A stretch of 64,000 nucleotides of DNA from Bryoerythrophyllum caledonicum (Eukaryota > Streptophyta > Bryopsida > Pottiales > Pottiaceae), in contig OZ020524.1 in NCBI GenBank assembly GCA_963971425.1, forward strand, positions 1,199,573-1,263,572, read 5' to 3'. Positions 1 to 64,000 of this stretch are shown here, one piece after another (the first letter of the stretch is position 1; the number at the start of each line of letters is the position of its first letter). The notes below the pieces were generated by a model that was given only the letters and a program-made list of their open reading frames with translations, was not told the origin of the DNA and did not search any database. The position numbers and the translations under genes are program-made.

Positions 1-577
1 GCCAGGACAAGACTGGAACTTTCAAGTTAGTATCGTAATTCACGTGTGGAACCGCCAGCTGCAGCACCAGCTGGATTCCGCGACAGGCAACAGTCATAAA
101 ATGCTTGAATATGCCGCAAGGTCGATATGTTGACTTTTCCTCTGGATCTGGTTACCGATGCGGTGCAGTTGCTGGCCCACTGGGTCCCTGTTTTCTATAG
201 GTGCCGTGTCGGAACTTGATATTTTATGTGTGTTTATCTTGATGAAGGTTGTGCGAATGACCGCGGGGTCACAGACTCCAAGTGACTGCTACAGTACATG
301 TTTAGGCTGTTGAAAACGTGCGGACATAGTCGTCAGCAGAGGCGAAAGTCTAATTGTGTCTGAGCAACTGTTCTCTGCGAAGATTCTCTCGAAGTACGGC
401 CATACCAAGCTACATATATGCGAGCGGTGCATCCGAGGGTATCACTTTCGCAATCACTCACCACTCTTGCTAAACTTCATCTGAAGCTCTGACTTGCCAC
501 TTCAGTCCTAGATCGATTTCTGAGCAGCTTGTCCTGCGAACCAGTCTTGGGAATAGTATCTGTGCACATTACTCGAG
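1..577. promoter_or_regulatory. Upstream region of the patatin-like gene
   Basis: No coding sequence is recognisable here. The stretch lies directly before the patatin start codon at 578 and presumably holds its promoter and 5' UTR. A TATA-like string (acatatatg) occurs near 412-420, about 160 bases before the ATG. This is position-based inference only; no transcription start can be proven from the sequence. Confidence 0.4.
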
Positions 578-1819
578 ATGGGGTCGCTGGTGCAGGACCC
601 GACGCTGCCGTCCGGGAACGCCGGGAAGCGGATCACTATTCTGAGCATCGACGGCGGCGGCGTGCGGGGCGTGATCCCGTCCACCATTCTTGAGTATCTG
701 GAGGCGGTGCTACAGGAGCTGGACGGTCCAGGGCCGGTGGCGCTGGCGGAGTACTTCGACGTGATCGCGGGCACCAGCACTGGCGGACTCCTCGCGGCCA
801 TGCTCACCGCGCCCGACGCCAAGGGGCGGCCGAAGTTCTCGGCGAAGCAGGTCAAGGAGACGTACGTGCGCGAGGCCACCAACATTTTCCCACCCCTGAA
901 TATGAACCCCTATAACGTACGCGGCCTGTTGCGCATGTGTAACGGCCCGCGCTACAGCAACGACGGGCTGGTCGGCGTCGTGGAGCGCCTCGTGGGGGGT
1001 ACGATGCTGAAAGAGACCGTGACGGACGTGGTGATCCCCTGCTTCGACGTCACGCGCCAGCAGCCAGTGTTCTTCAGCACTGCGCGCGCGCGGCGCGACC
1101 CGCTGGAGAACCCCACCCTTTCCCAGGTCTGTCAGGGCACGTCCGCCGCGCCAACGTTCCTGCCCGCGGTGTGCTTTGAAACCACGGACGGTAAACGAGT
1201 TCGCAAGTTCAACCTGGTGGACGGCGGCGTAGTGTGCAATAACCCCACGAACGTAGCCATCAACCAGACCATCAGGGAGCATACTATGCAGTCGCGCAAG
1301 ATGGAGGAGGATCCATCGTGGTCCAGTAATATCAATCATCGCGACCTGCTGGTGCTGTCGCTGGGAACGGGCGAGAAGGCCGTGAGCTACGAAGGGAAGG
1401 AGGTGGCCAAGTGGGGCGTGCGCGAGTGGATCAGCGGCGGCGAAGGGATTGGCGGCGGCTTCTCGACTCCCCTGATCGAGATCTTCTCCAACGGGAGCGC
1501 GGATATGGTGGACTACAACCTGGGCATCCTCTTCGACAGCCAGTCCTCGTCGCCCAACTACCTGCGTATCGAGACGGATCTCGAGAAGGACTTCGACAGC
1601 GCCATGGACAACTCCTGTCCCACCAACATGGTGAAGCTGATGAACAAGGCGAAAATCGTGCTCACGAAGCCGGTGAAGAAGCTCAACATGGACAACGGGA
1701 ATCTGGAGGAGCTGGGAGATGGGATGACCAACCGACAGGCGCTCCAGAGATTCGCGAAGTGGCTGTCGGTTGAGAAGAGTTCTAGGAAAGTGAGCACTAG
1801 TATTGCATCGTTGCGTTGA
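578..1819 (+). CDS. Patatin-like phospholipase (acyl hydrolase), single exon
   Basis: A complete 413-residue patatin-family protein, predicted to hydrolyse acyl groups from membrane glycerolipids with a Ser-Asp dyad. The oxyanion-hole loop DGGGVRG is near residue 26. The nucleophile elbow GTSTGG is near residue 65, and the catalytic Asp lies in DGGVVCNNP near residue 215. Conserved patatin stretches such as TSAAPTFLPAV and NYLRIETDL are present, and the length suits plant patatin-like proteins. There is no signal peptide, so a cytosolic or membrane-associated place is likely. The start ATG fits because it precedes the conserved ITILSIDGGG by about 20 residues. The frame is uninterrupted, unlike the related minus-strand copy at 2573-5269, with which it is convergent. 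I infer that this is a functional gene. Confidence 0.93.
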   Translation: MGSLVQDPTLPSGNAGKRITILSIDGGGVRGVIPSTILEYLEAVLQELDGPGPVALAEYFDVIAGTSTGGLLAAMLTAPDAKGRPKFSAKQVKETYVREATNIFPPLNMNPYNVRGLLRMCNGPRYSNDGLVGVVERLVGGTMLKETVTDVVIPCFDVTRQQPVFFSTARARRDPLENPTLSQVCQGTSAAPTFLPAVCFETTDGKRVRKFNLVDGGVVCNNPTNVAINQTIREHTMQSRKMEEDPSWSSNINHRDLLVLSLGTGEKAVSYEGKEVAKWGVREWISGGEGIGGGFSTPLIEIFSNGSADMVDYNLGILFDSQSSSPNYLRIETDLEKDFDSAMDNSCPTNMVKLMNKAKIVLTKPVKKLNMDNGNLEELGDGMTNRQALQRFAKWLSVEKSSRKVSTSIASLR

Positions 1820-2572
1820 TAGAATAGTTAGTTAGTTAATTAGTTACTCTGATCTGTAGTAAGTCAGATGATAATTAGTTAGCTGGATGTTGGATGACAT
1901 TCATCCTCGAACTATGTTTTTCCCAGATGTACTTAGTGTCTGACGGTGACATTGCTGTTTTCCCGCTGTTGTTTGCTTTCACCTTAGTGTCATAATGAGC
2001 ATCCGCTCTTGGCCATAGCTTGTGTACGAGTCTGGTGTCGTAAGTGTGTGTGTGTTAACAATAAGCACGGTAGATGAATCAGCTGATGAGCCATCTCAGG
2101 GCTCTACATCTTCGGATTCAGAATTCGCATCATCCTGAAGCAACCGCAACCAGTCATCGAGACTCTACGTTATAGTCTAGTTTGTGCATTCGTAAGTACA
2201 TTCTTTAAAATTGAAATACAACATTCATTGTGATGGTCCAACTCCTGTTCTACAGTGCGAAAGTCTGCTCAGTGTTCAATGAATTGAATGGAGATTTCAC
2301 TCCAAGAAATCCCGGTACTATTGCTGTTCTGATGAAATCTGGGTTGAGGTCGTTCGATTTACTTGAATTAATTGCCTGGTCAGAGCAGAACTGGTCATGT
2401 ACCTCATGACCGGACGAAGATTAAGTGCCATAATCAGGCTCTGAAGCAGCACCACTGGTGCTAGTTTCAGATTCAAGAACTTCTTAACATTTCGAGCTAT
2501 AAATGATGAGTAGATATAGAAGAGTGGAATACGATATTTTACAATTGAATTAGGTCCACTGCAGCTTATTTT
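1820..2572. other. Intergenic region between two convergent patatin genes
   Basis: About 750 bases separate the stop codon of the intact patatin from the stop codon of the minus-strand patatin pseudogene. It must hold both 3' UTRs. I see no ORF with family resemblance and no clear repeat in it. Confidence 0.5.
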
Positions 2573-5269
2573 CTAGGAAAAGATATTGAAATAATCACTG
2601 GAGTATCTGCCACTGGCAGCCTGGGAGCTGCTGTACGACGGATACACGGTCTGATTGTTCGTGTTGTCGTAGAACGTCGTGTATGAAGAATGGCTGTTGT
2701 CCGAGAAACTTGAAGACCCAGAGTACGAAGAATTTGAATATGAGAAATTCTCCGAGCTAGGGTAGGAGTAGCTGGAGGCTTGCTGATTGCTGTACTGCGT
2801 CGTCTCGAAGGGGCTGTCGAAGTACTCCTGCGATGAGTAGTATGGGAAAGTAACGTACGCACGCTCCTGGTGCTCCGTCACCTGGCTCTCCACAACTTTC
2901 TCTACATGAGCTGCAGTTTTTGGTTCCGCAACAGGGTCCACCTCCTTCGGCGCCGCAGGTGGCTTCTCCGATTTCGACTCAGTAGCTGCCGGAGCTGCTG
3001 CTGCTTCTGGTTCTTTCGCGGGCTGCGTTTTATCAGGGACTGATTTTGACGCAATCCGTTCCTTGCGTTCTTTTGACAGAAAATATGCAAACCTGCCAGT
3101 CACGAGCCATCATGTCAGTTCGAAGTACTAGAACGGGATGTGAAGTAGAAGAGTCTTATCAGTTTCAGAAAACCTACCTTTGCAGAGCTTGTCGATTGGT
3201 ATTGGTAGATACAGCATAGATATACATTGACAGCTCTTTCACTCGTAGATATAGCATATTGTTGAGCACACGTAGATATTGGCACGAATTAGTATAGATG
3301 TTGATCTAGCTTTTGTGTAGATATAGCATCTGAAGATTTAGCGTAGGTGTACACTTGTATCCATCTGAGGATGTAGGGTACGTGTACAGCACTTATGTCG
3401 TCTCTCTCATGAGAGCGGTACTTAGGTGCTGTCGTGCACTTGCTGTGGCACTTTGTCTTTGTGTACATGGTTAGTGAATTAAAAAGAGACGTGTCCAGAG
3501 CATCAATGGCCTGGCGTCTGTAATTCGTTGTATATCATGAGCAATGCGAGTGTGTGTGCGAAGGGAGTCTGGTACTTTTACTCAGGTCAATAATTGGTCT
3601 CGCCGTTGCCGACGAACTGAAGCTCCCCTGTATCGATGTCTTGGGTGGAAACTTCGTCATCCAGAATCTTCATTGCTGTCTGCACAAGCCTCTCCATATT
3701 CGCTGGCGACGAATCGTCCAGTGACACCTCGTTCCCTTTCAGATCATCCGTCTGCAGCCAAAGCTACCAAATCAACTCACTATGTATGCGACACATTCTC
3801 GTTTCATCGCATACAAGCCTCCAAAACATGTTAAGTACTGAAGCCTCCACACAATCACGAAGCAAAATAATAATGTTCAGGCTCTGGTACCGTGATCCGT
3901 AGGTAGTTTTTGGACGAGTCCTGGGAACTGAAGATGAGGTTGAGGTTGTAGTCGACCATGTCCGAGTTAGCATTAAACGCCATGTCAATCAGTGGAGTCT
4001 CGCCTTCGTGCACCAGCCACTTGATGGCTCCCCAACTCGCAACTTCTTCTGTGTCGAAGCTTTGCACTTGGTTCCCTGTGCCCAGCGATAAGACGAGAAG
4101 ATCGTCGTAGCCCTGTCGTCACAGATCATAACACTCAATGATCAATCTGAACATTACCATATCCAGACAATGACGCCTCCATTGCAGTATGAGCAATTTC
4201 ATGTCGGAGTGGTTTCATCATCAACGAGAAACAGTTGATGATGAACACTTACATTGAAATCAACTCGTTCGGAGCACGGGCCACCAGTTCTGACCTCCTT
4301 GACAGCCTGAGTGATCGCGACGTATGTCTAACCTCGCATTAAAATAGCGATGCGTTAGCTACAAGAGGATACAACTAGCGTGACTTCAAGCTGCTGGAAC
4401 ATCAAATCAACCACTACTATGACGTACAATAGATCATGCACTGGAAAGTGAGAGGCCTGCATACCGGGTTGATGGCGACGATGCCACCATCGATCATGTT
4501 GAACTCCCTCGACTTCTGAGAGTCCAACTTATTAACGACAGTGAATCTGACGGGTGGGAAGTAAGTGGGCGCTGCCGAAGTGGACCGGCAAACGTACCGC
4601 AAGGGTGCATTCTCGAGCAGATCTTGTTTGGCCTGAAAAAATGCCAATCGACGACCTCATCAGAAAGCAGATCAACGTGCTAGATGCTGCATCAGTCTAG
4701 ATTGTCTTATGACAGAACCAGGTCATGAGCAAACTTTCTCTCGCAGTTCTGAAATCATATGTCTAATTTCTCTCAGTAAGTTCCTAATCCACAAAGTAGC
4801 GAAGAACTTATGCCCCTTTCAGAAGTTAAAACAGTCTGCAGTTGAAGTCTCAAGGCTTGTTTGATTTGAGCTCGTAAAGTAACAGAATTTAAGAAAAGTT
4901 CGCAGTAGTACCCTGAATGAAGAGAAGAAAACGGGTAGCTGGTATTTGATGTCAAACGAGGGGATGATCACGTGAGTGAGCATGCTGTCCATAAACTTGT
5001 CGTCTTGGAAATACTGCTTCAACGGGTCCTCCAGTCCTTGAGGCTTGTATTTCGGTCCCATGAGAGCTTTGATGTTCTTGCGGATGGCTCCAAACGGGCC
5101 CCGGCAAATGTCATCATATCGTTGATAACAATTCGTCTAGTAGGCAATTGCTAATGAAAACACGCAAGACTTGAGGGAGTTCCAACCTTGTTTGGGGGAA
5201 TATTGTGTTTGCGTGTTTCCTGTAGAATTCTGTGATTTCAGGGGCCCTGGTGAGCATGGGCCGCGTTGG
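2573..5269 (-). pseudogene. Patatin-like phospholipase, 5'-truncated multi-exon pseudogene
   Basis: Minus-strand exons with usable GT-AG borders lie at about 5187-5269, 4912-5136, 4465-4632, 4253-4327, 3891-4112, 3582-3751 and 2573-3092. Translated, they follow the patatin fold in order: ITEFYRKHANTIFP, RGPFGAIRKNIKAL, IIPSFDIKYQLPVFFSS, STSAAPTYFPPV, the catalytic Asp motif DGGIVAINP, VLSLGTGNQV, then NYLRIT. The N-terminal glycine loop and nucleophile elbow (GxSxG) are absent. The frame hits a stop at 5270-5272 and no earlier exon is visible before the MITE at 5397. An in-frame TGA at 3587-3589 lies just before the last intron. The last exon starts with FAYFLSKERKERI, as in other patatins, but continues into about 150 residues rich in Pro/Ala/Glu and then Tyr/Ser. 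It is probably dead, although a short transcript cannot be excluded. Confidence 0.82.
3190..3375. repeat. Degenerate repeats of an AGATATAGCAT-like unit in an intron
   Basis: The last intron of the minus-strand patatin pseudogene contains several loosely spaced copies of a tagatatagcat / tagatattg / tagatgttg motif. The copies are imperfect and the spacing is irregular, so this is a weak simple repeat with no known role. Confidence 0.35.
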
Positions 5270-5392
5270 TTATCAATGTCATGCTACTATTATAATACTT
5301 ATAATTTGTAGATACATCATTGTTCACCTCTGGGAGTGCTATTCAACTCTACATTAGCTTGCCCGATTGCCCAAAAGTCCAACTTTTGATGT

Positions 5393-6333
5393 TTAACCCC
5401 TAAAAGCCGAAGTGTACTACCCACGGGGTACGTTTTGGATTTTGGGCAAGTACCTAAAATTCGAAAAACAATAATTGTCTTTTGAAATTTTTAGACTAGA
5501 TTTTCCCTTGTAAGAGCTTGGTGGAGATATTTTTATTGTTTTTTTTGGATTCACGATTCAAAAGTTAGGACCATTTAAAGGTCAAAACGGGGAGTCCGGG
5601 CAGTTCGGGCAATTTGCTAAAAGTTTCTACTGACATTGAGATTTTCTTTACATATAAAGAATAATATCTTCTTTTAAGATTCCAAAAAAAATTCTTGTCT
5701 TTAGTATAAAAAGAACATTTTCACGCAGGTCAAACATTTTCACACATTTCGGGCAAGGGGGGAAAATAAACATTATTATCTACATAAAACCTAGAGATCT
5801 TCAAATTTTCCACTTTTTTTTTTTTGACCACAATCTATACTAAAAACCTTCTTACCGACTGTTTGGATTATCATTCTATAGCATATTGAGTTCACAAGAA
5901 AATAAAACGTGAAATAGAAAATTCTCAAAAGTTTTCAACCTCTTCTTGCACAATTGTCTTGAATACGCTACACTCCTTTTCTATGCCTAAAAATTGGTGT
6001 GTAGGCAACTAACATCATGCGAAACACAATTGTAAAAAATTTGGACCTTATGCAATGCAAAAATTAGATGCCAAGTGAAGTCAAAGTCTGCTGATCCACT
6101 CAATATATGGAAGAAAATGAACCATTTTTAAAATTTCAAACACTATAATCTTTCAATCTGTGCGGTGGATTGCAGCCTAATTCATATGGTGACTTTATAT
6201 AGATGTCTTGTTTTAGATCCTAAGGTTAAATGTCCAAAATTTTACTTCAAAACTAGATGTTCTTGCCACTTTTTGGCAATGGCAAGTTTGGAGTGTTTTT
6301 TGAGGAAATATGGCTTGGGCTATTAGGGGTTAA
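5393..6333. mobile_element. piggyBac-like MITE, copy 1, with TTAA flanks
   Basis: TTAA (5393-5396) is followed by CCCCTAA at the left end, and TTAGGGG is followed by TTAA (6330-6333) at the right end. This gives inverted ends directly bordered by a TTAA duplication, the hallmark of piggyBac-superfamily insertions. The 933-bp interior has no transposase ORF, only short AT-rich reading frames. The sequence is clearly homologous along its length to the element at 60334-61285; for example, both contain taaaacctagagatcttca and a stretch on mean of TTTCACAC followed by TCGGGCAAG. It is therefore a non-autonomous family. No autonomous partner is visible in the window. Confidence 0.8.
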
Positions 6334-8350
6334 AGTGCTATAATTTTTTTCCTTAAAATCTATAAATTTTAAAATTTTAAAAATATAAAAATAAAAATAA
6401 AAATAAAAATAAAAATATATGTATATATAATTATTTTTTTCATGTGAAGCTCTGAATCTTTCTATTTTAAATTTAAAAATTAGAACTAAATAATCAAAAT
6501 TAGATTTTTGAAAACTTGGACAAATCTCATTTGTCTTCTTCAGAGACACTCAGTCTTTAGAGATTAAAATACAACAAATAAAACCAAGTTGATACCTATA
6601 TATGATTAAAAAGAAGTAAATGTTTTAGGGGGTTGTATATTTGCAATGGGCATATTTGACAACCAACTAAGGTATAATATGAGTGCATCTAGTACAAAGA
6701 CAATTTTGATACCTTTGAAGAGTGTGTTTATTGACATTTACTATGACTAAAAAAAATTGATGGTTAAGAAGTAGGTGGGCGCTTTTAACAATATGTACTT
6801 TGGCTCATGAACATGGCTAATGAGGGTTGGTATTTAAGTGTATTTGATAAGATGGTTGATGCGTTTTCCAAGGCAGTACACTAGAACCTCTAACATCACT
6901 TGTTTGATATCTGGCTCCACTTTGATTGGGTCCACTTTAACTTTTTAGACTGATTGAGAAAGGACCGCTACACACAAAATGCATGTGCGCATTTGAGATC
7001 CATATCTGAGATCCACATCTAAGGTCCTGATATGAAGTCCAAGAGCTAATTTGGAACATCTTCTATGGAAAGATGCTAAGGACTGCAACTCTCTAATCTA
7101 TAAATGAGTCAAGCCTCCACCAACCCCAACACAAAAATGTAGAGTTGTATTCATCTTGTAAAGTTGTATATTTTATGTAGACTAGTTTGTGTGGGTGTGG
7201 AGTTGATGAAGGAGGTGGAAGTTAGTCTTGAAGCAAAGTTCCAAGGTGGCTAAGGTAAGTACCTATCAACTCAAGGCTATGGTGCAAATTTGTATGTCCA
7301 TTTTGGTGTTTGTAGTGTCCATCATCATTGGTCTCAGTAGAATTGTTGCAATCTTGTATAAGAATTGATCAAGTCTGAGATGTGTACGAGAAGATGACCG
7401 AGGCTTGTTGGACAACAAAATAACGTGTTTAAATGTAGGTGCAGAGTCAGTGATTGGTTATAGCATTACAAGATGCAAAGGATGTGCAACTAAAGAGTTC
7501 TGCGGCGTATCTATGTTACAGGTGATATGGTCAACTTTGGACACAATCACATGCCAAGCTTTGTGTCATAGTGAGCCTGGCCTTATTGAGCTTGACTCAC
7601 TTACAACCAAAGCTTTGTGCAAGTGCGGACTGGAGTGAGTCTGATGACATTTTGCTACCAAAAACCAAGGACATAGTTAGAGACAAGTTGGTGTCGATTT
7701 GAATTTCCTTTTGCATGAAGATATCAACATGGTCGTTGACTTTTGTCTCTTAAGAAGAACCCAGAATGAGAGATGGAGTGAATCATCCAATGAAGATTTA
7801 GAAATTGGACCCCAAACTTATTGCAAGAGGAAACTTCAATTGCCACCAACTTGTCTCTATGGCCATCCCTAGACTTGAGGTAAGGCTTGAGTTTTACATT
7901 CATTTCTGAATTCCTTATTGTGAGCTTGTGAGAATTCATTTGCACATGCTTAGTTTGCACTCTTCAATGAAAAATTCACTTACCAAGTTAGGTCAAACAA
8001 GTTTAACTACACTAAATATTGCATTTAGTGTATGTCACACTAATTGGTTTATAAATGCTTTAATTTTTTACTGTTGGTGAATATTTTTACCATCTACAAA
8101 AATAGATGTCATATAGATGTACATTATAATAGTATTATAGTGCTAATATATATCAATATATATTTCAAACTGACATTGAAAATAGATAGTAACTTGTAAA
8201 TCATTGGTGTACACCCTAAACCTAAATCCTAAACCCTAAACCCTGAAAATATCTTCTCCTTAGTAAGACTCATACAGTCCACAAAATGTAGACACGTTCG
8301 GTGACTTGTTCCCTACGCTCCTTTTCGTTCCCAGAACCCACAAAAGGCTA
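6334..8350. other. AT-rich DNA without recognisable genes
   Basis: I see no reading frame with family resemblance. Short ORFs such as the 77-codon one at 7405-7638 match nothing I know. The only notable structure is the telomere-like stretch near 8213-8244. Confidence 0.5.
8213..8244. repeat. Interstitial telomere-like repeat (CCCTAAA)
   Basis: About four units of CCCTAAA, some degenerate (CCTAAAT), stand in a row. This is the plant (Arabidopsis-type) telomere repeat on its C-rich strand. Such short tracts are common in plant promoters and at repair scars. Confidence 0.6.
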
Positions 8351-8910
8351 TACAGTCAGACCTCGATAAGTGTTACCTTAAAAAGTTTTACCTCAATAAG
8401 TGTTAAAACTCTATATGTGTTATGAAGATTTCCGCTCCCCTAAAATTAAGACTAGGAAGTGTTATGTGTTAAGTGTTACGCAATGCTGCGCTCCCGACTT
8501 TGTTAATTTTACCTCGGTAAGTGATAAGTTTCCAAAAAAGGCTTTTTGTAAGAGCCATCGTTTAAGGGGAGATAATTTTGAGGTAAAGTAGTAGTTTTTA
8601 GTTGCAAAGTGACTCTAGATGTCCATTCTAGAAACAACCTAATAGGTAGATGTATTTTTAAGTTCATAAACTAGTAGATCATATATTTTTAAGCTCATAA
8701 AGTATAAAATAAGTGTACTTTAAAGTTTATAAACTTAAAAATAAAAGACAACTAGGCAAGGCGGCCAAGATGATAAGAAGGGACTGAAGCCTATAGAATT
8801 ATTATTTGTATTGTGAACTCATTCATAGAATATATGTTGTTAGAGTTTTCATTTGTATTGCAAATTCATCGATAGAAGATATATTGTTAAAGTAAATTTC
8901 CTACAATTTG

Positions 8911-9351
8911 CAGTGGCAAAAGGGTCATGAGTTCAAGTTGGAGCAAAAACAAGAGATTATTCAGTACCGTGAGACTGTCTTAGCTAGTGGTGGAAAGATT
9001 ACTAATAGAACATTAACTGCGTGGGCCAATGCACACTTTCAAGTAAACGTGTATGAGATGAATATTGGAAAAATAGTAAAGCAAAAAGAACACTTTAGTG
9101 GACTTGATGTTGGGCACCTCAGTGATTCCAAGCGCTTACGGAAGTCTCAATGCCTAGAAGTGGAGGAAGCCACTTTTACTTGGTTTACGACAATGCAGGA
9201 AAATAATGTAGTTTTATCTGATGACCTTGTTGTGGCTGCTCCAAAGAGATTTTACGCATTACTTCCTAGAGGTGCTAACGAGAAGTAGCTTCAATTTTTT
9301 CATGGATGGGTGCAAAATTTCAAGAAGAGATATAATATCAAGGGCTATACT
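8911..9351 (+). pseudogene. pogo-like transposase, N-terminal part (DNA-binding domain)
   Basis: This encodes the N-terminal DNA-binding region of a pogo/Tigger transposase, about 145 residues, preceded by a good splice acceptor (tttgcag at about 8907-8913). The helix-turn-helix covers roughly the first 60 residues (KGHEF...LTAWANAHFQVN), followed by a second segment, VEEATFTWFTTMQENNVVLSDDL. Copy B, on the minus strand at 36428, starts MAKGHEF; here the ATG is replaced by GTG. One in-frame TAG (9286-9288) breaks the frame. The catalytic half is found 41 kb downstream at 50553-51720. The gene is inactive as it stands. Confidence 0.8.
9338..9351. repeat. Left copy of the outer LINE target-site duplication
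   Basis: TCAAGGGCTATACT here recurs at 50539-50552, directly after the (TTC)n tail of the outer LINE. The first two bases could belong to the tail, so the duplication is 12-14 bp. Removing one copy and everything between restores the pogo transposase frame (YNIKGYT followed by CHGEDALT). Confidence 0.85.
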
Positions 9352-9514
9352 AGGGTTTTGTGGGGAGAATGAAGCCTGAGTAGTGCTCCGCATTTCCTTG
9401 TGAGGGGAGAAGAAGGGGACTTAGTTGCAAAACCCTAGAACACGCACAGTAGGAGGTGGTTGGCCCTGCTGTGGAGCCTTCGTGCATCTAAGTTGTTTGC
9501 AAGGAAGTTTGGTG

Positions 9515-11262
9515 TGGAACGCTGTCCTGATGGAAATTCTTCCATCATGTAGATATTAATATCAGTGTGGATATGTTTTGATTACAGCTAGCGGTTAGAT
9601 GACGTAAAAAGGTTTGGTCGTGGTGAGAACCACCGTTTGAAGATTTGGGCAAGTGTTAGCATGTAGGTGCTGCACTGTTCTTGTCACTGCTCAGGGGGGT
9701 AGGTAGCGGGTTGATTGGTATTTTTCCTGCCTCACTAGCGAGCCAAGCCGTGGGCCGCCCAACCACTTGACGGACTCGATCGGGTTCGAGCCCGGACCGG
9801 CGGCGACCACTGACCACGACATTTCCAGCCAACCAAGTCCACGACTTGGCGATCAGGTTGTGCGAATCAACACCTTTATACGTCCGTACCATCAGCTATC
9901 TTACGATAAGTTTTTTTTATTTAGTTTTTTTTTTTAATTTCACTTATCCTGTTGGTTGGAAGGTCTAAGTTTTTAGTCTTCCAATAAATAAATGACTAGA
10001 GAATTTTTGTGGTTGAAAGTGAAAAGGATAAGAAAGTAATGAAGTACCTTGTGGGGTACTTTGGATAGGATGATATGGGCTGGAGTGCCCACGTCCAGTT
10101 GAGGGGAAATGGTTGGAAAAAGAGATTCCTTAGGGAGTGTGTGTGTGTGTGTGTGCGGGTGAGAGAGAGAGAGAGAGGGTTTTTTGGAGCAGAACTTTGA
10201 CTGTATGTAGCTCAGCGAATTTTGTTCGCATGGAATTGAAAATTTGAGGGTTTGTTCTTTGTCTTCAAAGATTTCTATACTCGTTTTAAAAATTGAATTC
10301 GGAGTTATGTAGCAAAAGTTATGAAGGTTTGTTTTTCTGTGAAAACCCGAGGCCATCCATTCAGAGGTAGAGGTTTGACAAGTGATAACTTTTGCTGTAG
10401 TTCTTAGTTTTCTTTGAGATTTGGAGGGTGTATGCTTCTTTATCTTAACTTTCTAGAAAGATATCACAATTGAAATTCGGAGTTTTGGACAAGAAGTTAT
10501 GGAGATCTGGATGAATATGTAGGGGCAGAACTTTGAACTCGTATAACTTTTGGACAGCAGTTTAGATTGACTTGAAATTTGGAGGAGTGTTAGTTGTCTG
10601 AATTAGCTTTCTAGAGAGCTATTACACTTAATATTTGAAGTTTTGAGTCATCTGTGTCACTTGTTTGAAGGTTACAGCCTTGGTAAAACTTTTCCATTGT
10701 GTTTTTGAATACTTCTTTTGAGTTTCTTAGTGTTTTTGAACACATGAAGACTTTGGAGTTGAAGGATGGAAGAATTGAAGACTTGAGGCTTGAAGAGAAG
10801 AGAAGATGGAGACAAGTGTGTTGTGGCTTGTGGTCCGATTTCTTTTTTAGTGATTCCAAGCCAGCTTTGGAGGCTAGTTGTATTTGTTCTTGTAAACTCT
10901 GTTGCGGCAAAGTGGGATTAATTGCCCACACGGTCGTGTTTATGTCGTTCCCACCGGTGAGGCACGTTTGCTGGTCACCGTGGATTTGAATTTTAAGAGC
11001 CAATCTTTCGGACGGTTTCAGCTTGTGGTCTGGCCGTCCCGTTTTACCCGTCCGAGGCCGTGGTTTCTTATCACCCACCTTTACCCTTAACCCTTTAGAG
11101 CCACCACAGGATAGGCCAACGGGGAGGAGTTTGAAGACTAAAGACTGAAGACTGAAGACCACAAGATTTGACAGAACTCTGTAGCAGACTATACGAAGTC
11201 GCAGCCAGATACCTCGCGTATTCTCAAAGCGCACTCCTCTCTACACGACAACGCAGGGCATG
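9515..11262 (+). repeat. Repeat R, copy 1 (inverted partner at 23705-25475)
   Basis: About 1.75 kb in the 5' region of the outer LINE is homologous, in opposite orientation, to 23705-25475 inside the 22-kb element. Shared landmarks: CTGATGGAAATTCTTCC at one end, a GGGTTCGARCCC box, a (GT)n/(AG)n tract, the phrase GGCCAACGGGGAGGAGTTTG, and AAGACTGAAGACTGAAGAC near the other end. In the 22-kb element this repeat holds the last codons and 3' flank of the gene at 25403-30080, and copy 1 lies in the sense direction of that gene. No convincing own coding sequence is seen. Confidence 0.8.
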
Positions 11263-13630
11263 AGTGTTGGCAAGGCTCAAAACTTTTAGATCTGGAGTTA
11301 GTGGATTGAGGATTGGTGAGTTGGTGGCAAGATCATGTTGTGAGAAATATGAAGCTAGGGTCACATGTGTTGGAACACAGATCTAGTCGTTTCAATCCCA
11401 ACCACAAGGTCACTCAACTCTAGATCTGAAAATAGGTAGACTAAATCTGCCACCTCCCATTTATTCCCTCCCTCTCCCCGACCCAGACACTCAAACAAGC
11501 AAGATTGATGCCAAGATTGACCCGCCATCGCCGCAAGGCATCGACATTACACCACATCAGGCTACACCTACCCTCACTCTTGTCATTACTTCTTTTTTGC
11601 ACAAACTTTGCATTGCATTATCATTATATTTGCTCTCTTTAACACATCCACCTTCAGACCATCACATACACTAGATTTGTATAGAGAAAAACCCAATAGA
11701 TACATAATACTAGATCTAGTAGACCACATACTCACGTTCATAGTTAACGCACTTTGCCTAACCTACACATGTGATACAGATCTAAGTTTCACTAACCTCA
11801 ATGGAGTAGACAAGACTAGACTAAGTCTGCAGATACAAGACAACAAGCAGAATCAGCTTCTGCTGGCGAACTCAAGGCCACAGAGCCAACATACAAGACG
11901 AACGCGAACACGCCCAGCGGAGAATACAAAAACTAGCAAGCAGACAACACTTGCGAGGCAGCTGTTGAACGGAGGAACCCGACCTAGAAGCCCGAAGGCA
12001 AACTCGAAGCGCAGGGACTCGCCCAGCAAGGGATCGAGAAGATTACAGCCCCCCGCCTCAAAATCAACGCAGCACACAACTCCGAACTACTTGACGAACT
12101 GCAGTGCCCACAGACACACACCAGCAGAAATGAGCACACAAGAATACAACAAAGATTCCAGCTCCAAAAGAATTCAGGTACGTTCCCCCAAACTCTCTCT
12201 CCACCCCGATTAAATGCTACATGCTCTTCACAGTATCCTCCACGCACACTACACATATCTCGACACACAATTAACAGTAGAACCACCTCCATAACTCAAC
12301 CTAGAACTCCACACACACTGAACCCTAATCACTCACACTCCACTAGACACAAACACAAGATTACTAGAATAGGACGTATCTTGGAAATTTTTTGTCGGTG
12401 CAGCTACAGAAACATCCACAGGTCAATCGCAACAGAAAGTAACCTACGCCGAAGACAACACAACTAGATTAGTATACACTACCAAGGCAAGCACGAAGAA
12501 CAACATCACAATCAAGACGAGCACGCAGAACAGCATCGATACAACCAAGACAAGCATGAACGACAACACCGACACACACGATCAGCAGAACCCCAGCTCA
12601 GCCCTCGAGTCAACTCTAGTCCCCCCCACCCCGTCCTGAACTCCCCCTCTTTCATCACCAGCTCACCCCCCTCTCCACCCCCTCCTTCACCCATTCCTTT
12701 AGGTAACACCTCCAACCATCCCCACCGTGTAGACAGCCTCCCCTCAAAAGTACCTATGCAGAAAGAGGACTAGAGAGCGCCCTCGCTCAGCAGATTATCC
12801 CAGCAACAACAAAGCTCGCCCGCAGAGGACAGAAGACAACTACACCAACACCGAAAGCAGCAGAAGCCGAAAGTCGACATCCACCAATACACACCACCGC
12901 GACGTAGCCATCATCAACCCTGTCAACTAGAACAACGCAACTCAGCACTAAATCAGGTGCAGAGGAGCAACTATCAAGACGAACCTCAACACTCACCCAC
13001 GACCAACGGTCGCCTCCAACACTACAGGCTTGAACAACAGGTTCATGTACAGGGAAGACTCCAAGGTGCGCCCTCGAGTGAAGAGCACCGCTCACACCTA
13101 CAGCAACTAGCTAAACAGGTAGAGCAACACGACCCCCCACCAAGCTGCAAACGGCCACAACGTCACAAGATAGCACAAGAAGTGCCAAATCGAGAGAGTC
13201 CTCCCGGCACGCCCTCACGAGAAGTTCGCCCCCCCCCCTCAGCAACCAGAGACAGACTCCACCGAAATCGCGCGGAGGCTACCCCACCGAAAACGCGCAA
13301 AGGCTACTACACCAAAAGAGAGCAGTGACCCACGACGTGCCCAAGGAGCAGCATGCATCGTGCCCCGTAGCAACAGGCGGACGTACCCCCGGAGCAGCAG
13401 GCTACGCTTTAGCCCAACACCAACCAGAGAGCGTGGTATTCATTCGCTATTGCCCCAACCAGTAGCACCAGTATTCCCCAAGGTAAGTTGTCCCCCTCTC
13501 TGCTTTTTTGCATGGTGCTTAAACACTAAACAAACTAACAAACTCCCTAAAGAAGACTCTCTCCCCCTTCACATCTACACCTTAGAACCCAACACAAAAA
13601 AAAAACACTAACAATTCTAGCTCCATCAAA
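11263..13630 (+). other. 5' region of the outer LINE, C- and A-rich
   Basis: About 2.4 kb of CA-rich, G-poor sequence lies between repeat R and ORF1. Its base composition matches the rest of the LINE's plus strand. The ORFs at 11608-12213 and 12957-13328 are rich in Ser/Thr/Arg/Pro, resemble no family I know, and are likely products of composition. I read this as 5' UTR, possibly with a promoter. Confidence 0.5.
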
Positions 13631-15253
13631 ATGTCCACTAGTAAAAGGACCCTCCGTTTTGAAGAAATGATGGATATAGATGAAGGAACCTCACATAAAA
13701 CACTAACTAACAAAGAAAAAATAGGTAGAAAAAACATGGAGGAGACCGGGAGCAGCAAGAAGAGCAAAGGCATGAGCATTGAAGAAGGTACGTCCCGTCT
13801 TCTTGACCCCATAACCATGGCATTCAAATTTTGGCTAGGGTATGAAGCCATGGAGTGCCTAGCAATCGAAGAAGGACTTGAGGAACTCCCAGGAGATGAG
13901 AAAGTGGAGGATATGATGACAAGAGGATTCCAAGAACACGAAGCGAAGGAGTTCAAAACCTCAAGGATGACATTCCCAAGGATCCCACAACTCTACTACC
14001 CAATTGCAAGACCAGGGAGTGACGAACAACATTACAATATCACTCAACTTCCCAAAGGCACCAAGACCATCGGTGCCACAGGTTTGGCCCTTGACTTCCA
14101 AGTTGCTATTCACTTTGAACCACCCACTTCTACCTTATTGCATGATGATGTCCACAAAATGATAAAACAAAGACTAGAGGTCATGGAAATAAAATTAGGG
14201 TCAAAAGTTATGGATACCATCTATATTCAATGCCACAGTGTCAAAAGAGGGGGACAAAAAGGAGTGTGGACCGGCATGTTTAAGCTCCATTTACTCAACC
14301 CCGAAACGGATGCACTTATGTTGTTAAAAGGAATAAGGCCTTTTATCCTCACCTTTGACAACCACAACACCATTGATAAGGTATGTAAGTCCTTTCCTCT
14401 CATTGCTAACTCTTCTAACCTAACCGTGCAAGTGAGAAGTGACTCATTGATAGGCACATCATCCCATCAACTCTTCAAGGACATCCTCTACAATAGCTTC
14501 AAGAGGGGCCAAGACTACGAGATCACGGGAGTGACCAAGAGAGAAGGTGATTCACTAGCCTTCATTGCCGCGACCACCCCCTTCCAAGCTTCAAAGATAC
14601 AACTACAACATATCACCACCCACCACGAGATCATAAAAGCAAGGAAGACCTACATTGGAGGTAGAGTGACACCCAAAATCAAGGCCAAGAAGGATGCCAT
14701 CTCTCTCACCCTCTCCCCCTTATCCCTCCTAATGAGTGTGCATGATACTACTAATGCTATACACAAGATTATAGGTGAGAACAACATTAACTCCATTTGG
14801 TTCCACAAGGAAATAGAGGGAAGACATAATGGCAAGGCTAATGTTGAATGTACTAACCCCATTGTGTATAAGCAATTTGTCAAGAAACAATTTGACATAG
14901 GTGACAACTTCGTGGACTTTGCTCCACATTGGAAGAGTTTAGAAGGAAAACAACCTCCTACCGAAGAACAAATCAAGACCTTTGGCTTCAACGACATTAA
15001 CACCACAATGATCAACACCGTGGCAACCTTCAAGATCCAAGACGCCCCCGCCAACATCACCAAGAAGGAATTAAAGGAAGCCTTAGAAGAAAACAACAAG
15101 AAGATGCTAGAAGAAAGCAAGAAATACACTGACGCATTGCATGGTGAGTTGGTAGAGCAAATGGACAAAGTGGAGAATGCTATGAATGCCACATTGCTTG
15201 CACTCCAAGCCATGAAGGGAAGAATGCCACATTGCTTGCACTCCAAGCCATGA
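13631..15253 (+). pseudogene. LINE ORF1 protein with C-terminal frameshift
   Basis: A 540-codon frame begins MSTSKRTLRFEEMMDIDEG and fits an ORF1-type nucleic-acid-binding chaperone of a LINE: acidic N-terminus, a middle globular region (about residues 120-430), and a C-terminal coiled coil (KKELKEALEENNKKMLEESKKY). I see no CCHC knuckle. A 38-bp tandem duplication (15186-15223 and 15224-15261) shifts the frame near the end, so the tail reads MPHCLHSKP. Without the duplication the frame would end MPQRLKDKPPNM, stopping at 15300. The rest is open. The role is inferred from position before the endonuclease/RT frame and from the coiled coil; no family match is certain. Confidence 0.7.
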
Positions 15254-15261
15254 AGGGAAGA
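15186..15261 (+). repeat. 38-bp exact tandem duplication in ORF1
   Basis: Two perfect copies of a 38-bp unit beginning ATGCCACATTGCTTGCACTC lie head to tail. Because 38 is not a multiple of three, the duplication changes the last residues of ORF1. Confidence 0.95.
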
Positions 15262-16105
15262 ATGCCACAAAGACTCAAAGACAAGCCGCCAAACATGTGA
15301 AGACCAATGACCACACGGTAATCCATACTTACCACCCAACTAGTTATACACAGTATATATGGTACTCTATAAAATACATATACTATCAGTATATTAATAC
15401 TATACACAGAATAGTAGACATGTACTTGATGAGTACATACATACAATGTACTACCCCCCATTCATATACCAATACAATTTTTATACATGATATGTATACA
15501 TACATGACCATCCAATGTACCATCCACCAAATGAAATACCCCATACAATACACAAAACACTATACCAAAAACTATGTCAAATACAAATACCAAATACCAA
15601 AGAAAAAAACACACACATATACATATAAGAGTAAACACATAACAAACAAACCATACAACATTATAATGTACAATATACACAACAATACACCAACAAATAC
15701 ACAAATATACCTACGCACAAACATACCACCACGCACACACACGAAAAACATACAAAATAATATACAAAACAACACACAAAAAATCCCACAAAAAACACAA
15801 ACAAATTGGCACAAAATAGCACCAAATACTACAAAACCACACACACCCTACACAAAAAAAAAGAGAACTAAAAACATACAAATTAATATACACAAACTCA
15901 CCCCAAATACAAAACAAATAACAAACATACGTGTAAAAACCACTAGAAATACAACAAAAGAAAAAACAACAACATACCCAAACAAAAAACTACACCCATT
16001 ACATACCAAGTACAACTACAATAAAATAAAAACAAAAAAACTTCTCCAACAAAAACTTCTTATCTTCCTGCATAAAATCATAAGGATAAAAAAATTCTAA
16101 AATAA
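15262..16105 (+). other. Region between LINE ORF1 and ORF2
   Basis: Extremely A/C-rich sequence with many ACACA and CAAA runs. The open frame at 15297-16100 is almost only Lys, Thr, Asn, Ile, Tyr, His and Pro, as expected by chance from this composition, and I do not call it a gene. Confidence 0.6.
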
Positions 16106-16141
16106 GACACCAAACCAAAACATTTAAAACTCATAATAATA

Positions 16142-16177
16142 CTAGGTGGAGACATTGAAATAAACCCAGGCCCAATG
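16142..16177 (+). other. 2A-like ribosome-skipping motif
   Basis: Codons read L-G-G-D-I-E-I-N-P-G-P-M, fitting D-(V/I)-E-x-N-P-G-P. The in-frame upstream codons add a hydrophobic run (KLIIIL), as in known 2A peptides. 2A-like sequences at ORF2 N-termini are known from some animal and trypanosome LINEs. Activity here is inference. Confidence 0.6.
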
Positions 16178-18225
16178 CCCAATACATTAAAAAGACACCC
16201 CCCATCACATAAAAAAAAGGCCAAATTATACTTCATACCTAATACAATAAAATTACAACCGGAATATGGACACATTGCAAAATCCTCTTCACCCTTCCTA
16301 AAAAACACACACGTAGTGCACCACACACATAACACTACACATCCAAACATAGCCCAATACGTACAACAAAAAAATACACATCCACCACCCCACATCTTAT
16401 ACGCCCTAGTAATCACTACCCATCCACACATAGACGAATGTAACCACCTCCTAAATCCACAAAATCTACCTACAATCACATGGACAAACACACTCCTACA
16501 AAATATACTAAACTTGCAAAACCCGCCAGAAAGACACATCCATACTCCACATCCGTATATAAAATTCCTTGAAAACAACCAAAATATTACAAATCCAGAA
16601 AACTCAATACATAAAAAACTATATGACTTCTTACATTGCCAAGCCACACCCCCCTCAAATGAAACAATAAAACTAAAGTTCCCATACCTCCCTGACAACC
16701 TCATCAATGAAACACTAAAATGTTTCGACCCCATACCAGAATATATACACCCACCCCCACCTCCCTGTCACATCCCTCCACAAAATCTAAACATTAGAAC
16801 AAATCAAGAGGATACACACATAATTACATGGAATGCATCCTCACTAAATACTGCCCTTCCTAGCTTACAAAATTTGGTCACACACACAGACACACCACCG
16901 GCCTTCATAGTCATACAAGAAACAAAACTATCCGCCAAAAAATCCATAAAATATATACAAAATATATTCCCAAATTATAAACTCATCTTTAATAATACAC
17001 ATGCACTTACAAGATGCATCCAACAACGTAGACCATATACACTGGGCCGAGGGGGCCTCTTCACAATAATACACAAAAAATATGCCTTCCTGGGCAACAT
17101 CAACAAAATTCCTACCCCAATGCACATATCACCCTACATTCAAATAATCAAAATCAATAATCACCCACTACAACCGTGGCTAATCTTTCACATGTATATG
17201 CCATCTCACCCAGAAGATACCAGATATATTACAGACATACAAGACACTATTACATCCCAAATTAATAATAATCCCAATCACACATACTTACTATGTGGAG
17301 ACTTCAATAGAGACATAGCGCTAATTGGCCGCCAAAATGGAAACCATCACACCCCCCCTCAAAACAATGATTACCAATGGCGTCGCTTCACAGAAAACTT
17401 AAACTTCACGTATATCAATACACATACACAATTCTCTAGACAAGGTGGCTATAACTATAGTGATTGGAGCCTAATAGATGGATTCTATATTAATACAAAC
17501 AACAATGCACAATACACCTCCACAACAAACAATGATATCATTCTCAACTTGGACCACTCACCCATACAATTACACATCCCAAACAACACACTAATTAGTA
17601 GAACCCCTACTACCCTAAACAAAGACACTACACGCATACTCAATCCCATCCCAAAAACCAACATAGAAAAATTCAATACAAAATTCTTCGAAGAAAATTC
17701 CGTACAAATAGACTCCCTCATAAACACTCTTGAAAATAATAATCAATTAACACAAGCACAATGGAAAGAAGCATGCCACACCCTAGACAAACTCGTTAAT
17801 AAAATCACTAATACACTAGAACAAACTTGTAAAGCACACCCAATACCTCACATGACAAGCAGAACTTCTCAACAACGCGGATACCTACCCCGCAAACTTT
17901 CCAAAATTTGGAAACAACACTTAACCACATATCATACCATACGCAAAACCATTAGAATTGTAAAAAACAACCCTCAATGGCGTAACCACCCCATATACAA
18001 TGAACTATTAACCTTACAGCCTCCGGACCTTCCCCACGATACATGGATAAATGATATCGCGCTAATTGCAAAAAATCCTAACATACAAGCCCGGAAAGTA
18101 ATCACAAAATACACCAAAGAAAACATTAAGAAAGCCATCTCATCATATAGACAACTATATGAAAGCAGCCCAAAAAAAATTAACAAAAAAATCTTTAAAA
18201 ACCTTGAATCCCCGCCAATGGATTG

Positions 18226-18238
18226 TATCATAGATCAA
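18226..18238. repeat. Left copy of the inner LINE target-site duplication
   Basis: TATCATAGATCAA here recurs at 45341-45353 right after the (TTC)n tail of the inner LINE. The duplicated bases encode IIDQ of the outer ORF2, so the insertion site in the outer LINE is exact. Confidence 0.9.
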
Positions 18239-20660
18239 ATTTTTTACAAGTACACTAACATCAATACTCTCAGCATACGGAGAAAAACACCAAATTCTAC
18301 ATGACAGCCAAGAAGGGTTCCGTGCCGAAAGATGCACATCTAGACAATTACAATTACTAATAGCGGCTTTAGAAGATGCACAACTAACAACGCAAGATAT
18401 ATAATTACTCTATATAGATTTCAAAAATGCATTTGGCTCGATTGACCACGCCCGTCTACTAGCCATTATGAAAGATTTAGGATACCCTGAGGACGCGGTA
18501 ATACTAGTAGGAGATATCTATTCACAGTCCAACACCATTTTTACTGGTGAATACTTTGGCCAAACCCAAAAAATATCCATACAAAGAGGCACAATACAAG
18601 GAGATACACTTAGCCCACATCTCTTTCTTATTTGTCTAGAACCACTTTTACGATGGCTACAAAGAGGAAAATACGGCTATACCTTGGGAACTTCAAAAAC
18701 AACAATAAATACAGTAGCATACGCAGATGATCTTGCAATCATAACAAACAAACTCCCATCAATAAAAAATCAACTTAATAAAATGGACAAATTCTGCGAA
18801 TGGGCTGGAATGGACCTAGGAATTCCGAAAGTGCAATTACTGGATGCCCAAACAAATCCAAAACAAATCAAATAGTCTTCAAAGCACTAATACAAGCTGC
18901 AAATATATCATACAGAAACCAACCGATTCCCATACTACATCAAAATGAGCCATATGTATATCTAGGAATACAACTAGTCCCATCATTGAATTGGAAAATA
19001 CAGACACACACAACAACCACCAAACTAATTAAACAATGCAACCAATTAGTAAATTGTCCGCTACTATTAAACAAAAAGTCAGCATGGTAGACACAGTTAT
19101 AAGAGCAGGCATTGCATATAGTTTTTACGCGGTACCATACTCACTACCTACTATTAAAAAACTAGACAAAAAAAATTATAGCAATACAAAAGAAAATTTG
19201 TGGACTACCGAATTGCACTCCCAACGTAATTACCCAATTGCCACATGATATGTTTGGCATAGAAGCATTCTCATTAAAGAACGCATACCTAAGGTGCATA
19301 GGTGAACAGCTACGCAATGCTCTTAATGACATAGGAAAATTGGGAATAATCTATAGAGGTCTTACACATTTTATACTGGCTAAATACGGCGGAGTACAAG
19401 AGATTCCTAGAATTAAACAATACCATTGTTTAAGATCACCTACAACAAGAACACTCTATCTTATCAAACGATGTAGAGGCACTCACTTGAGAAGTACAAC
19501 AAGAAACTTTCCACTTGAAGCCACACCTCTTGAACAAATGTGGCTCAACCTATCATCAGAAATATTACCACACTTCACCCCTAAGCAAAATCACAAACTC
19601 CTCAACAAATTACTACTTCAAAACATACATGAGATAAAACACTTAACACTCCCGAATGGTCTAAATCTAATGTCACATGATGAATTCAAAATATACTACA
19701 GTACACCAACTAAAGTAATCAAACAAGCCCTTAACATAGCTGAACAATTTTTATGCTATCCTACATGCAACCCACAATGCCAAAACCCATGCACTCAGCA
19801 CCCTACACCACGAACTCTAAAACATGAATATAGAACACACGACCATCATATTTTATCCAACCTTGGTACAAATCTTATACACCGCCTCCCACCACCACAT
19901 CCCCCTTATTTGAAACCACCAATTAAAATCACCAATAACCCAACTACATTTCCCATACATTCAATATTAGACCACAAAGAAAACAAAACAAAAGACAAAT
20001 ACAAAATTCCAAAAACATACCACACCTACCTATGCCAATGGAAATTACCAAACGGTATTACATATAATAAATGGATACCACAAAGTGGCCTCTTCCCACT
20101 AAACATACCAATAACTATACAACACAACACCTCCTTGCTTGCTCAATATTACACCACAAAACAACATACACATTATAGAAATTTAATAAATACCCATTTT
20201 GCAGAAGAACAAACCCGAGATACAAGATACATACTTCCAACCATGCCCCTCCTCCTTATACATATCAATGTAAATGAATGCAATCCCTCAAAAGATATCA
20301 ACACCAACCAAAACACCATACAAATAAAAGTTGAAACGGCACACCTTTACGATGAAACAGGCAAGCACCTCACAACTATACCTATAGCCAGACTAAAATG
20401 GCTATGGAACCAATACTCCAAAGCAAAAGATTCACCACACGGACTAACACCTCCTACACAACCATTTGAAACAGAAATAATATGGCTATACCAAAGATAC
20501 AAATATAGAATTCCAAAAACCGACCCACTTAAACTTGCACATTACTCTTTGCCAAAAATATTATTTGACCACATCATAACATCTTTCAATATAACTCACA
20601 CGTATTTTTCCTCACGAGTAACTTGCTCCACTCAAATAGATAAGTTTTACTCACCATTAA
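18239..20660 (+). pseudogene. Inner LINE ORF2, reverse transcriptase and middle region
   Basis: Reverse transcriptase motifs are in order: DSQEGFRAER, LLYIDFKNAFGSIDHARLLA (motif A, preceded by an in-frame TAA), QRGTIQGDTLSPHLF (motif B), and the catalytic AYADDLA (motif C). A one-base deletion near 18832, after GIPK, shifts the frame. Beyond it come KALIQAANISYRNQPIPIL, the thumb/connection region (VITQLPHDMFGIEAFSLKNAYLRC), and a Cys/His cluster (CYPTCNPQCQNPCTQHP) in the 480-codon frame ending at 20680. That frame's last codons (RGYSIK) already belong to the inserted 22-kb element. The copy is inactive. Confidence 0.85.
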
Positions 20661-20664
20661 GGGG

Positions 20665-20684
20665 ATATTCAATAAAATGAGACA
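20665..20684 (+). repeat. Left terminal inverted repeat of the 22-kb element
   Basis: ATATTCAATAAAATGAGACA, paired with the right end at 42820-42839 with one mismatch. A second TGAGAC-type motif follows within 30 bases on both sides. Confidence 0.75.
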
Positions 20685-21597
20685 AATTGTGAATTTTGAG
20701 ACTAAAAGCCTATTATTTCGGAACAATAAACAACGTGAATAGTTATTGCAAATTGTAAAATACAATAAACAACATAAGGAAAAGCATCACCAAGCGGTCC
20801 CCCCAACATTGTAAGGCCAAAATTCTAAATATTTATCTTAGAAAAAAAGGTAATTTACTAAAGTTGGGCCAATTAGGGAGTACCAATATTGGAAGACAGT
20901 TCTCTTAGAGTACATATTATTGTGTTATATTTCTAAAGACTTAGACATTAAGTAAATTGTTCATTTAAAGTGGTATGACATGATAGATCTATCTTCGCTA
21001 CTACCATAGAGAACCAACTATTCACGAAAACTAAATGCTCCTGAAAAATTGCAATCTAAAATTAGAAATCACAAGTGACAAAACAATGGTGTTAGCATGG
21101 TAGAAGGCAAAAGTGAAGTAAACATGCAACGGTTCCGACTACAAATTATTAATAGTAGAACACCATACAAAAATACATGCATTTAGAATAATATGCACAA
21201 ACAAATGAATCGTTTAGAAAAATATATTTATAAAATCCAAACAACTCATTGCTGGCTATACACGGAGACAACTTCCCGAATAGATTCTAGAAAAATCAAC
21301 CCTAACATAGGGAATCATCATATAATATTGTCTACTAAATGTATCTACTAGATACATTTTACTCAAGTCCTAGGGCTTTCAGACGCAAGGCCTCTTGCGC
21401 TTTAACTTTTGCATAACCAATCATGATTTCCCTTCTCCGAGAATAAGGCTTAAAACACCAATCCCGGTCAACTCCAGCACACTCTCAGAAAGAGATGACA
21501 CATGACACAGACCAATATGAGTCCTACGACCATCACGAAGTCGAGACGGAACAGACTTCACTTGATTCGTTGATGGTCCTGAGCTTCGAAGCCTCGG
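20685..21597. other. Non-coding left arm of the 22-kb element
   Basis: About 900 bases of AT-rich sequence with no reading frame of note. It lies between the left terminal repeat and the stop codon of the phosphatase-like gene. Confidence 0.5.
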
Positions 21598-23415
21598 CTA
21601 TACACCCACAGATTGAGTTAGACACCTCGCTGAACGACTGGGACGGGCTATGTCCTTCATAGCACCTTGAGAACGTGTAGCACAATATCGGTTTTGCTTA
21701 GCGGGCGGCTGTCTACGATCGGAAGAATTAGACACATCCTCCTTCTCCATGTTCAGATGGAGACCATCATCTCCGTAAAGCTTCCGTTGAGGAGTACAAT
21801 CGGTTCTATCTTGAACATCAGCAAACATTCGCTTCAGAGGTGAAGGGGATGCAACAGGCACTATCATAGCCCTCCGCTCGGGAGGGCTATCCACAACACC
21901 ATCATCGACCTTCTGCTTAGAGAAGTCCATGATAGCAGAGGTAGCATCAGTTGCAGTGCACATAAGATATGGTTTCGATTGCTGGGGCTGTGAGATGTCA
22001 CCACCATAAGACCCAGAGTACTCCGGAATGACGCTAACATTCGAGGGCAGCATGCTACCAATATTCAGGCATGCGGTAGGATCAATACTAGACTTTGAAA
22101 CCTGAAATACAGTAGAATAAAGCAAGGAATGAGAGAATGACATGAACACATGCGAGGCAATGAAATTATGCTTGACCCAAAGATAAGTTCATGGCATCAT
22201 AAGAGGTGACAAACATGACAAATATGCAGTAGGAAAAAATGAACAATTTTATATATTAACAATTTTCAAAATATATACAAGATTTACAGGTATGTTTTAG
22301 CTACAAGTATAGAACAAAATGTATCCGGCGCACTAAACCTACATTGAAAACCCCTACATTGAAAACCCCTACATTTATGAAGTTCCCCTATATCTCAAAT
22401 AGGAGTAACTACTACAACTATTTGGGAGCTGATTTAAAAACATTGGGAATCTCGTACGCAGTACCCATGTTCCTTGTGGAGAGCGCCATTCCATCAATGA
22501 TATGCTTCATTATGGGACTATTACGCAGCAAAGGAGGTACCCCTATACGATTACTATCGACGTAATTCTTCAACTGCACGAGAGGACATTGAGAATGCAA
22601 GCGGCAAAGCCACGAAAGAAGGGTCCCGGTGAGGACATTATCATTCGTATCTCCGCATCCCCATGGAAGCAAGAAGATGGCGTTCCCGGTAAAATTACAA
22701 ACACTCTTCTCTGGGCTGTCGTCGATAAGAAGAGTGTTGTCGGAGTTAAAGACTACCGGCTCATGACGAAGGCTAAACAACGTTTCGACAAGGTTTTCAA
22801 AAACACTGGCTTCTCCTTATTATCTTTAGCCATGAGGTACACATTCCGCGAAGTTTTTATCTGTGAACATTTCTCTTGATCTAGAACAAGAAAAGGAGGC
22901 TCCAGATCCCTGAAGAGACAAGCCGCGATCGCCTCAACTGTGGATTTCTTCATAGAGCTCCAGATGACGACAATGTTCAGAAAGTTTCTGATGACGGATA
23001 AGAACTCACGAACACCAGGACAAAAGTAGACCGCCTTCGGTCCAATCAAGGTAGGAATGGTGGACGAATAATCAGTCCGTTGTGAGCTATGCGCGGTGAG
23101 CCTCACAGCAATAGAGACTGAATCCGTCACGCATAGAATGCCATTCAAATCCATGACGAGATTAAGCCACTTTGCCGGTCCGGCGCTCTCAACAACGGAC
23201 ACAATTCTAGGAACAAGGTCCTGGGACAGGACCAACACACAATACAGTCAATGGTAGCAATAAGTGGTAAGTACCTGATAAAATGCACATTGAGTAATAT
23301 GCAATGGAATTGCCACTGCTTGCACAAATTCTCCCACACATAGCGACTGGGATACAACTATTCCAATTGGAGACTTCAATGCAAGAGGACGGTAGACAAT
23401 GTCATCCAATCCAAT
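21598..23415 (-). pseudogene. FCP1/NIF-type (HAD-fold) phosphatase-like gene, frameshifted
   Basis: Exons: 23275-23415 (IGLDDIVYRPLALKSPIG...), about 22418-23220 (two frames), and 21598-22101, with clear acceptors and a good donor at 23275. Exon 2 encodes the HAD core: LVMDLNGILCVT where DxDxT is expected, so only the first Asp matches. It then gives GPKAVYFCPGVREFL, VVIWSSMKKSTVEAI and, in another frame, NTLLIDDSPEKS. The frame changes around 22770-22790 (KPVFLKTLSK versus LFSLRHEPVVFN), and a stop ends the second frame at 22418. FCP1/NIF proteins dephosphorylate Ser/Thr, for example on the RNA polymerase II tail, but the second catalytic Asp is replaced here (DLN instead of DLD). It is probably captured and decayed cargo, or a non-catalytic protein. 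The 5' end is not identified. Confidence 0.65.
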
Positions 23416-23704
23416 CTGAGAAACAATTGAAGAAAATGAATCGTTAAACAATTCTTTGAATTATGATAACATTGTATTTACAAAAATATACACTCCTCGT
23501 ATAGTACATCAAAATGCGTATGGATCTGACTCCTGCATGGAAACACATCCAAGAAAAAACCTACTGAGTCTGAGGTTGGGCACAGTCATTCCAAAAAATC
23601 AAGTCTGCACTTCGAGATAAAACGGGCAAAAATGTAATAAAAAGCTAGCCAATCTTATCCACCTCTGATGACTGTGGTCCTTGAGGCTCGGGAGACGGCT
23701 CGTA
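23416..23704. other. Spacer between the phosphatase-like gene and repeat R
   Basis: AT-rich with no convincing coding sequence; it may contain upstream exon or promoter parts of the phosphatase-like gene. Confidence 0.4.
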
Positions 23705-25475
23705 GTCGACGCGCTGTCGTGTAGAGAGGGGAGCGCCTTGAGAATTCGCAGGGAATCTGGCTGCGACTGGAGATTGTTTGCTCGGGAACCCAATCGTATC
23801 TTCAAATCTTCAGGTCTTTAGTCTCTAATCTTCAGTCTTCAGTCTTCAGTCTTCAAACTCCTCCCCGTTGGCCTATCCTGTGGTGGCTCTAAAGGGTTAA
23901 GGGTAAAGGTGGGTGATAAGAAACCACGGCCTCGGACGGGTAAAACGGGACGGCCAGACCACAAGCTGAAACCGTCCGAAAGATTGGCTCCTAAAATTCA
24001 AACCCACGGTGACCAGCAAACGTGCCTCATCGGTGGGAACAACATAAACACGACCGTGTGGGCAATTAACCCCACTTCGCCGCAACAGAGTTTACAAGAA
24101 CAGAATTGAAATACAACTAGCCTCCAAAGCTGGCTTGGAATCACAGAAAAAGAAATCGGACCACAAGCCACAACACACTTGTCTCCATCTTCTCTTCTCT
24201 TCAAGTCAAGCCTCAAGTCTTCAATTCCTCCATCCTTCAACTCCAAAGTCTTCAAGTGTTCAAAAACACTAAGAAACTCAAAAGAAGTGTTCAAAAACAC
24301 AATGGAAAACTTTCACCAAGGCTGTGACCTTCAAACAAGTGACACAGATGACTCAAAACTTCAAATACTAAGTGTAATAGCTCCCTGGAAAGCTAATTCA
24401 AACAACTAACACTCCTCCAAATTTCAAGTCAATCTAAACTACTGTCCGAAAGTTATGGACAATCAAAGTTTTGTCTACCCTTATTCATTCAGATCTCTAT
24501 AACTTCTTGCTCACAACTCCAAATCTCAATTGTAATATCTTTCTAGAAAGCTAAAATAGAGACGCATACACCCTCCAAATCTCAAAGAAAACTAAGAACT
24601 ACAGCAAAAGTTATCGCTTGTCAAACCTCTGCCTCTCAATGGATGGCCTCGAGTTTTCACAAAAAAAAACAAACCTTCATAACTTTTGCTACATAACTCC
24701 GAATTCAATTTTTGAAACGAGTATAGAAATCTCTGAAGACAAAGAACAAACCCTCAAATTTTCAATTCCATGCGAACAAAATTCGCTGAGCTACATACAG
24801 TCCAAGTTCTGCCCCAAAACCCTTGCTCTCTCACCCGCACACACACACACACACACTAAGGAATCTCTTTTTCCCACTTTTCCACCTCAAGTGGACGTGG
24901 GCACTTCAGCCCATGTCACCCTACCCAAAGTACCCCACAAGGTACTTCATTACTTTCTTATCCTTTCCACTTTCAACCACATAAAATCCCCTAGTCTTTT
25001 ATTTATTGGAAGACTAAAAACTTAGACCTTCCAACCAACAAGATAAGTAAAATAAAAAAATAACTATATAAAAATAAAAATAAAACTTATCGTAAGATAG
25101 CTGATGGTACGGACGTATAAAGGTGTTGATTCGCACAACCTGATCGCCAAGTCGTGGACTTGGTTGGCTGGAAATGTCGTGGTCAGTGGCCGCCGCCGGT
25201 CCGGGTTCGAACCCGATCGAGTCCGTCGAGTGGTTCGGCGGCCCACGGCTTGGCTCGCTAGTGAGGCAGGAAAAAATACCAGTCAACCCGCTACCTACCC
25301 CCCTGAGCAGTGACAAGAACGGTGCAGCACCTACATGCTAACACTTGCCCAAATCCTCAAACCGTGGTTCTTACCACGACCAAACCTTTTTACCCCAACT
25401 CCTTACTTATTAAAATCCACACATATAAAGACTAATACTTGTATGTACATGATGGAAGAATTTCCATCAGGACAA
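23705..25475 (-). repeat. Repeat R, copy 2 (inverted relative to 9515-11262)
   Basis: Homologous to copy 1 over its whole length, on the opposite strand. Read on the minus strand it begins with the last codons of the gene at 25403-30080 (CPDGNSSIM) and then gives that gene's 3' flank. It includes a GGGTTCGAACCC box (25203-25214) about 60 bases after a weak A-box-like string, and internal degenerate repeats of the type CTAGAAAGCTAA...CTCCAAAT. Possible identities: a 3' UTR-derived repeat, a tRNA-related sequence, or part of an old LTR. None is proven. Confidence 0.75.
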
Positions 25476-25662
25476 CGCTCCTCCATGCACACCTCTTCTC
25501 CCTCTACCGCAGCTACCGCATGGGATGACTCTTCCACAAGTTGAGCAGGGACCAAAAGAGTCGAACCGCCAGGAGCACCATCAACATTGACTTCACGCAC
25601 ACAAACAACAAAGTCGACCCCATCTGCCATAGGCGAAATCGGAGTTGAATTAAAAGGCAGGG

Positions 25663-25840
25663 TATCTTCGGGTCGAGGATACTCAGAAGGCCCAGACGAT
25701 GAAGAGGGGATATCCCCATGAAGAACTGGCACCTCAACCGAAACGTCGGTTTCTCCAAGTGGATTGGATGAAGTGCAAGGTTGCAATCCAGTTGAACGAA
25801 GCTGAGGCCCAACCACAGAGTTATCCTCGGTGCGAGGATA
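25663..25840. repeat. Two 19-bp palindromes inside an exon
   Basis: TATCTTCGGGTCGAGGATA (25663-25681) and TATCCTCGGTGCGAGGATA (25822-25840) are variants of the element's palindrome. They lie in the coding sequence of the third exon and on the minus strand encode the matching peptides YPRPED and YPRTED. Confidence 0.85.
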
Positions 25841-27057
25841 AGTGGAGGGATGAGACACGACGGATTCGGATGGAGCAACGGTGATGGGAACCGAAATGTG
25901 AGCTTGCTCTGCAAGACGACTGTTGAGTTCCACCAACATGTGCGCTTGGATCTCTGCACGGATTGACGCCGCCATCCTCTCCTTCTGTTGATTAGACTCC
26001 ACCCGCTGCTTCTCGAAAGCAGATTCCATCTTAGCCTGTCTCTTCTGGGTAGCCTCTAATTGTGCCAAGATCGTCTGCCTCTCCTGCCGCTCCTGTAGGC
26101 GTTGGTTGCGTTGGTGCTCATAAAAGTCAGCACCGGGTTCGTACGTTACAGGCAGCCCAGGGGCCGGAGCATGCCCAGCTGCATTTGCGAAGGTGTCATC
26201 AGATAAAGAAGCGCCATCCACCGGAGGGCGAGGGGCCGGAGCATGCCCAACTGCATCTATGGAGGCGGCCTCATGTAGGGGATCTCCACCTTCATCATCA
26301 CTGGAGTCGGACAGTAGGATGACACGGACATATTTTACAACGGTACGAGCGACGGGAACATCTGCTGCGGGGGCGGTACCAGCGATGGAAACATCTGCTG
26401 CAAGGGCCGTACCAGCGACGGGAACACCTGGTGCAGGGGCTATACCAACCAAAGGAGATATGTCATGACCACCTTGAACTTCCATATGAACGGCTTCACC
26501 GTCTACCGGAAGGTCTTCGTCCGCGAGCACAGGAGGTCGGCGCGGCGACGATCTACTACGAGATCGATATGACGGCTCACTATCATCCAAGCTAAGGATC
26601 GAAAGATCGACGCTGTCATTGCTCCCATATGGATTGACGAGCAAGGGAGAGTCATCCTGAGGAGGCTGATGAGTCGGTGCACCGCTAGCAGATGCCCTGT
26701 GGGTCTCGGGGGAGTCTTGCCGCGATGCAGCACCAGAGCGTTGAGCACGTTGGCGAACACGTTCAGCCCTCCTTGGCGAGATTCGGGCCCTTCCAACGCG
26801 TTCCGGAGGTGCAGCCGGAGCGGTTGATGTTGATGCACCTGCAGCGTTGGAAGCCAAAGGCTGCAGGTAGGCACAGTCTTTGTGGATGAAATCATTCATG
26901 TCCAACTGAAAAATGCGCTGCATTTGATTCTTGTACTGAAGTCGGAAGGATTCATCAATGAGTCCATAGAAAGATGTTCCAACCATCTGCATGACACAGG
27001 AGAAAGTAAGATTAAAAACTGGATAATGGAGAAAATCCTGAAATGAAATCAAATGAC

Positions 27058-27187
27058 TATCCTCGACTCGAGGATAAAACCACTGAAAAACTAATGATCA
27101 AACAAAACTGTCTATCCTCGAGTCGAGGATAGATTACAATGATACAGACGAAAGCATACTATAGGGTGTATCCTCGACTCGAGGATA
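27058..27187. promoter_or_regulatory. Three 19-bp palindromes in the second intron, about 55 bp apart
   Basis: TATCCTCGACTCGAGGATA at 27058-27076 and 27169-27187, and TATCCTCGAGTCGAGGATA at 27113-27131. Starts are 55 and 56 bases apart. All lie in the intron 26987-27215 of the minus-strand gene. Perfect 9-bp arms around one central base suggest a site for a symmetric protein dimer; the function is inferred. Confidence 0.85.
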
Positions 27188-28595
27188 GACTACAATGATC
27201 AAAATGACAACGTACCAGATTGGCCAGCATAAATTTGGAACCACCGAAAATTCCAAAAACCCTCTCCTTACGATTGCAGAAGTCTCGGAGTAGCTCCAAG
27301 TAAAACTCCATCCGTAATTACGAGCCGTGGACGGAGAATTCCGCCTCTAGATACTTATTCTTCTCTTTGTAGAAGAATGTATCTGGTGCAGAGTAGAACG
27401 GCCTCACTTTGTTGATGAGCACGGAAGCGTGGGGATGACTCTTCTTCACTAAGAAGAGTAGGTTCACATCCGTAACCTTAGCCCTGGACGTCCCGTAATA
27501 CAGGCGCTCATTGGCTGATGAAAGGTAAGTCGAGGAGACGGGCGAATACCGGGCCATCCGCTTCTCAGCAAACTTCGCAGCTTGCATCGCACGGTCTGCG
27601 GAGGAGGTGATCCAGATCCAAACATGAGGAGTGCTCATGTTTGGGGTACTCTTTTGCAACTTCATGGCATTCATGAAGTCTGCAAAGTATGGTTCGTCCA
27701 GGGAGTCGACCTTGGACAACCAGCCGGGTACCTCACGGAGGTCGAGAAGTCCCAGTGTAAACTCCTTAGAATCATCTAGAGGGGTGAAGTAATCACCAAA
27801 CTCCAGCTTCTCTGCATTAAACTCGCGGAGTTTCACATAACCGTCGTGCGGGGTGAACAAGTTCTTCAAATGTAGAAATTTCTTGAAGAACGGAAGAACT
27901 TTTGGGAACTTCTCTAGTAGATAAGATGCTCGTTTCAGCTTCCCCGCATTGGTCAACCTCATCGTCCAGAACTCCTTGTCGGGTTGACAGAGGAGCATGT
28001 TGTAAGTAGCAAAAGACACATGGTGTTTCTCCTTCCACTCCTTCCACATTGCGTCGTCGATCGACCCATTCGGAAGTAAAAACAATAAAGATGGGTCGAT
28101 GTGCACCAGCTCCTGCATGACGACGCGCTTCTTCTTCCTTCGATCAGCCCACTCCTCGTAGTGGTAGCATGATCCATGGACCACGCCAGTCCTATGAAGC
28201 GTGATCTTTGGATACCCTTGCCCGCGATCACTGTCAACCAGGTAAGTGAACAAATCTCTTAAATCCTGGTCAGACAAATGACCCAACCTCTTGAAAAACT
28301 CACGGTGGATTGGCGAAGGCTTGAAACCCCTAGCGTCTTTATATGGACTAGCTGTGTCGGGGTTTACGATGTCGCCGCGGCAGTGCAGATCGAGGAATTC
28401 TTCCCAGAGGTTGAAAATGTCATCTAGAAGAGTGATGATTTTAATCTCATTGGTAAGGTCCGATGACTTGTTTACTTGCTTCCCTTCCCTCGTGGGGTCG
28501 ATGTTCTAGAAGCGCGTGACAATCAACTTCGCAAACAATTGCATCACAGTACAGAGAACATTAGAAAAATTAATCAAGGATACCGCATAGAGGAG

Positions 28596-28691
28596 AATCC
28601 TCGGCTCGAGGATACTTTGACAAGTAGCATACAACTAATCAACTAACGGGTACACAAAAAGGCATGGAAGATTATCCTCGACTCGAGGATA
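28596..28691. promoter_or_regulatory. Two 19-bp palindromes in the first intron
   Basis: AATCCTCGGCTCGAGGATA at 28596-28614 (two substitutions) and a perfect TATCCTCGACTCGAGGATA at 28673-28691, 77 bases apart, in the intron between 28713 and about 28540 of the minus-strand gene. Confidence 0.85.
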
Positions 28692-30138
28692 ATTAAGGAA
28701 CTGGAACCTTACCAAGTACTTCTCCTAGTCGAAGTTGGCACCATTCATTCGCAAGTCGCCCTCATCGTGTTGGTAGCTGGGTCTACCAGAGTTGAGCCAG
28801 ATTCTCCTGCAGCTTGAAATCTGGTTTCCCCACGTTGGCTGGGCATGATCAAGGTGGTTAGTGTCGTTGTAGAACTTTGAAATCCTCTGCAACTTCAGAG
28901 GATCCGTTGTCCACACAACGTACGCATCCCAATGGCACAAGTCTCGTTTTCGCTGCTCCCCGCATTGTTCAACACGTTGAAGTCTTCTGGAAGCTTCGAC
29001 GCTATGTTGGCCATTGATTAGCATGAACTTCCCATTCTTGATATCGTCCCAGGAATTGGGCTTCCGCGTTATCGGTTCTCCAGCGTCATCGATCGGGCAG
29101 ATGCAAATCTTCTGACGCTAGTTTACCTCTCCAAGTTGGACCAGAAAATCCATGGAGTTTCGGACAATGCCCTCCTCCATCCCACGAATCACGAACTGTG
29201 CTTTGGCGGGCACACATTGTTCGATGTTCACGATGAATGTGGACTCGAACGGAAAGCATAAATTGCACTCCTCCCAAAACAATCTCTGTGATTCCGTTAT
29301 CTTCTCGAAGTCAACTTGGGGATCATTGCGCGATTTGGTCGGAGTTGCAGCCCTCGTAACAGTCGAGGTTGAACTCCCACCGGCCGTAGCAGTCTTCTTC
29401 TGTTTGGACGGTTCTTCTAGGTTGGAGGCCATCTCAGAAGTCCTCCGGGGAGCACCACGGCTCGTGCTTCGAGTCGCATCTGCCGCTTTTGTGGTAACCT
29501 CGCCGGTTGTTGCGCTCTTCTGCTTGGGCCGACGTCGAGGAGGTGGAGCGACCGGAACCGGGCGGGCCTCAAAGTTTGATAGGAGTTGGTGAATACGTAC
29601 CAGTCTCATGTTTACCTTCTCAGCGTCGTCATTTGACCACGGAATGTACTTTTCGAACGCTTGACGCAATGCCCCTTGTCCATTCTTATCGGCACTCTTA
29701 AGCAATTCGTTGAAGTCAAATTGCCCAGAAGGGTCACCGACTTTCACAACAATCGAGTGAAAGTGCGGTAGGTCTTTCCCAGCATCGTCCACGGCCTGGA
29801 TACCGAGAACGATGTAATCGCGACAGCGCTGCTCCACAAACGTCACTCTCTCATTTCTGTTCAATGGAACGTATGGAACTTCCTCCTTAAGTTTGAAAGA
29901 AAGATGAACGACCTTTTCCGACCTGAAGAGGGACCAACCAATGATGTCGGGGTTGAACGACCACAGCTTGCCGTAATTCTCGACGACATCATCGATGAAG
30001 GGCTGCGGGGCGACAGGATTTTCGAATTCCGTGATGAAGTACGTTGACCCTGAGTAGTCGTAGCCGTCGACGGGATCCATTGTGATGCTGTTATTTGCGA
30101 GGAGACATTTGGAAAACGAATTAGATGAAAACTATCAT

Positions 30139-30810
30139 TATCCTCGAGTCGAGGATAGTTATCAACTGATTCTGACTTTGATCATATTTTCTTGGAACTT
30201 ATCCTCGACTCGAGGATGTGAACATTATTATAATTGTGAAATGTAACAATGATCTAATGGTTACTGTTTCAGTGGTTGAATTGTATCCTCGACTCGAGGG
30301 TACTTCAATTATTTGAGACATATATTTTAGATATTTTACTTTATGCATCAGTCCGATCACATTCTCGAAGTATTATTTTCGAGATATATGGTTTTAATTT
30401 TATCGGAGCGTATACTAATCCCCTAAGGACTGAAAAGTATCCTCGAGTCGAGGATACTTTGATCAATCACGAAAGGATCTGTGTTAGAATACATCATAAC
30501 ATCTATTAAATACAACTTATTAATGGTGAGTGTTCTGATGAGTCAAATTATTTGATACTTAAGATATGTCCGTTTGCAGTAGACTTACACTTATCCTTGA
30601 CTCGAGGATACCCTATACTGCTATGGAGAAATTAGTAGAATATTTTGAAATAGCGGAAGTAATAATTCAGTTAATAACTACTTCATTATTTGTTTAACCT
30701 ACTTTATTCTCGACTCGAGGATAAACTGTAATCAGAGGATTGACTCTTATCCTTGACTCAAGGATAAGTTGCTAAACGAAGGTCTCGAATGTATCCTCGA
30801 GTCGAGGATA
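30139..30810. promoter_or_regulatory. Eight palindromes upstream of the ParB/methyltransferase-like gene
   Basis: Starts at 30139, 30200, 30284, 30438, 30592, 30706, 30749 and 30792, each 19 bp. Those at 30139, 30438 and 30792 are perfect; the others carry one to three changes. The cluster lies 60-730 bases upstream of the ATG at 30080 on the minus strand. A splice acceptor-like string (AACAG) just before that ATG makes a 5' UTR intron possible. Irregular spacing (43-154 bases) argues against simple tandem duplication and for kept sites. Confidence 0.87.
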
Positions 30811-33800
30811 AACTATGATATTTGTTGATCCAAAAACCCTAACTCCACAAATTACCGGTTATATTTTTACATTGGATTGAACTGGTTCTTCAGCATTGCA
30901 ACTTAAATGATTTTTGAAATGAGTACCTTGCAAAATGGTTTGAAGTCTGCTATGTGATTCTGTTCAACTGAATTGTACACAATGCAGTTGAGGAATATTG
31001 TAATGTGCACAAACGTAATCAACACAGAATGATGCACAATGTAATACAAAGCACTTGGAAATATGATCACAGCAAACTCTACACAGAAATGTCTATGTCT
31101 TGTAGAAACCCTAAACTCTCACGAAATCTTGCTATATGCTCTATGGCAAAATACTCTAAATCAAAACCCTGAACTCACTTTGTAACCCTAAATGCACCTA
31201 AACAATCACAGTAACTAACCTCTCTCAAGTATACACTTCACATAAACCTCACACAAATCTCACACGAACCTCACAAAACCTCACACAGACCTTAAACAAG
31301 CCTCACACACACAACTCACACTAACCTCACACAAACCTCACACAAACCTCACACACACACTCCTCACATACACACCTCACACACACACACACCTCAAACA
31401 AACCTCACATACACACCTCACACTCACAAACACTACTCACGCACCTCACACTCACAAACACTACTCACGCACCTCACACACTGAAAACCCTACACACAAA
31501 CCTCACACACACATACACTACTCACGCACCTCACACACACAAACCCTAGTCTCGCACCACACACACAAAACCTAGTCTCGCACCTCACACACACAAAACC
31601 TACACACATGTTCACTCGCACCTTACAGAAACCTCACACACCTCACACTTGGGGAGGGTTCGAAGTGGAAGGAATAATGGATAGGGTTTGAAGAAGAAGA
31701 GGAAATGGGAAGGTTTGGAGTGGAAGAGGGAACGAAGAACAACCGCGGGAGTGCACGCAGAGAAGGTGAAGAGAGAATGGGGAGAAAGGTGATGGAGTCG
31801 TGGTGGTTCACCGCGCCGCCAAATGCCTTTTTGGGCAGCGGGCAGTAGGCAGGGGAATTGGGCAGCGGGCAGTAGGGGAACGGGCAGCGGTCTTAAAAAA
31901 AAATCAAAAGAGAAACAAACGGGGACCTTTACTTCAAAAGGGACCTTTTAATCCAAAATTTTTACACCATTTCTTGTAATTGAAATGTCAACTAAATTTA
32001 CTTTAGTACACAAAACTAAATTTACTACTTTGGATTTATATTTACTAAATATTTACTAAATTTACATTTACTACTTTCTGGCTTCATTTACATTTACTAA
32101 ATTTTTAGATAATTTGCAATTGACTATTTGAACTAAATTTTTATTTACTATAGTAGTTTTTCTACTTCTTGTAAATTTGCACATGGAATGTTTGAAAAAA
32201 TTAGAACGTAGATATGGAACAAATGGAAAATCCCAAAAACTGGAGAACAAAAAATGTTCATAAGGAGAAATTTCGAAACTAGAACTACAAGATTAACAAA
32301 TTTTGAAATTTGATTTGAAAGAGACGAGGAAAAATAAAAGAAACTTTTCAAAACAAAACAAACATAAATATCTCATAAAAATAGAAATTTACATATCATA
32401 CTCAATACATATTTATTAAATATGCATCAAATATGCATTGAAAATTTTATTAATATTCAAATACACATTAAATATACATTAAAAATTTACAAGCAATTCA
32501 TTAAATACTCCTTTCTTATGCAAATATACATTAGATATTTTATTCATCCTAGGAAAAATAAATATAAAACTTTTCAAACTTATTAAAAACTATTGAAGTA
32601 TTCTCTAAATGATCTTTAAATATAATAATATACAATAAGTATTCGTTAAATATACATATGTTGAATAAATATTATTCAAACATATTGATATTTCTTACAT
32701 TTACAAATATTCCTTAAATATTTGTATATGTTTTTTTTAATATTCCTAAAAAGATACAAAGATACATTAACTATGCTTGATTCTTTGAAGATGCAATATA
32801 CATTAAATATTCTTGAAACAATCATTCAAAAATCATCTATTTTTTCTTTAATATAGAAATATACTTTCAATACTCTTGAAACATTCAATCAAAACTCGTC
32901 TGTGCATTTCTAAAATATAGAAACATGCATTAAATGTTCTTGAAACATTCATTCTATGACATGACAATGGGGGCTACAAGTACTTGGTAATTTCTTAACA
33001 AATAGTGTACAAGGGTAAATACACGATTTGTATCGTTACACTAAAAGCCATCTTGAGTGTAGTGGCAATGCGTGAAAATCTTTTACTATGGATAAAATGC
33101 ATTTTTTTGCTACAGACAATAATTGATTATGGACAGTATAAAAGAAAATGTATACAACTTACTAGTGTTGAAAATCTCAAATATAGTAGTGTGTTCTTGA
33201 AAAAAAATCGGAGTTGCCGGAAGTGCTCGTAAATCAACGAATTTTAAGAAATAGAATATACACTTTCATTGAAATCCAAATTGATATAGCATGCTAAAGT
33301 TCAATTTTATTTTTTTCAAACTACATGGAGTACTTTGTGCACATTCGAAAAACTAATGTTACAAGTGAATAAAAATCAATGGAGAAATCAATATACATAT
33401 GTACTTGGAAATGGAGAAATAAATCAAACTTTATTTAACTCTAAACAAACCCTTCATATCAAAAAAGAAAAAAAAACATAAAAAGTGGATTTCATTTCTT
33501 TATAACACCAAGGGAATTGAAGCAAATGTACAATATAGGTCTAATTGATTATATTTCATGGTATTGAGTTCAAAACTTAAAAATGTTCTTGTTCACTTAA
33601 TAAAGAAATTAATGCTATCCATAAATAATATTCACATAAGTACAAAGAAGTTTCTTTTTTAAGTGTTGTTGACTGTAATGAACTTTATGGATGATTTTGA
33701 TAATTTAGAGTACACAATTACAACTTCAGTTCAATAATAATTTATAATTTATACTTATGCACTAAAATGTATGTATGTGAATATGTATAGTCATGTGCAT

Positions 33801-34860
33801 AACAGGGAAATGGGAACCTAAAGGTGCGCACTGTGATCAAATTATTTGTCCCTAGGATTGCAAATAGAAAACTGTGCAAAATAATTCAAGAAATAAAGAA
33901 ACTATGTTTCTCATGAGTTTTATTTAAAATAACAAATATGATATTCCATTTGCAAATTCATGCATGAAAATGAAAATGTACTTTGACATTTTTACTATAA
34001 AGATACTTGTAAATAATAATATATATAAATTGACATGTACAAGCTGATTATTGGTTTTGCCATGGAATCCATTATCAAATATAAATGTTAAACTTACTTA
34101 CCTTTTCTTGGGAAGCAAAAGTAACAGCAAAAGAAATTTAAATGCAAGCAAATAATTTGATCATACACCACATAGCAACTTGTAATATCCAAAGCTCCAA
34201 ATATTTTTGTAAATTACTAATATAAATAAAACCCTAAACCACGTTCTTAAAAATGAACTATTAAATTCAACTCATATTAGTTAAATGTGTGTCTAAGACA
34301 CACATACATAGACTCACGCATAAAACACACACACTCACACACACTCACACACATTGAATTTAAGTTGAGAAATGAGAAGAAGAATGGGTTTCAATTAAAG
34401 TAAATTTGTCAATTTCTAACTAAAGATTGCAACATTATTTTTTTAACCAAAGAATGCCACTTCTAAAAGTAACTTATCTAGTACGATGTAAATACTATTT
34501 ATGGGTAGCATTCGAATAACACCAAGTGCAATATATTCACCAATGTTGATTCAAATGGAATATATTCACCAATGTGGATTCAAGTGGAATTGAAGTGGAT
34601 ATATATCTTTATACACCAAGTGAATTTGGATTTCAATTAAAGCGTATATTCCATTTATATTTTATTTTTATTGCGGGCTTTCCCATCAACTCCCAAAACT
34701 TTTGCCAAGACACAAGACTATATTTTTGATTTTCAACACTAGGTTAAGTTTATTTTATATGGTCCCGAATCTTTTAAAGTTTGTAGTGAAAAAATGCATT
34801 TTATCCCACTCAAATATGTTCACAAAATCCACAAATAGTCAGCCAAGGATGTAGAAAAAC
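30811..34860. other. Central non-coding region of the 22-kb element
   Basis: Four kilobases between the two divergent gene starts contain no credible coding sequence. It holds a CA-rich low-complexity block (31226-31650), very AT-rich stretches with repeated AAATATACATT-like words (32380-32900), a short CACACA tract near 34320-34355, and the left border of the pogo copy near 34.86 kb. Promoters for both outward-facing genes are expected at its edges. Confidence 0.55.
31226..31650. repeat. CCTCACACA-rich low-complexity tract
   Basis: Many variants of cctcacacaaac / cctcacacacac follow each other, with partial higher-order copies such as cacctcacactcacaaacactactcacg occurring twice. It is an ordinary microsatellite/minisatellite mixture. 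Confidence 0.8.
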
Positions 34861-36962
34861 ATAATTCTATTCTACATATAATTTTCTACATAGATAACAT
34901 GGTGTCTTTAGGTCTTTGCTCCAAAAACTTCTTCAAAGTTTGAAGGGCACTACCTACATCTTTAAAGCCTACAACTTCTTCTATTGTATCGTGAGGATTA
35001 GCTTCATCAGGATCACTATCTTCGTGTTCACTACCTTGTTGTTGAGATGGAAGCATTTCAATAAATTTCTTCATCAGTGGGCTGATAAGGATTATTCAAA
35101 TCAAACTCCATCTCATAATTTAAGTACTCTTGAACATTCATGTAAGGGGTCTCTGTCTTAGAGGATATCAAACTTAGTTGTTCCAGTACAGCAGGAGCCT
35201 CCTCTACCTCTTTCGTGCGCTACTCTTGAAGGACTTCATTTTCTACATGAACTGAAAGAATTCCGGTGATAGTGTCTTCAACAATTTCGAATTGTTGTTG
35301 GCGTCAGTCCATTACGCCAAGCCTTCTCAACCATGGTCACATCTTGGTACACATCAATTGCCAAACTCTTGCTAGTTGAAATACAATCTATTTGATGTTG
35401 AATTAATAACTTCTTGTATTGAGCTTTGAATGATGCAATGATCCCTACATCCATAGGCTAGAAACGACTAGTTGTATCTGGAGGCAAAAACTCTAATCGT
35501 GTCACCTTCAATCTTGAATCTACATTAGGCACTTGATGTCCAGAAAAAGTATCCACCAACAAAAGTATTTTTTCTATCTGGGCACTTACCATCCTCCTCT
35601 CAAAATATAACATAAATTGTTAAAAAATTTGTGTTGTCATCCATGCTTTTTTATTAGCATGCCATTGTATACCTAGATTTTCTGGGTTTAGAATGTGCGT
35701 GCTTGTAAAAGCTTGAGGCTTCAAATATTGATTGATAACCAATGGAGGAAGAATGATGCTTCCATCAGCATTTGCGGTAAGTGCCACAGTGATGTGCTCC
35801 TTCTGCTTTTTTTTCCAGATAACCTTTTCGTATCTAATGTACGATTTGGTTCCAATCTGTAAAAAAGACCAGTTTCATCCTTATTTAAAACATCACTACT
35901 CTTGTATTGAGATACAAGTGTTTTGATGTCTTCCATTTTCTTAAAAAACATCAGATTCAGGAACGTCAGCTGATGTGTCTTCTCCATGACGGGTATGGCC
36001 CTTGATATTATATCTCTTCTTGAAATTTTGCATCCATCCATGAGAAAATTGAAGCTCCTTCTCGTTAGCACCTCTAGGAAGTAATGCGTAAAATCTCTTT
36101 GCAGCAGCCACCACAAGGTCATCAGATAAAACAAATTATTTTCCTGTATTATCGTAAACCAAGTAAAAGTAGCTTCCTCCACTTCTGGGCATTGAGACTT
36201 TTGTAAGCGCTTGGAATCACCGAGGTGCCCAACGTCAAGTCCACTAAAGTGTTCTTTTAGCTTTACTATTCTTCCAATATCCATCTCAGACGCGTTTACT
36301 TGAAAGTGTGCATTTGCCCACACAATTAATGCTCTATTGGTAATCTTTCCACCACTAGCTAACAGAGTCTCACGATATTGAATAATCTCTTGTACTTGCT
36401 CTAACGTGAACTCATGACCCTTTGCCATTGCAAACTATAGGAAATTTTCTTGAACAATATATCTTCTATTGATGAATTTGCAATACAAATTAAAACTCTA
36501 ACAACATATATTCTATGAATGAGTTCACAACACAAATAATAATTCTATAGCCTTCAGTCTCTTCTTATAGTCTTTGCCGCCTTGCCTAGTTGCCTTTCAT
36601 TATTAAGTTAAAAGTACACTTATCTTTTACTTTATGAGCTTAAAAATATATGATCTATTAGTTTATGAACTTAAAATACATCTACCTATCAATTTGTTTC
36701 TAGAATGGACATCTAGAGTCACTTTGCAACAAGAAACTATTACTTCACCTCAAAATTATCTCCCAGCAAGCAATGGTTCTAATGAAAAGTCTTTTTCTGG
36801 AAACTTATCATTTACCGAGGTAAAATCAACAAAGTTGGGAGCGCGACATTGCATAACACAACACATAACACTTACTAGTCTTAATTTTAAGGAGCGGAAA
36901 TCTCCTTAACACATATAGAGTTTTAACACTTATCGAGGTAAACATAACGAGGTTTGACTGTA
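34861..36962 (-). mobile_element. pogo/Tigger-like transposon, copy B, minus orientation
   Basis: The right end (36921-36962) carries the same terminal repeat as copy A, reading on the minus strand TACAGTCAAACCTCG and then CTCGATAAGTGTTAAAACTC, next to a TA. The transposase is on the minus strand: the N-terminal domain (MAKGHEFTLEQVQEIIQYRE) ends near 36428, and catalytic and C-terminal parts run down to about 34886 (LQTLKKFLEQRPKDTMLS). The left terminal repeat is not clear, so the left end is approximate and may be truncated. It shares several hundred codons with copy A. Confidence 0.78.
34886..36428 (-). pseudogene. pogo-like transposase, copy B
   Basis: Starts MAKGHEF with the CENP-B-type helix-turn-helix, followed by VEEATFTWFTIIQENN and, in another frame, the first catalytic segment (VLNKDETGLFYRLEPNRTL). 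The DDE core continues on the minus strand down to about 35300 (segments equivalent to LLLVDTFSGHQVPN and FLPPDTTSRF), with stops and shifts on the way. The C-terminus near 34886-35074 is acidic (SEHEDSDPDEANPHDTIEEVVGFKDVG). Frameshifts, for example near 36090, show it is inactive. It preserves codons that copy A has lost, such as GAG where copy A has TAG at 9286. Confidence 0.75.
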
Positions 36963-37545
36963 CAAGGTCTAAATCTCTTACCATTGTCTTAAGCGTGATG
37001 TTTCACATACATTTCCCAACACACCAAGTTTTAGAGGTAAAAAAGGGGTGTAGCATATTCAAAACAAGTGTGCAAGGAGGGGAGGTTCAAAATTGATATT
37101 TCACACATATTTTGGTGAACTACGTATGTTTTCGAAACATGAAGATCTCTAGGTTTTATGTAGATAGATGAAGTTTTTTTCCCCGTTGCCCGGCAATGTG
37201 TGAAAATGTTTGAGTTGGGATAAAATTCCTTTTTCCACTATAGACAAGAACTATTTTTGAAAATTTCAAGTGAAGAAAATATTTGTTATTTATGTGATAA
37301 ATCTCAATGTCAATAGAAACTTTTGTCAAATATTTTGGAGCTGCCCGGAGTCCCCGTTTTTTTACTTTGAGTGGTACTTACATTTAAACCGCAAAACTAT
37401 TATTTTAAAAAAAAAACCTCCTAGTAGCTCTTAATAGAGGCAATCTACTGTAAATTTTTCTTTAAAAATTGAATTTTGGTCAAATTTTAGGTACATGCCC
37501 GAAATCCAATTTGATCCCGTGGGGACAGTTGATCATTTAGGGTTT
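36961..37545 (-). mobile_element. piggyBac-like MITE, copy 3, partial, minus orientation
   Basis: Reverse-complement homology to the MITEs at 5393-6333 and 60334-61285 is clear. It contains atgaagatctctaggtttta, TGCCCGGCAATGTGTGAAAA and ggtgtagcatattcaaaaca, and ends near 37540 with a decayed terminus (TTTAGGG). Its other end is cut exactly where the pogo copy B terminal repeat and TA begin, so the pogo element probably inserted into it. The missing part was not found left of copy B. Confidence 0.75.
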
Positions 37546-38320
37546 TTTTTTTGTTTTTTTTTGGGTTGGTTTTGTTTGGTTTTTTGTGGACACAAGTAAA
37601 GAGAGCCTTTACTGCACACAAAGGAAGGATTCCTGCACAGAAAAGGAAGGCATCACTTATCCAATGCATCACTTTTTCAATGCACGCGTCGATTCCAGGC
37701 TAGTGGCTTACTGAAATTAGTGCGTATGTCAAACCCAAAATAGGACATCGGCAGCTAAGAAGTAGGACTGTGGATACCATTTCCCGCCCCCCAAATCCTG
37801 GAGCCGTTGGAATAAAGTTTTCCCGCCTAACGCCACTTTTTGTGCTCTGCTTCGCAGAAGACTACCGGATGCTCATTTTCAGAAGTTCATTTCCTACTCT
37901 TGCACCTACTGCATCCTCTTTTTTCTCTCTGTACTTCGCTCAGTGTCTTCCTTGTTTTGAGAACATTCACAGTAGTCGTCAAAAATATGTCTGAGTTTAT
38001 CTGAAGTATGTTTGTATTTCTTTTTCATTTGCGCATCCGTGTGGAGAGCTCGATTTCCTCTCAAGGGTACATCAACATCAAGAGATTGTTGTCTGAGGCT
38101 TAGCTGTGATCATTCGAGGGCTACCCGACCCGAGCCCGTAGGCCGTCCGCATCACGGCTGTGTATTCAAAGTATGTGTATTTCTTTCATTGTCGAAATCA
38201 TTATTGTCGGTGTAGTACTTCTAATGCACCGTAGAATTTGTTTGCAATTAAGCTGTGAATGCTCCACCACTACTCATTATCACTGTAGCATAGCACTTTA
38301 CTATTTTTAGACTAACCATT
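37546..38320 (+). promoter_or_regulatory. Probable promoter and 5' UTR exon of the DUF7869-type gene
   Basis: This stretch ends in GC-richer sequence with a good splice donor (CAAA|GTATGTG, about 38167). The DUF7869-type start codon at 39273 directly follows a splice acceptor (ATTGTAG, ending 39272). I infer a 5' UTR exon here and an intron of about 1.1 kb that contains the palindromes at 38321-39127. No coding sequence is recognised. Confidence 0.45.
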
Positions 38321-38662
38321 TATCCTCAGGTCGAGGATAAATCAGATTCTTGAAAGTCAGGTGTTGATCAACAAATCCTATGAGTGAGATCCTCGTTACA
38401 TTTATCCTCGGGTCGAGGATAACACTGACTCTTGCTAGTTCGTTGGTTGACCAACGTGACCTATGAGAGGATCCTCATTTCATTTATCCTCGGGTCGAGG
38501 ATAACACGGACTCTTGCTTGTGCATCAGTCGACCAACGTGACCTATGAGAGGATCCTCATTTTATTTATCCTCGGATCGAGGATAACTCTCGCTTGTACA
38601 ACAGTTGATCAACAAATCCTATGAATGAGATAGTCATCAAATTTATCCTCGGGTCGAGGATA
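38321..38662. promoter_or_regulatory. Tandem array of 82-bp units, each with a 19-bp palindrome
   Basis: Palindrome starts at 38321, 38403, 38485, 38567 and 38644: spacings 82, 82, 82 and 77. Core form TATCCTCGGGTCGAGGATA (variants CAG and GGA at the centre). Between palindromes the unit repeats words such as GACTCTTGCT, GACCAACGTGACCTATGAGA and ATCAACAAATCCTATGA. Confidence 0.9.
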
Positions 38663-38786
38663 ATACGGCCTTTTGCTAGTTCGGGTGTCGATCAACAAAT
38701 CCTATGAATGATTCCTTATTTAAGGACTGAATTATTTCTTCGGTTGAGATTAACTTTAGAGTACTTCAAATTATTAGTAGTCGGTC

Positions 38787-39127
38787 TATTCTCAACCCGA
38801 GGATAATCTCATATTATTTATTAAGAAATGCCAATCTGAATTTTATCAACTCCTCTTGTATACTTATAAGAAGAAATCGTCTACACTTCATTTTTTCTCG
38901 AGTCCGTAATGAACTTTTAATCGTCGATGATTGACCTGCTTAATTCTTCTCGTCTTCAATGTATCTTTACGAGTATATAAATGTCTGTTGATATTTTTTA
39001 AAACGGCTAGGATGTCGCTGTCTCCATTGGAACCATACTATTAGTATCCTTGACTCGAGGATAGTGTTTAAATAAATATTCATGTGTATTTCTAATTTCT
39101 CTCATTCATATCCTTGAGCCGAGGATA
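38787..39127. promoter_or_regulatory. Three further diverged palindromes upstream of the DUF7869-type gene
   Basis: TATTCTCAACCCGAGGATA (38787-38805), TATCCTTGACTCGAGGATA (39045-39063) and TATCCTTGAGCCGAGGATA (39109-39127). The last lies about 145 bases before the start codon at 39273. Confidence 0.8.
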
Positions 39128-39272
39128 CTTGGTGGCGTTTTTGGATATTGCCTTTGTGCCTATATGCAGTTGTCCAAATTTATATCGCTTTGGATTTAAG
39201 GTGTTTATTATTTTTTATATTTCAATGAACTTCATTTATGAACTAAAGCCACGTCAAATTGATATATTGTAG

Positions 39273-42086
39273 ATGGAAGGAGACTCATTTGATGTCAGAG
39301 ATCGAGCTCCTCCAACCTTGCCTTCCGATGTTGCTCCTTGTGAGGGTATTCCTCGCGCTGCCTGGTTTTCAAAGCGCGTTATCCTTCGAAACATATCAGG
39401 GAATAACGTCGGAATCGGACTATGTCAGAGTGTTGATTCCAGTTTAATTCCTGAAACTGGAGGCCGGCCATTTGGAGATGACCATGTCGCGATTCTTATT
39501 GTTGAATCCTTAAATGAGGATGATATTCCCTTGAATTGGATGTTTGCTCTCCGAGCATGGCCAATTCGACATGTCTTTCTTCGTAATGTGAGTTTGTACG
39601 ACCAAGAGCAAACTAGCATTTACAATGCCGCTCTGAAGGTATTCCGTCGGGGTCCAAGAATTGGTCTTCGACAGTATGAGAGTAATCGGTCGAGACGAGT
39701 GCTGCCTTCCCCACCAAAGAAGGAAGTACTCCTTTCTGCACAATCAATCAACCTTGTTGCGAGCGTTGTTTGTTGTCCAAGAAATTGTAAGCAACGCTTT
39801 CCGCGGAGTTTGATTTTTGTACTTCGAACACAAGTTCACAATGACATTGGAGGTGTATACTTTCGGAAACATGTTTTGCTTGATGTGCATAGGCAAATGC
39901 ATATTGACTCCAATGGCAACCATGTGGTGACGCTCGATGGAATTGATGTATGCCAAGATGCATGGTGTACAATCATGGGGGTTAGCCGAGCCACATTCTA
40001 CCGATACAAAAGTGATGCCAAGGATGAAGTGCGAGCGATGGCACATGGCAATTCTGGGACTAAGAAGCCTCGCATCCATACTCTCCAAGCAATTGCTACA
40101 TTGCACGACCTACTTGACGATGCTGCTGATAGTAGTCCTAACAAGACTACTACACTTGGCACTAGGGAGAAGGTTGTTTCGAAACATCTTCCCTCCTCTT
40201 TTCAATGGAGTGCAGTGTTGCCCAAAGTGAATGAGGTGAATTCAAGATTTGGCCTCAAACCAATATCTTTGTCTGGTCTTAGCCAAATTCGGAGCTCTGA
40301 ATTTGAACATTTTTCCACTAAGAAGCCAGGTGACAACTTTGCTCGCTGCAGTAGATGCGACCAATTGAAGCAATTGAAGAAGGCTAGTACACGAGGGTCG
40401 TCTGCATTCAATACGTGGGATACCAAATTGAAGTTGCATCACGCCTCCCAACAGACTCATCGTATTTTATATTATGGGAACCGGAAGAACTCGGAGGATA
40501 GACGTGATGACGTTGTTTGCATCATCCATGATAAAATGGATCACATCAAAACAGCATCTCCCCATTTTTCTCACAAGAATAAGGCGACGGAGTCCTTCAT
40601 GAAACTCCCTGTAGCTGTGACTGGAATGATTGCTCATGGACATGGAGATGTCCGTTATGCGCATTATAGTCTTGACATCTTCCCCACCGACTCGAATCAC
40701 ACTGTTGGATCCATTGCTAAGTTGCTTCGGGACTTAGAAAGTCCACCGACGTATTCTTCTCGTGAATTATTTGCAAAAGGGAGAGCTTCTCCACTGTCTG
40801 AGGCTGTGCTTGCTAATGCCAATAAGTGCCTTGGATCCCTTGCGGCTCCACCGGTTGAACCTGTTCCTGCAAGGCACTTACCACCAATTCTACAAATGCA
40901 ATTGGATAATGCCACAGGAGACAATAAGAATAGATTTGTGTTTGCTTTCTTCTCCCTACTTGTTCATTTGGATATTTTCCGAGAAGTACACGTGAACTTC
41001 TTACTTGTTGGTCATACTCACGAGGATATTGATGCAATGTTTGGAAGATGGAGTACCAAACTTAAGTCAAATAGCTATCCAACGATTCCACTCTTGATGA
41101 AGTCATTCATGGATGTTGAAGAAAAGCCAGTTATTCCACATCTTATTGAAGAGGTGCCCGACTTCAAGGGCTTTCTTAACGGATATTTGTGCATCGGCAA
41201 TGAGGCCCTCACAGGTCATATAAAGGGCCAGCAGTTCAAATTTTACAAGGATTCTGATGGTTTGCCAAAGATGCAGTACAAAATTCTTAGTACAGACAGG
41301 GATTGGTTGCCCGAGGAGAATGGAGGAATTCAGTTGTGGAAAATGACGGCAGATGGTAGACCAATATTGCCTCATGGGCAGCCACTTCCTCTTAATCCGC
41401 GACGTCATGAGAATTATGACAAGGTTATGAAGGCTATTTCTAGATTTCTAAGTCTTTGGAAATCCATGGCAAATGAGGATATCTCAGGTGAATACATGAG
41501 GAAGAATGAGCATATGATGTATTATTGGAGAGGTGTAAAGGCTGCTCTTGAGGTGCCATTGGAACAATCGACTTCTCTACGAGAGGGATTTTGGCCTCTA
41601 TCTAGATATGCTCCATCTATGGTGGATGAGTACGATATAGATGGTACATTGAGGGAGGAGTATGCCGAAGACCCTTCATTCATTGGACAACGACGTCATT
41701 GTCCGTCTCCATCGTTTCGGGTTGGTAGAGATGTATATGAGGGCTATGTACTTGCGGTGCGTTCAGCTGATGGGGATTTGCGCCCATTTTGGATCGCCTT
41801 GGCATTGACTAATCCACATCCAGATCGTGAACATTCTCATGAGATTAAAGTGCAATACTACAAACCTGCATCTCAACGTCATGTGGACTTAGAAACGTAC
41901 CAAGGGTGGGATTCTAGTAATGGGAACAATTGGATAGAAGAATCTGAATCTGAACCAATCTGGTTATATACAGATTGCATTGTAACAGCTTGGAAGCTTA
42001 GGTTCCGTGGGAACACTAGTTCTTCGAGGCTCAAAATTCCAAAATCACAGGTAGAAATAATCAAGGCATCTTTAGCTGAATATTAG
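39273..42086 (+). CDS. DUF7869-type protein, candidate transposase of the 22-kb element
   Basis: An uninterrupted 937-codon frame, the only intact long gene of the element; its ATG follows a splice acceptor directly. Residues about 231-250 (WCTIMGVSRATFYRYKSDAKD) look like a helix-turn-helix. A Cys pair (CSRCDQ) lies near 359. Three acidic motifs in order could form an RNase H-fold DDE/D triad: IIHDKMD (about 417), QLDNATGDNKN (about 543) and VGHTHEDIDAMF (about 580). This set is, to my knowledge, typical of the DUF7869 family found in many copies in plants and other eukaryotes. Transposase function is inference, from the triad, the DNA-binding motif, and the intact frame inside an element with inverted termini. 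The last 350 residues match no domain I recognise. Confidence 0.72.
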   Translation: MEGDSFDVRDRAPPTLPSDVAPCEGIPRAAWFSKRVILRNISGNNVGIGLCQSVDSSLIPETGGRPFGDDHVAILIVESLNEDDIPLNWMFALRAWPIRHVFLRNVSLYDQEQTSIYNAALKVFRRGPRIGLRQYESNRSRRVLPSPPKKEVLLSAQSINLVASVVCCPRNCKQRFPRSLIFVLRTQVHNDIGGVYFRKHVLLDVHRQMHIDSNGNHVVTLDGIDVCQDAWCTIMGVSRATFYRYKSDAKDEVRAMAHGNSGTKKPRIHTLQAIATLHDLLDDAADSSPNKTTTLGTREKVVSKHLPSSFQWSAVLPKVNEVNSRFGLKPISLSGLSQIRSSEFEHFSTKKPGDNFARCSRCDQLKQLKKASTRGSSAFNTWDTKLKLHHASQQTHRILYYGNRKNSEDRRDDVVCIIHDKMDHIKTASPHFSHKNKATESFMKLPVAVTGMIAHGHGDVRYAHYSLDIFPTDSNHTVGSIAKLLRDLESPPTYSSRELFAKGRASPLSEAVLANANKCLGSLAAPPVEPVPARHLPPILQMQLDNATGDNKNRFVFAFFSLLVHLDIFREVHVNFLLVGHTHEDIDAMFGRWSTKLKSNSYPTIPLLMKSFMDVEEKPVIPHLIEEVPDFKGFLNGYLCIGNEALTGHIKGQQFKFYKDSDGLPKMQYKILSTDRDWLPEENGGIQLWKMTADGRPILPHGQPLPLNPRRHENYDKVMKAISRFLSLWKSMANEDISGEYMRKNEHMMYYWRGVKAALEVPLEQSTSLREGFWPLSRYAPSMVDEYDIDGTLREEYAEDPSFIGQRRHCPSPSFRVGRDVYEGYVLAVRSADGDLRPFWIALALTNPHPDREHSHEIKVQYYKPASQRHVDLETYQGWDSSNGNNWIEESESEPIWLYTDCIVTAWKLRFRGNTSSSRLKIPKSQVEIIKASLAEY

Positions 42087-42819
42087 ATTTCAACAAGTTT
42101 TTTGTTTTTTATGGCAACAGTTATCCTAGTCATTCGAAATAGGTAGGGGTGCATGTTCTCATTTAAACTTGTGTTGTGTCGGACTAGATATTGTACTAAG
42201 TATGTACTGAACATGGAGGTCTGTCGTGGAATTGAGACTTTGAATGTTCGCGTAGCATATTTGTAGACAAAATTAGATTAGAATTTGTAGTTTAATATAG
42301 TGATGTATTGTGTTGCTTCAATATCATTAAACGTTGCCGTTTGTTTATAAAGTTATTGATGGATAAATTGTGGTTCACATTGTGTGTTTGATTAATTGTG
42401 CATTTATCTTTGATGCATGGATACTTTCTATTAATATAAATATTTGAATGTATTTCTACAGTAGGTGCTAATTTTTTAGTGATTGGTATTTCAATGACCT
42501 TGTTGTTTGAAACACGTACCACTTTTTGAAATTGGTAATTTTTATTTTCCTTTAAATTGAGAAGACATGCATTTTGGGTGGCTTGTAAATGAGTGTAAAT
42601 GTCTTATTTTAGTTTAATTTTGAGCCCTGCTAGGGATGCTCAAATTTATATCCGCTCAAATTTTTATGGAGTATTTTGTATTCTTGCTATGATAAATTTT
42701 TGGGATGTAGTAGTTGGCAATTTCAATCCAGCTTAAGTCTCAATTTAATAAATATTCTCAAATTAATGAAATAGTAAATTGACTATAATTAGACACCATG
42801 ATAAATTGAGACTCTGAAA
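42087..42819. other. Non-coding right arm of the 22-kb element
   Basis: AT-rich sequence between the DUF7869-type stop codon and the right terminal repeat. Several TGAGACT / AGTCTCAATTT words (near 42733 and 42805) echo the subterminal sequence of the left end. No coding sequence. Confidence 0.55.
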
Positions 42820-42839
42820 TGTCTCATTTTAATGAATAT
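42820..42839 (-). repeat. Right terminal inverted repeat of the 22-kb element
   Basis: On the minus strand this reads ATATTCATTAAAATGAGACA, 19 of 20 identical to the left end at 20665-20684. LINE coding sequence resumes about ten bases further on. Confidence 0.75.
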
Positions 42840-42843
42840 GGCG

Positions 42844-44884
42844 TTCATTTAAAAGAGACAAAGTTTTTGGATCTATGGGACAAGCATTTTCTTACAAATG
42901 GAAAGGAATAGGCTATGCTCACCCACATAACAAAACAGATACCCAGAAAGCTATACACTGGGCTAGACTTGCAGCAAAAAACAACCCAAACACCATTACC
43001 ACAATAACTACTTCCAACAACAACTGGTACCATAATCTAACACCGCATAAAGGCCCCTATCCAGACACACATGTTGTTACATACATACCAGCAGATACAA
43101 TAACATATGAAGAACCAACAAAACCACCCGAATTTACTAAAATCCGAATAGAACCTTCTGCTCTTCACATATTATGTGTACACCATAAAAACACCAGTGT
43201 TGGAAATAATGAACTAATCACCGCCCTAACCACAATTTTTAACAAACTCCAAATCCCTCAACCATACATACAAATTGCCCCGCCAACACAACTGAATACA
43301 CAAGTTAACAAAAGCAAAGAATGGAACACACTCACATACCCAACAGACAACCTAGTCACAAACTACAATTATACAACAACAATTCCTAACTTCATAAATG
43401 ATAAACAACCCAAATTCTTATCACAATACTGCTACTATAGTGATGGCTCATTTCTCCCACCACAAGATATGGGCAATCATTGGACTTGTGAAACTGCAAG
43501 ATATGGAATATACAATCAATCCAAAAATATAGAACTAGCCATAAGACTCCCACGTTTACAAAACATATTTAGAGCTGAAATAATGGCAATATATACAACC
43601 CTACAAATTATTACCTCCAAATACCCTAATGAACCTGCACACATTTTCACAGACTGTTTAAATGGCCTGTACAATATCCAAACACAACTCAAACACCCCA
43701 CCCAACATAATAACCACTCGGACAAAACCATTCTACAAGATATAGTAACACTTTTGCAACAAAGAACACAATCTACATCATTGTACAAAGTAAGAGCTCA
43801 CGCAAATATAGATGGTAACGAAAAAGCTGATGAACTAGCCAAACAAGGTAGAGACAAAGATTACCACAATGCAGCCCTACCACATGAATTTGCACATTCT
43901 ACACCATATTACTTTCAAAGAGACTGGTGGCATTCTATGGACGAAACCCCAGATAAAGGCCCTATAAGATTCCTTGAAAAGCATATTATTAAATATGACA
44001 AAGAACATAACTTAACAGACATTGCAACAAATTTCCCCAATATAAATAAATGGATAAGTAACACTGACATTGACAATAAACTATCCAATGAATTCTGGAC
44101 TAATAAACATGTAACAGACTCCCAAAAGACATGCCTCCTAAAACTAAGACATGGTCAATATATGGGCAATGCTAGAAAACAACTATTTTTTGGTAGAGAA
44201 TTATATCCATCAATCACATGCTCAATATGCGATTCCCAAGATCCAGACACATGGTTACATGTACTGCTAAAATGCAAACAACACCATATACATGCACTTA
44301 GAACAAAAAGACACAATAAAGCAGTTTGGGAAATTAAAAAACTACTAGCCTCATCAAAAAATTCAAGATGTTATACCCTCATGAATGCGGGCACATGTAA
44401 TGATAAACCACCAAAGAATACAGTCCCTCCATGGCTACTACCATGTACATGTGTACAACAAAGATGCCAATGTAATGCACGACTAAAACCAGACCTACTA
44501 TGCATAAAAGGACTACCCTACCAATCAAACCCCCCTACATCTTCCAACATCAATTTAAAGGTACAATTTATAGAATTCACATACTGTAATGACAGATTCT
44601 CACCAGATACCATTGAGAGAAAGATAGTAAAATACCAACCTCTCATCAACGATATTATCAACAAAGGTTGGATAGTTGAACCACTAATAGTAATTACAGC
44701 AGGTGCCAGAGCATCTACACACATCTCCCCTATGAAAATCCTAGAAACCAAACTCAAAATATCAAAGAAACTTATAAAAAATACATTTAGAGAAATAAAC
44801 ACAATTGCTATACACCATGCCATGTCCATAATACTACACAAAAGAAAAATAGAAAGCGGAGAGCCACTACCAATAGGCGTATAA
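42844..44884 (+). pseudogene. Inner LINE ORF2, C-terminal part: RNase H and R2-like endonuclease region
   Basis: This continues the frame broken at 20658; the first LINE codons are KRDKVFGSMGQAF. RNase H residues are visible: YYSDGSF (Asp), RAEIMAI (Glu), IFTDCLNG (Asp) and DGNEKADELAK (Asp), at about residues 190, 234, 259 and 318 of the 669-codon frame starting at 42875. Then comes a Cys/His cluster, CSICDSQDPDTWLHVLLKC with following histidines and TKRHNKAVWEI. Next is a second Cys-rich loop (CTCVQQRCQC) and NARLKPDLLCIKG...VQFIEFTYCND. That spacing resembles the CCHC plus PD...E restriction-like endonuclease of R2-type LINEs. The segment itself is open to its natural stop. Confidence 0.82.
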
Positions 44885-45340
44885 CCACCATAAACCCAAC
44901 TATTCAAAAAAGTAATAAAATATAACCACCTTTATTTATAATAGTAACCTTGTCACAATATAGGGGCCCAAGGTGTTGAAATTTCCTGCCCCTCTAGCTC
45001 GATAGCGCCGAATGAACGTAACGATGCTCAAACGAGAACAACGGGAATCGAACCCGGACCACCGCTACAACACAACCATGTATTTTCCAAACAACCTGGC
45101 AATGTCAACAATGTGACGACCAACAAAACCAACCTTCTACTTCTTTACAAGAGAATACACCCCAAACAATCACTTTATAGTGTACTGGTTCTTGGTTCCT
45201 GGTATACAGTGTCCACCCTGAGAGGGGTTAGTAGTCCTATACCATTGTTGTTATGTCATGTGGGCATATCATCAAGGGTAGGTCGAACGGACACTATATT
45301 CACGCCATCCCATAGGGGTCTGGTGTTCTTCTTCTTCTTC
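44885..45340 (+). other. 3' UTR and (TTC)n tail of the inner LINE
   Basis: The last about 190 bases align with the outer LINE's 3' UTR: GTGTCCACCCTGAGAGGGG and CACTATATTCACGCC correspond to GTGTCTACCCTCGAGAGGGG and CACTTTATTCACGC. The element ends in (TTC)5 instead of poly(A). About 230 bases near 44930-45160 have no counterpart in the outer copy. Confidence 0.8.
44930..45120 (-). mobile_element. Possible tRNA-derived SINE in the inner LINE 3' UTR
   Basis: On the minus strand a B-box-like GGGTTCGATTCCCG (about 45042-45055) is preceded some 55 bases earlier by an A-box-like TTGCCAGGTTGTTTGG. The segment is missing from the outer LINE's 3' UTR. I could not define ends or a target duplication, so the call is tentative. 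Confidence 0.35.
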
Positions 45341-45353
45341 TATCATAGATCAA
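45341..45353. repeat. Right copy of the inner LINE target-site duplication
   Basis: TATCATAGATCAA, identical to 18226-18238, directly after the (TTC)n tail. Confidence 0.9.
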
Positions 45354-48300
45354 TATAATAATATCCTAACTAGCCCCGAAGACATTGCGAATGAAATATT
45401 CAACCAACAAACAAAAACCAATAGACCAACAGTACCAACATGTAATTACCAACCACAACATACAACACATTGTACATGTGCAGTACACCAATACCCACGG
45501 CATGACCTGGACCGATATATCCTTAACAAACGAGGCGAACCAGAAATTCCAATACATAAATATCTCAACAGAGCCACATACGACACATGCCTTCAAAATC
45601 TTGGAAATAATAAAGCCCCAGGCCCAGACTGCATACCAAACTCAATACTCAAAAACATGCCTCCGAGATTTCATAAACTATTATTCCTATTCTTCTCTCA
45701 CTGCTATAAACAAAAACAAATACCAAACTGATGGAAAACAAGCACAACAATTTTATTATACAAAAAAGGCGACTCGTCTATGCTATCCAACCATAGGCCA
45801 ATTGCACTAGCTAACACAATATATAAACTCTTTACTAGTACACTCACCTCTATATTATCCTCATACGGCGAAAAATTCAAAATCCTACATGATAGTCAAG
45901 AAGGATTTAGAGCAGAGAGAAGTACCGCACGACAAATACAAACTATAATAGCCGCACTAGAAGATGCAAAATTTACTAACCAAGATATATACATACTATA
46001 CGTGGACTTCAAAAATGTCTTTGGCTCAATCGACCATGCCCGACTTCTAGCAATAATGATAGACCTTGGTTATCCAAAAGATGCAACTACGCTAGTTGGA
46101 AACATCTATTCTCAATCATCTACTTCTTATACCGGTGAACACTTTGGGAAAAAAAAATCGATATCCATTCAAAGAGGAACTATACAAGGGGACACCCTCA
46201 GCCCATACCTATTCATTATATTTTTAGAACCACTACTCAGATGGCTAGAAAGAGGCAATTACGGGTACACTTTTGGCACATCACAGGTTACAATAAACTC
46301 CGCCGCATACGCGGATGACCTAGCCACCATAACTAACAAAATCAAATCAATCCAAATACAACTAAACAAAATTGATAGATATGTAAATGGGCCGGTATGG
46401 ACGTAGGTGTCCCAAAATGTGCCGCTACCGGATGCCCAAACAAATCCAAATTGAACCCTACCACCTTCAAAGCCCTAATGCAAGCCTCAAACATGAACTA
46501 CCGCAATCAACCGATCCCCATACTACACGAAAATGAACCATACATATACTTAGGTACAAACGTTGTTCCCTCACTAAAATGGAAAATCCAAATCCACACC
46601 ACAACGACAAAACTCATCAAACAATGCGAAGAACTAACAGCATGCCCAGCCACCATGAAACAAAAAATAAAAATGGTGGATACTGTACTACGCCCAGGTG
46701 TGGCATATAGTTTTTACAGTGTACCATACTCTATGCCAGCTATCAAAAAACTTGATAAAAAAATAATAGCCATACAAAAAACCATGTGGATTACCAAAAT
46801 GTATGTCAAATGCAATAACCCAACTTCCACATAACCTATTTGGACTAGAAGCTTTCTCCCTCAAAAACGCATATCTCCGATGTACAAGCGAACAACTGCA
46901 AAATGCTTTAAACGATAAAGGAAGGCTTGGGAAAATATATAATGGACTAGCTCATTATGTCCTTGCCCAATATGGTGGCGCCAAAAACATACCCAGAATT
47001 AAAAAAGGTGACTGCTTAAGATTGCCAATAACAGGAACATTCTACTTATTAAAACATATAGCTAAAGTCCACCTTAAAAGTACACTCCCAAAGTTCCTCA
47101 TTAATCCTACAACACTAGAAATATTATGGCGCCAAGAAACACTAAACCACAGTACACTAAATGCCCAATTCTCCCAAAAGCTCCTACAAAAACTCCTCTC
47201 ACAAAATATTTTTGAACTAAACCAAATTACTTTATCCAACGGCACACACATCATGAACAATGAGGACTTCAAAACCTACCATTCCACCCCATCCAAACTA
47301 ATAAAAAACGCCCTAAATATTGCTAAACAACTATTTTGCCACCCTACTTGCCCCACTACATGTCACACTCCTTGTAACATACACCCATACTCTCAAATAC
47401 TTAAAGATTCATTCATCACCCTCAACAACAACATCATCCCACGAAATATCCCCACACCAATCAATCCCTCTAACCCTCCACATATGCCCCACCCCCATCC
47501 TCACACATACATCCCCAAAAACCCTACCACATATCCCATTAATAACATCATAAGCCATAAACATATCCACCACACAGACACAAATAACATACAAACTACC
47601 TACACAAAATATTTATGCCAATGGCACCACAATGATAATACATTCAATAAATGGCTCCCCCAAAGAGACCTTTTTCCACGGCACGACACCAATACCTCCA
47701 CACATAACACCGAAAAATTAAGACAATACTACCAAAAAATCCAAAACAAAATATACTCAGATATTATCCTTGCCCACCACCCACAAGAACAATTTTCAGA
47801 CTCAAGATCCGTAACACCACCCATAATTATCCCACTCTTAAACATATACACAACATAATGCAACCCCAAAAATGATATCCTTGCATCCTCAAACACAATT
47901 CAAATAGTTAACAATCAAGCACATCTACATAAAGAAAACGGCCGACATTTAATCACCATCCCTGTTACCCGACTCCAATGGCTATGGAATCAATATAATA
48001 CAAAATTACAAACTCCTACAAACATCGAACCAACGACCCAACCCTTTGAAACTGAACTAATATGGCTCTACCAAAGATATAAATATCGAATACCAAAAAC
48101 TGACCCCCTAAAAAATGCCCAATACACAATATCCACTCTCATTTTAGACTCGCTGATCTCATCCTTTAATATCGAGCAATCATACTTTTCTTCCCCGGTC
48201 ACATGTTCTACCAAACTAAAAAAATTCTACTCACCTTATGAAAGAGACAAAATATTCGGATCCCTAGGAAAGGCCTTTGACTACAAATGGATCGGCAATG

Positions 48301-50285
48301 GCATAGCCCACCCCCACAACGAGAAGGACATGGAACAAGCCATACATTGGGCTAGACTTGCCACCAAACACGATTCAAATAACACAAAAACAATCATCAT
48401 CACACTGAACAATAGATGGTACCAAAACAACAACCAACATCCAAACCCATTCCCAGATTCCCATATCATTGCACTATTTGAAGCAGACACAATACCATAC
48501 AAAGAACCTACTATTCCACATGAGCTAAAAAAACCCCGTATAGAGCCATCTACATTACAAATATTATGCGTCCATCATCAAAATCAAACCATTGGCTCCC
48601 TAGAACAACTTGCGGAACTTACCTCCATAACAAACAATCTAGGCATACACCGACTATACACAAAACTAGCCCCACCAACACCCATACAAACCCCTGTAAA
48701 CAAAAGTAAAAACTGGTCAAAACTAAACTATGTCAACAACACATTAAACTACTCCGTCATACCTCCCCCTCTTCCAGACTACCAAACCCATACCACACCA
48801 AAATTTAACCCCACATACAGTTATTACACCGACGGCTAATTTAAACCACCAGAACAAATCAGCCCGGGCTCTTGGCGCAGAGAAAAAGCTGGCTATGGCA
48901 TATATAATTCTACCAAAGAAATTAAACTAGCCAAAAGACTCCATGGGCTACAAAATATCCTCAGAGCAGAATTCATGGCCATTCACAAAACACTACAAAT
49001 CATCACAACAAAATACAAAAATGAACCTGCACATATATTCACCGATTGTATAAATGCACTCTACCTACTAAACACTCAAATAACACACCCTACCCTCCAC
49101 AATAGCCACCCCGACCAAATCATATTAACATCAATGGTCCAAATGTTACAAAACCGTACACAAATCACAACCCTTCATAAAGTGAGAGCGCATGCCAACA
49201 TTGATGGCAACGAACAAGCAGACAAACTTGCAAAAGAAGGCCGAGAAAATCCACACAAAAATGCCAAAGACCCACATGAACATGCCCATGCCACCCCATA
49301 CTACTTTCAAAAAGAAGATTGGCCTTCCAAAGAAAATACCCCCGACAAAGGCCCAATTAGATTTTTGGGCAAATATCTTAAAAAACAAGACCTCTACAAC
49401 AACCTTGACACAATCTCAGAAAATATTCCTAACATAGAAAAATGGACTAACAATAACGACATGGACAATGAACTCTCTACAAACTTTTGGAAAAACCCCA
49501 TCATTTCCGATTCACAGATAACATGCCTCATCAAATTCCGTACCGGTCAGTATATGGGAAACGCTCGCAAACAACTCTTCTTTGGAATAGAAAGATTTCC
49601 ATCCATAACATGCCCCATATGCCCCTCAACGGACCCCGACACATGGCTGCATGTTCTACTCAAATGCCAAAACCACCACATACATTCTCTAATTGTTAAA
49701 AGGCATAATAAAGCAGTATGGGAAGTCCGAAAACTAATCACCTCCTACAATAAATCGAGATGCTTTATACTAATGAACGCCGACACTTTTAATAACAATC
49801 CACAAGAAAATACGGTCCCCCCTTGGCTACTCCCATGCTCATGTGTGACCCAAAGATGCCATTGCAATGCTAGGCTCAAACCGGACATCCTCTGTGTTAG
49901 AGGTTTACCATACAATGATCCGCCACCCGACCACATTAACCAAGACTACACCATCCAATTCATTGAATTCACATATTGCAACGATAGATTTTCTCCGGAA
50001 ACGATCCAAAACAAAACAGACAAATACCAACCCCTCATTGACGACATCAGTGCCCTCGGATGGAATGTGGACCCCATTATTGTTATCACATCTGGCGCTC
50101 GTGCCACCACCTTCATCCCATCTATGAAAACTCTTGAAGATACCTTCAAAATACCCATTGAAACAATCAAAACCACCTTTAAAAATATTAACACCATCGC
50201 TATTCAATATGCCATGTCCATTTTGCTACATAAACGTAAAATCGAAAATAACCAAGCCCTCCCCGATATACAAGACCCCCCTTAA
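45354..50285 (+). pseudogene. Outer LINE ORF2, from the reverse transcriptase to the C-terminus
   Basis: This resumes the frame from 18238 with YNNILTSPEDIANEIF. Reverse transcriptase motifs: NNKAPGPDCIPNSIL, SNHRPIALANTIYKLF, LYVDFKNVFGSIDH (motif A), QRGTIQGDTLSPYLF (motif B), AYADDLA (motif C). RNase H follows (YYTDG, RAEFMAI, IFTDCINALY, DGNEQADKLAK). The C-terminal region has CPICPSTDPDTWLHVLLKC, VKRHNKAVWEV, ARLKPDILCVRG and IQFIEFTYCND. Defects: TGA in IPN*WKTS near 45730, a frameshift near 46383, an extra base near 46779, a TAA near 47858, and a TAA right after YYTDG (48838-48840). All domains are recognisable and in order, so decay postdates insertion or began shortly before it. Confidence 0.84.
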
Positions 50286-50540
50286 ATGCTTCTCGGCCTA
50301 GACTTATCCTAACTAGTTGGTTTTGTGGTTTTGGTGACTTGTTTAGTTAGTTGTTGCGTTGGTTGTTTGTTTGCTTGGTTGGTATCTGGTCACCGGTTAC
50401 ATAGTGTCTACCCTCGAGAGGGGGAAGTAGTTCCAGTTTACTAATTCCTTGTCCAGTGGACATGGTCTTAGTAATGGAACGAACAGGCACTTTATTCACG
50501 CTGGTTCCTTCGGAGACCGGCGTTCTTCTTCTTCTTCTTC
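50286..50540 (+). other. 3' UTR and (TTC)n tail of the outer LINE
   Basis: Contains GTGTCTACCCTCGAGAGGGG and GGCACTTTATTCACGC, shared with the inner LINE and with a relic at 55323-55386, followed by (TTC)n. Short inverted repeats such as CCTCGAGAGG could fold into a stem used for recognition by the reverse transcriptase (inference). Confidence 0.8.
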
Positions 50541-50552
50541 AAGGGCTATACT
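50539..50552. repeat. Right copy of the outer LINE target-site duplication
   Basis: TCAAGGGCTATACT, identical to 9338-9351; pogo transposase sequence resumes immediately after it. Confidence 0.85.
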
Positions 50553-51720
50553 TGTCATGGAGAAGATGCATTAACTGACATTTTTGAAGAGGTTTTAAAG
50601 AAAATGGAAGACATCAAACACTTGTATCTCAGTACAGGAGTTGTGATGTTTTCAATATGGATGAAATTGGTCTTTTTAACAGGTCGGAACCAAATCGTAC
50701 ATTAGCTACGAAAAGGTTATTTGGAAAAAAAAGCAGAAGGAGCGCATCACGGTGGCACTTACCGCAAATGCTGATGGAAGCATCATTCTTCGTCCATTGG
50801 TTATCAATCAATATTTGAAGCCTCGGGCTTTTACAAGTAGGCACATTCTAAATCTAGAAAATCTAGGTATGCAATGGCATGCTAATATAAAAACATGGAT
50901 GACAATACAAATTTTTTAACAATTTATGTTATATTTTGAGAGGAGAATGGTAAGTGCCCAGAAAGAGAAAGTACTTTTGTTGATGGATAATTTTTCTGGA
51001 CATCAAGTGTCTAATGTAGGTTCAAGATTGAGGGTGACACGATTAGAGTTTTTGCCTCCAAATACAACTAGTCGTTTCCAGCCTATGGATGCAAGGATCA
51101 TTGCATCATTCAAAGCTCAATATAGGAAGTTATTAATTCAACATCAAATAGATTGTATTTCAACTGGCAAGAGTTTTGCAATTGATGTGTATCAAGCTGT
51201 GACCATGCTTGAGAAGGCTTGGCGTAACGGAGTGACTCCAACAACAATTCAAAATTGTTGGAGACACACGGGAATTCTTTCAGTCCTTGTAGAAAATGAA
51301 GTCCTTCAAGAGCAGCAAAGGAAAGAGATTGCTGCTATATTGGAACAACTAAGTTTGATATCCTCTGTGACTGAGACCCCGAACATGAATGTTCAAGAGT
51401 ATTTCAATTATGAGCTCGAGTTTGATTTGAATAACCCTTATCAATCCACTGATGAAAAAAATATTGAAATGCTTCCATCTCAACAACAAGGTAGTGAACA
51501 CGAAGATAGTAATCGTGATGAAGCTAATCCTTACGATACAGTAGAAGAGGTTGTAGGCTTTAAAGATGTAGGTCGTGCTCCTTAAACTTTGAAGAAGTTT
51601 TTGGAGCAAAGACCTAATGACACCATGTTATCTATTAGGAATATTGCAGCATTAGAATAGGAAGTAGAATCTTGGCGTGCAACAGAAACTCGCCAAAGTA
51701 CTATTGATTCATTCGTTTGA
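50553..51720 (+). pseudogene. pogo-like transposase, catalytic part
   Basis: DDE-type catalytic segments are visible in order: VFNMDEIGLFNRSEPNRTL (first Asp), EKVLLLMDNFSGH (second Asp) and FLPPNTTSRFQPMD (third acidic residue, pogo DD-D type). The C-terminus is acidic (SEHEDSNRDEANPYDTVEEVVGF). Stops occur near 50917-50919 (before the long frame starting at 50926), near 51583 (TAA where copy B has CAA) and near 51658 (TAG). After DNA excision and integration in TA sites by an active relative, this copy would be non-autonomous at best. Confidence 0.8.
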
Positions 51721-51933
51721 CAGACTTAGATGAATAATGAATCAATATTTTGTAATTTCATCCATTTTTCTATAAATGTTATGTATTTACCTTTTTAATT
51801 CTTCTAAGTGTTATTTTTTATAAGTGTTACAAATCATCGGCATCACCCTCTATAAGTGTTATGTGTTACTAGTGTCTAAGTGTTAACTAGAAGTATGCTC
51901 CCAACCCCTAACACTTATCGAGGTCTGAGTGTA
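50553..51933 (+). mobile_element. pogo/Tigger-like DNA transposon, copy A, 3' half
   Basis: Continues the element started at 8351. It ends with AACACTTATCGAGGTCTGAG and GTGTA, the inverse of the left terminal repeat, and a TA (51932-51933). Without the LINE insertion the element would be about 2.4 kb, a normal size for pogo/Tigger. Confidence 0.85.
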
Positions 51934-52912
51934 CAAGTTTGATACCTTGAGCAAAGAAGATGAAGTGCCAATTGGCACATGAGAAACCACCGCTGCCTTC
52001 CATAATCCATTTCCACTTTCATCACTGTCCCTCAACTGCAAGTGTCAGTCCATCAACCAAAATCTTCAACATCAACCCCACACAACTCACACCACCACAA
52101 CACTCATCTCTCCAACCTTTGGTAAGAAGCCCACACCTCCCTCTCCTTCACAAAAATCCCAATTCGGGTACCAAAACTCCCACCTTTGCCACCCTCAAAG
52201 GTGCAAGTTTTAACACATGTTTTCTCAAGGAACTCTCATGTGATGGGCTTGCCTTTCTTGTTTGGAAGCTTTCTGTTTGGTGGCGTGTATGGTTGTTGGA
52301 TTTAGTTTTGTACAATGACATTCTTTTGTTGATTGGGCTTGTGGTTGTGTTTTTTGTTGTGGGTTTTAGCTAATGAGGAAACGAGCATCTCCTTGATTGA
52401 GCTGGCATGGGCATGTGATCTGGTGAGCGTGTCTGGTTTGGGGGTTTTTGGTTGTGAAGGAAGTAGAATTTAGGGTTTTGATTAGTGTTTTTTGACATGG
52501 TTTTCATGGTTGTAACATTTGTTGAAGATATGATGGAGCAGACTAGAGTTTGCATCTCTTCATTGAGGTGACAGTGGCATATGATCTGCTCAGGAAGCTT
52601 GTTTGCATTTGTTTCATACCTGTGATCGAGTATGATTTTTGTTTCCGATCTGAAGGAGCTCACAACATTCTGTTCGGGAGCCAATTCTTGTGGAGCTCGT
52701 GGAGGATTTCGTCTTTGGTTGATTTGATGCTTCGTTTGAGTCATCGATGTCAGTAGAATAGGGCTTAAGAAGTTGTTGACTTATTTAGAAACCATCTTCT
52801 TCAAAGATTAGGCTTCTCTAGAATGTTATGTTTTGTGAAGACATGGGTGTATCATTGACACATCCATTTTTCTTTTGCTAATTTTGCAGTGTTTTGAGCG
52901 TGTGATCTTTGG
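51934..52912. other. Region between the pogo element and the hydrolase pseudogene
   Basis: I see no recognisable protein. The open frame at 51960-52373 is rich in Pro/Ser/Thr/His and then hydrophobic, without a known relative. The last part may hold the promoter and a 5' UTR of the hydrolase-like gene. Confidence 0.4.
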
Positions 52913-54259
52913 ATGTCGGCGACGCTTCTGACGCTGGTGCGCACCACATCCCGCACGCTCGCCGGCACCCGCTTCGCGCCTCTGACCGCCCTGACGCGGC
53001 GCACCTCGACGCTGGCGCAGCAGCAGCAGGAGCAGGAGGAGCAGAAGAAGACAATGGCGACTCCCCAGGAGATGAGCAGCACCAAGATGTTCGGCGGCTT
53101 CAACCGCCGCTTCAAGCACGACAGCACCGCCGTGGGATGCTCCATGACCTTCACCGTCTACTTCCCTCCCGCTGCCGAATCCGACTAAGTGCCTGTAAGA
53201 AAATCTCTCATCTCACATCCTTGTTGATAAGTGAGGGCTATCTTCTCATGCTTAGGATGAAAACTTCACATGGTGTATGAACATGTCAGATATGATGTTT
53301 TCACAAATAATCATGAAAACTTCACATGGTGTATGAATATGTTGGATATGATGTTTTCACAAATAATTATGAAAAAGTGCATTGCTTCAACTCTTTGGTG
53401 AGAATTCAGATGTTCAGTTATGGATTCAGGGGGTTAGCTGCCTTTGGTTAGGGTTTTACTAGGGTTTAAGAACCAATGGTCACATGTTGCAGGTCTTGTA
53501 CTGGCTCTGCGGTCTCACTTGCAACGATGAGAACTTCATTCAGAAAGCAGGAGCTCAGCGCAAAGCAGCTGATATTGGCCTGGCCTTGGTTACCATGGAC
53601 ACCTCTCCGAGTGAGTTACTCTCCGTTTTCATACTGCACTTTCACAAATCTCCTCTCCTTCTAATGGTGATCTATCTGTGTTTCCAGGAGGGCTGAATGT
53701 GGAAGGGGAGGATGAAAGCTGGGACTTCGGCACAGGTGGGCTATCTAACTTCTCCTTCTTCTTCTGTAGAAACGATCCGTTTTGTTTATTGTGATGGATG
53801 GAGCAGGAGCTGGATTTTACCCGAACGCCACTCAGGAGAAGTGGAAGAACTGGCGCATGTACGACTACGTGACCAAAGAGCTGCCCTCTCTGCTGAGCTC
53901 CCACTTCCCCCACCTCGACACGACCAACGCCTCTCTCTTTGGCCACTCCATGGGCGGCCATGCCGCCCTCACCCTCTTCCTCAAAAACCCTAGCAAGTAC
54001 AAGGTACATTCCCTCACACCCTTGTTAAGGTTTGGTTACTGGTTGTTAGTTGTTTGAGGAGAGTCATAATGAGGTTGTGTGTGTGTGTGTTTAGTCTGTG
54101 TCTGCGTTTGCACCCATTAGCAACCCATCGCAGTGCCCATGGGGCGACAAGGCGTTCAAGGGGTACCTGGGGGAGGACAAGGCGTTGTGGGAGGACTATG
54201 ATGCGACCTTGCTTGCGAAGAAGTATAATGGCCCCAAGATCACCATCCTCATCGACCAG
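52913..54259 (+). pseudogene. S-formylglutathione hydrolase (esterase D) pseudogene, 3'-truncated
   Basis: Exons 52913-53194, 53493-53610, 53688-53735, 53807-54003 and 54095-54259 have good GT-AG borders and preserved phases. The protein follows plant S-formylglutathione hydrolase (glutathione-dependent formaldehyde detoxification): [48 protein letters not shown], catalytic Ser in [11 protein letters not shown], and ILIDQ. An in-frame TAA (53186-53188, before VPVLYWL) interrupts exon 1. The remaining C-terminal about 55 residues, with the catalytic Asp and His, are absent downstream. The N-terminus before the usual start (MATPQEMSSTKMFGG) adds an Arg/Ser/Thr-rich, acid-free extension like an organelle transit peptide; the enzyme is usually cytosolic. 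It is a decayed, intron-containing duplicate. Confidence 0.85.
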
Positions 54260-55322
54260 GTCAGTCACCCAAAGCTTTAACGAGATGCTTTCCTCTTTAG
54301 ATCTCACTCTACCTAGCTATCAGATCAATGGAAGAGCTTGGTGGTCTCTAAACTGAAGTTAGAACTACTTTTTGCTGCCTTTGAGAAGGAGAAAGGACCT
54401 CTTTTGTTCTTTTGTTCGAGCTGTCTAGAGCCAATTCTCATATTAAGAAAAGAGGTTTGCCTCGCTTACGAACAACTTTGTAGCTCCACCTCATCTTGTA
54501 TGTTTCATGTATTGTATACTCACCTCCCGCTTTTTGCACTCTTTAGAAGTGAAGATGGTGTATGGTAAAAATCTAGTCTATCATACAAATGAGGAGAATC
54601 AATATACAACACTAAAGTGCCTCTCCCTATCTCAAGTTTTATCTAATGTCCATTGATGCAATAATTGATAATTTTGACATGTAGCAGCCATAGATGTGTT
54701 CAAAAGCATGGTGTATGAAGCTAGTTTTTGGTACAGTAGATACATAGTTTTGGTACTATGTTGTGTCACACTCTTATGACTAGCTTTTTCATATGGTATC
54801 ACACTAGTCTCACTACGTACATACATATATCTAATTTTGAAATTAGAACAAGTGTGAAGCGTGTGCTAATTACAAAAACTTAGAGTAATATTGACTCTTT
54901 TCATGACATTGGATGACCAATTTCATGACATTTGCATGTGCAAGTATAGTGTTTGCTGTTAGACATGAGACTTGGGAAAAGCCTGACACATACAATTGTC
55001 CTGGGAAATCTTGTCAAGGCAGTTGTTGAGATTGTGGTTTGACTTTGTGGGCAACTTGATTCTTGTGTGGAAGTAGGATGCAAAATGTGACATTGGGTCA
55101 AATGAAGAGAAATGAACCTAAAAACTGTGACATCATGGTTGTGAGGAGATGGTGCTCAAAATTTAGAGGGTTGTTTGGTTTTACCTCTAGTATGGGAATG
55201 ATTTTCATTCATTAAATATATCATGGATTTTATTATACATTTGAAAGGTGCCTTTGGGAGTGATTGAAAGTTGGTTGTTGAAATGGCAATCGTATAAATT
55301 GATTTGGATGGTGTATAAATGT
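54260..55322. other. Region without recognisable genes
   Basis: I looked for the missing last exon of the hydrolase here (a GYDHSYYF-type motif) and did not see it. Otherwise AT-rich with short chance ORFs. Confidence 0.5.
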
Positions 55323-55386
55323 GTTAGTAGCGGAACGAACAAACACTTTATTCATGCTGATTTCCTTCAGAGATTTGAGTTCTTTT
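55323..55386 (+). mobile_element. Relic of the same LINE family (3' end only)
   Basis: GTTAGTAGCGGAACGAACAA, CACTTTATTCATGCTG and TTCCTTCAGAG correspond to TTAGTAATGGAACGAACAGG, CACTTTATTCACGCTG and TTCCTTCGGAG at the end of the outer LINE. The tail has decayed to GTTCTTTTT. It is an extreme 5' truncation. Confidence 0.75.
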
Positions 55387-55660
55387 TAAGAATGTGATAC
55401 AAGGTTGTCGCCACACAACCAACCTAAAATGCCATAACAACATTGAAGGATTGATGGCCTTTAAATTCCTACATGTTATTGTTTTCTTTTAGAGTTTTGG
55501 TGCCAAAAATTCACCCATTGTAGTTGATGAATTTTTTTTGCTTGTGAGAATTTGAGTGTTCCAGATCATATATAATGACATCTACTCATAGGGTACATTT
55601 TAGCAAAAAAAATCTACAATCCCACTTCGTAGAAAGTCATTGACAAAAACTATGAAGAGA

Positions 55661-56578
55661 TTAACGTAACTTCTCAATAGGTACATGTGATTGGTTCTGC
55701 ACTTTTGCTAAGCCACCTTGCATTACCTTCTCTGTCACATCTTCAACAAAAGAACTTGTTGCAAACCTTATCCTCAGGCAGTTATATAATTCCCTTGCCA
55801 ATGTTGACTTCCCAATTCCACCCACTTCCAATAGCCCTAACACCAAAACATCTTTGTCTTGGTCAAGTCTTTCAATAATCTCTTGTGCTACTCTATCAAC
55901 TCCAATGACACGTTCACCAACATCCAATAGAAGTGTCTTGTTGGCCCATTCATATATCCTTCCCACCATTTTATTCACTAGGTCTTTCTCCAACCTACAA
56001 AACAAAAACATAAAATCAAATCCAAGTTGAAGTATGAAATCAACTCAATGTATTCTACCTCATCCTCAATAAACTTATTTTTACCTTTTGTCTCCTTCTC
56101 TATACTCCCAACCATTCAACTTCGAGGTTCTCTCCAAATCCACCCTCCATTGCTTAATGACATGTGCACCATATCTTTGTTTCAACTTAGCAAATCCAAC
56201 TGACAATCGACCCTTCTCAGGAAAACGCACTTCCCAAGGTTCAACTTTGTAAAACACTGCAAGGACTTTCACACCATGAATCTCCAATATGACATGTAGT
56301 TCTCTTAGACACGACTCCGAGTGTGTAAAATTCTTTGAAAAGATGACAACTGCAATTGGTGATGTCTTGATGGCATGCTCAATGCATGTCCACGAGTCTT
56401 GACCCTTATCAATAGATACACAATCAAGAAAGGGCCGCAATCCAACAGATTCGATTTTATCACATAAAAAGCCCACAAAGCGAGTCTTTGTGTCAGGACC
56501 TCGATGACTTATGAAAACATCAAAGTTCTCAAATTCATCTACCAACAATACAAGATTGAAGATTAGTTTCATTGTCAC
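55661..56578 (-). pseudogene. TIR-NB-ARC resistance-type gene fragment
   Basis: The TIR exon (about 56085-56578) encodes FDVFISHRGPDTKTRFVGFL, VVIFSKNFTHSESCLREL (with the conserved Glu of TIR NADases) and VLAVFYKVEPWEV. After an intron with a good donor (AAAAG|GTAAAA) and acceptor (TTGTAG), the NB-ARC exon (55661-55998) encodes VIGVDRVAQEII and the P-loop GLLEVGGIGKSTLARELYN. It stops about 45 residues later at EKLR. The kinase-2, GLPL and MHD motifs and the leucine-rich repeats are missing. The intron between TIR and NB-ARC is where plant TNL genes have it. Plant TNLs detect pathogens and trigger immunity; this copy is either a fragment or a short TIR-NB protein. The TIR start codon is uncertain. 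Confidence 0.78.
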
Positions 56579-57403
56579 ACCAAAATAACATCAACAATCA
56601 CATCCAAAATAACCTGAGTGACTATAAGACATTAGAGGAAAAAAAAAAGGCAACTTAAATTCATGGTACTACCATTCGTCACTTTCAAATGCAACTAAAA
56701 CTAGTTCTACATGGAGTCTAAAAACTATCAAACTCCTCCATACCTAAACATGATTCTCATCCATTCACCACCAGCTCTTCTATTGATGTAGAAGGTATTG
56801 AGAGTAAGGAAATTGTAGCACAATAAATTCAAAGAACAATATCTTATTCAAACCAAAAGTCACAATACAAAGAAATGGGAAGTTGAACAATCTTCATACC
56901 TTCACTTCTAACATCACTTGCCATAGCTACCGTCACACTTGCACTAGTACTGCACTACAATTGGGAAGAAATTATAATTAGATTGACATTATTAATAAGA
57001 AATTGTATAAGCCTATGATTCTCAAACCCCACACAAACCATCCCCTTCATTCAAAGTGGAATCATCATCATTTAAGGTCATAAACTAAATAAGCATAAAC
57101 AAATATGGACAATGACAATGATGGGCATGAAGGACAGAACTTATAAATAACATCCACTTGCCTCTTTTCTACATCACTTTTTGCATCACCCAAATCCCAT
57201 TTTCAATGATCTTTTCTTTAAGAGCATGTGCATCTCCTTCTCTAGATACCAACAAGCTGAAAACATTTATTTCCAAGGTAAACTCCATGTAATCATGCTT
57301 TTGTCAACCATTTAAAATCTAAATTTATTGCACATTACTTTGTATGCTAGTATACGGTAGTCAACATGGCCTACTTTACTGATATTCAACTATGCATTTG
57401 CAG
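56579..57403. other. Upstream region of two divergent gene remnants
   Basis: AT-rich sequence between the TIR-NB fragment (leftward) and the methyltransferase-like pseudogene (rightward). No ORF with resemblance to a known family; an upstream exon of the methyltransferase-like gene is expected here but was not identified. Confidence 0.4.
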
Positions 57404-59049
57404 CACTACAATGACAAAATCCGTCATTATAAAGGATCTGCAACGAACCACCATTGTGTGGATTTAATTCTTGTGGATATGCCAGAAGGTCTTCCCGTTC
57501 CTGGGATATCCAATCCAGCCTCATTTGTCCCTACATGGAATCAGGATGCCAAAGAATGGTTGCAACATGTATTCAACTTTGTCGATCAGCATCTTCAAGA
57601 CAATGGTACTATTATTATAATTCACCCTTTTCGTTTGAGCACAAAATCAAACATTCTTGGCTATTGCAAATCGTATTGCTTCGAAATTCGGAAGGAGTGG
57701 TAGGGAATGAACCGGCTCCACTTTACATCTCCTCTGAATCCATCTGTAATTGTAAGTCCCTATACCTTCATGATTTCATTTTAATTTTTGTTTCTTACTT
57801 GAGAGTTTTACGTTTGCAATTGGTATGTAGTATAGTGTCAAGTTAGGCGCGGGGTATATTTATAAAGTGGTTCATCAATGAGTAGCTGCGATTGATCCAA
57901 GGTATCCTTCATTATCAATCTCTTGCTTCTAGCCCACGTGTAGCAACCAATTCCTTGGATTACAACCAGCAAATCCGGATTAAACCAACTAGAATTTTTT
58001 TCTTTGTGTCATATTTTGATTTACATAACATAGCTTGAGCAGCAATTTCGGGCCCAAAACCAAGCTTCTGAGTTTCATCAAAAGTTGTATGGAGCGTGGA
58101 TGGGGTGCCGAAATCGGACTTCTTGTTCCGGCCAATTCCGGCTCTTGATCGCCATGGAGTGGATGTGGCCCGTGACGATATTCTCCAAAATTATGTTTCA
58201 CAAGAGGAGCAGTTGATGAACGGCACAATGCCTTGGCGTGGACCACGAGAAAAATCAGTTCTTTTAATTCAAATGCTTTACCAAGCATCGAGTTTTCTTG
58301 GAGATGTTATTCTTGACTGCCCTGCAGTCTGCATCTACAGGTTAGTTTATTTTTTTATAATGTTTGTTGAGTTGGAATTTCTTATATGATAATTTTTGAA
58401 ACGTACCTTTCTTCTTGGATATATTTGCTTATTGTTTGTTTGCCAGGATCTTCCATCTGTGTGTGCCGCAAAGTGAACCGCCACATTGCGGCATTGGAGG
58501 CAGATTCCAAAATCCTTGAGGCACTACTCACACCTCTAATTTGCAGCACCCCAGCCTTTCCGGCGGAGCGCAAGGAACTTATAACGAATTCAAATGATAT
58601 TGACGGGGAACCGATCGCCATCGACAAGATTGTGTAGAAATCTCGTTTTAGTAAATGAGTTTGCACAGAGGATTTATTTTCAAACGGGATTTCTTTTTTG
58701 CTCATATCTTACCAGTTTTTTTTTTAACATTATACACTTTGGCACTTGCAGATGCGGCACATTGACCTATCTAGTTCATCGCTCATTCTTCTGTGAGCCG
58801 AAGATATATCCGAGCCCATTAAAATCGTATGAACTTCCATCCTATGCGGAAGGAATTGCTAACCAACTGGCAGCACGTTTAGAGGAATATCGTACAACTC
58901 GCCTAATATCCCTGTGCCATCAGGGCTTACAGTTCATGGACATTGAAGCCATTGAGTCCAGTGGAGAAGATTCGTCGGAGCCCAGGAGTGCCGATATTAA
59001 TCCTTCTACAGCATCATCAGATCGGAGCGTATCGAGTTACAACATATAG
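57404..59049 (+). pseudogene. Permuted N4/N6-DNA-methyltransferase-like gene, broken
   Basis: Exons: 57404-57751 (after acceptor TTTGCAG), about 58043-58340, 58447-about 58635, and 58752-59049. Exon 1 gives VDLILVDMPEGLPVPG (position of the DPPY-type motif) and DNGTIIIIHPFRL. Exon 2 gives SDFLFRPIPALDRHG and then WRGPREKSVLLIQMLYQAS...GDVILDC. Across the next splice the frame reads ASTGSSICVCRKVNRHIAALEAD, the glycine-rich AdoMet loop and following strand of N4/N6 methylases in permuted order. Defects: TAG at 57701-57703 (KEW*GMNRLHF), a frame change near 58100, and another between DVILDC and ASTG near 58325. It ends in an acidic Ser-rich tail. The layout parallels the methyltransferase-like part of the gene at 25403-30080. 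Confidence 0.65.
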
Positions 59050-60333
59050 TGTTTTTTTTAACGTATGTGTTTTGTTTCATCTAATGATACTATGACTATT
59101 ATCCCTTGCGTTACACTTACCGCTCATATTTAGATCCCTTTATCATTTTCAACTTTGTTCTGCTTGGACGTTGGCTTTTATGTCTTGACACAACATGTAC
59201 ATTACAATCAGCTTCAGGTAGTGGCGATCGATTTCACTTCCACATCCTATTTCTAATTTCAGAGGTCGTGCAACCTCTTTTCAGTAAATTAAAATTTTAT
59301 TTCGGAATTATTGACCCCAAATTAGCCTAGGGGGGTCCATTTAACTATGTCGTAGATCTAACTAACCACACATCGTTGAAGAAAGATGGAAACAATTTGT
59401 AGAATTAATTGAATAATTTAAGATGGTGCGGAACAAATACATAAACTACTTTATGCCTTAAGGACTGTGGAACAAAGTTAGTCATGCTTCCATCTACCTT
59501 AAGTAAGGTACTGTAGTTGTAGAGCTGGTAGGGTCATTCAACGAGGTTCCATAAGCCATATATAAAGATTATGTCCAAAGAGGTTCCACGTCACATTCTG
59601 GAACGCAACGGTTTACTGTTAGAGTATCATATTATACCATGTGGGGCACAGTAAAGTCGGTAAGCTCATGTCCCAAGTTACAAATTGTACTATACATCGC
59701 ACATGCTATACAAGGTTACAGGTACTCTGAAAATTGAAGTTTATACTTTTAATCCGCGGATATAGGAGCCATTACAACATTTGAATTGAAAAAATATCTA
59801 AACTACACCCAAACCATGCGGATATAGGTCATGAATCATTTTAAAATAACTATCAAAAAATTAGAAAAATTACTGCTCACCGCTCACTGCTCACACAACA
59901 GCATTTCCCATTAAACGGCCAAAGGAAGACCTAGATTCTAGCTCTAGTTGTTAATTAGAGTTAGTATTAGAGTCTTTTGACTTTTAGGGCATTGGTGGTG
60001 TCTTTTGACACCTCATTTGGGACTTGGAGTCCAAATGACCTCCACGTGTAGTTGGAGGAGACTCATCTTTTTCAACTTGAGTCTCCCACGTGATGGAGTG
60101 AGAGAGTACGTGCGTGCGTGCACTTCTTTAGCTTCATTGTTATTATGCGATCATTCTTTAAGAATGGAATTGACTTGACTATGTGTAGTTTATGAGTATT
60201 TTCTACTTGTTTATTAGTAAAGGGGTACTTGTAGACCGCTTACTACTTCTTGGTGTACGAGATTAAGAGTCATTTATTTCTATTCCCTATGTCTGGATTG
60301 TTGATAGTGTGTAAGTGTGTATTGTTTTATTGT
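59050..60333. other. Region without recognisable genes
   Basis: AT-rich, with only short frames. No repeat or RNA gene is apparent. Confidence 0.5.
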
Positions 60334-61285
60334 TTAACCCCTAAAGGACCAAGTGTCCAAAACGGGCTTTTTGAAAATTCGGTCAGGTTCCTGTGCTGTC
60401 AATTTCAAACATTCATCTTTGAGATTCTTACCATAGAAGGGCATTACCAAGACCTTAGTGGGAAAACAATTTTTTCCTAAATTGGACATTTGATGAAAAA
60501 GTTATAGGGTTTTTAATTTCAAATGGGGAAGGCGGGCTCCTCGGGCACCTCCAAAAACTTTTGATAGGACACTCTATTGAAAGTGAGTTTTTCAATACTC
60601 GCAAGTAATATTATTTCCCTTCATGTTGTCAAAAAAAAGTTCTTGTCTTAAGTGAAAAATAGCATACCAACCCAAGTCAAACATTTTCACACATTGTCAC
60701 TCATTGTCGGGCAAGGTACCAAAAAACTTCTTCTTTTCCATATAAAACCTAGAGATCTTCATATTTTTCACTTTTTTTTTCTTACACAACAATATGTAAT
60801 GTAAAACTTCTTATTAGCCATTCGGATTATCAATCAAAAACATATTAAGTTCAAAAAAAATTAAAGTGTGAATTAACAAATTTTGAGCCTCCACTCCTTG
60901 CACACTTGTTTTGAATATGCTACACCGTGTCTCTACCTCTAAAAATTGGTGTGTAAGGAGCTAACATCATGCTTAACAAGATCGTAATAGATTTAGACCT
61001 TGTGTAGTGAAATTTTTTGACACCAACTGAAGTCAAAGTCTACTGATCCACTAAACGCAGGGAAGAAAATGAACCATTTGCTTGACTTCAAACACTATAA
61101 TCTTTCAATCCGTGCGGTCAAAGTTTATGAAATTATGTACATGTATTACTTAATAAGCCTTTATTGAGATCCTAAGGTCAGAACTAAAAATAAAAGTTTT
61201 TGTTACCTTCTTTATTCATTGCACTAGAATCCATTAATTTTGAAGTGTTTTTGGTGTAAAACTGCCTTAGTACCTTAGGGGTTAA
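60334..61285. mobile_element. piggyBac-like MITE, copy 2, with TTAA flanks
   Basis: TTAA (60334-60337) plus CCCCTAAAGGAC at the left end, and GTACCTTAGGGG plus TTAA (61282-61285) at the right. The 944-bp interior has no transposase. It is homologous along its whole length to copy 1, including TTTCACACATTG, TCGGGCAAGG and ACTATAATCTTTCAATC. Confidence 0.82.
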
Positions 61286-61489
61286 AAGAGGTAACGGTGG
61301 TGGTTGTGTCATCGTTACTCTCGAGTTGCCTCTGACTGTGTGCTCTCACCTGATTAGCACGATGTTATCTTGGCACAATGCAGTTGCGCACAATACCCCT
61401 ATCAACCCCTTACCGGCCGCCATGACTTAATTAAATAAATTTAAAAATAAATAAACACCTCCGAAAGACTCCTTTTTTCAAATTGTTAT

Positions 61490-62080
61490 TTTTTCAAAAA
61501 AAATAAAAATTCAAAAGGAAACTTTTTCAACATGTTTCTTAATGAGAAGGTTTCTTTTCAAAAGGTTGATTTTTTCAAAAGGTTACTTTTTAATAAAAAA
61601 ATACTTTTTCTAAATGGATTTCTTTCTAAATGTTACATTTTCAAAGTATTACTTTTTCAAAGGTTAGTTTTTCAAAGATTACTTTCTCAAAAGCTTACTT
61701 TTTCAAAAGCATACTTTTCCAAAAGATTACTTTTCCAAAATGTTAACTTTTTTAAAAGCTTACTTTTTTGAAAGCATACGTTTTCAAAAACGTACTTTTC
61801 CAAAAGCGTACTTTTCCAAAATGCTTACTTTTTCAAAAGCTTACTTATCAAACTGTTATTTTTTCAAAAAATTAATTTTCCAAAGGTTACATTTTCTAAA
61901 AGTTATTTTTTCAAATGTTTTCTTTTTCAAATATTTCCTTCTACAAAAGATTACTTTTTCAAGAGTTTTCTTTTTCAGATGTTTTCTTTTCAAATTTTTC
62001 CGTTTTGTTAGTTTTCGTTTTTCAATTATTTCCTTTTTCAAATGATCCCTTTTACAAATAATTTTTTTTTTTAATTCTAA
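61490..62080. repeat. Degenerate 16-18 bp minisatellite (TTACTTTTTCAAAAGC-type)
   Basis: Roughly thirty variants of a TTACTTTTTCAAAAGC unit follow each other. The clearest copies are at 61680-61850 (CAAAAGCTTACTTTTTCAAA, CAAAAGCATACTTTTCC); towards both ends they are more diverged, and T-rich derivatives continue to about 62300. The apparent ORFs here are Phe/Lys/Leu-rich translations of the repeat. Confidence 0.85.
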
Positions 62081-62300
62081 CTTCTTTCAAACTTCAGTTT
62101 CTATTTTCCAATCTCTTTCTTGCAAATGTTTTTATTTATTTTTTGGATTGCATATTTACTTTCCTTTTATATCTATGTTCTCTTTTTCCAATATTTTCTC
62201 TCCAAATTGTTGTTTTCTCTAAATTGCCGGTGTTTCTAAATTGTTCTCTATTTTCTGAGTTGTTCTTTTCTCCGAATTGTTGTTTTCTCAACAACAAAAA

Positions 62301-64000
62301 ATTCAAAAGTTTTTTAAATTTTTTTCTCTTCTTCACTTTAGATACTCCAAATGAACAAATAATTTTCCTCTGATTTTGATACACTAGATGACCACAAGTA
62401 GAAAAAAATTTATTCCCAAATAGGATCTTTACTAGAATTCCCCAACAATGTAGTAGTTGGCATTTAATATAGTATTCTGCCACTACACTAATTGCGTAGT
62501 TTGCAATTAGTGTACATGTTTGCATTTAGTGTTTAGTACACTAAATGCAATATTTAGTGCGCTCATGCTTTTGTAAGCATTGAAGGCATGGAACCAAGAC
62601 AACAATCACGGTGATTTATCTTGAATTAGAAATTTCACATTAAAAATATGAAAGTGAACAACAGGATATTACTTTTAGAAATGATTTTAAGAATTACTTT
62701 AACTTTTTTTTTGGAAATCAAGTGTAATGTACTTGCATCACACAACAAATTTGAATTTGAAACTACATTATTTTTTCTCTTTCTATGGATGCTACACTTG
62801 GTACAAATGACTTAATGCAACACTTGTTAAATTACTCTAGTGCTTCTTTAATAAATTATGCTATGAGATTTCAATTGTGTGGGTTATCAAACCATGTTAA
62901 AAATTAGATTACATCTATGATTGAATATTTGTTTCAATGGTTTATGTAAACAATAACAATTCCAATTGACTATGGGCCAAATAAATGGACATGTAATTTG
63001 TCATTTTAGATGATGTAGTAAATGATAGGGAAGTAATCAAATAAGAACCTATTTTTAATTTTTTTAATTTTTTGTTTTAATAAAAAATGGTTTTAATTTA
63101 TTTATTACAGATGTTATTTTTAAGTGCAATTGTTGATGTATATTGTAAAAGTAAACTTCATTTATAGTCGTGCGTAGGAAAATGTTTAGATCTAATTATG
63201 CGTTTTTCATGTTTTGAATAGTTGAAAAGAGAAATAGATGGAAAAAGTATTTCTTGATAGATTTGCAAAATGTATGGTATTTTGGGAAATGCAACAAGGT
63301 GTTAGATCTTATATCGAATTTGGACAAATAGTATGAGACTTCATAGAATATACCACAAAAGTTATGCAAAAGATATTTGAATAGTACGATATTCAAGAAA
63401 TACTTTGAAATAGTCTTTGTTGTCATTCAACAATTTCTTAACTGTATTTCAGAGCCTCTAATGATTTTACCGATAATTGAAGATAAATCTCTGGAACAAA
63501 GTTAATACCAAGATTAAATACAATCGGTGAAGAATAAGCCAGCTTTAAAAATTTATTCTCAGGCTTTAGCTATAAGGTTGTGAAAAGAATAGGCAACCTA
63601 TCCCAAAGAAAAAAATATTAGGGACGGCCATCTATGACATGTATGCTATGCTAATGCGTAGTAAACAACATCACTGCTAATTTGAAGCAAAAAATACAAA
63701 ATAATAGATAACTAGAAAAATACTTAGGAATTTTGAAGTGATTCAAAAATTTGAAACAATCTACAATTCTAGCATCACATGTAATGCATGCATATCTATA
63801 AAGGCACAAGATATTTTTAATAGATGCACAAGACTTGCACTAAAAAATGTGAAATTGTTGTAGGTTAGAGCTTCACACATAAGATATTCAATGAATGATG
63901 TATAAAATATGACAAGTCAAATGAAGAAGAAGACGGCATGGGCGTTAGCTTGACCTCGCCGGCCTTGGCGGGGTTTGCTTAGGCTTCTTGTTTTTTCTCC
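62301..64000. other. AT-rich DNA without recognisable genes
   Basis: No coding sequence or RNA gene was recognised. The last about 60 bases become GC-rich (CCTCGCCGGCCTTGGCGGGG), which may be the start of another feature beyond the window. Confidence 0.5.

What the first reader, a model, noticed from the sequence alone, without database searches (positions are those of the whole stretch)
25663..39127. 23 copies of a 19-bp palindrome confined to the 22-kb element
TATCCTCGASTCGAGGATA and close variants start at 25663, 25822, 27058, 27113, 27169, 28596, 28673, 30139, 30200, 30284, 30438, 30592, 30706, 30749, 30792, 38321, 38403, 38485, 38567, 38644, 38787, 39045 and 39109. Symmetric changes in some copies (TATCCTTGACTCAAGGATA at 30749) hint that both half-sites are selected together. 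Surrounding sequences are mostly unrelated, so the site itself is conserved. Candidate roles: binding by the element's HTH protein for autoregulation or transposition, or methylation by its methyltransferase-like product.
Basis: partly seen in the sequence, partly recalled or inferred. Interest (0 to 1): 0.9.

Follow-up and report, generated by a model that had tools for sequence, protein, structure and literature searches.

The report
Palindrome array in a moss transposon
A 22-kb jumping gene in what is probably a moss genome carries some twenty near-identical 19-letter palindromes, placed in front of its two main genes and in the introns of one, that appear to be private docking sites by which the element controls itself.

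Summary
In detail: 23 copies of TATCCTCGASTCGAGGATA (at most 3 mismatches), none expected by chance, all inside one element (two coordinates off by one). The element is a real DNA transposon: 20659-42845, 4-bp target duplication CATT, inserted in a LINE; 15 of 16 copies checked show exact 4-bp duplications. It encodes a DUF7869 protein (probable transposase) and a three-exon accessory gene, broken here. Sites lie within 1 kb upstream of the accessory gene (8) and of DUF7869 (8), in two introns (2+3) and in a coding tail (2). All 30 DUF7869 loci read (28 distinct places) have 6-8 sites upstream. Subfamilies with synonymous divergence of 0.5 or more keep the site (about 30 bits) while flanks are unrelated. 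Two coding sites keep frame and codons, so selection acts on DNA. Of 32 sampled clusters of exact sites, 20 were aligned to the element (one weakly) and 12 lie beside element genes. Half-site covariation is not above chance in the core. Sites are absent from the element's ends, so synapsis is unlikely. Best reading: binding sites of an element-encoded dimer, probably the accessory protein, for self-specific transcription control or anti-silencing, as in VANDAL/VANC. Binder and effect are inferred; ParB or methyltransferase membership is unsupported.

The parts
20659..42845 (.). DNA transposon, 22,187 bp, inserted in a LINE (the LINE is cut after 20658 and resumes at 42850 after the second CATT)
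   Evidence: LINE frame interrupted; the empty site with one CATT aligns without a gap across the junction to the related LINE at about 48.2 kb in the window
20655..20658 (.). Target-site duplication CATT, left copy
42846..42849 (.). Target-site duplication CATT, right copy
   Evidence: 15 of 16 left/right pairs read in the genome have an exact 4-bp duplication
20659..20684 (+). Left terminal inverted repeat AAGGGGATATTCAATAAAATGAGACA (most other copies read AACACCATATTCATTAAAATGAGACA)
   Evidence: (I8)
42820..42845 (-). Right terminal inverted repeat; TGAGAC/GTCTCA motifs at both ends, no palindrome
38321..39127 (.). 8 palindromes upstream of the DUF7869 gene (38321, 38403, 38485, 38567, 38644, 38787, 39045, 39109); the first four sit in an 82-bp tandem repeat
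30139..30810 (.). 8 palindromes upstream of the accessory gene (30139, 30200, 30284, 30438, 30592, 30705, 30748, 30792)
28596..28691 (.). 2 palindromes in intron 1 of the accessory gene (28596, 28673)
27058..27187 (.). 3 palindromes in intron 2 of the accessory gene (27058, 27113, 27169)
25663..25840 (.). 2 palindromes in coding exon 3 (25663, 25822), read on the minus strand as Y-P-R-x-E-D
22167..22185 (.). Probable decayed 24th site (5 mismatches); E2 has 3-mismatch sites at 1526 and 1625 in the comparable stretch
39273..42086 (+). Intact DUF7869 ORF, 937 aa, probable transposase
   Evidence: PF25273, E 1.1e-44; dN/dS 0.09-0.16 between the distant subfamilies; 0.40 between the window's copy and its close relative L008
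28713..30080 (-). Accessory gene exon 1 (splice sites read by eye); two in-frame stops in this copy (codons 321 and 452)
27216..28538 (-). Accessory gene exon 2 (at the intron-1 acceptor this copy reads CAA where E1 and E2 read CAG)
25476..26986 (-). Accessory gene exon 3, low-complexity tail; its 3' end is cut off by 1.76 kb (23716-25475) that E1 lacks
22418..23238 (-). Remains of an FCP/SCP-like (NIF) phosphatase gene carried by the element; a longer open copy in E2 (L040:1871-2683)
   Evidence: E 2e-4, just under the cut-off; PF03031, E 6e-11 in E2

Best explanation
The palindromes are about 21-bp operator sites (TTATCCTCGASTCGAGGATAA) for a dimeric DNA-binding protein encoded by the transposon itself, most likely the product of its fast-evolving three-exon accessory gene. 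By docking upstream of both element genes and in the accessory gene's introns, the protein recognises only its own element in a 437-Mb genome and controls its transcription, most plausibly by keeping element chromatin open or unmethylated as VANC proteins do on Arabidopsis VANDAL elements, possibly with feedback control. Shown: the element, the sites, selection on the DNA sequence, restriction of the sampled exact sites to the element family, and placement at likely regulatory stretches rather than at the ends. Inferred: that a protein dimer binds, that it is the accessory protein, and that the effect is activation or anti-silencing.
For: Placement: 8+8 sites in the two 1-kb upstream stretches (1.0 expected each if uniform), 5 in two introns (0.4 expected), 0 in exons 1 and 2, the DUF7869 ORF, the right end and the left arm. 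30 of 30 DUF7869 loci have 6-8 sites in the 1.5 kb read upstream (three of them share their flank, so 28 distinct places, the window included). Site information is 30.4 bits over 19 bp in 118 nonredundant sites, flanks about 0.1 bit per position, with a symmetric outer T/A pair that the search did not select for. An exact copy of the consensus occurs upstream of DUF7869 in each of the six groups compared, although DUF7869 dS between the distant groups is 0.50-0.72 and the accessory exons of E2 and the window align at 67-68% DNA identity. Non-CpG positions in sites differ half as often as neighbours: 38/3355 against 806/38416, P 5e-5. Exon-3 sites are kept in the same frame with nearly the same codons, and the following residue varies (N, T, R, S) but its codon always starts with A in the nine complete ones. 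32 of 32 sampled clusters of exact sites lie in (20 aligned, one weakly) or beside (12) element copies. Arrays grow by tandem units carrying one site (82 bp), as described for VANC targets, which also sit in introns and upstream of the transposase gene (PMC5735166, sections 7-9 read).
Against: No binding, expression or methylation data. No DNA-binding domain was recognised in the accessory protein. Unlike VANC targets, which diverge fast with their protein, this site stays constant while the accessory protein diverges (55% identity over the aligned 927 residues of E1 and E2, mostly exons 2-3). CpGs in sites decay about as fast as outside (26/851 against 88/2277, P 0.33), so there is no sign of local hypomethylation. 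The DUF7869 protein is better conserved and could be the binder.
Confidence: 0.5

Rival explanations
1. The DUF7869 protein itself, through its N-terminal HTH-like segment, binds the palindromes, either to repress its own and the accessory gene or as accessory sites for transposition.
For: Like the site it is strongly conserved (dN/dS 0.09-0.16 between distant subfamilies); a weak HTH match at residues 224-248 (E 0.05-0.08, below cut-off); 8 sites lie directly upstream of its gene.
Against: The ends that a transposase must bind hold no palindrome but a different motif, TGAGAC; in the window's element the nearest sites lie 3.7 kb from the right end and 5 kb from the left; in E2 two 3-mismatch sites lie 1.3-1.4 kb from the left end. 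A transposase alone would not need sites in the introns and coding exon of another gene.
Confidence: 0.22
2. The sites are DNA-methylation or modification targets (TCGA/CTCGAG cores) of the accessory protein, or sensors of host CpG methylation.
For: The consensus has two CpGs placed symmetrically; the accessory protein ends its second exon with a motif resembling methyltransferase motif I, clearer in P0098/P0099 (FGGSKP/FGGTKP; read by eye).
Against: 19-21 bp is far longer than known modification sites (recalled); no methyltransferase family matched and I saw no DPPY-like motif by eye; CpG decay in sites is not different from outside.
Confidence: 0.08
3. Binding sites of a host transcription factor that the element exploits as enhancers.
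For: Upstream and intronic placement would suit enhancers.
Against: The 32 sampled clusters of exact sites are all in or beside element copies; about 30 bits is unusually specific for one plant factor (recalled).
Confidence: 0.06
4. RNA-level hairpins acting in splicing or small-RNA production.
For: Perfect palindromes could fold in intronic or 5' RNA; five sites are in introns.
Against: 16 of 23 sites lie upstream of the start codons, up to 0.95 kb away; paired changes in the core are not above chance, though a hairpin would favour them.
Confidence: 0.04
5. Passive repeats spread by tandem duplication and gene conversion without function.
For: Some sites lie in 82-bp tandem units.
Against: 118 sites have unrelated surroundings, with sharp conservation limits at the palindrome; frame- and codon-matched copies in the coding exon; slower change than neighbours at non-CpG positions.
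Confidence: 0.03

Closest known systems
VANDAL elements and VANC anti-silencing proteins (Arabidopsis; PMC5735166, sections 7-9 and abstract; PMC10398659, abstract and introduction)
   Same: Element-specific motif arrays in introns of the accessory gene and upstream of the transposase gene; tandem-unit growth; a fast-evolving accessory gene next to a conserved transposase.
   Different: VANC21 motif is a 9-base YAGTATTAY, not palindromic, arrayed in one orientation and quick to change; here a 19-21 bp palindrome conserved across subfamilies and also built into a coding exon. The transposase candidate (DUF7869) and 4-bp duplication differ; anti-silencing is untested.
CACTA/Spm elements and TnpA (passages of PMC2613891 seen)
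   Same: Large plant DNA transposon with two proteins, one of them presumed to bind short repeated motifs and to regulate the element.
   Different: TnpA motifs are subterminal and act in excision; here the ends have no palindrome. No CACTA terminus; 4-bp, not 3-bp, duplication.
ParB-parS (bacterial partition; recalled)
   Same: Works like it in form only: a long palindrome of very high information kept constant while proteins diverge, several per replicon; the accessory protein has a GQHSVxA motif resembling ParB box II (by eye).
   Different: No ParB match in Pfam scans at E up to 1 (accessory protein) or 10 (P0098); eukaryotic transposon; no partner ATPase noticed (not searched for).

Membership tests
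Cut-and-paste DNA transposon with terminal inverted repeats | Terminal inverted repeats and fixed-length target duplication | tested here: met
   26-bp terminal repeats; exact 4-bp duplication in 15 of 16 left/right pairs, of varied sequence; empty site shown
Cut-and-paste DNA transposon with terminal inverted repeats | DDE/D transposase with RNase H fold | tested here: inconclusive
VANDAL/VANC-type anti-silencing system | Element-specific motif array in noncoding stretches of the element, dense and absent elsewhere | tested here: met
   for exact sites sampled on contig C1; two sites lie in a coding exon, which is different
VANDAL/VANC-type anti-silencing system | VANC protein homology (DUF1985/DUF287) and its own kind of transposase (VANA) | tested here: not met
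   No such Pfam match in the accessory protein; the transposase candidate is DUF7869
VANDAL/VANC-type anti-silencing system | Accessory protein binds the motif and removes DNA methylation | not testable with these tools
   Needs binding and methylation assays
CACTA (CMC) superfamily | CACTA-type termini, 2-3 bp duplication, tnp2-type transposase | tested here: not met
   Ends AACACC, 4-bp duplication; no such Pfam match
ParB-parS | ParB/sulfiredoxin-fold domain (PF02195) in the presumed binder | tested here: not met
   Pfam scans at E up to 1 and 10 and a PDB profile search show none; resemblance by eye only. The direct PF02195 genome search did not complete
DNA methyltransferase / restriction-modification | Methyltransferase domain with motifs I and IV | tested here: not met
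   No family match; motif-I-like stretch only, by eye

The most novel reading that the evidence does not exclude
A eukaryotic transposon family carries its own parS-like addressing system: a 21-bp, roughly 30-bit palindrome, about as much information as is needed to be unique in the host genome, loads a transposon-encoded protein (ParB-like and methyltransferase-like by motif, too diverged for profile search) that coats the element from its promoters and introns and shields it from silencing. The constraint is strong enough to have been written into the protein-coding tail of the binder's own gene. The DUF7869 protein would be a new superfamily of DDE transposases.
Probability: 0.13. Interest if true: 0.88.

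Novelty: new variant of a known kind. Interest (0 to 1): 0.64.

Why it matters
Sequence-specific anti-silencing by transposons is known in detail essentially from Arabidopsis VANDALs (as far as I know). A second system, in a different transposon family and probably a bryophyte, with a much longer and stable recognition site, would show that private self-addressing evolved more than once and would give a clean, testable 21-bp binding site, useful for targeting chromatin effectors. It would also give a first function to part of the DUF7869 family.

Tried and rejected
Half-site covariation as evidence of co-selection: tested, not above chance in the core. Helical phasing of site spacing: none seen. 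Protection of CpGs inside sites: none. ParB, methyltransferase or HTH membership of the accessory protein: nothing better than E 0.2 in Pfam for the E2 protein, E 0.17 for P0098, E 0.21 in PHROGs, nothing in NCBIfam (searches used the E2 protein without most of exon 3). The PDB hits (E 0.28 and worse; E 0.016, to an ATP-synthase subunit; E 0.022, 59 residues) I took for chance and did not follow. Relatives in viral contigs: none for exact motif or protein. DUF7869 in papers: no paper in the held library. A search for moss DNA transposons led to PMC7466625, of which I saw passages only: Mariner elements PpTc1/PpTc2, nothing like this. Short non-autonomous copies: the 28 left/right pairs within 70 kb that can be made from the listed ends are 19-23 kb long in 17 cases, longer in 10 and 12.7 kb in one, but only 40 of 284 and 40 of 455 candidates were scored. 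Not done: a genome search with a more distant DUF7869 protein (P0001) to see whether remoter families lack the site; the machine stayed busy.
Full report
OBSERVATION. The pattern TATCCTCGASTCGAGGATA with up to 3 mismatches occurs 23 times in the window and never in 100 shuffles. The cut at 3 mismatches is natural: inside the element 7, 8, 6 and 2 windows have 0, 1, 2 and 3 mismatches, none has 4, one has 5; outside the element (41.8 kb) none has 5 or fewer; of the shuffled-arm palindromes of the same composition (200 drawn) none had a window within 3 mismatches in the element (largest count at exactly 3 in E1 and outside the element: 1).

THE ELEMENT. A LINE reading frame (endonuclease and reverse-transcriptase part before 20.66 kb, RNase H part after 42.85 kb) is interrupted by 22,187 bp, 20659-42845. 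The interruption is bordered by the 4-bp repeat CATT, and the joined flanks with one CATT align without a gap across the junction to a related LINE at about 48.2 kb. Ends are inverted repeats, AACACCATATTCATTAAAATGAGACA in most copies read. Sixteen left/right pairs were read: 15 have an exact 4-bp duplication, of varied sequence; one (C11:9368447) does not match. Left- and right-end searches list 40 places each (40 of 284 and 40 of 455 candidates scored). From these, 28 pairs within 70 kb can be made: 17 are 19-23 kb long, 10 longer (25-63 kb, presumably nested insertions or mispaired ends), one 12.7 kb.

HOST. The window lies in a genome of 437,360,962 bases in 894 contigs, unnamed. The named homologues of the DUF7869 protein come from the mosses Ceratodon purpureus (51 and 57% identity) and Physcomitrium patens (45 and 49%), so a moss is likely but not proven.

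GENES. (a) 39273-42086, plus strand, 937 aa, DUF7869 (PF25273, E 1.1e-44), intact. Forty-nine copies were scored out of 5029 candidates, 83-100% identical to the query. Between the distant subfamilies dN is 0.05-0.09 and dS 0.50-0.72, ratio 0.09-0.16 (close pairs: A-B 0.16 and 0.21, C-D 0.10, window against L008 0.40): strong purifying selection. In 40 homologues the motifs HDKMD, LDN...NKN and GHTH[DE]DIDA are nearly invariant, which suggests a DDE-type transposase; this is inference, as Pfam, PDB sequence and profile searches find no known transposase and structure prediction was off. (b) An accessory gene on the minus strand with three exons: 28713-30080, 27216-28538 and about 25476-26986 (splice sites read by eye, the same in E1 and E2). 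In the copy E2 (L040-L042) it is open and gives 1416 aa. It matches no family (its remote relative P0098 none either). Homologues found outside this genome are two unnamed proteins, P0098 (27% identity) and P0099. Motifs resembling ParB box II (GQHSVxA) and methyltransferase motif I (FGGSK) were seen by eye only. In the window the gene is broken: two in-frame stops, a changed splice acceptor and 1.76 kb at 23716-25475 that E1 lacks. 125 copies of exon 1 were scored genome-wide (of 863 candidates). (c) Remains of an FCP/NIF-type phosphatase gene, open in E2 (PF03031, E 6e-11).

WHERE THE SITES ARE. In the window's element: 8 within 1 kb upstream of the accessory gene, 8 within 1 kb upstream of DUF7869, 2 in intron 1, 3 in intron 2, 2 in exon 3; none in exon 1, exon 2, the DUF7869 ORF, the 7.2-kb middle, the left arm (4.7 kb) or the right end. 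All 30 DUF7869 loci fetched (L007-L036, the window included; L022, L023 and L026 share their right flank and are probably one place assembled three times) have 6-8 sites in the 1.5 kb upstream of the ORF (L008 has one more beyond its right end). E1 and E2 repeat the layout: upstream of the accessory gene, intron 1, intron 2, exon 3, upstream of DUF7869 (gene positions). E2 differs in also having sites at 9731, 10494 and 16154 in the middle and two 3-mismatch sites (1526, 1625) near the left end.

SELECTION ON THE SITE. From most of the fetched DNA 377 sites were collected, 118 after removing those with similar surroundings. Information is 30.4 bits over 19 positions (sum of the per-position values, no small-sample correction; added up) and about 0.1 bit per flanking position, with a symmetric outer pair T(0) 61% / A(20) 59% that the search did not require: the true site is about 21 bp. 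For comparison, one place among both strands of this genome takes 29.7 bits. The core values are raised somewhat by the 3-mismatch cut, but the near-empty gap keeps that small. Within subfamilies, non-CpG positions of sites differ at 38/3355 against 806/38416 outside (P 5e-5, not corrected for shared descent); CpG positions do not differ significantly (26/851 against 88/2277, P 0.33). In exon 3, five elements of four subfamilies each show two palindromes in the stretch read, always in phase 0, reading Y-P-R-x-E-D (once Y-P-Q; once, in C845, with a stop at the R codon). In the nine without a stop the codons are TAT CCT ... GAG (7) or GAA (2) GAT, and the next residue changes (N, T, R, S) but its codon always begins with A; codon use gives about 0.017 per site for full agreement. 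A peptide constraint alone would not keep the first base of a varying codon, so the DNA is constrained.

RESTRICTION TO THE ELEMENT. 5823 places in the genome match at up to 3 mismatches, 135 for the reversed control. The call lists only the first places: 95 distinct exact sites, all on contig C1, in 32 clusters. Twelve clusters lie within 15 kb of a scored gene copy and were not read further, save one (L006). The other 20 were read (L001/L004 and L005, L058-L075) and align to the element, with the sites masked in the element copies; 17 of those 18 stretches align over 624-2000 bp, one (L069) over 106 bp only, next to its site. So the 32 sampled clusters are in or beside element copies. Inexact sites and other contigs were not sampled this way.

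Paired changes in the two arms are not above chance in the core: 3 observed, 2.8 expected for 118 sites (8 against 6.2 in all 377). Including the outermost and innermost pairs there are 34 against 27.6 (P 0.05; 97 against 78.9, P 0.002, in the redundant set), most of them at the outermost pair; this is weak support for symmetry at that pair. A role in synapsis is unlikely because the ends hold TGAGAC motifs and no palindrome. Methylation of the cores has no support (no methyltransferase match).

MECHANISM. The layout is that of an element-specific regulator: dense arrays upstream of both genes and in introns, growing by tandem units (82 bp in the window; no helical phasing). This is how VANC21 targets lie on VANDAL21: in introns of VANC21 and VANB21 and upstream of VANA21, in tandem repeats, with motif density important for localization (PMC5735166, sections 7-9 read). 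VANC binding there removes DNA methylation in the element only (abstract and introduction of PMC10398659). I therefore think that an element protein, most likely the accessory one, binds the 21-mer as a dimer and keeps the element expressible. The differences are real: the VANC motif is short, not palindromic and changes quickly, whereas this site is long, palindromic and constant across subfamilies, closer in form to bacterial operators or parS sites (recalled). Constancy of the site with divergence of the protein means that the DNA-contacting part should be among its conserved pieces; residues about 391-460 and 241-330 of the E2 protein are the best conserved in exon 1 (76-87% against 38-70% elsewhere).

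LIMITS. No binding, expression or methylation data could be had; remoter DUF7869 families of this genome were not examined because the genome search did not complete; other moss genomes were not available.

Noticed in passing
Genome contig C1 (65 Mb): 7 of 9 scored DUF7869 copies on C1 have in-frame stops against 15 of 40 elsewhere; C1 is the longest contig seen and may be rich in decayed copies, perhaps a sex chromosome or other low-recombination region (guess).
   Followed up: no
22418-23238 (minus); L040:1871-2683: The transposon carries an FCP/SCP-like phosphatase (NIF domain) gene, open in E2 and broken in the window: a cargo gene that could act on RNA polymerase II (guess).
   Followed up: partly
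33090-34806: Inverted repeats of 58, 43 and 34 bp about 1.3-1.6 kb apart: probably a nested foldback or MITE-like insertion, shared with E1 at 92%.
   Followed up: no
35721-36428: An ORF resembling a pogo/CENP-B-type transposase by eye lies in the middle of the element, in a stretch that E1 shares; no Pfam match.
   Followed up: no
L037-L039 (E1), beyond its right end: Directly after the right end of E1 comes DNA resembling the left arm of E2 (69%), with a degenerate palindrome: nested or adjacent copies.
   Followed up: no
L022, L023, L026: Three DUF7869 loci on contigs C845, C6 and C361 share their right flank: probably one place assembled three times.
   Followed up: partly
C11:9368447-9389920: The only one of 16 copies without a matching 4-bp duplication (AATG/TAGT), perhaps recombined.
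   Followed up: no
E2 at 9731, 10494 and 16154; L069: Three identical palindromes (TATCCTCGAATCAAGGATA) lie in the middle of E2; L069 shares 106 bp with E2 beside the second of them, so a repeat unit carrying a site may exist apart from the rest of the element.
   Followed up: no
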